Source of the DNA: Candidatus Effluviviaceae Genus IV sp.
GTDB taxonomy: Bacteria > Joyebacterota > Joyebacteria > Joyebacterales > Joyebacteraceae
Direction of reading: 5' to 3'
NCBI GenBank assembly: GCA_014728245.1
Contig: WJLY01000154.1
Span: 1 to 34,287 of the forward strand
Length of the DNA: 34,287 nt
Shown here: positions 1 to 34,287 of the stretch, piece by piece
How the letters are laid out: every line of letters starts with the position of its first letter
Position numbering within the stretch: the first letter of the stretch is position 1
Translations under genes and position numbers: made by a program
The notes under the pieces: generated by a model
Seen by the model: only the letters and a program-made list of their open reading frames with translations
Databases searched by the model: none
Told to the model about the DNA's origin: nothing

Positions 1-20
1 CAAGCAGGCGGAGTGAACTG

Positions 21-1460
21 ATGGCTGAGAGCGGGGACCCGCTTCGCGTCTACACGCTCAGAGGGCTTCCGCCGGAAGTGGCGGCCGTTACTTTCGCCAA
101 GACCTCCCGCTCGCCCGAGTCGTTCGACGAGATCGCGAGAGAGCTCACCGAGGCGGATTCGTCCCGGTTCCACGAGAAGTGGGTCATAGGCTACGGCCAC
201 TCCTCGGTAGCCGAGCACGCGGTTCTGTCGATCGCCGTGGAGAACGTGTCGATCCTGGGCGCGAAGGTCCTCGAGGACAACCGCCTGTCGTCCTTCACAG
301 AGAAGTCGACCCGCTACCAGGTGATGGATCCCGCCAACTACTACACGCCCCCGGCGTTCGAGGGCGTGGGCGCCTACCACGCCGTGGTATCCGCTCTGTA
401 CGACACCTACGCGGAGCTGCTGGAGCTGGTCAGGCCGTTCTGCGAGCGCAAGTACGGCGCTCCCGAGCATCGAGCGGCGGGACTGAACCCGGCAGGAAAG
501 GCGTGTGACGCCGTCCGGGGCCTTCTGCCGTCCGCGGCCAAGACCAACCTCGGCTGGACGGTGAACGCGAGAAGCCTTCGCCACGCGATCGTGAAGCTTC
601 GCTCGCATCCTCTCGTCGAGATGCGCGAGCTGGGAGACGCGCTCGAGGAGGCATGCGGCGAGGCCGTGCCGACTCTGCTCCGGCACACTGAGACCTCGTC
701 GTACCTCTCCGATCGGCCTGGGGGAGGCGTGGGCGCCGCGGCGCGCAGGCGAGTGGGCGGCCCGCCGGGCGAGAGCGGGGCGACGAGCGGCGACCGAGGT
801 CAGGCAGCGGTATCCGGATCGGTCGTCCGCCTCGTGTCCCATGATCCGCGCGGAGAGCGACGGGTCGCGGAGACGATCCTGTTCGGGGCCGACGGGTGCA
901 GTCACGATGAGGCGCGCGAGCGGGTCGAGGCAATGAGCGATGAGGAGATAGGCGTGCTCTTGAAGGGTGCGCTCGACGGTATCGGAGGCCATGAGGCGCC
1001 GGTCCGGGAGTTCGAGAGCACTGCCTACGTCTTCGAGATCACGTGTGATTTCGGCGCGTACCGGGATGTGCAACGCCATCGGATGACGAGCCAGATCGCG
1101 CAGCCGCTGACCTGCGATCTGGGGTACTCGACTCCCGATGACGCGGTGGAGAGCGGCGCCGCGTACGCCATGCGGGTCCAGCTCGATCGGGCGCGCGAAG
1201 CCTGGCGCGACCTGGCCTCGATCGACCTATTCAGCGCTCAGTACGCGGTCCCGCTTGCCTTCAGGAAGCGGTTTCTGATGCAAATGAACTACAGGGAGGC
1301 CTACGTTTTCGCCCGGCTCCGTTCAAAAGTTCAGGGACACGAGTCGTACCGCAGGATCGCCTGGTCGGTGAAGGACGAGATCGAGCGCGTTCATCCGACG
1401 CTGGGCGGGGCGATCCCGGTCGACCGGGAACCGGTGGCGGAAAGGCCCGTCGGAGGTTGA
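21..1460 (+). CDS. thyX: Tandem ThyX-like flavin-dependent thymidylate synthase (double-domain)
   Basis: ThyX makes dTMP from dUMP using FAD, NADPH and methylene-tetrahydrofolate. Normal ThyX has about 220-250 residues; this protein has 479 and contains two ThyX-like halves. The N-terminal half shows GHSSVAEH (residues 59-66), then RLSSFTEKSTRY (88-99), which is the second part of the RHRxxSxNxxSxRY signature, and WTVNARSL (179-186). The C-terminal half shows RHRMTS (352-357) and the helix with N423 and R425, but no SxRY. A Gly/Arg-rich stretch (about 236-265) links the halves. The start ATG has GGAG about eight bases upstream. The gene lies 3 bp before the DUF1385 gene. Similar long proteins are usually annotated as thymidylate synthase (FAD). 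Because each half lacks part of the signature, activity on dUMP is probable but not certain. Confidence 0.85.
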   Translation: MAESGDPLRVYTLRGLPPEVAAVTFAKTSRSPESFDEIARELTEADSSRFHEKWVIGYGHSSVAEHAVLSIAVENVSILGAKVLEDNRLSSFTEKSTRYQVMDPANYYTPPAFEGVGAYHAVVSALYDTYAELLELVRPFCERKYGAPEHRAAGLNPAGKACDAVRGLLPSAAKTNLGWTVNARSLRHAIVKLRSHPLVEMRELGDALEEACGEAVPTLLRHTETSSYLSDRPGGGVGAAARRRVGGPPGESGATSGDRGQAAVSGSVVRLVSHDPRGERRVAETILFGADGCSHDEARERVEAMSDEEIGVLLKGALDGIGGHEAPVREFESTAYVFEITCDFGAYRDVQRHRMTSQIAQPLTCDLGYSTPDDAVESGAAYAMRVQLDRAREAWRDLASIDLFSAQYAVPLAFRKRFLMQMNYREAYVFARLRSKVQGHESYRRIAWSVKDEIERVHPTLGGAIPVDREPVAERPVGG

Positions 1461-1463
1461 GAC

Positions 1464-2624
1464 TTGCCGGAGACAACTGAAGGACACGAGCGCGTACCGC
1501 GCGACGACTCGCAGCCCGCCATAAGCGGCTTCGACCACTCGGGAGGGAAGATACACTACGGCGGACAGGCCGTCATCGAGGGTGTGATGATGCGGGGACC
1601 GACCGCCGTGGCGACGGCTGTGAGGCTTCCGGACGGCCGCGTTTCGGTGCGCAGAGAGGACTTCACCTCAGTCTCCAGAAAGAACCGGCTCCTGAGGCTC
1701 CCGGTCATCCGCGGCGGGCTGACTCTGATCGAATCGCTGGCGCTCGGGATCAAGGCGCTGAACTACTCCGCGAGCGTAGCGATCGAGAGCGCCGACGAGG
1801 ACGGTGGAGAGGAAGAAGATGCGGACGGGGGAGTCGGCGAAGGCGCGGCGGGTGCCGCGCCGGAGGGAGTGGTCGGCTCGGTGGACCGAGAGGCTTCGGA
1901 AACCGGCAAAGGCGCCGCGGACTCCGCGCCGGAGGAAGAATCAGGCGAGGGCGACCGTCAGGCCGCCGGGGACGGCACCGAGCGCCCGGACTGGAAGACG
2001 AACGTCGCGCTCACCGGCACTATGGTGTTCGCGCTAGCTCTCGGTATCGTGATTTTCTTCTGGATCCCCATGGTGCTCTCCGACTTTCTGACGGACGCGA
2101 TGGGGACCCAGAGCGGCGTCCTCTTCAATCTGATCGACGGTGTGATCAGGGTCGTTTTCTTCCTGGCGTATCTCTGGGGTATCTCCCGCTGGAAGGAGAT
2201 GAGGCGGGTCTTCGAATACCACGGCGCCGAGCACCAGGTGATATTCGCGCAGGAGGAGGGGGAGGAGCTCACGCCGGAGAACGCGAGCAAGTTCACGACC
2301 AGGCATCCGCGCTGCGGGACCAGCTTCCTTCTGATCGTAATGGTGGTCTCGATTCTGGTCTTCATGATCTTCGGCAAGCCTCCCACCATAGGTCTGAGGC
2401 TGGCGAGGCTTCTCATGATCCCCGTGATCGCGGGCGTCTCCTACGAGGTGATGAAGTTGTCGGCGAGGCACGCGGACCAGATGTGGGCCAGGTTCCTCGC
2501 GGCGCCGGGCGTCTGGCTGCAGCGTATCACGACGAAGGTCCCGAGTGAGGACCAGATAGAGGTCGCGATAGCGGCGCTGGAGGCTGTCAGGGTGGACCAG
2601 GAGGCGCCGGCGGAGGCGGGATGA
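1464..2624 (+). CDS. DUF1385 (YqhQ-like) integral membrane protein
   Basis: This is a 386-residue protein of the DUF1385 family, whose biochemical role is unknown. Family hallmarks are visible: GGQAVIEGVMMRGP near residue 33, EYHGAEHQVIF in the middle, and RHPRCGTSFLL just before a hydrophobic helix. Four hydrophobic segments can be seen at roughly 180-200, 215-240, 290-305 and 312-330. Residues about 109-176 are a strongly acidic, Gly/Ala/Glu-rich stretch that looks like an insertion and is probably disordered. The TTG start at 1464 has CGGAGG seven bases upstream and lies 3 bp after the ThyX stop. DUF1385 genes are commonly found just upstream of prfA and prmC in bacteria, as here. The family call is firm; the function is not known. 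Confidence 0.9.
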   Translation: MPETTEGHERVPRDDSQPAISGFDHSGGKIHYGGQAVIEGVMMRGPTAVATAVRLPDGRVSVRREDFTSVSRKNRLLRLPVIRGGLTLIESLALGIKALNYSASVAIESADEDGGEEEDADGGVGEGAAGAAPEGVVGSVDREASETGKGAADSAPEEESGEGDRQAAGDGTERPDWKTNVALTGTMVFALALGIVIFFWIPMVLSDFLTDAMGTQSGVLFNLIDGVIRVVFFLAYLWGISRWKEMRRVFEYHGAEHQVIFAQEEGEELTPENASKFTTRHPRCGTSFLLIVMVVSILVFMIFGKPPTIGLRLARLLMIPVIAGVSYEVMKLSARHADQMWARFLAAPGVWLQRITTKVPSEDQIEVAIAALEAVRVDQEAPAEAG

Positions 2625-2720
2625 CGGCTCGCGCGAGGCGGGACGGATAATCACGCGCGGGCACGGGCGCGAGGCGGGATGGATGATCACACGCGCGAGC
2701 ACGGGCGCGAGGCGGAACGG

Positions 2721-2740
<20 letters not shown>
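2625..2740 (+). repeat. Degenerate tandem repeat running into the prfA start
   Basis: Three imperfect copies of a 36-38 bp unit follow the DUF1385 stop. The shared core is GCGAGGCGG, then a GGAT(A/G)A(T/C)CAC-like segment, with cores starting at 2633, 2669 and 2707. The third copy contains the ribosome-binding site and ATG of prfA. The second copy carries an in-frame ATG at 2679 in a similar context. Confidence 0.7.
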
Positions 2741-3797
<1,057 letters not shown>

Positions 3798-3854
3798 GCC
3801 CCGGGCGCGGCCGGACACTCTCCCGTGCGTCCTTGCACACTCCCCGGGAAACCG

Positions 3855-4796
3855 ATGGCGAAGAAGACCTGGACCGTTCTCGAACTGATAGACTGGACCA
3901 GAGCGTACCTTGCCGAGAGGGGTTTCGAGAACGCGAGGCTCGAGACCGAGCTACTGCTCGGCCACGCGCTGAACCTCCCCAGGATCGAACTGTATCTGAA
4001 CTACAACCGTCAGATGGACGAGGACGAGCTCAAGCGCTACAAGGTCCTTCTCAAGAGGCGCCTTGCGGGCGAGCCGGTCCAGTATGTCACCGGGACGGCC
4101 GCATTCATGCTCTCCGACTTCGAGGTCGGGCCTAACGTGCTGATACCGCGCCCTGAGACGGAGGCCCTCACCGAGGTGGCGATCGAGCTTCTCGAGGAGG
4201 CGGGACTGCGGCGCAGACAGCGAGGAGCGCGCGCCGTGGAAAGCGGCCAGCGACCGGATGACGGGCCGGAGGCGCTCCTGGCGGATGTGGGGACCGGTTC
4301 GGGGGTCATCGCGGTGACGCTGGCACAGGAGTTCCCGGGCGCGCGCGTTCTCGCGACAGACTCCTCCGCGGACGCGCTGGAGGTCGCCGCGCGCAACGCC
4401 GGCGCCGCGGGCGTCGGCGACCGCGTCGAGTTTCTGGAGGGAGAGTTGCTGAAACCTCTATTCGCGGAGGTAGCGAAGGGCAAGCTCTTGGCTCTCGTTT
4501 CGAACCCGCCCTACGTGGCGAGCGGACAGATCGAGCAGTTGCCCCCCGAGGTGCGCGACTTCGAGCCGCGACGCGCGCTCGACGGCGGTCCGGACGGTCT
4601 TGACTGCCTGCGCGCGATAGCTCAGGATGGAGCCGCTCTGCTCGTACCGGATGGTGTGATCGTCCTTGAGGTGGGGGACGGCCAGGCGGAGGCGGTGGCC
4701 GCGATGCTGGGTGAGAGCTTCGGAAGCTCGGAGATCCGAACCGACTACGCGGGGCGCGACAGGATAGTCGTCGGCCGAAGGCCGGGGCAGCGGTGA
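3855..4796 (+). CDS. prmC: Release factor glutamine N5-methyltransferase
   Basis: PrmC transfers a methyl group from S-adenosylmethionine to the side-chain nitrogen of the GGQ glutamine in RF1 and RF2. The protein has 313 residues. A helical N-terminal domain with [13 protein letters not shown] and LIPRPETE comes first, followed by a Rossmann methyltransferase fold with the SAM loop [12 protein letters not shown] and the catalytic NPPY motif at 217-220. A short low-complexity Arg/Ala-rich stretch just before the SAM loop is longer than usual. The ATG at 3855 (MAKKTW) is preferred to a GTG at 3825, which would add an unlike ten-residue leader; the upstream GGGAA is only a modest ribosome-binding site. 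It lies next to its substrate gene prfA and probably shares its transcript. Confidence 0.95.
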
Positions 4797-4833
4797 GACA
4801 CGTCCGAGCGGCGGGAGGCGCTGGAGAACACCA

Positions 4834-6087
4834 ATGGACAAGATAATCATAGACGGCGGGCAGCGACTCGAGGGTGAGGTGACGATCAGCGGCGCGAAGA
4901 ACGCGGCCCTTCCCATCATGGCAGCCACGCTTCTGGCGCCGGGCGTATTCCACCTCGGGAACGTGCCCAGTCTGGCGGACGTGCGCACGATGGGCCATGT
5001 GCTGCGCGTGCTCGGAGCGGCGGTCGAGCATCACGATCACAGCATGACGATCGACACGACGAACGCCAGGTACCACGAGGCCCCGTACGAGCTGGTCAAG
5101 ACGATGCGCGCCTCGGTCTGCGTCCTGGGCCCCACGCTCGCGAGGCTGGGGAGGGCGCGGGTCTCGCTGCCGGGCGGCTGCGCCTGGGGCCCCAGGCCCG
5201 TCGACTTCCACATACGGGCGATGAAGGAGCTTGGCGCCCGGGTCGAGATAGAGCACGGTTACATAGTGGCTTCGACCGAGGGTCTTCGCGGGACCACGAT
5301 GCACTTCGACACGTCGAGCGTGGGCGCCACGGAGAACGCCATGATGGCCGCCACGCTGGCGGACGGGGCCACCGTCATAGAGAACGCCGCCCGCGAGCCC
5401 GAGATCGGGGCTCTGGCCGAGTTCCTGAGGGCCATGGGCGCGGACGTGAGAGGCGACGGGACTGGCACGGTCGTCGTGGAGGGCGGACACGAGCTTCACC
5501 CCGCCGACGTGGAGATCATACCGGACAGGATCGAGACGGGGACGTTCATGGTCGCGATCGCCATGACGGGCGGCGACGTCCTGATCAGGGGCGCGAAGCT
5601 CGACCACGCGACAGCGGTGGCGATGAAGCTCCGGGAGACGGGAGCCCAGGTCTCCGAGGAGGACGGCGGCCTGCGCGTGCGCGGGCCGGTATGGCCCAGA
5701 GCGGTCAACGTGACTACCGCCCCGTATCCGGGCTTCCCGACCGACATGCAGGCTCAGTTCATGGCGCTCATGTCGATCGCCGACGGATCGTCGGTCATAA
5801 CCGAGACGATATACGCTGATCGGTTCTCGCACGTTCCGGAGCTCAAGCGGCTGGGCGCGCAGATCGGTCTCGACCGCAACATAGCCGTCATCACCGGCGT
5901 CCGGAAGCTCTCGGGCGCCAAGGTGATGGCGACCGACCTGCGCGCGAGCGCCGCGCTGATACTCGCGGGGCTGGTCGCCGAGGGCGAGACCGAGGTATCG
6001 CGCGTCTATCACATCGACAGGGGCTACGAGGCGATTGAGAAGAAGCTGGCCGCTCTCGGCGCCAGGATCACCAGGCTGAAGCAGTAG
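4834..6087 (+). CDS. murA: UDP-N-acetylglucosamine 1-carboxyvinyltransferase
   Basis: MurA carries out the first committed step of peptidoglycan synthesis in the cytoplasm, moving enolpyruvate from phosphoenolpyruvate to UDP-GlcNAc. The 417-residue length is standard. The start is typical, with [20 protein letters not shown] holding the substrate Lys-Asn pair. The active-site loop [14 protein letters not shown] carries the catalytic cysteine (C116), which is the residue fosfomycin modifies, so the enzyme should be fosfomycin-sensitive. The repeated inside-out alpha/beta fold continues to the end, with [13 protein letters not shown] near residue 369. GGAG lies seven bases before the ATG. The gene follows prmC by 37 bp, and the DUF1385-prfA-prmC-murA order is seen in many bacteria. 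Confidence 0.97.
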
Positions 6088-6136
6088 AGCCGCACTCGGC
6101 CCGGCGTGCGCGGAAGCAAAGAAGCAGGAGCGCTCG

Positions 6137-8038
6137 TTGCCCGACCCTCTCAAACACATAATCCTCGGGACCGCCGGCCACATCGACCACGGCAAGACCG
6201 AGCTGGTGCGCGCTCTAACGGGCGTCGACACCGACCGTCTGCGCGAGGAGAAGGACCGCGGCATCTCGATCGAGCTGGGGTTCGCGCGGTTCGACCTGCC
6301 CTCCGGCACGGCTCTGGGTGTGATCGACGTCCCTGGCCACGAGCGTTTCGTCAAGACGATGCTCGCGGGGGCCGGCGGCATCGATCTTGTCCTCCTCGTG
6401 GTCGCCGCCGACGAGGGCGTCATGCCTCAGACCCGCGAGCACCTCGACATCATTGATCTTCTGGGCGTGCGCGCCGGCATCGTGGCGATCACGAAGACCG
6501 ATCTCGTCGGGAGCGAGGAAGTGGAATTCGCGCGGGCGGAGGTGGCCGAGCTCACGGCGGGCACGGCGCTTGAGGAGGCGCCGGTGGTCCCGGTGTCGGC
6601 TGTCACGCGGGAAGGCCTGGACGAGCTGACCGCGCGCCTCGAGGAGCTGGCGGGCGCCGTCGAGGAACGCGCATCCGCGGGACCGGCGAGACTGCCGGTC
6701 GACAGGGTCTTCTCGCTCCCGGGCCACGGGACGATCGTGACCGGGACGCTGTGGTCTGGAAGCATCGCCCCCGGCGACAGGCTCGCCGTCTATCCCTCCG
6801 GCGCGCAGGTGCGGGTGCGCAGCGTGCAGGTACACGACCGATCGGTCGACCGCGCGGAGGCGGGGCAGAGGACGGCGCTCGCCCTGGCGGGGGTCGACAA
6901 GGACTCGCTGTCGCGGGGCGACACGCTGGGAGCGGTCGGCGCGCTGCACGTGTCGCGGATGTTCGACGCCCGTCTCAGGCTGGTCGGCGGGGCGCGGCCG
7001 ATAGAGAACCGGACGCGCGTCCACCTCCACCTCGGGACGTCGCAGGCCCTTGCCAGGGTAGTCCTCCTCGAGACGGACGTGCTCCGGCCGGGTGAAGACG
7101 AACTGGTGCAGGTAAGGCTCGAGTCGCCGATCGTCGCCGAGCGCGATGACCTCTTCGTCATCCGCTCGTATTCGCCGGTGACCACGACCGGCGGAGGGCG
7201 CGTGCTCGACCCCGAGCCCAGGCGGCACAAGCGCATGCGGGAAGACGTCATCGAGGCGCTGACCGTGCTGGAAGAGGGGAGCTCCGAGGACGTTCTCCTG
7301 CAGGCGGTCGAGGAGGCCGGAGTCGAGGGGCTCGCGGTCTCCGACGTGACCGAGAAGCTGGGCCCGCAGGGGGAAGGGGTTGCGGAGGCGCTTGTACGGG
7401 ACGGGCGGATCCTCGAGATCGAGGGCCGGCTCCACACCGCCGGGCGCGTAGACGAGCTGAGCGACCGGATACGAGAGATCCTGTCTGAGCGAGCATCCGC
7501 CTCGCCGCTCGAGTGGGGCATGTCGGCCGAGGAGCTCCGGGGCACGCTCTCCAGGCGGATGGAGCGGAGGACGCTCGACGCCCTGCTCGCCCGGCTGGCC
7601 GAGCGTGGGGAGATCGCGCGCAGGGGCGATCTTGTGAGGCTGGGTCGTGACGAGGTGGCCCTGAACGAGCAGCAGGAGGAGCTCGCCGAGAGGATAGAGT
7701 CGCGTCTCAGGAAGGCGGGGCCGGCCGTGCCGTCGCTCGACGAACTCAGGTCGGAGATGGGTTCCCCGGATTTCGACGCGATCGTAAAGCTACTCTGCGA
7801 GACGGGCAGAATCGTGAAGGTGACCACAACACTCCTCTTCCACAGATCAGTCGTGGACGACGTTCGCGCCAGGGTCCTGCGGCGCCTGGATGAGCAGGCG
7901 ACGCTAGGCGTCCCGGAGTTCAAGGACATGGTCGGCGTGTCGCGCAAGTACGCGATACCGCTCCTGGAGTTCTTCGACAGAGAGGGCACGACGATGCGAT
8001 CGGGCAACGTTCGCGTCAAGGGACGGCAAGCGAGGTAG
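6137..8038 (+). CDS. selB: Selenocysteine-specific elongation factor SelB
   Basis: SelB is the GTPase that carries selenocysteinyl-tRNA to ribosomes paused at a UGA followed by a SECIS hairpin. The protein has 633 residues. The EF-Tu-like G domain is complete: GHIDHGKT (14-21), DVPGHE (64-69) and TKTD (119-122). Beta-barrel domains follow. The C-terminal third is a run of winged helices that bind SECIS RNA, ending in the typical [20 protein letters not shown] segment. The TTG start at 6137 has AGGAG six bases upstream. The C-terminal winged helices separate it from EF-Tu and IF2. Neither selA, selD nor the Sec tRNA gene was seen in this window, so they would have to lie elsewhere. Confidence 0.95.
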
Positions 8039-8112
8039 CGATCGACGCAATCGCGAGGAGAGAGACGCGCCGCGTCGCCGTAGGCGGCGTCGGTGTCGGG
8101 GGTGGGGCGCCG

Positions 8113-9111
8113 GTGTCGGTGCAGTCGATGACCAACACCCCGACATCAGACGTCGAGGCGACGTCCGCGCAGATAGAGAGGCTGACGCGGGCCGGATGCG
8201 AGATCGTTCGCGTGGCCGTTCCCGACGAGGCGGCCGTGCGGGCGCTGCCCGCGCTCATCGCCCGCTCGTCCGTCCCGGTCGTCGCCGATATCCACTTCGA
8301 CCACAGACTCGCCGTCGCCTCGATCGAGGCAGGCGCCCACGCGATCCGCATTAACCCCGGGAACATAGGGTCCGAAGACCGCGTTCGAGCCATCGTCGAG
8401 GCGGCCCAAGCGGCGGGTGTCCCGATCCGCATCGGTGTGAACGCGGGGTCTCTGGAGAAGGACATCCTCGAACGGGAGGGGCGCCCGACGGCGGCCGGGC
8501 TCTTTGAGAGCTGCATGCGGCACGTCGCGCTCGTCGAGGGTATGGGTTTCTCAGACCTCATACTCTCGGTCAAGGCCTCCGACGTTCTCATGACGGTCGA
8601 GGCCAATAGAGCGGTGGCTCGGGCCTGCGAGTACCCTCTTCATCTGGGAGTGACCGAGGCGGGAACCGTATTTTCGGGCGCGATTCGCTCTGCGGTCGGG
8701 CTCGGCGTGCTCCTGGAGGACGGCATCGGTGACACGATCCGGGTCTCGCTCGCCGGGCCTCCGGAGCAGGAGGTCGCCGTCGGCCGGAAGATCCTCGCTT
8801 CGCTGGGGCTGCGACGGGGGGGAGTCTCGGTGATCGCCTGCCCGACCTGCGCGCGCGCCACGATCGACGTCGCGGCGATCGCGGACGAGGTCGAGCGCAG
8901 GACCGCCCACATCCGCTCGACGCTGACCGTCGCGGTCATGGGCTGCGTCGTCAACGGGCCTGGAGAGGCTCGGGAGGCCGACGTCGGCATAGCGGGCGGC
9001 GGCGGCGAGGCCGTGCTCTTCAGCGGCGGCGAGGTGCAGTCGAGGGTGGACGGCGACGACGCGCTGGATGCACTGCTCAGGGAGATCGAGGAGCGCACTC
9101 GCGGCGGCTGA
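8113..9111 (+). CDS. ispG: 4-hydroxy-3-methylbut-2-en-1-yl diphosphate synthase (IspG/GcpE)
   Basis: IspG is the iron-sulfur enzyme of the MEP isoprenoid pathway that reduces the cyclic diphosphate MEcPP to HMBPP. The TIM-barrel part shows SVQSMTNTPTSDVEAT and DIHFDHRLA. The 4Fe-4S ligands are C243, C246 and C278, with the conserved Glu of NGPGEA at 285. The first conventional start in frame is the GTG at 8113, but recognisable IspG sequence (RRETRRVAVGGVGVGGGAPV) lies upstream of it. The frame is open back into selB with no ATG, GTG or TTG. The true start may therefore be a rare codon such as ATC at 8041 or 8053, just after the selB stop and a GCGAGG. Identity is secure; the N-terminus is not. 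Confidence 0.93.
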   Translation: MSVQSMTNTPTSDVEATSAQIERLTRAGCEIVRVAVPDEAAVRALPALIARSSVPVVADIHFDHRLAVASIEAGAHAIRINPGNIGSEDRVRAIVEAAQAAGVPIRIGVNAGSLEKDILEREGRPTAAGLFESCMRHVALVEGMGFSDLILSVKASDVLMTVEANRAVARACEYPLHLGVTEAGTVFSGAIRSAVGLGVLLEDGIGDTIRVSLAGPPEQEVAVGRKILASLGLRRGGVSVIACPTCARATIDVAAIADEVERRTAHIRSTLTVAVMGCVVNGPGEAREADVGIAGGGGEAVLFSGGEVQSRVDGDDALDALLREIEERTRGG

Positions 9112-9253
9112 CCGTCTGCGGGGAAGATGTACGCGCCGGCCTATGTGCGGTCCGACGACGCGCCGGGGTGGCGGTACGCGGAGGTTGTCTGCGTCCCGCC
9201 GGCCGACGTGCGGGCGAATCTGCGTAGCGGCTACTGCTCAACGGAGTTCACAC

Positions 9254-10381
9254 ATGCCCAGACTTGTCCTCTTCGGCGAGTATCTGTGCCACCACATCGG
9301 CGGCGCCGAGAAGAGCACGTACCTCCTCGCCAAAGAGCTTCAGCGGAACCCCGAACTCGAGATAGTGCCGGTCTCCGGGGTCTGCGAGGAATACGAGAGG
9401 AGCAGGGAGCGCATTCCGTACGAGGGGCTGGTGGAAGTCCCGATCGTCCGCCTGAAGTATCGACTGCCCTTCCTCCAGTACACGATCAACTCAGGAGCGG
9501 TCTCCGACTACTTCCGCAGGTCGGACGCGGATGTCCTCTTCGCCAACGCGCAGGCCGCGCCGATGGCCATCAACCGGTTCGACGGCCCCTCTGTTTACTT
9601 CATCCACGACGAGATGAGCCTCAACGTCTACCGCACATACGACAAAAGCGTTTGGAAGAGGCTCAAGTTCGCGGGACGGCAGATCGCCGACTTTCCCTTC
9701 ATGCTCAGGTACAGACGAGAGAATGAAAGGGCGATGGAGAAGGCCTCGCTCGTGGTGGCCAATTCCAGCTACACGGCGAGGAGAGCGAGGGACAGAATGG
9801 GCGTGAGGGCGGAAGTCATCTACCCGCAGATAGACGTGCGGTCCCTCTCGGAGATCGAACTGCCGCCACGCGACGAGCGACCGTACATCATGATGGTCGG
9901 AGACGGAGCGGTTAAGGGCGCCGACACGTTCCTGCGGATCGCCGAGCTCATGCCGGACCGTGAGTTTCTGGCGGTCGGCCGAAGCTACGGCGGACGTAAG
10001 AGGGGCAACGTGACGTTTCGCGGGTTCGTTCCCGATCCCGTAACGCATTACAGAGAGGCCGGACTGGTGCTGCTCCCGTCCACGTGGGAGGAGGGGTTCG
10101 GCATGGTCTCCGTGGAGGCCGCCGCGCTCGGAGTACCCGCGATCGTATCCGACAGAGGAGGGCTCCCAGAGACGGTCCCGTCCCGGGCGCTGGTCGTGGA
10201 GAACTACAGGGAGCCGACGGAGTGGGTCGACAGGATCAGACGGGTCCTCGACGACTACGAAGCGCACTCCCGTGCCTGCTCCACGCACGCGGAGCAGTTC
10301 GACGGACGCAGACAGGCCGAGCGGCTTGTGGATCTCGTCCGGGAGACGGCCGGAGTCGATCTCTGGAAGGAGATCCGGTAG
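9254..10381 (+). CDS. Glycosyltransferase family 4 protein
   Basis: This is a 375-residue GT-B fold transferase that moves a sugar from a nucleotide-sugar donor onto an unknown acceptor. The N-terminus has a glycine-rich GEYLCHHIGGAEKST segment, typical of the acceptor-side domain. The C-terminal donor domain has the family EX7E pair at E280 and E288 in EEGFGMVSVEAAALGVP, followed by SDRGGLPE. No membrane helix is evident, so it is probably cytoplasmic or peripheral. The ATG at 9254 has GGAG seven bases upstream; upstream codons in frame overlap ispG and do not resemble the family. It is not flanked by other sugar genes, so the pathway (lipopolysaccharide, exopolysaccharide or glycoprotein) cannot be told. 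Confidence 0.85.
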   Translation: MPRLVLFGEYLCHHIGGAEKSTYLLAKELQRNPELEIVPVSGVCEEYERSRERIPYEGLVEVPIVRLKYRLPFLQYTINSGAVSDYFRRSDADVLFANAQAAPMAINRFDGPSVYFIHDEMSLNVYRTYDKSVWKRLKFAGRQIADFPFMLRYRRENERAMEKASLVVANSSYTARRARDRMGVRAEVIYPQIDVRSLSEIELPPRDERPYIMMVGDGAVKGADTFLRIAELMPDREFLAVGRSYGGRKRGNVTFRGFVPDPVTHYREAGLVLLPSTWEEGFGMVSVEAAALGVPAIVSDRGGLPETVPSRALVVENYREPTEWVDRIRRVLDDYEAHSRACSTHAEQFDGRRQAERLVDLVRETAGVDLWKEIR

Positions 10382-10404
10382 GAACGCTGAAAAGGAGGCA
10401 AGTC

Positions 10405-10920
10405 ATGCGGCTCTTGAGGGCGGCGGTCGGTAACTCAGGCGGTCGGACGTTTCCGGGGAGCAGAGTGGTGAGGGTAGTCGGGCTTCTGGCCCTCGTTGTG
10501 TTCCTCCTTGCACTGTGCGGGTGCGCGGCCGGCTCCGAGCGGTTCGCCGAGGAACCGGCTGGATTCTGGATGGGTCTCTGGCACGGCCTGATCATAATCA
10601 TCACGTTCGTCATAGGCCTCTTCACGGATTCGGTCGGCGTCTACGAGCTCAACAACAGCGGCAACTGGTACGACTTCGGCTTCGTCCTGGGACTCATGAT
10701 CTCCCTGGGAGGTATGTTCCGGAGCAGCCACAAGCGCAGGAAGGTCAGGCGCAGCGAGGACGAGTGGGACGAGATCGGCGCCAAGGTGGAAGCCAAGGTG
10801 CGCCGGGGCATAGACAGGTGGCTCGAGGAGCGCGAAAGGACCGACGAGGAGTGGGAGGAGATAGGCAAGAAGATCGAGGACAAGATCAAGCGGGAGCTGC
10901 GCGACTGGGCCGATAGCTAG
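10405..10920 (+). CDS. Small conserved membrane/lipoprotein with C-terminal charged helices
   Basis: This is a 171-residue protein of unknown function. A hydrophobic segment (about 21-37) ends in LCGC (37-40), which could be a lipobox. It is followed by a FWMGLWHGLIIIITFVIGLF membrane stretch, LFTDSVGVYELNNSGNWYDF, and a second hydrophobic segment (FGFVLGLMIS). Uncharacterised bacterial proteins with the same WxGLWHG...YExNNxGxWYDFGF layout exist as far as I recall. The tail (about 115-171) is highly charged and contains two copies of an EWxEIGxKxExKxxR unit, probably helical or coiled coil. The start at 10405 has a full AAGGAGG. It sits 23 bp after the glycosyltransferase and is probably cotranscribed with it. 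Confidence 0.8.
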   Translation: MRLLRAAVGNSGGRTFPGSRVVRVVGLLALVVFLLALCGCAAGSERFAEEPAGFWMGLWHGLIIIITFVIGLFTDSVGVYELNNSGNWYDFGFVLGLMISLGGMFRSSHKRRKVRRSEDEWDEIGAKVEAKVRRGIDRWLEERERTDEEWEEIGKKIEDKIKRELRDWADS

Positions 10921-10995
10921 TCCCGGGGCGTGCCATCGGTGTTCCTACACGACGTCGAAAGAGACGCGCGGCGGGCTCACGCAAAGGAGACTCTC

Positions 10996-11574
10996 TTGAG
11001 AAACGCAATCGTGAGGGCTGGGTTCCTCGCGGCCATCCTCGTGTCGGTCTTTCTGTGCTTCGGGTGTGGGGAGGCTGAGCCCGATCCGGCGGAGGGCGTG
11101 GACGCCACGTTCGACCTGGTGAGCCCGGCGTTCACCGACGGCGGCCCTATGCCGGTCAGGCACACGTGCGACGGAGAGGACGTATCTCCGCCGCTCCAGT
11201 GGAAGAACCTGCCCCAGGGCACGGTGTCGCTCGCGCTGGTCATGGACGACCCCGACGCCGTGCCGGTTGCGGGCAAGGTGTGGGATCACTGGATCCTCTA
11301 CAACATACCCGCGAGGGCCGTTTCACTGGCGGAGGGCATATCCTCGGAGGAGGATCTTCCGGGAGGCGCCCACAACGGACGCGGCTCTTCGCGGGTCGGA
11401 TATCAGGGGCCCTGTCCGCCCCCCGGACAGGTTCATACGTACGTTTTCAGGGGATACGCGCTCGACACGATTCTGGATCTCCCGGGCGGCGCGACCAAGG
11501 AGCAGGTTCTGGAGGCGATCGACGGCCACGTCCTCGCCTCCGCCCGGCTGACAGCGAAGTACGAGCGCGAGTAG
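10996..11574 (+). CDS. Exported YbhB/YbcL-type PEBP family protein
   Basis: This is a 192-residue phosphatidylethanolamine-binding-protein fold protein (Raf kinase inhibitor-like). The family pattern is clear: MPVRHTCDGEDVSPPLQW, LVMDDPDA, VWDHWILYNIPA, GYQGPCPPPGQVHTYVF, then GATKEQVLEAIDGHVLA. The N-terminus is a hydrophobic signal segment ending around CFGC (21-24). That is a poor lipobox, so either a lipoprotein or a cleaved periplasmic protein is possible. The TTG at 10996 has AAGGAG six bases upstream and places the signal peptide at the start; a start at 10930 would bury it. The biochemical role of bacterial members is not established. It ends 20 bp before the ABC ATPase gene. Confidence 0.9.
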   Translation: MRNAIVRAGFLAAILVSVFLCFGCGEAEPDPAEGVDATFDLVSPAFTDGGPMPVRHTCDGEDVSPPLQWKNLPQGTVSLALVMDDPDAVPVAGKVWDHWILYNIPARAVSLAEGISSEEDLPGGAHNGRGSSRVGYQGPCPPPGQVHTYVFRGYALDTILDLPGGATKEQVLEAIDGHVLASARLTAKYERE

Positions 11575-11594
11575 GCCCGCCCGGCGGAGGGACA

Positions 11595-12323
11595 TTGCCC
11601 GCGATCCTGGAGACGAGAGGCCTCTCCAAGACCTACCGTAAGGGCTCGGTGCTCATACCCGTCCTCAGGGACGTATCTCTCGAGGTCTGTCAGGGCGAGT
11701 TCCTCGCCATCGTCGGCAGGTCGGGCTCCGGCAAATCGACGCTCTTGAACCTGGTCGGCGGTCTCGACACACCGACCGGGGGGAGCGTGTACGTCCGGGG
11801 CGTCGACATCGCCTCGCAGGGTAAGGCCGGCCTGGCCCGACATCGCCGCGGCACGGTCGGTTTCGTCTTCCAATCCTTCAACCTGATCCCGTCAAGGACG
11901 GCGCTCGAGAACGTGTCGCTCGCGCTGGCCTTCGGCGAGCATCCGGCGAGCGACAGAGCGAGGAGAGCCGAGGAGGTGCTCCGGTCGGTCGGGCTGGGGC
12001 ACAGGCTGGGGCACAGGCCGGGCGAGATGTCCGGCGGGGAAGCCCAGCGGGTGGCGGTCGCGCGGGCGCTCGCCAACGCGCCCGACGTTCTGCTGGCGGA
12101 CGAGCCCACGGGCAATCTGGACAGCGCGACCTCCGGAGAGATCGCCGAGCTGCTTCGGGGGTTGAACGACGATCGGGGCCTCACCGTGCTGATGGTCACG
12201 CACGAAGAGCCGCTCGCGGCGCACGTCGCGCACCGCATCGTGAAGCTGCACGACGGCAGGCTCGCGCCGCAAGAGCGGATCGCGGGCCGATCGGACCCGA
12301 AGGACCGGAGGGAGGCCTCTTGA
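11595..12323 (+). CDS. ABC transporter ATP-binding protein (MacB/LolD type)
   Basis: This is a 242-residue ATPase subunit that powers an FtsX-like permease. Walker A is GRSGSGKST (41-49), the ABC signature is MSGGEAQR (145-152), and Walker B is VLLADEPT with D169-E170. The opening LSKTYRKGSVLIPVLRDVSLEV and the FQSFNLIPSRTALENV segment after the Q-loop are typical of the LolD/MacB/FtsE group, which act in lipoprotein release, peptide or antibiotic efflux, or as mechanotransmission systems rather than bulk uptake. The start is TTG at 11595, with GGAGGG very close upstream. The stop overlaps the permease start by 4 bp, so the two are translationally coupled. Confidence 0.95.
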   Translation: MPAILETRGLSKTYRKGSVLIPVLRDVSLEVCQGEFLAIVGRSGSGKSTLLNLVGGLDTPTGGSVYVRGVDIASQGKAGLARHRRGTVGFVFQSFNLIPSRTALENVSLALAFGEHPASDRARRAEEVLRSVGLGHRLGHRPGEMSGGEAQRVAVARALANAPDVLLADEPTGNLDSATSGEIAELLRGLNDDRGLTVLMVTHEEPLAAHVAHRIVKLHDGRLAPQERIAGRSDPKDRREAS

Positions 12324-13726
12324 GGTTCGCAGACGTATACCGCCTGGCGAACGCCAACCTCTGGAGAACGAAGCTCCGCACCGCGCTCACGACCCTCGGT
12401 GTGATCATCGGGATAGGCGCGCTGGTCTCCATGGTCAGCTTCGGCGTCGGCATACAGAAGAACGTGACCGACGAGATCACGGAGAACGAGCTCTTCACGG
12501 CGCTGCAGGTCACGCCGGCCGACCTCGACCTCGAGGGCATCATGTCGGGCGACGTGTCGGCGATGGCGGAGCGCCGGGAGGATGCCGCCAGTCTGGACGA
12601 TGACGCCGTCGAGAGGATGCGCGATCTTCCCGGCGTTACGTTGGCCTTCCCTGAAGACAGGTTCCCGGCAACGCTGCGCGTGGGAGAGAGGGAGACCCGG
12701 GCGAGTGTGCAGGTTCTCCCCGCCGGGATAGGCTTGCATTCGCCGTTCGACGAGCTCTCCGCGGGGCGATTCTTCGAGACCGACGTGGAAAGGTCGGTCA
12801 TCCTGAGCCCCCGCGTCCTGCGCGAGGTCGGCTTCAGGCTCGACGCTCCGGACCGGGCGTCGGGGACGCGCGAGTCCGGCGCCGGCTCCGACCGGAGGAC
12901 GGTATCGGCGGACTCGCTTCTCGGAAGGGAAGTGAAGCTGGCGACGAGCGTGATCGACGGACGCAGGCTGGCGCTAGCGGCGGTCGAGGGCGAGCTGCCG
13001 GTAAGACAGGTCGAGACGACCCTCACGATCGTGGGGATAAGGGAAAGGCCGACCGGATTCGGAACGGCGAGCTTCGCGTCCGACGTGATCGTGCCGTCGG
13101 GAACGGCGGCCGAGATACCGAGACTGGATTTCACGAGCGCGTGGGACCTGCTGCGGCCGGACGGGTTGGACCGGGGCTACGTCAGGGTCCACGTGCGCGC
13201 GCAATCGATGCAGGATGTATACTCCGTTCGCGACGAGATCAGGTCGATGGGCTTTTCGGTCCTCGCTCTCGCCGACCAGCTTGAGGCATTCAGGAGGCAG
13301 TTTTTGATCCTCGATACGATGCTCGGCGCCGTCGGCACCATCGCGCTCTTCGTCGCGTCGCTCGGGATCGTCAACACGATGGTCACGTCAATACTGGAGC
13401 GCACTCGCGAGATCGGGATCATGAAGGCCGTCGGCGGGAGCGAAGGCGACATCAAGCGGATCTTCTTCGTAGAGGCGGGCACCATCGGGCTCGTGGGCGG
13501 GGCGCTGGGCCTCGCGCTCGGGTGGGTAGTGACGCGCGTCGCCAACGTGGTGATGAACTACCACCTGCGGCCCGAGGGCCTCGCGGCCGTCGACCTCTTC
13601 CACATGCCCGCGTGGCTCCTCCTGGGAGCGCTGTCGTTCTCCGTGCTGGTGAGTCTTCTGGCGGGCGTCTACCCGGCCGCGCGGGCCGCGCGGGTCGAAC
13701 CTGTGGAGGCCTTGAGGCACGACTGA
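12320..13726 (+). CDS. MacB/FtsX-type ABC transporter permease
   Basis: This is a 468-residue inner-membrane subunit partnered with the preceding ATPase. Its order is that of a type VII ABC protein. An N-terminal helix (LTTLGVIIGIGALVSMVSFGVGI, about 24-46) is followed by a large extracytoplasmic MacB_PCD-like domain of roughly 290 residues. Three C-terminal FtsX helices follow (about 334-357, 385-412 and 430-450), ending in AARAARVEPVEALRHD, which is a typical terminus. The TTG start overlaps the ATPase stop (TTGA). No periplasmic adaptor or outer-membrane channel gene lies beside it, so it may be a two-gene system. The substrate cannot be told. Confidence 0.93.
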   Translation: MRFADVYRLANANLWRTKLRTALTTLGVIIGIGALVSMVSFGVGIQKNVTDEITENELFTALQVTPADLDLEGIMSGDVSAMAERREDAASLDDDAVERMRDLPGVTLAFPEDRFPATLRVGERETRASVQVLPAGIGLHSPFDELSAGRFFETDVERSVILSPRVLREVGFRLDAPDRASGTRESGAGSDRRTVSADSLLGREVKLATSVIDGRRLALAAVEGELPVRQVETTLTIVGIRERPTGFGTASFASDVIVPSGTAAEIPRLDFTSAWDLLRPDGLDRGYVRVHVRAQSMQDVYSVRDEIRSMGFSVLALADQLEAFRRQFLILDTMLGAVGTIALFVASLGIVNTMVTSILERTREIGIMKAVGGSEGDIKRIFFVEAGTIGLVGGALGLALGWVVTRVANVVMNYHLRPEGLAAVDLFHMPAWLLLGALSFSVLVSLLAGVYPAARAARVEPVEALRHD

Positions 13727-13778
13727 ACGGGGGTCCGCCGCTCGCCGTGGAACGTAGAGACGCGACTGAGCGGGTGTT

Positions 13779-13811
13779 CTGGCGGGGTCGAACGCGTTCG
13801 AGGGTCGCCAG
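13779..13811. promoter_or_regulatory. Palindromic element upstream of the tricorn-type gene
   Basis: The perfect 14-bp palindrome TCGAACGCGTTCGA (13788-13801) is flanked by the inverted arms CTGGCG (13779-13784) and CGCCAG (13806-13811). It lies 52 bp after the permease stop and 125 bp before the next start. It could be a protein-binding operator or part of a hairpin. There is no T-run after it, so it is not a classical terminator. No convincing sigma-70 promoter was seen in the 209-bp gap. Confidence 0.45.
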
Positions 13812-13935
13812 ACGCCGGCGCCCGTTGTTCAACTGAGTAGATGTTCAGGTTGTCCAAAGGGGCGAATGTTACTGGCCGCATCGCCGTGCCGGGACGTGGG
13901 CTGCGATGGCGGAGTTCTCTTCATGGGGGGTCGAG

Positions 13936-16900
13936 ATGCCCAGAAGCATGTTCTCGGTTGTGATCATTCTGGCCGCGCTGGCGCTTGCGACAGGCGCCGC
14001 GGCCGCGGTAGATCCGCACGGAGGGATGCTCCGCTATCCCGACGTCAGCGCCACGCACATAGCCTTCCGTTACGCCAACGACATCTGGGTCGTGCCGAGA
14101 GAAGGAGGCACCGCGCTCCCTCTCTCGAGCCCTGAAGGCGGTGAGAGCTTTCCCAAGTTCAGTCCGGACGGCGAGACCATAGCGTTCATGGGGAACTACG
14201 ACGGCGTGCGGGACCTGTACACGGTGCCCGTTGAAGGGGGAGTCCCGTTCAGGGTCACGCATCACCCGGCGCAGGAGGTCATCTGCGACTGGACCCCTGA
14301 CGGGGACATTGTCTTCTACGCGTTCGGGATGGGCGATCATCCGCACTCCTACCAGCTCTTCCGCGTGCCGGCGGAAGGAGGGCTCCCGGAGCGATTGCCG
14401 GTGCCCTACGGCCTGAACGGCGCCATAAGCGACGACGGCGAGTGGCTGGCCTACAACCCGTTCAGCACCGATTTCTCCACCTGGAAGCGCTACGTGGGCG
14501 GAAGGGCGCCGGACGTGTGGCTCTTCAATCTGGAGGACAAGACCTCGCGCAAGCTCACCGAGTGGCTGGGAGCGGACTCGATCCCGATGTGGCACGGCGA
14601 CATGCTCTACTATCTCTCCGACGCCGGCCCGAGCCACCGTCTCAACATCTGGGCCTACGACGTCGACACGGGCGACAAGCGACAGATCACGAAGCACGGC
14701 GACTACGACGTCAAATGGCCATCGATCGGTCCTGGGAACAGGGGAGAGGGCGAGATCGTCTACCAGCTCGGGTCCGAGCTGCGCCTTCTCGATCTCGCTG
14801 ACGAGACCTCGCGCGTCGTGCGCGTGACGATCCCCGGCGACCGTCCGAAGATCAGACCGCACGCCGTCGACGCGTCGGAGTTCCTGGGCGACCGAGCGAT
14901 ATCCTCGACCGGGAAGCGCGTCGTCGTCTCGGCCCGGGGCGACATATGGACCCTCCCGGCGGAGAACGGATCGCCCCTGAACCTCACGCGCACCGACGGG
15001 GCGGCCGAGCGCGACCCCGTCTGGAGCCCGGACGGGAAGTGGATAGCTTTCTTTTCCGACGCCTCGGGCGAGTACGAGCTTCACATCATGCAGTCCGACG
15101 GGCGCGGGGAGGAGCGCCAGGCGACCGACCTGGAGCTGGGCTACCTCTTCAACCCGAGCTGGTCTCCCGATTCAGAGAAGATCGCCTTCCAGGATCAGCG
15201 CGGCGTGCTGCACGTCCACGACGTGGAGAGCGGCCGGACGGAAGAGATCTGGGAGAGCCCGGTCGGCAGGTTCGGCTACGGCGTGAGCTGGTCGCACGAC
15301 TCCAACTGGATCACGTTCTCGGACAACGCCGACGTGAGAGGACGGAGCGTAGCGTGGCTCTACGACGTCGCGAACGACGAGATGCACCAGCTGACGAGCG
15401 GGATGTACGCCGTCACCTGGCCCACGTTCGACCGTGAGGGCAAGTACATCTACTACGCGAGCAACAGCGACTTCTCCAGTCCGTCCTACAGCGACGTCGG
15501 AGAGAACTGGTCGTACCCGAACACCGACCGCCTCTACGCGGTCACGCTTCAGGACACGCTCGACTCGCCGTTCCTCGCGGAGGTAGACGAGGAGGAATGG
15601 GAAGAGGAGGAGGAAAGCGAGGACGCGGAGGGAGACGCCGCCGGTGACGACGCCGCGGATTCGGAGGACGCCGAGGACGGTGACGACGCGGAGGACGGTG
15701 ACGAAGAAGAGGAGCCGCTCCGCATCGACACAGAGGGCTTCGAGCGGCGCGCGATGCTACTCCCGATCGAGCGCGGCGCCTTCTACAACCTCGAGGTGAA
15801 CGCCGACGGGAAGCTCCTGTACGTCCGGCGACCCGACCGCTGGTCGGCCGACGAGGCCGGCATCTACCTGGCCGACCTGGACGAAGAGGACGAGATGGAG
15901 AAGGAGGTGCTCTCCGGCGCCGGCGGCTTCTCGATGTCGGGCGACGGCAACAAGATACTGGCAGCGGGCCGGATGGGCATGGCCATAGTGGACGCCGCGG
16001 CCGGCCAGAGCTGGGAGAAGACCGTGTCTACGCGCGGCATGACCACCGAGATAGACCCGGCCGAGGAGTGGGCGCAGATACTCCGCGACGCGTGGCGTCT
16101 CTACCGCGACTTCTTCTACGCGGAGAACATGCACGGGGTCGACTGGGACGGCGTCTATCGCAGGTACGAGAAGATGCTCCCCGACTGCGCCTCGCGCACG
16201 GACCTCACGCACATCATCCGCGAGATGATCGCGGAGCTGAACGTCGGCCACGCGTACTACTTCGGAGGAGACTACGAGGAAGCCCCTACCATCTCCGTCG
16301 GTCTTCTGGGCTGCGATTTTGAGCTCGCGAACGGCGCCTACCGGATCTCTAAGATCTATGACGGCGCCGACTGGGACGCGGATGCCAGGGGCCCGCTCGT
16401 CGAGCAGGGCGTCGACGTCGAGGAAGGTGACTACCTGCTGGCCGTAAACGGCGTGCCTGTCGACACGGCCGAGGACCCGTGGGCCGCCTTCCAGGGGATG
16501 GCCGGTAGCACCGTGACACTGACCGTGAGCGATGGGCCCGAGATCGACGAGGACGCGCGATACGTTCCGGTCGAGCTCATAGGCAGCGAGCGCGAACTGA
16601 GATACCGTGATTGGATCGAGGGTCGAAGAGCGTACGTGGAGGAGAAGACCGGCGGGAGGGTCGGCTACATCTACGTTCCCGACACCGGGCTGCGCGGTCA
16701 GAACGAGCTCGTGCGCCAGTTCCACGGCCAGTACGACAGCGAGGCGCTGATCGTCGACGAGCGCTGGAACGGGGGCGGACAGATCCCGACGCGGTTCGTC
16801 GAGCTTCTGAACAGGAGGCTCGCCAGCTACTACGCGATGCGCCACATGGACGACCTGGCGCCTACCCCGCGCGCCGCCCACTTCGGCCCGAAATGCATGA

Positions 16901-17286
16901 TCATCAACGAGTCGGCGGGCTCCGGCGGCGACTACTTCCCTTACTGGTTCAAGGAGGCGGGCGTCGGCAAGCTCGTGGGCACGCGCACCTGGGGCGGGCT
17001 CGTGGGCCTTTCGGGTAACCCGGGCCTGATCGACGGCGGGTACGTCTCGGTGCCCAGATTCGCGTTCGTCAACAAGGACGGAACCTGGGGCATCGAGGGC
17101 CACGGGGTCGATCCCGACATCGAGGTGGTCGACGACCCCGCCCTCATGTGGGACGGGGGAGACCCGCAGCTCGACGCCGCCATCGACATCATGCTGGATG
17201 AGCTCGAAGCGGGCGGGTACGAGCCGCCGAAGCGGCCCGAGTATCCCGACAGGAGCGGCATGGGCATCCCTATGGAGGAACGCTAG
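13936..17286 (+). CDS. Exported tricorn-type S41 peptidase
   Basis: This is a 1116-residue serine peptidase resembling archaeal and bacterial tricorn protease, with an N-terminal signal peptide (to about residue 24, ending ATGAAAAV), so it probably works in the periplasm or outside. In order: WD/TolB-like propeller repeats (about 30-540, many SPDG or SPDS units), a very acidic stretch (about 549-594), a second shorter propeller part, a helical section, a PDZ-like domain (about 800-880), and an S41 core. Aligned to Thermoplasma tricorn (S745, H746, S965, E1023), H772, S996 and E1054 are present with matching spacing, but S745 is glycine here. Other markers are KLVGTRTWGGLVG and GHGVDPDIEV. The ATG at 13936 is chosen because the signal peptide follows directly; upstream in-frame starts are less likely. 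A terminator follows. Confidence 0.92.
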   Translation: MPRSMFSVVIILAALALATGAAAAVDPHGGMLRYPDVSATHIAFRYANDIWVVPREGGTALPLSSPEGGESFPKFSPDGETIAFMGNYDGVRDLYTVPVEGGVPFRVTHHPAQEVICDWTPDGDIVFYAFGMGDHPHSYQLFRVPAEGGLPERLPVPYGLNGAISDDGEWLAYNPFSTDFSTWKRYVGGRAPDVWLFNLEDKTSRKLTEWLGADSIPMWHGDMLYYLSDAGPSHRLNIWAYDVDTGDKRQITKHGDYDVKWPSIGPGNRGEGEIVYQLGSELRLLDLADETSRVVRVTIPGDRPKIRPHAVDASEFLGDRAISSTGKRVVVSARGDIWTLPAENGSPLNLTRTDGAAERDPVWSPDGKWIAFFSDASGEYELHIMQSDGRGEERQATDLELGYLFNPSWSPDSEKIAFQDQRGVLHVHDVESGRTEEIWESPVGRFGYGVSWSHDSNWITFSDNADVRGRSVAWLYDVANDEMHQLTSGMYAVTWPTFDREGKYIYYASNSDFSSPSYSDVGENWSYPNTDRLYAVTLQDTLDSPFLAEVDEEEWEEEEESEDAEGDAAGDDAADSEDAEDGDDAEDGDEEEEPLRIDTEGFERRAMLLPIERGAFYNLEVNADGKLLYVRRPDRWSADEAGIYLADLDEEDEMEKEVLSGAGGFSMSGDGNKILAAGRMGMAIVDAAAGQSWEKTVSTRGMTTEIDPAEEWAQILRDAWRLYRDFFYAENMHGVDWDGVYRRYEKMLPDCASRTDLTHIIREMIAELNVGHAYYFGGDYEEAPTISVGLLGCDFELANGAYRISKIYDGADWDADARGPLVEQGVDVEEGDYLLAVNGVPVDTAEDPWAAFQGMAGSTVTLTVSDGPEIDEDARYVPVELIGSERELRYRDWIEGRRAYVEEKTGGRVGYIYVPDTGLRGQNELVRQFHGQYDSEALIVDERWNGGGQIPTRFVELLNRRLASYYAMRHMDDLAPTPRAAHFGPKCMIINESAGSGGDYFPYWFKEAGVGKLVGTRTWGGLVGLSGNPGLIDGGYVSVPRFAFVNKDGTWGIEGHGVDPDIEVVDDPALMWDGGDPQLDAAIDIMLDELEAGGYEPPKRPEYPDRSGMGIPMEER

Positions 17287-17319
17287 GAGAGCGGTACCGA
17301 CGGCAGCTGCCTGACATGA

Positions 17320-17360
17320 GGCGCCCGCGGGGCTACTTAGCGCCGCGGGCGCCTTCCTTT
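17320..17360 (+). terminator. Rho-independent terminator after the tricorn-type gene
   Basis: The 11-bp arms GGCGCCCGCGG (17320-17330) and CCGCGGGCGCC (17343-17353) pair perfectly around a 12-nt loop and are followed by TTCCTTT. It lies 34 bp after the stop codon. Confidence 0.8.
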
Positions 17361-17631
17361 ACGGTGGGTCCCGGTCCGCGTCTGCGGCGATTACCTCTCA
17401 GCTCATCTGAGGCCAGGATCTCCTTCAGCCTCCTGTGGCTCCTGCGCCCGAAGCAGACCAGCTTCCTGGCCCTGCCGGGGGCATGATGTACCCATGCATT
17501 CCCTTCCCTCCCACCGCCCGACTGTTGCCGAGAAGGCACATCACCTGATAAGCTGACGATCTCCCGCCGGTTGGTTGGCCCGCTGAAGCCGGCGGGGCCG
17601 GTCCTTCCTTCTGTTCACAAGGAGCTCGCTC
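17361..17631 (+). other. Intergenic leader of the region 3 operon
   Basis: The whole gap between coding regions is 345 bp (17287-17631). After the terminator there is no supported gene. A weak promoter-like pair is TTGCCG (17525-17530) with ATAAGC (17548-17553) 17 bp later. A possible hairpin follows at 17563-17596 (CCCGCCGG pairing with CCGGCGGG), then GCCGGTCCTTCCTTCTG, which could be a weak attenuator. AAGGAG at 17619-17624 is the ribosome-binding site of the next gene. This is the only gap over 300 bp in the window. Confidence 0.4.
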
Positions 17632-18387
17632 ATGCCAGTAGATCTCGAGAAGATACTGAGGCCGATCGACCGGCCCATGGCGCCGTATCCTCCCAAGCAC
17701 GTGACGCTGGCGAGCGGCGACGACATGGTCGTTCGCCAGGTCGGCAGGGACGACATTCCGAAGATACTCCCTCACGTCGCGCCGCTCATGTACGTCGAAC
17801 GCGACTTCTACGACTGCGTGGCGGCAAGGGTCTACGCTGAGCTGCTTGCTTACTACAGGCACCGGGTGCAGGATGAGTACGTGCTGATCGCGCAGGTGGA
17901 CGGCGAGCTGTGCGCGATCGTCAACGGCAGAATGGTCGACGAGAAGGTCGGCATGTCGCTTCACACTCTGGCGCTCAGGCGCGGGCTCAGGATCGGAGCG
18001 CACGCGTTCGCGGCCAAAATGGAATACCACATGGACATCCTGGGTCAGGAGGAAGTGCTCGTCGTTGCGGAGTCGCCGATCGGTTTCCGCAGGTGGATGA
18101 TAGAGTACGACCTCGAGAAGCGCTTCGATATTCCGCACGAGCTCGGGGGAGTGCCCTCCTACGCCCTCACGCGGGAGCTGTTCGAGCGGGCGCGGGGGAC
18201 CCTCGTGATCGGCAGAAGACCCGTTCCCGAAGCTCTCCTTTCGAAGGCGATGGAGGAGATACTGCCGCCCTCCGATCCGCCCCGGCCGCCTGACGACCTA
18301 CTCGCAGCGACGCGGTCGCAGTACGATCCCACCGGCACGGCCCTCATGCTCCAGAGATGGGTGGAGGAAGGGAAGGTGAAGGCATGA
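17632..18387 (+). CDS. Uncharacterised GNAT-like protein
   Basis: This is a 251-residue cytoplasmic protein that I do not recognise as a named family. The arrangement suggests an acyltransferase-like (GNAT) fold: VVRQVGRDDIPKILPHV near residue 30, a strand at DEYVLIAQVDGELCAIVNGR, then LHTLALRRGLRIGAHAFAAKMEYH, and VLVVAESPIGFRRWMI. This resembles the beta4-alpha3-beta5 region, but no clear acetyl-CoA loop (R/QxxGxG/A) can be pointed to. The C-terminal third is Pro-rich. AAGGAG lies seven bases before the ATG. Its last four bases overlap the start of the thiolase-like gene (ATGA), so the two are translationally coupled and probably work together, perhaps in acyl-CoA chemistry. Confidence 0.75.
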   Translation: MPVDLEKILRPIDRPMAPYPPKHVTLASGDDMVVRQVGRDDIPKILPHVAPLMYVERDFYDCVAARVYAELLAYYRHRVQDEYVLIAQVDGELCAIVNGRMVDEKVGMSLHTLALRRGLRIGAHAFAAKMEYHMDILGQEEVLVVAESPIGFRRWMIEYDLEKRFDIPHELGGVPSYALTRELFERARGTLVIGRRPVPEALLSKAMEEILPPSDPPRPPDDLLAATRSQYDPTGTALMLQRWVEEGKVKA

Positions 18388-19556
18388 GAGAAGTATACGT
18401 TGCGGGAATCGGGATCACATCGTTCTCGCGTCTCGAGTTCCCGCTCTCGGAGATAGCGGCATACCCGGTGATGATGGCGATGAAGGACTCGGGCCTCAAG
18501 GACATCGAGCATCTTTATGTCGCCAACATGGGAGGCGGCAGGGTCAATCATCAGACGGGCCTCGCCAGCGCCGTCGCGGATACCCTCAGCCTGACGCCCT
18601 CCGGCGCGGAGCTGATCGAGAACGGGCCGGCGTCGGGTGGCTCGGCCGTCAAGCAGGGGTTCATGGCGGTCGCCTCCGGAATGCACAACGTGGTGGCCGT
18701 AACAGGGGCCGAACGCATGCGCGAGGTCAACAACCTCGAGGCGACCGACCTCGTTGCGACGCTTACCCACCCGATCGCCGAATACATCTACGGGGTGACG
18801 CTCCCGTCGCTGGCCGGCATGTTCACGCGGCTCTACATGGACAGGTACGGAGTGACCGACCGTCATCTGGCGATGGTCGCGGTGAAGAACCAGAGACACG
18901 CCCTCCGGAACGAGTTCGCTCACATTCAGCAGGAGATCACCGTCGAGGGCATACTTGACTCGCCGGAGGCCATGACGAATAACCCCTACGTCGCTGCCCC
19001 CTTGAGGTTCTTCGACTGCTGCCCGGTCTCCGACGGCGGAGCCGCCGTGATACTCACGTCGAGGGAGGTAGCGGAGGCGACAGGCAGGCCGCTCGTGCGC
19101 CTCTCCGGAGTGGGACAGGCCAGCGACACTCACTGCGTGCACGAGCGCGAGGACCCGACGGAGCTTCTGGCCGTGAGGCGGGCGGCCGCCGGCGCGATGG
19201 AGATGGCGGGTGTCGAACCGTCCGACGTGGACGTTGCCGAGCTTCACGACGCGTTCACCATCCTCGAGATAGTCGAGAGCGAGGAGGCGGGGTTCTTTCC
19301 CAAAGGCGAGGGCCACCTGGCGCTCGAGCGGGGCGACACCGAGCTGGGTGGCCGACTTCCGATCAACGTGTCCGGAGGACTCAAGGGAAGAGGTCACCCC
19401 GTCGGCGCCACCGGCATCGCGCAGGTGTACGAGATCGCGCATCAACTGCGCGGCGAGGCCGGGGACAGGCAGGTCGAAGGCGCGCGAGTCGGATTCACGT
19501 GCAACTTCGGCGGGTTCGGGAACAACGTCGTTTGCATGGTGCTGGCTGGAGAGTGA
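18384..19556 (+). CDS. Thiolase-fold protein (SCP2/archaeal type) lacking the nucleophilic cysteine
   Basis: This is a 390-residue member of the thiolase superfamily, closest in layout to archaeal acetyl-CoA acetyltransferase/SCP2-type proteins, which form complexes with DUF35 proteins. VAGIGITSFSR opens the chain. The usual ENACASG nucleophile motif reads ENGPASGG, with proline at residue 82 where the catalytic Cys should be. H288 in ELHDAF and H338 in GRGHPVGATG are kept, and the C-terminus has CNFGGFGNNVVC (373-384). Without the cysteine it should not form the usual acyl-enzyme; it may decarboxylate, bind an acyl-CoA, or act as a structural partner. It overlaps the preceding gene by 4 bp and is followed by a DUF35 gene. 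Confidence 0.88.
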   Translation: MREVYVAGIGITSFSRLEFPLSEIAAYPVMMAMKDSGLKDIEHLYVANMGGGRVNHQTGLASAVADTLSLTPSGAELIENGPASGGSAVKQGFMAVASGMHNVVAVTGAERMREVNNLEATDLVATLTHPIAEYIYGVTLPSLAGMFTRLYMDRYGVTDRHLAMVAVKNQRHALRNEFAHIQQEITVEGILDSPEAMTNNPYVAAPLRFFDCCPVSDGGAAVILTSREVAEATGRPLVRLSGVGQASDTHCVHEREDPTELLAVRRAAAGAMEMAGVEPSDVDVAELHDAFTILEIVESEEAGFFPKGEGHLALERGDTELGGRLPINVSGGLKGRGHPVGATGIAQVYEIAHQLRGEAGDRQVEGARVGFTCNFGGFGNNVVCMVLAGE

Positions 19557-19679
19557 TCGTCGGCCGACACACCGGGCCGCTCGGGAAGTACCCGGAGACC
19601 GGGCATCGGGATGCTCGGGGGCCGCTCACAGACCGTTCTTCGGCCGCTCGTAGAGCACTCAGAGACCGAAGAGGATGAT

Positions 19680-20027
19680 ATGAAGAGAGAGATCTACGCG
19701 TACAGATGTCGCAGGTGCGGCGAGCTTCACTACCCGTACAGGATGGTCTGCAGGAAATGCCGCGAGAACGACCACAACGAGTTCGACCCGGAGCCGCTTC
19801 CGAGAGAGGGAATCCTCGTGACCCATACCGACCTCTACGCGCTGCCCGCCGTGTTCGAAATCCGAAAGCTCGGACTTGGAATCGTGGAGCTTTCCAACGG
19901 TGTCCGCATCACCGGGCAGCTCCGGGTGGAGGAGCCGAAGATCGGAATGAAGGTGCGAGGAGAGGTCGAGGTCGTCAGGAGCGAGATGTACAGCGACTAC
20001 TATGGAATGGTCTTCTACGAAGCTTGA
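19680..20027 (+). CDS. DUF35 zinc-ribbon/OB-fold protein
   Basis: This is a 115-residue protein with an N-terminal zinc ribbon (C10-x2-C13 and C24-x2-C27) and a C-terminal OB-fold. DUF35 proteins bind acyl-CoA and bridge thiolase and HMG-CoA synthase in the archaeal complex, and often sit next to SCP2-type thiolases, exactly as here. This protein is therefore the likely partner of the preceding thiolase-like protein. The ATG at 19680 has GAGG five bases upstream; longer versions would add a leader unlike the family. A 123-bp gap separates it from the thiolase gene. It contains no hairpin that I recognise, only three GGCCGCTC-like and AGACCG-like repeats. Confidence 0.92.
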   Translation: MKREIYAYRCRRCGELHYPYRMVCRKCRENDHNEFDPEPLPREGILVTHTDLYALPAVFEIRKLGLGIVELSNGVRITGQLRVEEPKIGMKVRGEVEVVRSEMYSDYYGMVFYEA

Positions 20028-20038
20028 TGGGAGAAGCC

Positions 20039-20085
20039 GCGTCGCGATTGCGCGCCTGACGGGAGTAGATGCGTCGCGATTGCGC
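20039..20085 (+). repeat. 15-bp direct repeat upstream of the DUF2877 gene
   Basis: GCGTCGCGATTGCGC occurs twice, at 20039-20053 and 20071-20085, with copies beginning 32 bp apart, in the 93-bp gap between the DUF35 and DUF2877 genes. A spacing of about three helical turns would suit a regulator binding two sites on one face, but this may be chance. Confidence 0.5.
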
Positions 20086-20120
20086 TACGCGCGCTCTCGA
20101 CGAAGGAGGAGAGGCCGGGC

Positions 20121-21104
20121 TTGCGGTCTGAGAGGAACGACGTTCGACACGGGCGAGGGAGAGCCCAGGCCTCACCGGCGGTCGATGGGCCTCTTCGCCT
20201 GGTGAGCCGGGGCGACATGATCGCCGACGGGCTGTACCGGACGCACTCGAGTTTCCGGCGGGCCGCGAACATGACTGACGGCCGGGGCGTTGTCTCGATG
20301 GTAGAACTCGGAGTGGAACCCGGTCCCGTCAATCTCGTCATGAGGCATCTGAGTCCCGGAACCGTGCGTACGCTCCGGGTCGACGGCGCCTCGATCATCG
20401 TGAACGGAGCGGCGGTTGCCACGCAAGGCGCCCGTGACTACTCCTCGAAGATGGACGTCGGCGCGACAGACCCGGAGCCGGTTCACCGCGGGCTCCGGAT
20501 GCTTCGAAGACTATTGGCTCAGCGCGCGCCCGCTGAGAGCCTCGCGTTTCTCGTCGAGCCGTCACGGACGTCGGCGTTCAGGGGCGGGTTCCGGCGGGAG
20601 TTTGTGCGGCACATGAGGGCCTGTGCTGACGATATTCTGCACGGCGACCCGTTCCGCGGAGCAGCGCGCGCGAGCGGTTGCGGATTCGGGCTGACTCCGT
20701 CCGGTGACGACCTCGTGGTAGGCGTGCTTGTGGCGATGAACCTGGCGGAGCGCGTCGCCGGCGGCAGCCTTGCGGTCGAGAGACGGATGATCCGCCGGGC
20801 CGCCGGCACCGGAGGGCTCGTCAACGAGACCGCCCTTTGCCTAGCCGAGAGCGGCCGGGTGTTCGAGACCATGAAGGAGCTTCTGAGGGCGCTGACGAGG
20901 GACAACGCCTTCGATCTCAGTCGCGCCGTGGACCGTATCGTCGCCGTTGGAGAAACATCCGGCGCGGACACGACCGTCGGCCTCCTGCTTGGGACGGAGC
21001 GCTGGCTCTTCCGTCGTAACCGCCCGCGCGGGCTGCCGGGTCGTGACCGGCGCAATGGTGTCAAGAGCGACGCGGACCGCGCCGCCTGGGGAGAGTTCCT
21101 GTGA
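20121..21104 (+). CDS. DUF2877 (AllH-like) subunit of an oxamate-type carbamoyltransferase
   Basis: This is a 327-residue DUF2877 protein. The hallmark FGLTPSGDDLVVGVLVAMN and a C-terminal TSGADTTVGLLLG segment are present. In E. coli, AllH (DUF2877), AllF (FdrA) and AllG (DUF1116) are together needed for oxamate carbamoyltransferase, which converts oxalurate and phosphate to oxamate and carbamoyl phosphate during anaerobic allantoin use. The TTG start at 20121 has AGGAGGA ten bases upstream. A GTG at 20202 would give about 300 residues, nearer to E. coli AllH, so the N-terminus is uncertain. The gene overlaps fdrA by 4 bp. The Arg-rich C-terminal tail is not typical of the family. Confidence 0.88.
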   Translation: MRSERNDVRHGRGRAQASPAVDGPLRLVSRGDMIADGLYRTHSSFRRAANMTDGRGVVSMVELGVEPGPVNLVMRHLSPGTVRTLRVDGASIIVNGAAVATQGARDYSSKMDVGATDPEPVHRGLRMLRRLLAQRAPAESLAFLVEPSRTSAFRGGFRREFVRHMRACADDILHGDPFRGAARASGCGFGLTPSGDDLVVGVLVAMNLAERVAGGSLAVERRMIRRAAGTGGLVNETALCLAESGRVFETMKELLRALTRDNAFDLSRAVDRIVAVGETSGADTTVGLLLGTERWLFRRNRPRGLPGRDRRNGVKSDADRAAWGEFL

Positions 21105-22648
21105 TCCTGAAGACGGTTATCAGAAGCGGGGCGTACGCCGACTCGGTCACGCTGATGAAGGCCGCGCGCGAGCTCTCGGGCATGCCGGGCGTGGACGACG
21201 CGGCCGTCATCATGGGGACCGAAGAGAACAAGGCAATCCTGAGGGCGTCCGGTCTCCTCGATGAGTCCCTCGAGTCGGCGGGGCCGACCGACATGCTCGT
21301 GGCGGTTCGGGCGGCGGACGGTGAAGCGGCCGCGGGCGCCCTGTCGGCGGTAGACGAGCTCCTGACGGGCCAGCGCGGAGGCCCGGACAGAGAGAGCTCC
21401 CGCGCGCCCAGGAGCCTCGAGACCGCCCTCGCCGCTCATCCGGAGCTCAACCTGGCGCTGATCTCGGTGGCGGGCCGGTATGCGGGCGGCCTGGCGTGGG
21501 AGGCCCTCGAGAGGGACCTTCACGTAATGATCTTCTCGGACAACGTGCCCCTCGAAACGGAAGTCGCGCTCAAGCGGGAAGCGCACGAGAAAGGGCTGAT
21601 CGTGATGGGTCCGGACTGCGGCACAGCCATCGTGAACGGCGCGCCGCTCGGATTCGCCAACGTCGTATCGCGCGGGCCTGTCGGAATAGTGGCCGCGTCG
21701 GGAACCGGTCTTCAGGAGGTGAGCTGCCTTCTCTCCGAGAGCGGGGCCGGTATCTCACAGGCCATAGGCACAGGCAGTCGGGACGTGTCGGACGACGTGG
21801 GGGGTATCACGTTTCTCGACGCCATTGATGCGCTGGGCTGCGACGCTGACACTCAGGTGATCGTCCTGGTGTCGAAGCCGCCCGACCCGTCCGTTCACGA
21901 GAGGATACGGCGGGCCACCGGTGCGCTGGACAAGCCCGTCGTGTCGGTATTCCTGGGAACGGAGCCCGAGGGGCCCTACGACGCACGAACCCTGGCGGAA
22001 GCGGCGGCGAAGGCCTCGGACGTCGCGCTGGGGGGCGAGGCGGGGGCAGATTCGGGACGCGGAACGCTCTCTCGGCCGAAAGCGGACGAGAGGCGAGAAC
22101 GCGCCCGCGGGCTGGCTTCATCGGTCTCGGCCGGACGCAGATACTTGAGAGCGCTCATGAGCGGCGGCACGTTCGCGTCGGAGGCCGCGCTTGTATTGGG
22201 CGACATGGAGATCCCTGACCTGTGCGCCAACGTGAGGGGCGGTGGGGCAGCTCGGCTGGAGGACCCCCTCCGCTCCGTTGGGAACGCAGTCGTCGACATG
22301 GGCGCGGACGAGTTCACCGTCGGACGGCCGCATCCGATGATCGATTACTCGCTCCGTGTTGCGCGGATCGCGGAGGAAGCTAGAGATCCGCAGACCGCGG
22401 TCGTGCTTCTCGATGTCGTGCTCGGCTACGGGGCCCACCGCGATCCGGCCTCCGAGCTGGAGGGCGTTGTGCGCGATGTGTCATCCCGGGTCTGTGTTGT
22501 ATGCTCGGTCACCGGGACCGAGCGCGACCCGCAGGTCAGAAGCGTCGTCGAGAGACGACTGCGTAGTGCTGGAGCTTCCGTGATGCCCTCGAACGAAGCG
22601 GCGGCCGGGCTGGCGGGAGAAGTCGTCCGGATGCTGGGAGAACGCTGA
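21101..22648 (+). CDS. fdrA: FdrA (AllF-like) acyl-CoA synthetase-fold protein
   Basis: This 515-residue protein has the succinyl-CoA-synthetase-like folds of the FdrA family and is the AllF-like component of the proposed carbamoyltransferase. The most conserved stretch is clear: MGPDCGTAIVNGAPLGFANVV, GIVAASGTGLQEVSCLL, then AIGTGSRDVSDDVGGITFLDAI. A later part carries LVSKPPDPSVHERI, and near the end VVLLDVVLGYGAHRDPASEL, another FdrA hallmark. An Arg/Ala-rich linker (around residues 315-340) separates the two halves. The GTG start overlaps the DUF2877 stop (GTGA), and the stop shares one base with the DUF1116 start, so the three genes are translationally coupled. Confidence 0.93.
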   Translation: MILKTVIRSGAYADSVTLMKAARELSGMPGVDDAAVIMGTEENKAILRASGLLDESLESAGPTDMLVAVRAADGEAAAGALSAVDELLTGQRGGPDRESSRAPRSLETALAAHPELNLALISVAGRYAGGLAWEALERDLHVMIFSDNVPLETEVALKREAHEKGLIVMGPDCGTAIVNGAPLGFANVVSRGPVGIVAASGTGLQEVSCLLSESGAGISQAIGTGSRDVSDDVGGITFLDAIDALGCDADTQVIVLVSKPPDPSVHERIRRATGALDKPVVSVFLGTEPEGPYDARTLAEAAAKASDVALGGEAGADSGRGTLSRPKADERRERARGLASSVSAGRRYLRALMSGGTFASEAALVLGDMEIPDLCANVRGGGAARLEDPLRSVGNAVVDMGADEFTVGRPHPMIDYSLRVARIAEEARDPQTAVVLLDVVLGYGAHRDPASELEGVVRDVSSRVCVVCSVTGTERDPQVRSVVERRLRSAGASVMPSNEAAAGLAGEVVRMLGER

Positions 22649-24063
22649 TGTCGCTGAAGGACCTCTTCGGATCCGATCTAGGGGTCGTGAACGTCGGACT
22701 TGAGGCTTTTACTGAAGGGCTCGAGGCCGCCGGCGCGGCCCACGTGCACATGGACTGGCGTCCTCCGATCGACGTGTCCGCCGAGTCCCGGAGGACCATC
22801 AGCGAGAGGGCCGGCGTGATAGAAGAGGCGAATCGAAAGGCCGTCGGGATCATCATGCAGGCCGCTCCCGCTGTCGTCGCAACGGGAAGGGCGCTCGACG
22901 CGATACCCGGCATGCGAGAGGATCTCTTCCTGCACGCGGGGCCGCCGGTGGAATGGGAACGTATGTGCGGGCCGATGCGAGGGGCGGTCATCGGCGGGCT
23001 GATCTACGAGGGAAGAGCGGACACTGCTGAGGAGGCGGAGAGGCTGGCTGAGACGGGCCGGATCAGGTTCGAGCCCTGCCACGAGCACGGGACGGTGGGC
23101 CCGATGGCGGGCGTCGTCACGCCATCGATGCCCGTCTTCATCGTGAGGAACGAGGCGTTCGGTAACGAGGCTTATTGCACGATGAACGAGGGACTCGGCA
23201 AGGTGCTGCGCTACGGGGCCTTCGCGCCGGAGGTAATGGAACGACTGAACTGGATGCGCGACGTTCTGCACCCCGTGCTGGATGGAGCGATAAGGGCGAC
23301 GGGCGCGATCGACCTGAAGAACATCATTGCCCAAGCGCTGCACATGGGAGACGAGGTGCACAACCGCAACCGGGCGGCCACCTCCCTTCTGTACAGGGCC
23401 CTGGCGCCGGCCGTCGTGAGTACCTGCAGCGATCGATCGGAGGCGGCTCGGGTCCTCGAGTTCATCGACGGGAACGACCACTTCTTCCTCAATCTCTCGA
23501 TGCCGGCTTGCAAGGCGTCTCTCGACCCGGCCCGGGGCATCGAGGGGAGCAGCCTGGTCGTCGTGATGACCAGGAACGGGACCGACTTCGGTGTGCAGCT
23601 CTCAGGGACCGGCGACGAATGGTTCACGGGGCCGGCCGACGTCCCGGATGCTCTCTTCTTCCCCGGATATACACGGGACGACGCCAATCCCGACATCGGC
23701 GACAGCTCGATAACGGAGACCGCGGGTCTGGGCGGCTTCGCGATAGCCGCATCTCCGGCCATCGTCCAGTTCGTCGGCGGGACGACGAGCGACGCCATCG
23801 ACTACACGCTGGAGATGTACGAGATCACCGTCACGGAGAACGACGCGTACCAGATTCCCTATCTGGACTTCAGGGGCACACCGACGGGCATAGACGTCGT
23901 CAAGGTCGTGGAGAAGAACATACTCCCGTTCATAGACACGGGCGTGGCCCACAGAGAACCGGGCGTCGGTCAGGTCGGCGCGGGGGTCCTCCGGGCATCG
24001 TTACAGCCGTTCGTCGGCGCGTACGAGGGACTGGCCGAGCGCCTGAAGGCGGCGGGCGGCTGA
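22648..24063 (+). CDS. DUF1116 (AllG/YlbE-like) protein
   Basis: This is a 471-residue DUF1116 protein, the third part of the AllFGH-like set. The core GPMAGVVTPSMPVFIVRNEA with GNEAYCTMNEGLGKVLRYGAF is typical, as is the helix with DLKNIIAQALHMGDEVHNRN. With FdrA and DUF2877 it is expected to catalyse phosphorolysis or synthesis of an N-carbamoyl amide in the cytoplasm. Carbamoyl phosphate would normally then be used by a carbamate kinase to make ATP; no such gene is in the window. The ATG overlaps the fdrA stop (TGATG). The last residues are Ala/Gly-rich. The next gene starts 161 bp later, and nothing convincing was seen in that gap. Confidence 0.92.
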   Translation: MSLKDLFGSDLGVVNVGLEAFTEGLEAAGAAHVHMDWRPPIDVSAESRRTISERAGVIEEANRKAVGIIMQAAPAVVATGRALDAIPGMREDLFLHAGPPVEWERMCGPMRGAVIGGLIYEGRADTAEEAERLAETGRIRFEPCHEHGTVGPMAGVVTPSMPVFIVRNEAFGNEAYCTMNEGLGKVLRYGAFAPEVMERLNWMRDVLHPVLDGAIRATGAIDLKNIIAQALHMGDEVHNRNRAATSLLYRALAPAVVSTCSDRSEAARVLEFIDGNDHFFLNLSMPACKASLDPARGIEGSSLVVVMTRNGTDFGVQLSGTGDEWFTGPADVPDALFFPGYTRDDANPDIGDSSITETAGLGGFAIAASPAIVQFVGGTTSDAIDYTLEMYEITVTENDAYQIPYLDFRGTPTGIDVVKVVEKNILPFIDTGVAHREPGVGQVGAGVLRASLQPFVGAYEGLAERLKAAGG

Positions 24064-24224
24064 GTCAGGCATACGAGAAAGGCGGGAAGCCGGGCAGCGT
24101 ACCAGGAGGCGAGCCGCGGATCGCGCAACCGGACGCGAGCGCGAGCCGCGCGGAAGCGGGCCTGCCGTGGCGCTGCCGGGAGAACCAGGTCAAGTAGCTT
24201 CGCTCTCCAGAGCCGGAGGTGGGT

Positions 24225-25043
24225 ATGAAGATAGAGAAGTTCCTCGAGTTCATGAACGAAATAAGGATGTACGATCTTACGCAGAGACTCTCGATACACA
24301 CACCCCCGTGGCCCAGCTACATGCCGATGGGATTGCAGTACTTCAAGCGAATCGCGGGAGCCCACATGGGCCAGGGCGCCAACGGTCAGATCATGACCAC
24401 GAGCAACCACGTCGGGACGCACATGGACGGTGAGATACACTTCCACGGGAGCGGGCGCTCGATCGGAGACGTTCCCCTCGACGAGTGGGTCGGTCCGGGC
24501 GTCGTAGTGGACATATCCGACGCCGTGGAGGACTACGGCCTCTACTCTCCGGAGATGATAGAGGACCGCGTGGAGGTCCGTGACGGCGACATTCTTATCA
24601 TCAACACCGGTTATCACAAGTACGCTTGGGACCAGAAGCGCTGCGACGAGGTCCGATACTTCGTCAAGCACCCGGGCCCGGGCCCCGAGTTCCACAAGTG
24701 GGCGCTGAAGAGAAAGCTCAACTGGATAGGCGTCGACTGCGGCAGCGCGGACCATCCGATGAACACGATCATCCGCGACTGGCACCCGGCGCTCTTCGAG
24801 AAAGCCGAGGCGAAGCTCCGGAGCGAACGCGGCAAGAGCTGGGACGAGGTCTTCCCGCCGGAGACCTACTACCAGGTGATGCACCTGAAGCTCTTCCCTA
24901 AGAAGATCGTGCACGCGGAGAACCTCGGAGGGGAGATCGATAAGGTGGGCAACAAGAGGTGCTGGATAGGGTGCTTCCCTCTTCGGGGCATAGAGCTCGA
25001 ATCGTCGATGTGCCGCATCGTGGCGATGCTTCCGCCGGAGTAG
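24225..25043 (+). CDS. Cyclase-family (kynurenine formamidase-like) metal-dependent hydrolase
   Basis: This 272-residue member of the cyclase family belongs to the group that includes kynurenine formamidase and isatin hydrolase, Mn/Zn enzymes that hydrolyse amide bonds, often in rings. The metal motif HxGTHxD is present as NHVGTHMDGEIHF, followed by a second histidine cluster. DLTQRLSIHTPPWPSY opens the fold, GVDCGSADHPMNT lies near the middle, and HAENLGGEIDKVGNKR near the end. The ATG at 24225 is preferred because GGAGGTG (24215-24221) precedes it; the GTG at 24219 lies inside that ribosome-binding site. Its place between the DUF1116 gene and a molybdenum hydroxylase suggests that it opens a ring produced by the hydroxylase. 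The substrate is not known. Confidence 0.9.
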   Translation: MKIEKFLEFMNEIRMYDLTQRLSIHTPPWPSYMPMGLQYFKRIAGAHMGQGANGQIMTTSNHVGTHMDGEIHFHGSGRSIGDVPLDEWVGPGVVVDISDAVEDYGLYSPEMIEDRVEVRDGDILIINTGYHKYAWDQKRCDEVRYFVKHPGPGPEFHKWALKRKLNWIGVDCGSADHPMNTIIRDWHPALFEKAEAKLRSERGKSWDEVFPPETYYQVMHLKLFPKKIVHAENLGGEIDKVGNKRCWIGCFPLRGIELESSMCRIVAMLPPE

Positions 25044-25200
25044 CGCATCCGGAGGACGAAGCCGCAAGGGGAACCACGCGGCCGCCCGAACGACCGAAGT
25101 CGCGGGCGCACGGCGTCGCCGGTCACAAGACTACCGACGCGGTCCCTGTTCCCCGATTGGGCCGCGGGGCGGATGCAAGCCGTTCGATGAAGGAGCCGCC

Positions 25201-26091
25201 ATGTCGATACCGCACGAGTTCGACTACACGAGACCTGGGTCGTTGAGCGAGGCGCTGGCCGTTCTGGGCGAATCCGGCGCGGACGCTCGCCCGCTGGCCG
25301 GCGGCACCGATCTCCTGCCGCGTCTCCGCGACGGCCTCGAGCATCCCTCCGTGCTCGTCGACCTCAAGGCGATACGGGAGCTGGCAGGCATAAGAGCGGA
25401 AGAAGACGCGGTCACTCTGGGCGCGCTGGCGACCTTCACGGACCTCGTAGAGTCACAGGAAGTGGCCGATTCGCTCCCTGTCATGGTAGAGATGGCGCGC
25501 TTGATGGGTTCCGTAGGGATCCGCAACCGTGCCACGATCGTGGGGAACATCTGCTCGGGCGTCCCGTCCTGCGACAGCGGTCCGGTGCTGCTGGTCTGCG
25601 ACGCGCGCGTTCACGTGGCTGGACCCGAGGGAGCGCGCGAGATCCCGCTCTCGGAGTGGTTCGTGGCGCCGCGGAGCACGTCGCTCGGACGGTCCGAGAT
25701 CGTGACAGGTGTTTCTCTTCAACGGCCGGGACCGGGCCACGGGGGGTGCTTCGTCAAGCTGAGGCGTAGCAGCGGCGAGGATCTGGCCCAGGCTTCGGTC
25801 GCGGCGCTGGCGCTCCCCGACGGCTCGTACCGCGTGGCCTTCGGCGCCGTGGCGCCGACGCCGGTGAGGGCCGGGAGGATCGAGGAGGCGCTGCGCGGCC
25901 GCGCGATCGATGGTGACGCTCTTGTGGAAGTCCGCGGACTCGTGTCCGAGGAGACATCGCCCATCTGCGACATCCGCGCGAGTCGGGAGTACCGGGAGCA
26001 CATGCTGCCCGTGATGCTCGAACGAGCTCTGCTGGCCGCCGCGTCGAGGCGCGACGGCGAGGGCCCACCGTACGGCGAGGCGCTGCTGTAG
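25201..26091 (+). CDS. Molybdenum hydroxylase FAD-binding subunit (CoxM/XdhB type)
   Basis: This is the 296-residue FAD subunit of a xanthine dehydrogenase-family enzyme. It passes electrons from the iron-sulfur subunit to its acceptor. FAD-binding features include PLAGGTDLLPRLRDG (about 35-49) and RNRATIVGNICSGVPSCDSGPVLL (about 107-130), the latter matching the usual RNxxTIGGN...AD.xP pattern, with Cys-Asp in place of Ala-Asp. The C-terminal CO dehydrogenase flavoprotein domain follows. AAGGAG lies five bases before the ATG. It is the first of three genes in the order M-S-L and is separated from the cyclase gene by 157 bp in which I see nothing definite. Confidence 0.93.
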   Translation: MSIPHEFDYTRPGSLSEALAVLGESGADARPLAGGTDLLPRLRDGLEHPSVLVDLKAIRELAGIRAEEDAVTLGALATFTDLVESQEVADSLPVMVEMARLMGSVGIRNRATIVGNICSGVPSCDSGPVLLVCDARVHVAGPEGAREIPLSEWFVAPRSTSLGRSEIVTGVSLQRPGPGHGGCFVKLRRSSGEDLAQASVAALALPDGSYRVAFGAVAPTPVRAGRIEEALRGRAIDGDALVEVRGLVSEETSPICDIRASREYREHMLPVMLERALLAAASRRDGEGPPYGEALL

Positions 26092-26103
26092 GAGATCTGT
26101 GTC

Positions 26104-26583
26104 ATGGCCAGAGAGATCACGCTCAACGTGAACGGCGAGGAGTGGACCGTCTCGGTTGCACCGAACGAGACGCTGCTGGAGGTGCTTCGCGATCGCATCG
26201 GCTTGAAGAGCCCCAAGATCGGGTGCGAGCGCGGGGACTGCGGCAGCTGTACGGTAATACTCGACGGCAGGACCGTGAGGAGTTGCCTGGTTCTGGCCGT
26301 CGAGGCCGACGGGGCGGGCGTTCTTACGGTGGAAGGCCTTTCGAGAGACGGCCTTACCGAGCTACAGCAGTCGTTCATTGACCACAATTCGTTCCAGTGC
26401 GGGTTCTGTGCTCCCGGGATCATCCTGACCGCGTCGGAGCTTCTTGCGAAGAACCCTCATCCGACGGAGCACGAGGTGAAGGAGGCGCTCGCCGGGAATC
26501 TCTGCCGATGCACTGGTTACACACCCATCGTGGAGGCCGTGCTCGACGTAGCGGGCAGGCGGAAGGCGGATGACGATGGCTGA
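26104..26583 (+). CDS. Molybdenum hydroxylase 2Fe-2S subunit (CoxS/XdhC type)
   Basis: This 159-residue small subunit carries two [2Fe-2S] clusters. The plant-ferredoxin-type cluster uses C41, C46, C49 and C61 (motif GCERGDCGSC). The second uses C99, C102, C134 and C136 (QCGFC and NLCRC). All eight ligands are present, so electron transfer from the molybdenum centre to FAD should be intact. GGAG lies eleven bases or so before the ATG. It follows the FAD subunit by 12 bp and overlaps the large subunit by 14 bp, so the stoichiometric complex is made from one transcript. Confidence 0.96.
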   Translation: MAREITLNVNGEEWTVSVAPNETLLEVLRDRIGLKSPKIGCERGDCGSCTVILDGRTVRSCLVLAVEADGAGVLTVEGLSRDGLTELQQSFIDHNSFQCGFCAPGIILTASELLAKNPHPTEHEVKEALAGNLCRCTGYTPIVEAVLDVAGRRKADDDG

Positions 26584-28960
26584 TCTCAAGCGCGCGGAGA
26601 AACCCGATCTCAAGTACGTCGGAAGATCCGCCACTCGAATCGACGGCGTTCCCAAGGTCTCCGGAAGCGCGACGTTCGTGGACGACATCGACTTCGGCCC
26701 GGGTCTCCTGCACGCGGCGGTCGTGGAGAGCCCGCACGCCCATGCTCGTATTCTCTCGATAGACAAGAGCGAGGCGGAGGCTCTTCCCGGCGTCGTCCGC
26801 GTCGTCACCGGCGAGGACTTCCCGTTCAGGTTCGGGCTCTACATGAAGGATCGCCACATCTTCGCGATGGACAGAGTCAGGTTCGTCGGCGAGCAGGTGG
26901 CGGCCGTCGTGGCGCGGGATCGGAGGACGGCGGAACGCGCCGCGGCGCTTGTAAGGGTCGATTATGATGAGCTGCCGGCGCTCTTCGACCCGGAGGAGGC
27001 GGTGGGAGAGAGGTCGTGTCTCCTGCATCCCGACATGTGCGAGTGCGAGCGAGTGCCCTGGTTCTTCCCGGAGGAGGGGACCAACGTAGCGCACTGCCGG
27101 AGAACGCGGAGGGGCGACGTGGAGGCGGGTTTCCAGGAAGCCGACATCGTGCTCGAGGACACCTACCGCGTGCCCCGTTACTCGCACTGCGCGATCGAGC
27201 CGCACGTGGTCGTGGGGCTGCATGACCACTCCGGAAGGCTCACGCTCTGGTCCGCTTCCCAGTCGCCTCATACTCAGCGGAACCTCTTCGCGGAGACGCT
27301 GGCCCCGCTGGGCCTGACCCACAAGGACATACGCGTGGTCACACCGTTCGTCGGCGGGGGGTTCGGCGGCAAGGCCGGCGTCACGATGGAGATACTGGGG
27401 GCGGCGCTCGCGATGGCCGTCAAGGGACGGCCGGTCAAGCTCCGCTGGACCCGCGAGCAGGAGTTCTACAACACGTACCAGCGCCAGGCCGTGGTGGCGC
27501 GTCTCAAGATCGGAGCGCGCAATGACGGCACGCTGACCGCGATCGAGCACACCCTCTACTGGGACGCCGGCGCCTACGTCGAATACGGCGCGAACGTCGT
27601 GAACGCCGTCGGGCTCTCCGCCACCGGACCGTACAGGGTACCGAACGTCAAGATCGACTCGTTCTGCATATACACCAACCTGCCCCCGGGCGGGCCCTAC
27701 AGAGGTTTCGGCTACTCCGAGTTCCACTTCGGACTCGAGTCCCACATGACCCGGATCGCGCACGAACTGGGCATCGACGCGGTCGAGTTTCGCAAGCGGA
27801 ACGCCATCGCCGAGGGCGACACGCTACCGTACGGGGCATCCATGAACCCCAGCGGACTAGTGGAGGCGATAGACAGGGCCGCGGAGGCTATCGGGTGGGG
27901 CGAACCTGGCGAGCCAACGGACTCCGGGAAGGTCGTTGGCAAGGGTGTGGCGCTCATGTGGAAAGCGCCCGCCATGCCTCCCAACGCGAGCTCGGCCGCG
28001 TTCCTCAAGTTCAGCGAGGACGGAAGCGTCAACATCACAGTCTCGGGGATGGAGATAGGGCAGGGGTACCTGACAGTGATGGCTCAGATAGCGGCCGAGG
28101 TCCTGTCGGTTCCGCCCGAGAGAATCCGTGTCGAGACGCCCGACACGGACCGCACTCCCTACGAGTGGCAGACGGTCGGTTCGCACGTTACGTGGGGCTG
28201 CGGGAACGCCGTCCGCGACGCGGCCCTCGAGGCGCGCGAGAGGATCTTCGGAGTGGTGCATCGAGCAAGGGGATTCCCCGTCGACTCGCTCTACCTGGAG
28301 AATGAGGAGGTCAGGAGCCACGACGACCCGGGATTCGGGCTTGCCCTTCGTAACTTCGTGATCTCCGGAATACAGATGGACGACGGGACGTTCCGCGGCG
28401 GCCCGATCATGGGGAGCGGGATGTTCATGCCGGAGTTCACCTCGGCGCTCTCCGATCCGGACACCAGCCAGGGCGGCCATCCCAACGTGCACTACACTGT
28501 CGGAGCGGCCGGGATCGTGCTCGAGGTCGACCCGGAGACCGGCAAGATGCAGGTTCTGAGGACCGCACTGGCAGTGGATGTAGGCAAGGCCATAAACCCG
28601 GATCTCGTGGAGGGCCAGATCAAAGGCGGTCTCCTCCAGGGGCTGGCTACCGTCCTGTATGAGGACATGCGCTTCGACGAGCGAGGCCGGCTCTTGAATC
28701 CCAACTTCACGGACTACAAGATCCCCACAGCCATGGACGTCCCGCTTGAGACGATCCCCATCATAATCGAGGTGCCGCAGCCGGACGGTCCCTTCGGCGC
28801 AAGGGGCGTCGGAGAGCACACGATGATCCCGGCGGCGCCGATGGTGGCTAACGCTCTCGAGGATGCACTGGGTGTCCGCATCAAGTCGATGCCGATCACG
28901 GCCGAGAAGGTCGCGCTGGCAGTCCGTGAGTCCAGGTCGGGGCGGGTTGACAACGCGTAG
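26570..28960 (+). CDS. Molybdenum hydroxylase large (Mo-cofactor) subunit, xanthine dehydrogenase family
   Basis: This 796-residue catalytic subunit hydroxylates a C-H bond next to nitrogen in a heterocycle or aldehyde, with water as the oxygen source. An aldehyde oxidase/xanthine dehydrogenase a/b hammerhead domain (about 15-125) is followed by Mo-binding domains with GGGFGGK (262-268), PYRGFGYSE (about 379-387), EIGQGYLTVMAQIAAEVL (about 496-513), and the catalytic glutamate E749 in GARGVGEHTM. The CO-dehydrogenase loop AYRCSFR is absent, so it is not a CO dehydrogenase despite the Cox-like gene order. Two close starts exist, ATG at 26570 and ATG at 26576; either fits. It overlaps the 2Fe-2S gene. 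The substrate is unknown; purine, pyrimidine and nicotinate-type rings are possible. Confidence 0.93.
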   Translation: MTMADLKRAEKPDLKYVGRSATRIDGVPKVSGSATFVDDIDFGPGLLHAAVVESPHAHARILSIDKSEAEALPGVVRVVTGEDFPFRFGLYMKDRHIFAMDRVRFVGEQVAAVVARDRRTAERAAALVRVDYDELPALFDPEEAVGERSCLLHPDMCECERVPWFFPEEGTNVAHCRRTRRGDVEAGFQEADIVLEDTYRVPRYSHCAIEPHVVVGLHDHSGRLTLWSASQSPHTQRNLFAETLAPLGLTHKDIRVVTPFVGGGFGGKAGVTMEILGAALAMAVKGRPVKLRWTREQEFYNTYQRQAVVARLKIGARNDGTLTAIEHTLYWDAGAYVEYGANVVNAVGLSATGPYRVPNVKIDSFCIYTNLPPGGPYRGFGYSEFHFGLESHMTRIAHELGIDAVEFRKRNAIAEGDTLPYGASMNPSGLVEAIDRAAEAIGWGEPGEPTDSGKVVGKGVALMWKAPAMPPNASSAAFLKFSEDGSVNITVSGMEIGQGYLTVMAQIAAEVLSVPPERIRVETPDTDRTPYEWQTVGSHVTWGCGNAVRDAALEARERIFGVVHRARGFPVDSLYLENEEVRSHDDPGFGLALRNFVISGIQMDDGTFRGGPIMGSGMFMPEFTSALSDPDTSQGGHPNVHYTVGAAGIVLEVDPETGKMQVLRTALAVDVGKAINPDLVEGQIKGGLLQGLATVLYEDMRFDERGRLLNPNFTDYKIPTAMDVPLETIPIIIEVPQPDGPFGARGVGEHTMIPAAPMVANALEDALGVRIKSMPITAEKVALAVRESRSGRVDNA

Positions 28961-29003
28961 CGCCGTCGGCCCGTTCGTCGGTCCTGCAGCGACCCGGAAG
29001 AAC

Positions 29004-29032
29004 GCGCCCCGCGCCGTCATGGCGCGGGGCGC
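29004..29032. terminator. Bidirectional hairpin terminator between convergent genes
   Basis: A perfect 12-bp stem (GCGCCCCGCGCC, 29004-29015, with GGCGCGGGGCGC, 29021-29032) closes a 5-nt loop GTCAT. It lies between the large Mo subunit and the minus-strand gene at 29079. The T-run is poor on the plus side (CTCTCGGTC). On the minus side the hairpin is followed by GTTCTTCC. It probably insulates the two converging transcripts. Confidence 0.75.
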
Positions 29033-29078
29033 TCTCGGTCCGGGGGGCTTTCCAACAAGACGCGCTGAGCCGCCGGAG

Positions 29079-31280
29079 CTACCTGACCATGACCATCTTG
29101 CGTCTGGTTGTCGTTTCGCCCGCCTCCAGCAACAGGAAGTAGACGCCGGAGCCCAGCTCGTTGCCTCGGTCGTCCCGCCCGCGCCACGTGACCGTATGCC
29201 GGCCCGCGGCGTGCGGACCGTCCGCGAGGACCGACACCAGTTTGCCGGACGCGTCGTAGACCCTGACGCTCGCCCGGCACGGTTCGGGAAGCGAGAATGA
29301 GACGATTCCCTCGCGTTGGAACGGGTTCGGGACGGAGAGCGTCAGGCCGGACGCGGACGGCGTCTGCTCGTCGGGGATGGCGGTCCCGTATGAGCTCCGG
29401 AGCTCGAACGCCAGATCGATCGACTCGCCATGCCAGCTGTGGCCTTCCGGATACACCAGCTCACCCCAGTTTCCGTAGTAGGGTTCCTCGCCCGAGCCCC
29501 ATACCGCATCGTCGTTCCAGTTGAACTCGGTCGTCTTCCAGCCGAACCGAGCGTCCGGGTCGTCGAGAGGCGTAGCCTGGACGTCGAGCCAGTAGATCAC
29601 CGGAGAGCCCGGCGTACCGACCTGGTGGAAGGCCTCATCGAAAGGAACGGGGAACGTGTACTTCCAGCAGGTCGTGTCCGCGGGGAAGGCGAAGGTCTGG
29701 GGCGGATCTAGCCATCCCTCGGCGATTCCTTCCGCCCAGACATCGACTGCGTAGTCGTCAGGAAGGAAGTCGCGGACCCACAGGACCTCGCCCGGCGTGC
29801 TGTAGCCGGTCGGGCTCTCTTCGACGGGCACGTCTTCGTGGATGCTGAGTGTGAATTTGGCCATCCTCGGGTCTCCCTGAGGCAGCATGTCGCCGAGCCA
29901 GGAGCCCCAGATCGTGATCTCATCGACGCGGCCCGGGGACTCGCACAGCCAGTCGTCGGCCAACAGGTAGGGCGCCGTCGCGTTCACGTCGATACCCAGG
30001 CATCCGAGATGCGGCTCCTGCCGCCACTTCCAGCCCTCGCCCCCCTGTATCTCGACGGCGTGGTCCTCCACCTCTCCGTCCGGAGCCCATCCGATGTAGC
30101 TGAGCCCTCCCATGCTGGAAAGCCGGAACCGCCCGAAGGTCGGTCCTGGATCCGAGTCGAGTGGAACTGAGAAGTGGAGTTTCGTGATGACACCTGGCTC
30201 GACCCAGTGGGACTCTGCGATCCGGTCCCACGGCTCCACCCAGCTTCCGTCGCGTCCGAAGTCGATCCACGCGTCCACATAGCCTCCGACGGTGGCCTCG
30301 GTCATGTCGATCGCGACGTAGGAGGGGCTTCCCTGGACGAGAGGCGCCCAGAACAGCACCCCGTCCTCATCGTCGGCGCAGCTGATGTCGTCGCCGAGCG
30401 CGTCGGGGTCCGGCATGCCGTTGGCGTCGCCGTCGATCTGGTCGCCCATGAGGAAGCCTGGCACCACGGTGTGGTTCGCGCCGCCGTCGGCATAGAGCGT
30501 GGGGTAGGGTTCCGGAGCATCGCCCCAGTCCTCGACGGTCTCGTCTCCGATCACGAAAGCGAGATCGATGGAGTCGCCGGCGGAGGGATGTCCCGATGGG
30601 TATCGGAGCTCGTCCCAGTAGCCGTTGTAGGGCTCGTATCCGGTCGCCCACGTCGTGTTGTCGTTCCAGTGATCGGTGGAGCTTCTCCATCCGAACAGCG
30701 CCTGGGAGTCGTCTGGGAAGGCCTGCACAACCAGCCAGTAGACGATGGGCTGACCCGGCGCGCCCTGCTGCTGGAAAGCGGCACCCTCGTTGAACCAGAA
30801 GTTGTACTGCCACAGGTCCGTGTCGATTCCGGGCCAGTACGTCGCCGGGGGATCCAGCCAGCCGGCTTCGAGCCCGCTGTCGTATCTCCTCACCGTATAC
30901 CTGCTGGGGTAGACGTTGGCGTACCAGAGCGGGTCGCCGGGCATGCTGTATCCTGTCGGGCTCTGAGACGCCGGAATGTCGGCGTGTATACCGACCATGA
31001 AGTGGACGCCGGTCGGATCGTCTCCGAAAGGCAGGTAATCATTCCTCCAGGCGCCCCATATGTGGATCTTCCGGATGTATCCCACTTCCTCGCAGAGGAA
31101 GTCGTCGGCGATCATGTAGGCGCCGAACTCCGAAGGTGTAGCGTTCACGTCGATGGCCGTCGGCTCAGGGTCCGGCATCTGCACCCACTTGGCCGGGTCA
31201 CCGATGTCCCAGTGCCCCTGCGCTGAGACCGACATCAACTGCAGCAGGATGAGCGCAATGAGCCAGCTTCTCCGCTTCAT
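29079..31280 (-). CDS. Secreted GEVED-domain protein with duplicated module and FlgD-like C-terminus
   Basis: This is a 733-residue exported protein without a recognised catalytic site. A signal peptide (residues 1-20, KRRSWLIALILLQLMSVSA) is followed by a roughly 220-residue module and a GEVED domain (about 248-410; EDWGDAPEPYPT at the start and GEVEDHAVE at the end). A second copy of the first module follows (about 410-635; AYMIADDFLCEE corresponds to PYLLADDWLCES, and SPTGYSMPGDPLW to SPTGYSTPGEVLW). A roughly 80-residue C-terminal FlgD-like beta module of the kind used for type IX or related sorting ends the protein (RVYDASGKLVSVLADG; GSGVYFLLLEAGE). The start at 31280 has AAGGAG nine bases upstream on the minus strand; a longer start at 31457 would bury the signal peptide. 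The role is probably at the cell surface. Confidence 0.85.
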   Translation of the reverse strand: MKRRSWLIALILLQLMSVSAQGHWDIGDPAKWVQMPDPEPTAIDVNATPSEFGAYMIADDFLCEEVGYIRKIHIWGAWRNDYLPFGDDPTGVHFMVGIHADIPASQSPTGYSMPGDPLWYANVYPSRYTVRRYDSGLEAGWLDPPATYWPGIDTDLWQYNFWFNEGAAFQQQGAPGQPIVYWLVVQAFPDDSQALFGWRSSTDHWNDNTTWATGYEPYNGYWDELRYPSGHPSAGDSIDLAFVIGDETVEDWGDAPEPYPTLYADGGANHTVVPGFLMGDQIDGDANGMPDPDALGDDISCADDEDGVLFWAPLVQGSPSYVAIDMTEATVGGYVDAWIDFGRDGSWVEPWDRIAESHWVEPGVITKLHFSVPLDSDPGPTFGRFRLSSMGGLSYIGWAPDGEVEDHAVEIQGGEGWKWRQEPHLGCLGIDVNATAPYLLADDWLCESPGRVDEITIWGSWLGDMLPQGDPRMAKFTLSIHEDVPVEESPTGYSTPGEVLWVRDFLPDDYAVDVWAEGIAEGWLDPPQTFAFPADTTCWKYTFPVPFDEAFHQVGTPGSPVIYWLDVQATPLDDPDARFGWKTTEFNWNDDAVWGSGEEPYYGNWGELVYPEGHSWHGESIDLAFELRSSYGTAIPDEQTPSASGLTLSVPNPFQREGIVSFSLPEPCRASVRVYDASGKLVSVLADGPHAAGRHTVTWRGRDDRGNELGSGVYFLLLEAGETTTRRKMVMVR
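29085..29279 (-). repeat. Near-identical sorting-module segment, copy 1
   Basis: This 195-nt segment aligns without gaps to 31569-31763, with about 20 differences counted by eye (roughly 90% identity). Both copies encode the C-terminal FlgD-like module. The rest of the two proteins is unrelated, so the module has been duplicated or kept alike by gene conversion. Confidence 0.85.
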
Positions 31281-31434
31281 GATCGCACGCTCCTTCACGG
31301 CGGGACGGCTCGGTCGACTTGCGACCGACAGGTCCGACAGCGCCATCGCTTCATGAGGGATTCCGGCGGAGTTCGACGCTGCGCGTCTCTCGGCGGTGGC
31401 GACGAGGCCTTGGTTTTTGGCAGGTAACGCAGTT

Positions 31435-31464
31435 ATAGTACAACAACTGACCGGCATTCGTCAA
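31435..31464 (-). promoter_or_regulatory. Sigma-70-like promoter of the GEVED-protein gene
   Basis: On the minus strand, TTGACG (31464-31459) is followed after 18 bp by TACTAT (31440-31435). This predicts a leader of about 150 nt before the start at 31280. An alternative -10, TATAAC (31437-31432), would have 21-bp spacing. Confidence 0.45.
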
Positions 31465-31498
31465 GTGCGGGTGAGGGGCGCGTCGGGAGCCTGTGAAT

Positions 31499-31538
31499 GA
31501 AAAAAACCCACCCCGCGCCAAAAGGCGCGAGGTGGGTT
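31499..31538 (-). terminator. Rho-independent terminator after the papain-family gene
   Basis: The arms at 31505-31519 and 31524-31538 form a 15-bp stem with a single U-G wobble and a 4-nt loop (AAAA on the plus strand, UUUU in the RNA). In the minus-strand RNA the stem runs straight into seven U residues. It lies 24 bp beyond the stop codon of the protease gene and separates that gene from the downstream promoter. Confidence 0.92.
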
Positions 31539-31562
31539 GAAGCGGCCGAGGTTCTCACTGCG

Positions 31563-34031
31563 CTATTTGACCATGACCATCTTGCGTCTGGCTGTCGCTT
31601 CGCCCGCCTCCAGCAGCAGGAAGTAGACGCCGGAGCCAAGCTCGTTGCCGCGGTCGTCCCGGCCGCGCCAGGTCAGCGTGTGCTCGCCGGCCGCGTGAGG
31701 GCCGTCCGCGAGGACCGAAACGAGCCTGCCGGACGCGTCGTAGACCCTGACGCTCGCCCGGCAAGGACCGGGCAGCGCGTACGAGATCGTCGTGGCGGGA
31801 TTGAACGGGTTCGGCCTGACGGGGTCAAGCCTGACAGCCTTGAGCTCCTCTCCGTCGTCGACGCCGCTCGAGGCCTCCTCGAGCGCCCAGATCTCGACGT
31901 CGTCTATGTTCCAGCCGCAGTAGCGCCACCCGCCGTCGGTCTCGCCCATCGTCCATCTCACGTAGACGGCCTGCTGGTCGTCGGCGACGGACGAGATGTC
32001 GTATTCGACCTGTACCCACTCGGTGTCGGAGATCGTGGTGTCGGTGGGATTCTCCCACACCGTGGTCCAGTTCGCGCCATCCGAGCTGACCCTCACGTAT
32101 GCGTGGTCGTACTGCGCCTTCTCGACGCCCAGCCAGCGCCAGAACCTGAGCTTGACGCCGGAGAGGTCGGTGCAGTCGATCGGACCCGCCGTGAGGTGCG
32201 TCTCGGAGAGGTAGTTCGGGTAGTCTCCGTTCAGGTTGTAGCCGTAGACGTTCGAGCCGGTGTATCCGCCGGTCGGATCGGGGCCTCCGTACTCGCCGCC
32301 GTCGCCGGTCGGCTGGCCGTACTCCCAGTCGCCCTCAGTCGTCCAGCCGGGGTCGGTGTCGAGCGTCCATGCGTATCGCAGCGTCGGATCGCCGACGAAG
32401 AGCTTGAAGTCGCGGGTCGTGTCGCCGAGGTGGTTCGAGAGATCGGTGAAGTAGACCGTGCCGGTGTGAACGCCCTCTTGGAGCAGGTCCGCGTTGCCGT
32501 TCACCGTCACATACACGTCGCCCGTGTCGCCCGCGGCGAGAGTTCCGCCGGTATCGCCCGAGAGCGTCAGCCAGTCGACCCACGGGTCGAGTGTGACTTC
32601 GTAGTCGGTGGCTCCGCCCTCGTAGGTGAACTCGTAGCTCGCCTGCGCCGGATCGAACGGGCCGCCGACCGGGCCCTCGGAGTGCGCTTCGGTCTCGGGG
32701 GCCACGTGGAGACCGGCGGCACTCGTCAGCGCCTTGATGCAGAAGTTCGCCGTCGACTCGAACGTCGTCAGGTCGACCCAGCCCGAGCCGTCGTGGTAGT
32801 AACTCTCTCCGGGATTCGCGGCCGATTCGACGATCACGCGATAGCTCGCGCCCAAAAGCACCGGCACGTCCGAGGTCATGTCGTAAGCGTGGCCGCCCTC
32901 TGACAGCTCGACCTCCACGAAGAAGTCGTCGCCCTCGTTGAGGATGACCGGTGTCGAGAGGTCGACCGTGTGGAAGCCACGGTGCTCGAAGCTACCGGAC
33001 TCAGTAGAGAGGAGGTCGAGGAGCGAACCTCCTTCGTACCTGTCGAAGACATTGACGGTGTACGTCACGTTCTCGTCGGCCGTGAAGAAGCTGACCGATT
33101 TCAGAAACTCGCCCCCTTCGGCGGTGAAGGCGCTGAACGCGTCGGTCACGTCGGTCTTCGTCTCCCGCCAGCCGTGGTAGTCGTGGTAGTAGATCCTGTC
33201 GTAGCTCATCGGCTCAACGTCTATGAAGGACACCGCGCCCATGAACGGCTCCTGGCACGCCCACTTGTCGTAGTACGAGATCCAGAAGTACCCCGAATTG
33301 CCCCAGCCCGAACCCCAGCTGTTCTTGCAGAGCCAGGCGCCGTTCTGCGGCGCCTGCGTAACCTTGTTGTCGTCCCAGCCGACTATGGCGATGGCGTGGT
33401 TGGGGAGCATGTCGCTCGAGGGCGGCTGGTAGTGGATGTAGTTGGATATGAACTGGCTGTCGTAGGCCATGCACGTTCCCATGACCCCGTAGACCATGAT
33501 GGCTTCCTTTATCGTATCGATGTTCGAGAGGTCGGTCTCGGCAACGTACCATTCGATGTGCCGGGGGTAGTAGTAGTGCCAGGAGGGATCCGAGCGGGGA
33601 GGAGGATTGGTATACGACTGCCCGTCCTCGTCGCGGACGGCCCCTTCGCCGCGCGTCAGGTAGGCGGAGGTGACCAGGTAGTCGCCTCCCTGGTGGACCT
33701 CGAGTCCCGAGCCGCTCGGCGGGTCGATGTCGTCGTTATTGTGCTCGTTGAAGCCGTTCCACCAGTCAAGATGGTACTCGGCCAGATTGGGCTCGCCCGT
33801 CTCTCCGTTGGCCGTCCATGCGCCCGTCATGAGCAGGTTGCCCTCGATGGCGGCCATGGCGCCGTGGGTCCAGCAGGTGCCTCCCGTCTGGCTCTTGACA
33901 GAGGTCACGTAGTTCTCGCCGCCCACATCGCGCAGGTCGTATGAGCTGGGAGTTTGAGCGAGCGCGACCGGGGCCGCCAGCAGGACCGCCGCGGCCAGGA
34001 CGGCGGCGCAGGTTCTTGTCACACGGGGCAT
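31563..34031 (-). CDS. Secreted papain-family (C1A) cysteine protease, multidomain
   Basis: This is an 822-residue secreted protease. The signal peptide ends around AQT (25-27). The C1A domain follows directly without a visible propeptide, and its catalytic residues are all present: Q48, C53 (GGTCWTHG), H212 (LPNHAIAIVGWDD) and N237 (KNSWGSGWGNSGYFW). Next come a lectin-like C1-associated domain (about 255-440), an Ig/BACON-like domain (about 445-560), a jelly-roll domain with GWNIDDVEIWA near its end (about 560-730), and the C-terminal FlgD-like sorting module (about 745-822). The start at 34031 has AAGGAG upstream and a clean signal peptide; the frame extends to 34103 but that would bury the signal. 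The role is probably digestion of extracellular protein or surface processing. Confidence 0.92.
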   Translation of the reverse strand: MPRVTRTCAAVLAAAVLLAAPVALAQTPSSYDLRDVGGENYVTSVKSQTGGTCWTHGAMAAIEGNLLMTGAWTANGETGEPNLAEYHLDWWNGFNEHNNDDIDPPSGSGLEVHQGGDYLVTSAYLTRGEGAVRDEDGQSYTNPPPRSDPSWHYYYPRHIEWYVAETDLSNIDTIKEAIMVYGVMGTCMAYDSQFISNYIHYQPPSSDMLPNHAIAIVGWDDNKVTQAPQNGAWLCKNSWGSGWGNSGYFWISYYDKWACQEPFMGAVSFIDVEPMSYDRIYYHDYHGWRETKTDVTDAFSAFTAEGGEFLKSVSFFTADENVTYTVNVFDRYEGGSLLDLLSTESGSFEHRGFHTVDLSTPVILNEGDDFFVEVELSEGGHAYDMTSDVPVLLGASYRVIVESAANPGESYYHDGSGWVDLTTFESTANFCIKALTSAAGLHVAPETEAHSEGPVGGPFDPAQASYEFTYEGGATDYEVTLDPWVDWLTLSGDTGGTLAAGDTGDVYVTVNGNADLLQEGVHTGTVYFTDLSNHLGDTTRDFKLFVGDPTLRYAWTLDTDPGWTTEGDWEYGQPTGDGGEYGGPDPTGGYTGSNVYGYNLNGDYPNYLSETHLTAGPIDCTDLSGVKLRFWRWLGVEKAQYDHAYVRVSSDGANWTTVWENPTDTTISDTEWVQVEYDISSVADDQQAVYVRWTMGETDGGWRYCGWNIDDVEIWALEEASSGVDDGEELKAVRLDPVRPNPFNPATTISYALPGPCRASVRVYDASGRLVSVLADGPHAAGEHTLTWRGRDDRGNELGSGVYFLLLEAGEATARRKMVMVK
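31569..31763 (-). repeat. Near-identical sorting-module segment, copy 2
   Basis: This is the partner of 29085-29279, lying in the papain-family gene. The match falls off outside the module at both ends. Confidence 0.85.
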
Positions 34032-34093
34032 CTCCGTCTCCTTCCTGAGTGCTCTCCGGAGGGATTCACCAGGTTCTGATATGCCTACTCTCC

Positions 34094-34122
34094 ATGATAC
34101 CACCGGAACTGCGTCAAATCAA
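34094..34122 (-). promoter_or_regulatory. Sigma-70-like promoter of the papain-family gene
   Basis: On the minus strand, TTGATT (34122-34117) and TATCAT (34099-34094) are separated by exactly 17 bp. Transcription would start about 55 nt before the ATG at 34031. The base composition here is lower in GC than the surroundings. Beyond it (34123-34287) I see no supported gene. Confidence 0.55.
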
Positions 34123-34287
34123 GAAACACGCCGGGAGCGCCCCGCAGGCGGGCGTTGAACGCCAACGAGCCTCCCGCGCGAGGCGCCTTCGGGGCCCGCC
34201 CGGCCGAGACGCGGGCGGTGACCGGAAGAGGATTCGGTGAAGCCCAGGTGGAGCGTGAGACAAGGCGTGATGCGAAGCGCCCCCCCC

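Follow-up and report, generated by a model that had tools for sequence, protein, structure and literature searches.

A thiolase-fold subfamily with proline in place of the catalytic cysteine, encoded in a putative pyrimidine-catabolism operon

Gene content of the locus

The window (the whole 34,287-nucleotide stretch of DNA that was analysed) carries an operon that extends from 17632 to 28960, with all of its genes on one strand (Table 1). The order is a GNAT-like gene, a thiolase-fold gene which we term Pro-type, a DUF35 gene, homologues of AllH, FdrA and AllG, a PF04199 cyclase, and the FAD, FeS and Mo subunits of a Mo hydroxylase. The Pro-type thiolase frame is open, begins with an ATG at 18384, encodes a 390 aa product and overlaps the upstream GNAT-like ORF by 4 bp. 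Thiolase_N and Thiolase_C_1 both score above their Pfam cut-offs, and these N- and C-terminal domains together with the fold place the protein in the thiolase superfamily, within the SCP2/archaeal DUF35-linked branch. None of the NCBIfam thiolase models listed passes its cut-off for this protein, the best being NF004720 (390.8 bits against 420). The FdrA, AllG and AllH homologues together constitute the gene set of an AllFGH-type transcarbamylase, and the Mo subunit belongs to the XDH family and carries its GVGE and RGFG motifs.

Table 1. Features of the operon and of the Pro-type motif, in window coordinates
Feature	Position	Strand	Evidence or remark
Likely GNAT-fold protein (251 aa), upstream neighbour of the Pro-type thiolase	17632..18387	+	AlphaFold model match
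Pro-type thiolase-fold protein (390 aa)	18384..19556	+	Thiolase_N + Thiolase_C_1, Pro82 motif
ENGPASGG motif, residues 79-86, Pro82 at the nucleophile position	18618..18641	+	ENGPASG invariant, 41 distinct sequences
Stand-alone DUF35 protein (zinc ribbon CxxC...CxxC + OB fold), 115 aa	19680..20027	+	Pfam zf-ChsH2
AllH-like transcarbamylase subunit (exact start uncertain)	20121..21104	+	PF11392 72.7 bits, cut-off 25
FdrA/AllF-like subunit	21101..22648	+	NF004760 475.3 bits, cut-off 433
AllG-like subunit	22648..24063	+	PF06545 337 bits
PF04199 cyclase/amidohydrolase, predicted ring-opening hydrolase	24219..25043	+	HVGTHMDGEIH metal motif at residue 64
FAD subunit of Mo hydroxylase	25201..26091	+	Profile match
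[2Fe-2S] subunit of Mo hydroxylase	26104..26583	+	Profile match
Mo-binding subunit of Mo hydroxylase, XDH family	26570..28960	+	GVGE at residue 746

The initial annotation of this DNA had paired the thiolase with a DUF35 protein, and such an ORF indeed lies downstream: zf-ChsH2 is above cut-off, OB_ChsH2_C is sub-threshold, the closest solved relative is the DUF35 of 6ESQ, and the zinc-binding cysteines of the C4 ribbon are conserved among homologues. The upstream GNAT-like protein has no match in Pfam or NCBIfam and no significant sequence match in the PDB. Its AlphaFold model (pLDDT 78) matches mainly GNAT acetyltransferases at low TM, the best being PatZ (E 3.9e-5, TM 0.43), making a GNAT fold likely, a statement that concerns fold and not activity. 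Lacking any family model, the protein is nonetheless conserved about as well as the thiolase, at 66-81% identity across phyla and 53% in locus L084. Just upstream of the operon, 13906-17286 reads as a 1126-aa candidate tricorn-protease homologue (beta-propeller, PDZ, peptidase), and a DUF7901/GEVED protein with a type IX secretion-like C-terminal tail (29079-31457, minus strand) converges on the operon's end.

A conserved proline at the nucleophile position

The nucleophilic Cys of the CxSG motif, which marks a catalytic thiolase (EC 2.3.1.9/16), is absent from the Pro-type protein, and Pro is found in all members. The alignment column of Pro82 holds Cys in 7YVY, in 6ESQ and in five canonical paralogues from the organism's own phylum, so that the initial reading of Pro82 in ENGPASGG as a replacement of the catalytic Cys was correct, as was its claim that the histidines H288 and H338 are kept. 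The former sits in HDAFT and the latter in GHPVGATG, and both are invariant among aligned members. Among solved structures, those closest to it in sequence are 7YVY, a thiolase from Pyrococcus, 4YZO, a thiolase-like protein from Sulfolobus, and 6ESQ, an archaeal acetoacetyl-CoA thiolase.

ENGPASG recurs in 41 distinct homologues; these are 51-84% identical and represent about 14 phylum-level groups. Orthologues from the same phylum (relatives named Candidatus Eisenbacteria) have it wherever the motif is covered. Our genome-contig scan returned 37 loci, those outside Eisenbacteria being 72-78% identical to the query, and all of them retain ENGPASG, HDAFTILEI and GHPxGATG where covered. The host groups are Bdellovibrionota, Verrucomicrobiota, Kiritimatiellota, Lentisphaerota, Acidimicrobiia, Neomarinimicrobiota, Zixibacteria, Ignavibacteria, Elusimicrobia, Acidobacteriota, KSB1, Riflebacteria and Planctomycetota; a search of plasmids gave only relatives of ≤45% identity. 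Pro82 is invariant in 26/26 aligned members, along with A290, the family-specific H129, and the HDAFTILE and GHPxGATG loops. ENGPASG persists in the 51% identical member from L084, and Pro82, H288 and H338 are unchanged down to that level of identity. Pro-type sequences made up one side of a branch in 100% of 200 bootstrap trees. Whether Pro at this position defines a subfamily was a check proposed at the outset, and the alignments and trees answer that it does: Pro-type thiolases form a monophyletic, Cys-independent subfamily. The second difference from canonical motifs, HDA for HDC, also occurs in the Cys-bearing 7YVY and is therefore not diagnostic by itself.

Two other accounts of the proline, that the protein is a true thiolase acting through another cysteine (C373 or C384) or that Pro82 is a sequencing error, had been named beforehand as what would overturn the reading, and we give them next to no weight. 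Judging from the motif, C373 falls in the part of the sequence where canonical thiolases carry their last catalytic Cys; however, T or V replaces it in 4/26 aligned members, which excludes it as a hidden nucleophile, and other members have S, V or A in place of C384. These substitutions rule out both residues. Over the 41 distinct sequences the Pro82 codon is CCG in 24, CCC in 10, CCT in 5 and CCA in 2; with all four Pro codons in use, the residue has been kept through synonymous changes and is neither a sequencing error nor chance. A decayed thiolase is likewise ruled out by conservation of Pro82 over 41 homologues in one clade. Separately, a few orthologues are broken, with frameshifts in L017 and L065 (G004) and with residues around 207-228 missing in L056 (G005), either as pseudogenes or through assembly error. 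The phylum also has a second thiolase, 40-44% identical, with a canonical CASG nucleophile (ETACASGG-type motif, with HDCF) and its own DUF35 (L018-L031, L078, L079).

An AlphaFold model of the Pro-type thiolase, built with 25 family sequences, reached pLDDT 75.7 and pTM 0.83, with poor confidence at residues 71-80 and 113-139, beside the pocket. Foldseek grouped it with 7YVY (E 2e-34, TM 0.84), 4YZO and 6ESQ, with Ltp2 (6OK1, TM 0.78) and TbSLP lower down. On this model the thiolase fold is secure and the geometry of the pocket is not.

Genomic context and a predicted route for pyrimidine breakdown

In most genomes the GNAT-like, thiolase and DUF35 genes share an operon with the transcarbamylase, PF04199 and Mo hydroxylase genes. 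Verrucomicrobiota, Ignavibacteria, Lentisphaerota and Elusimicrobia are among the groups that show the gene order of the window, and the first three genes are adjacent in every locus whose available sequence reaches far enough. Where the operon is split, these first three genes stay together and the remainder lies elsewhere in the genome; the neighbours in the split operons of G041, G110 and G137 (a sugar transferase, an aminopeptidase, a nitrilase-type gene and the like) include no clear pathway gene, the only such neighbours being the dihydropyrimidinase-type genes of L088 and L096 described below. Among genomes picked for having the thiolase or the Mo subunit, and counting split operons, an AllG homologue accompanies the Pro-type gene in 23/24 and an XdhMo homologue in 24/24. 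The latter is at least 68% identical in 21 of them and just 38-43% identical in G021, G040 and G043. The unbiased tests of co-occurrence are two-way scans, whose Fisher p-values ignore phylogeny. Across 195 Verrucomicrobiota and allies, five genomes have the Pro-type gene, six the XdhMo orthologue and five both (Fisher p 2.7e-9, phylogeny ignored); across 198 Acidimicrobiia, the Pro-type gene is in seven, a barbiturase in six and both in six (p 9e-11, with the same reservation). Counting against a pathway link, G110 has the Mo hydroxylase and the cyclase, and the Pro-type thiolase was not detected there. Together, the link of the GNAT-like/thiolase/DUF35 trio to the pathway proposed below is well supported.

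The identity of the ring-opening enzyme bears on what that pathway degrades. PF04199 cyclase genes are present in 20/22 genomes outside Acidimicrobiia, from the set picked for the thiolase or the Mo subunit, versus 0/9 Acidimicrobiia. In 8/9 Acidimicrobiia with the operon a PF09663 gene stands in the same operon in place of the cyclase, so that cyclase and barbiturase are complementary; the genome-wide barbiturase search covered Acidimicrobiia. This PF09663 protein matches the barbiturase structure 5HWE with E 5e-151, at 70% identity across the first 201 columns of the alignment; its best match among cyanuric acid hydrolases has E 5e-93. In place of the Arg188 of those hydrolases it carries Asn; barbiturases are reported to differ from them at this position, with the residue given as Gln. 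Counting against the pathway reading, barbiturase occurs in the operons of Acidimicrobiia alone, and the window carries the PF04199 gene in its stead, whose relationship to kynurenine formamidases is remote. Across phyla this gene keeps 70-84% identity, and its product has an HxGTHxD metal motif; we regard it as a candidate for a second, unrelated class of barbiturase.

The oxidative pyrimidine pathway uses a Mo enzyme to turn uracil into barbiturate, which fits the Mo hydroxylase encoded alongside. With the AllFGH and PF04199 genes, the Mo hydroxylase and the swap for barbiturase in Acidimicrobiia, the operon reads as one for oxidative pyrimidine catabolism. It is rather doubtful that it acts instead on some other ring, for instance cyanuric acid, a purine product or a different cyclic ureide, in which case the substrate of the trio would not be a malonyl compound. 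That idea draws on the NCBIfam name of the Acidimicrobiia PF09663 gene (cyanuric acid amidohydrolase), on the XDH-like Mo subunit and on the occurrence of AllFGH in purine (allantoin) breakdown (PMC11326118); however, the Acidimicrobiia hydrolase is far nearer to barbiturase and lacks Arg188, and cyanuric acid would need no hydroxylase.

From the gene content we infer the direction and substrates of an oxidative pyrimidine pathway. The Mo hydroxylase would convert uracil to barbiturate, and the PF04199 hydrolase (barbiturase in Acidimicrobiia) would open the ring to ureidomalonate. In Escherichia coli, AllFGH cleaves the acylurea oxalurate into oxamate and carbamoyl phosphate (PMC11326118). 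Ureidomalonate is the homologue one step above oxalurate, so phosphorolysis by the AllFGH-type transcarbamylase is predicted to yield carbamoyl phosphate and malonamate. Carbamate kinase would then form ATP; a catabolic-type carbamate kinase is encoded in the same genome above the curated cut-off, as it is in only 2/14 control genomes. A nucleobase permease-family gene is also present, and dihydropyrimidinase-type genes adjoin the operons of a Bdellovibrionales member (L088:3446-4837) and of a Zixibacteria member (L096:6547-7932). What would be left is a C3 malonyl compound, and the trio comprises the only genes that have no assigned role, all with CoA-type folds, which makes it most likely that the trio converts the C3 unit, on the simplest reading through a CoA thioester. 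A search with PF05292 (malonyl-CoA decarboxylase) had no match in this genome, and none in the control genomes either, and is uninformative.

Chemistry of the Pro-type trio and its known relatives

In PhlC the acetyl group is held on Cys88 in an oxyanion hole formed by the main-chain NH of Cys88 and that of a Gly (PMC6392133). Transferring this geometry from known structures, Pro82 would remove the thiol and also the oxyanion-hole NH, and because Pro offers neither, covalent acyl-enzyme chemistry is excluded as far as sequence can show, in keeping with the original contention that a Cys acyl-enzyme is impossible here. The aligned sequences retain H288 and H338, the two histidines responsible for holding and polarising a thioester. 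Cys-less thiolase folds performing CoA-enolate chemistry are already known, among them the DUF35-bound retro-aldolases Ltp2 and Sal, the latter with Gly at the nucleophile position (PMC12329534). Widespread, strictly conserved and encoded beside genes that resemble a uracil-breakdown pathway, the Pro-type protein is probably no defunct thiolase but an enzyme with a different CoA chemistry. Its function is best approached through the GNAT-like partner and the operon, both of which the initial annotation had missed.

Ltp2 and Sal, as the nearest functionally known Cys-less, DUF35-bound thiolase folds (PMC12329534), raise the prospect of a retro-aldol or aldol CoA lyase that splits or makes a beta-hydroxyacyl-CoA and is tied to the pathway through a different intermediate. 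The fold match to Ltp2 and the Gly of Sal would agree with this. The Pro family is nevertheless not an Ltp2/Sal enzyme, because the catalytic Tyr of YDHF/YDCY is missing: the invariant HDAF has no Tyr of YDxF/YDxY and rules out membership. Moreover, the DUF35 protein is not fused to a MaoC hydratase, no hydratase lies within the operon, and the sequence is nearer to archaeal thiolases than to Ltp2, leaving aldolase chemistry quite improbable. It is also unlikely, if less plainly so, that the protein is a pseudoenzyme, a CoA-ester-binding scaffold which with DUF35 presents substrate to a catalytic GNAT-fold protein. Loss of both the nucleophile and the oxyanion-hole NH would suit a scaffold, as would the tight linkage to the GNAT-fold protein, and in PhlABC the chemistry is done by PhlC alone, PhlA being without its Cys (PMC6392133). 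Scaffolds rarely keep a whole pocket, however, and here both histidines, the HDAFTILE and GHPxGATG loops and His129 are invariant.

We therefore favour, with moderate confidence, a Cys-independent Pro-type subfamily which acts in complex with DUF35, and probably with the GNAT-like protein, in an oxidative pyrimidine-catabolism operon. A malonyl-type CoA thioester would be held between His288 and His338 of the Pro-type thiolase, which would stabilise the CoA enolate without an acyl-enzyme, most simply for decarboxylation to acetyl-CoA. The exact reaction is the least certain part of this proposal, and decarboxylation, which the initial annotation had suggested alongside a substrate-holding role, is offered tentatively: TbSLP decarboxylates malonyl-CoA at only 0.005 s-1, and CtSal, another Cys-less relative, does not decarboxylate it (PMC12329534). 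Put at its fullest, the proposal is of an ATP-yielding oxidative uracil pathway in about 14 phylum-level groups, with an AllFGH-type split of ureidomalonate, a three-part Cys-free enzyme that takes the C3 unit to acetyl-CoA, and PF04199 as second barbiturase; so complete a scheme is possible but speculative.

Conservation of Pro for Cys over 14 phylum-level groups, with the pocket kept, suggests that the thiolase fold has been recruited for non-covalent CoA chemistry beyond steroids. The operon gives the Pro-type thiolase a concrete and testable substrate class, and it points to functions for four families about which little is known (the GNAT-like protein, the PF04199 cyclase, AllFGH and the Pro-type thiolase itself). 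If true, this would be an energy-conserving route of pyrimidine breakdown in little-known bacteria.

Several known systems resemble parts of this one. The thiolase-like protein ST0096 of Sulfolobus tokodaii (4YZO) has the same fold, is also without the Cys (DNTSGSGG) and shares N80, S87, H180, R208, S299 and N380 with the Pro family, residues absent from canonical members; it has Ser at the Pro position, however, and HDMAT rather than HDAFT, and although it groups with the Pro clade at 99/98, its branch is long and the grouping unsure. The nearest Cys-bearing thiolases in sequence and fold, 7YVY and 6ESQ (an archaeal structure that joins acetoacetyl-CoA thiolase to DUF35 and HMG-CoA synthase), keep the CASG nucleophile; the Pro-type operon has no HMG-CoA synthase. 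The Ltp2/ChsH2-DUF35 and Sal/Shy-DUF35 steroid aldolases are likewise Cys-less, DUF35-bound thiolase folds acting on acyl-CoA substrates (PMC12329534), but their Tyr-based motif, hydratase partner and steroid context have no counterpart here, and their DUF35 comes from the steroid hydratase, whereas that of the Pro family stands alone in an operon without a MaoC gene. The Friedel-Crafts acylase PhlABC also combines a thiolase fold with DUF35 in a multicomponent complex; it needs Cys88 and its main-chain NH, neither of which Pro82 provides (PMC6392133). TbSLP, the SCP2-thiolase-like protein of Trypanosoma brucei (5AB4-5AB7), is Cys-less as well and binds malonyl-CoA (PMC12329534), but it has a YDCF motif, no DUF35 and about 22% identity to the Pro-type protein. 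With the oxidative pyrimidine pathway of barbiturase and ureidomalonase, the operon shares the Mo hydroxylase and, in Acidimicrobiia, the barbiturase; it differs in having a PF04199 hydrolase instead of barbiturase in most phyla, an AllFGH-type transcarbamylase instead of ureidomalonase, and the added GNAT/thiolase/DUF35 trio. A literature search, with most subscription papers outside its reach, returned no paper describing the Pro family or joining the genes of the operon. Cys-less thiolase folds are already known from Ltp2, Sal and TbSLP, and what is new is the Pro variant together with a testable pathway.

Follow-up and report, generated by a model that had tools for sequence, protein, structure and literature searches.

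A candidate operon for oxidative, energy-saving uracil catabolism in uncultured bacteria, proposed from gene context

Introduction

The E. coli allFGHK genes encode the oxamic transcarbamylase and carbamate kinase of the anaerobic allantoin pathway, in which AllFGH interconverts oxalurate with carbamoyl phosphate and oxamate (PMC11326118). Plasmid clusters of Citrobacter and Aminobacter join AllFGH to an AtzD-family ring-opening amidohydrolase and a carbamate kinase, and the permease of the Citrobacter cluster is XanQ-like. Rhodococcus oxidises pyrimidines by the successive action of uracil dehydrogenase, an AtzD-family barbiturase and a hydrolytic ureidomalonase, while the E. coli yge/xdhD cluster, which serves reductive urate degradation, includes the carbamoyltransferase YgeW and the carbamate kinase YqeA. 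Biochemists observed long ago that pyrimidines are oxidised to barbiturate; we know of no gene for the uracil dehydrogenase activity.

Here we describe a ten-gene operon in a member of the uncultured Candidatus Eisenbacteria. Its carbamoyltransferase subunits belong to the same families as those of E. coli allFGHK (40% identity for FdrA, 45% for AllG and 30% for AllH), and acyl-urea phosphorolysis to carbamoyl phosphate would be common to both, but it lacks the allantoin genes and carbamate kinase and carries a cyclase-family hydrolase and a molybdenum hydroxylase. As in the plasmid clusters, DUF2877-FdrA-DUF1116 accompanies a putative cyclic-amide opener, although theirs is unrelated to the cyclase found here and they have no molybdenum hydroxylase. 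The proposed intermediates (uracil, barbiturate and ureidomalonate) are those of Rhodococcus; a cyclase-family protein would, however, replace the AtzD-family ring opener, and a phosphorolytic AllFGH the hydrolytic ureidomalonase, so that energy would be saved, and most bacteria with the present operon are uncultured and of sediment type. Like the yge/xdhD cluster, the operon would combine a nucleobase pathway and an XDH-family enzyme with ATP gained from phosphorolytic release of a carbamoyl group; in that cluster, by contrast, YgeW is unrelated to AllFGH, the substrate is a purine and ring opening is reductive.

Judging from gene context, we put at roughly 0.6 the probability that this operon encodes an oxidative, energy-saving uracil catabolism running from uracil through barbiturate and ureidomalonate to malonamate and carbamoyl phosphate. 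The odds are slightly better than even that it represents a new and widespread uracil-oxidation pathway, comprising genes for uracil dehydrogenase, an isatin-hydrolase-like cyclase recruited as barbiturase, and energy-saving phosphorolysis of ureidomalonate to carbamoyl phosphate. The open literature that we searched contained no description of an operon-encoded pathway from uracil to carbamoyl phosphate, nor of a phosphorolytic ureidomalonate step.

Results

Operon layout and gene families

The window, by which we mean the whole stretch of 34,287 nucleotides analysed, carries the following genes.

17632..18387, + strand: GNAT-fold protein, 251 aa, first operon gene (no Pfam match; AlphaFold/Foldseek)
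18384..19556, + strand: thiolase-like protein (Pfam Thiolase_C_1/Thiolase_N; alignments)
19680..20027, + strand: DUF35/ChsH2-type zinc-ribbon and OB-fold protein, partner of the thiolase-like protein (Pfam zf-ChsH2, OB_ChsH2_C)
20121..21104, + strand: AllH-like (DUF2877) carbamoyltransferase subunit (PF11392, E 4.7e-20; 30% to E. coli YlbF)
21101..22648, + strand: FdrA/AllF-like carbamoyltransferase subunit (NCBIfam FdrA above cut-off; 40% to E. coli FdrA)
22648..24063, + strand: AllG-like (DUF1116) carbamoyltransferase subunit (PF06545, E 5e-101; 45% to E. coli YlbE)
24219..25043, + strand: cyclase-family (PF04199) metal-dependent hydrolase, putative ring opener (Pfam; motif; model)
25201..26091, + strand: molybdenum hydroxylase FAD subunit (PF00941, PF03450)
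26104..26583, + strand: molybdenum hydroxylase [2Fe-2S] subunit (PF01799, PF00111)
26570..28960, + strand: molybdenum hydroxylase Mo-cofactor subunit, putative uracil dehydrogenase (PF02738, PF20256, PF01315)

The seven co-directional genes of the original prediction, which form the core at 20121-28960, were all recovered as open reading frames on the + strand, and Pfam and NCBIfam searches agreed with the families given for them (AllH, FdrA, AllG, cyclase and three Mo-hydroxylase subunits). The predicted start of the unit did not hold, as three upstream genes (17632-20027) had been missed; we place the beginning at 17632 because the GNAT-like, thiolase-like and OB-fold genes are co-directional and their order is kept in relatives. 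Neighbouring genes overlap, by 4 bp in the case of AllH and FdrA, or lie at most 157 bp apart. The thiolase-like start at 18384 was chosen for its overlap with the preceding stop (the longest reading frame begins at 18357), and that of the OB-fold gene at 19680 was taken from relatives (longest frame from 19611). Within the window, no RNA families were found, and a promoter/terminator scan gave no signal exceeding that of shuffled sequence.

All three subunits of an AllFGH-type oxamic transcarbamylase are present and mutually adjacent. The AllH-like protein matches PF11392 in Pfam (E 5e-20), and the FdrA-like protein has Ligase_CoA/CoA_binding domains and scores 475 bits against a cut-off of 433 for the NCBIfam acyl-CoA synthetase FdrA model. 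The E. coli allB/C/D/E proteins had no match among the operon proteins of the window, as the original prediction had claimed for allantoin genes, and on this ground we rejected an allantoin pathway. In two actinobacterial AllFGH loci (L019, L020), a UraA-type permease and a Mo hydroxylase occur with no cyclase nearby.

The cyclase (PF04199, E 6e-34) has the family fold and its metal-binding His/Asp motif, HxGTHxDxxxHF, which is unchanged across 46 sequences. Its predicted structure is similar to isatin hydrolase and kynurenine formamidase, which share this fold and motif and of which the former also opens a cyclic amide, although structural-alignment identity is just 18-19%; against the kynurenine formamidase equivalog TIGR03035 it scores 52.3 bits, below the cut-off of 223.05. 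The operon contains no AtzD-family barbiturase, and none was found in 40 genomes by a search that likewise gave no positive-control match.

The hydroxylase has FAD, 2x[2Fe-2S] and Mo-cofactor subunits, the last with the GVGE catalytic Glu, and the Mo-subunit motifs GGGFGGKAG, YRGFGYSE and GVGEH are common to nearly all relatives. Its earlier description as a xanthine dehydrogenase-family enzyme is right for the superfamily, but no NCBIfam equivalog for xanthine dehydrogenase or for 4-hydroxybenzoyl-CoA reductase includes it, all scores being well under cut-off (499.5 bits vs 780 for XdhA_XDHase; 509 vs 994.55 for 4hydrxCoA_A). The position equivalent to E802 is Ala here and Gln in E. coli XdhA; Mo active-site residues alone give no substrate assignment.

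Conservation of the core across phyla

One genome scan placed the cyclase at 298 loci, the best 80 of which are 73-86% identical. Among loci with sufficient sequence, AllG adjoins the cyclase in 86 of 91 and the FAD subunit of the hydroxylase does so in 80 of 89, whereas distant cyclase paralogues, our negative control, had core neighbours in 0 of 19; the recurring gene order exceeds chance. Loci with AllG, cyclase and hydroxylase are spread over more than ten phyla, and the order AllH-FdrA-AllG-cyclase-FAD-FeS-Mo is likewise kept in more than ten, with a range that includes Eisenbacteria, Cloacimonadota, Elusimicrobiota and Bdellovibrionota. In the host phylum AllG occurs in 14 of 20 genomes, and the same order recurs.

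These data bear on whether the two halves, carbamoyltransferase-cyclase and hydroxylase, have separate substrates and merely share an operon. Two spirochaete loci (L190, L193) with FdrA-AllG-cyclase and no hydroxylase within the flanks read would fit such a split, as would haloarchaeal cyclases that occur without AllFGH, but the halves stand together in most loci across more than ten phyla and their divergences are correlated (r 0.90 for cyclase-Mo, 0.80 for AllG-Mo), making it very improbable. Separation of hydroxylase and carbamoyltransferase in relatives had been named beforehand as the outcome contrary to the original prediction, and it is their association that we see; gene context thus supports a single N-heterocycle pathway that would hydroxylate, open and phosphorolyse its substrate.

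Gene context points to pyrimidines

In Cloacimonadota the full operon ends with CoA-transferase-amidase-UraA, and a UraA-type uracil permease is also found inside Spirochaetota operons. The operon permeases share 36-38% identity with E. coli UraA and about 27% with XanQ, have uracil permease as their best NCBIfam model, and retain UraA F73, E241 and E290, the last of which is Gln in XanQ. Downstream of the core, relatives often have an amidase gene and one for a family III CoA-transferase, alternative operon tails overlooked in the original prediction (the amidase occurs in 15/15 CoA-transferase loci with full flanks). One spirochaete locus reads amidase-FdrA-AllG-cyclase-MMSDH-hydantoinase/carbamoylase-PydX-PreA-dihydropyrimidinase-aminotransferase, with PreA, dihydropyrimidinase and MMSDH above cut-off and no Mo hydroxylase in the 19 kb read. 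Because of the UraA-type permeases, this reductive pyrimidine locus, and an amidase and CoA-transferase that would fit conversion of malonamate to malonyl-CoA, the context points to pyrimidines.

Alternatively, the same chemistry might serve a different pyrimidine, either thymine or a cytosine-derived or 5-substituted uracil; substituted ureidomalonates and products of methylmalonate type would then be formed. The spirochaete operon does include a methylmalonate-semialdehyde dehydrogenase-family gene, and pyrimidine-degrading enzymes often accept thymine along with uracil, but the cluster has no methyl-specific gene and uracil is commoner than thymine in RNA-rich nucleic acid debris; we consider this alternative unlikely.

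In a hydantoin route, the hydroxylase would convert hydantoin to parabanate, which the cyclase would open to oxalurate; AllFGH would then form oxamate and carbamoyl phosphate, with oxalyl-CoA arising through the amidase and CoA-transferase. Oxalurate is the sole demonstrated AllFGH substrate, CoA:oxalate CoA-transferase is the family nearest to the CoA-transferase by score, and parabanic acid induces oxamate transcarbamylase, according to the title of a 1965 paper cited in PMC3364942. Against this stand the uracil-type permease and pyrimidine operon context, and oxalyl-CoA decarboxylase was not found in 30/30 cluster genomes by a search whose E. coli positive control matched. We judge it unlikely.

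A purine route, with the hydroxylase acting on hypoxanthine or xanthine, the cyclase opening the pyrimidine half-ring and AllFGH decarbamoylating an imidazole ureide, appears quite unlikely. It would accord with the hydroxylase superfamily, with the xanthine-type permeases that accompany Peptoclostridium AllFGH and with xanthine permeases in haloarchaeal cyclase islands, but the Mo subunit lies far under the XDH equivalog cut-offs, TM10 of the operon permeases has the UraA-type Glu and not the XanQ Gln, and the recurrent neighbours identified include no imidazole-degrading genes. The host, moreover, encodes a carbamate kinase, an adenine deaminase and two YgeW-like carbamoyltransferases in another operon, of purine type, which leaves the window operon free to serve another base.

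Host genome and proposed reactions

A permease and carbamate kinase had been sought near the operon, and neither adjoins it in the window. The permease expectation holds in relatives, where it is UraA-type. Carbamate kinase is above cut-off in 26/40 cluster genomes vs 2/14 controls, and in the host lies on a separate contig; none was seen inside the window operon, nor up to 10 kb away in relatives except for a fragment at one locus (L191). A PreA/PydA-like protein is also encoded elsewhere in the genomes of the host and of roughly half its phylum, with a PydX-like partner in the two loci inspected; it could be reducing uracil already, or have another ring as its substrate in the way that C. 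difficile UacX does (PMC12507026). The uracil reading has its main weak points in this PydX-PydA-like pair and in the thiolase-like tail, which is uncertain.

From the gene families, operon, deep conservation and pyrimidine-type context we infer the following reactions. The three-subunit molybdenum hydroxylase would put water-derived oxygen on C6 of uracil, giving barbiturate, which the cyclase-family hydrolase, in place of an AtzD-family barbiturase, would convert to ureidomalonate. By analogy with the E. coli enzyme, an AllH-FdrA-AllG complex would phosphorolyse ureidomalonate, the one-carbon homologue of oxalurate, which is the known AllFGH substrate, and so yield malonamate and carbamoyl phosphate, from which the carbamate kinase encoded elsewhere would make ATP. 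Malonamate would then pass to malonate and malonyl-CoA through the amidase and family III CoA-transferase found in many relatives; the operon of the window's phylum carries the GNAT, thiolase-like and OB module in their place. If this is true, nucleic acid debris becomes a source of carbon, nitrogen and ATP for hundreds of uncultured genomes, AllFGH is a general acyl-urea phosphorylase and not an allantoin enzyme, uracil dehydrogenase activity acquires genes, and these orphan steps are open to testing with a few recombinant proteins.

The upstream module and haloarchaeal islands

The GNAT-like protein, without a match in Pfam, has an AlphaFold model of pLDDT 84 and is 65-81% identical in 14 relatives and 35-52% in four more; in most relatives its gene precedes the thiolase-like one. 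We rejected it as a malonyl-CoA decarboxylase, as the Foldseek matches shown are GNAT acyltransferases only; PF05292 had no match in 30 genomes, in a search without any positive-control match. The thiolase-like protein retains the HDAF and GHP histidines, and Pro (ENGPASG) in place of the nucleophilic Cys, in the window and 18/18 relatives aligned, led us to reject an ordinary catalytic thiolase. Adjacency of the DUF35/ChsH2-type gene is conserved in relatives. The steroid aldolases Ltp2/Sal also pair with DUF35 and have the catalytic motifs YDHF/YDCY (PMC12329534), an analogy that we dropped given HDAF in the thiolase-like protein.

Haloarchaeal cyclases lie in mixed purine/pyrimidine islands with distantly related hydroxylases. 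We count these islands as weak support for the pyrimidine reading because the Mo subunits are 27-33% identical and xanthine permeases also occur there; in one island, a cytosine deaminase and a cytosine permease adjoin the cyclase.

Operon structure

The seven open reading frames of the original prediction were found at their assigned positions, and both Pfam and NCBIfam agree with the gene families proposed. These core genes, encoding the AllH-, FdrA- and AllG-like carbamoyltransferase subunits, the cyclase-family hydrolase and the FAD, FeS and Mo subunits of the molybdenum hydroxylase, all run in one direction, with overlaps at AllH/FdrA, FdrA/AllG and FeS/Mo and a biggest gap of 157 bp. Three upstream genes belong with them:

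17632-18387, same strand as core genes: GNAT-like
18384-19556, same strand as core genes: thiolase-like
19680-20027, same strand as core genes: OB-fold

This trio is co-directional and closely spaced, with a 4-bp overlap followed by intervals of 93-123 bp, and relatives keep it in the same order relative to the core genes; we therefore consider the operon to comprise ten genes. The thiolase-like protein has Pro at the catalytic Cys position in all relatives aligned, and the GNAT-fold protein is uncharacterised.

Conservation of the cluster

In the group of the host genome, Candidatus Eisenbacteria by named records, an AllG homologue is present in 14 of 20 genomes, and the order GNAT-thiolase-OB-AllH-FdrA-AllG-cyclase-FAD-FeS-Mo is retained wherever the relatives' contigs are long enough. 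Identities across the group are mostly 81-90% for the cyclase and thiolase-like proteins and just 35-46% for AllH. Some Eisenbacteria carry an additional gene between the FeS and Mo subunits (L022:12515-13564, L024:9223-10287, L025:8660-9709) with the sequence HPFxDGNGRTAR, which we take to be a Fic motif.

Scanning 84,980 species genomes with a cyclase alignment yielded 298 confirmed loci, the best 80 of which (73-86% identity) are spread over Eisenbacteria, Zixibacteria, Elusimicrobia, Kiritimatiellae, Verrucomicrobia, Cloacimonadota, Bacteroidota, Ignavibacteria, KSB1, Bdellovibrionota, Myxococcota, Spirochaetota, Aminicenantes and others. Neighbours were counted at 100 loci inside and outside the phylum, scored where the flank was long enough. 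The predicted co-occurrence held: AllG is present in 86/91 loci with 1.6 kb upstream, FdrA in 72/75 with 3.5 kb upstream, and the FAD and Mo subunits in 80/89 and 55/66 loci with sufficient downstream sequence. The control is clean, as none of 19 distant Spirochaetota cyclases has any cluster neighbour; among 30 cluster-type cyclases from Cloacimonadota, 29 have AllG and all 30 the FAD subunit. Protein distances also correlate (cyclase-Mo r 0.90, AllG-Mo 0.80, AllG-FdrA 0.77; 0/500 permutations equalled any), to which common ancestry of the hosts can contribute. Phyla are not cleanly separated in the cyclase tree (20 phylum-label changes against a minimum of 13), a pattern compatible with transfer without proving it.

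The papers found on these families place AllFGH in allantoin and oxalurate contexts. In the open-licence literature searched, none was found that connects AllFGH with both a molybdenum hydroxylase and a cyclase-family hydrolase, although such a link may have been described elsewhere; the component families are known, and the novelty is their combination and breadth.

Accessory genes and substrate

Recurrent accessory genes were identified by clustering open reading frames and then naming them. The Cloacimonadota operon often extends as CoA-transferase III, amidase and UraA permease. CoA-transferase and amidase are found together in 15 of the 42 loci whose flanks are complete, while one locus has the amidase only and none the CoA-transferase only; in this set the thiolase-like module (11 loci) and the CoA-transferase (15) never occur together (Fisher p 0.003, optimistic given related genomes). 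Bdellovibrionales have an isochorismatase-family protein at the operon edge, and two loci a nitrilase-family protein, possibly alternative amide hydrolases.

The operon permeases of Cloacimonadota and Spirochaetota share 36-38% identity with E. coli UraA, as against about 27% with XanQ. At UraA positions 73, 241 and 290, which bind uracil, they have Phe, Glu and Glu; XanQ has Gln at the last. In a spirochaete locus, L190, one strand encodes amidase, FdrA, AllG and cyclase, then methylmalonate-semialdehyde-dehydrogenase (MMSDH)-family and hydantoinase/carbamoylase-family proteins, and next PydX-like, PreA, dihydropyrimidinase and aminotransferase proteins, with MMSDH, PreA and dihydropyrimidinase exceeding curated cut-offs. 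Given these permeases, the pyrimidine genes of L190 and the CoA-transferase/amidase context, a pyrimidine is the most likely substrate.

Uracil may instead be broken down reductively in the host and its PreA-bearing relatives: a PreA/PydA-like protein is encoded on another contig in the host and, phylum-wide, in about half of the genomes (11/20), accompanied by a PydX-like protein at those loci that were inspected. PreA is over cut-off in just 9/40 cluster genomes, however, so the reductive route is no alternative in most of them.

Most of the 40 cluster genomes examined encode a carbamate kinase over or near its curated cut-off (26 exceed it), against 2/14 controls. A nearby permease and kinase had been anticipated; the permease is there in the Cloacimonadota and Spirochaetota operons, but the host kinase (48% to YqeA) lies in a different operon, L126 (G000:C9:22000-37152). 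This also encodes a xanthine dehydrogenase FAD subunit, a tandem pair of YgeW-like carbamoyltransferases (31%), adenine deaminase and MFS and Bmp/ABC nucleoside-type uptake proteins, and resembles the E. coli phosphorolytic urate pathway (PMC12507026). L126 thus appears to be a purine-type carbamoyl-phosphate route, of which the window operon would be the pyrimidine counterpart.

Proposed pathway

E. coli AllFGH has been shown to act on oxalurate (PMC11326118), of which ureidomalonate (HOOC-CH2-CO-NH-CO-NH2) is the one-carbon homologue. The CoA-transferase is similar to oxalate-type enzymes and in this would suit parabanate/oxalurate chemistry; against that reading, oxalyl-CoA decarboxylase was absent in 30/30 genomes in a search whose positive control worked.

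In the pyrimidine reading, uracil would be hydroxylated at C6 to barbiturate, one ring amide of which would be hydrolysed to ureidomalonate, and phosphorolysis would then release malonamate and carbamoyl phosphate. An AtzD-family barbiturase was found in 0/40 genomes, in a search in which no control was detected either. Malonamate would pass to malonate via the amidase and on to malonyl-CoA via the CoA-transferase, two steps with no obvious gene in the window; in the best-equipped operons, every step has a plausible candidate gene.

Related loci and flanking genes

Plasmids pSR8 of Aminobacter (L017) and pE51_002 of Citrobacter freundii (L018) combine AllFGH with carbamate kinase and an AtzD-family ring-opening amidohydrolase, perhaps for cyanurate or barbiturate, and DUF1116 genes related to this set occur on many conjugative Enterobacterales plasmids. 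In Nonomuraea and Embleya (L019, L020), AllFGH-type genes and a divergently oriented PucR regulator occur with a UraA-type permease and Mo hydroxylase but without the cyclase. Cyclase homologues (about 49%) also lie within nucleobase islands, mostly on haloarchaeal plasmids (L208-L218). NCS2 permeases and a distantly related Mo hydroxylase accompany them there, and some of the islands add cytosine deaminase/permease, CoA-transferase and thiolase-like plus OB genes; these loci may represent a hydrolytic variant of the pathway.

In the window, a SelB-family elongation factor is encoded upstream of the operon at 6137-8038, and two large, probably secreted proteins (29079-31457 and 31563-34103, minus strand) have FlgD-type Ig domains at their C-termini (DUF7901/GEVED; papain-like and lectin-like).
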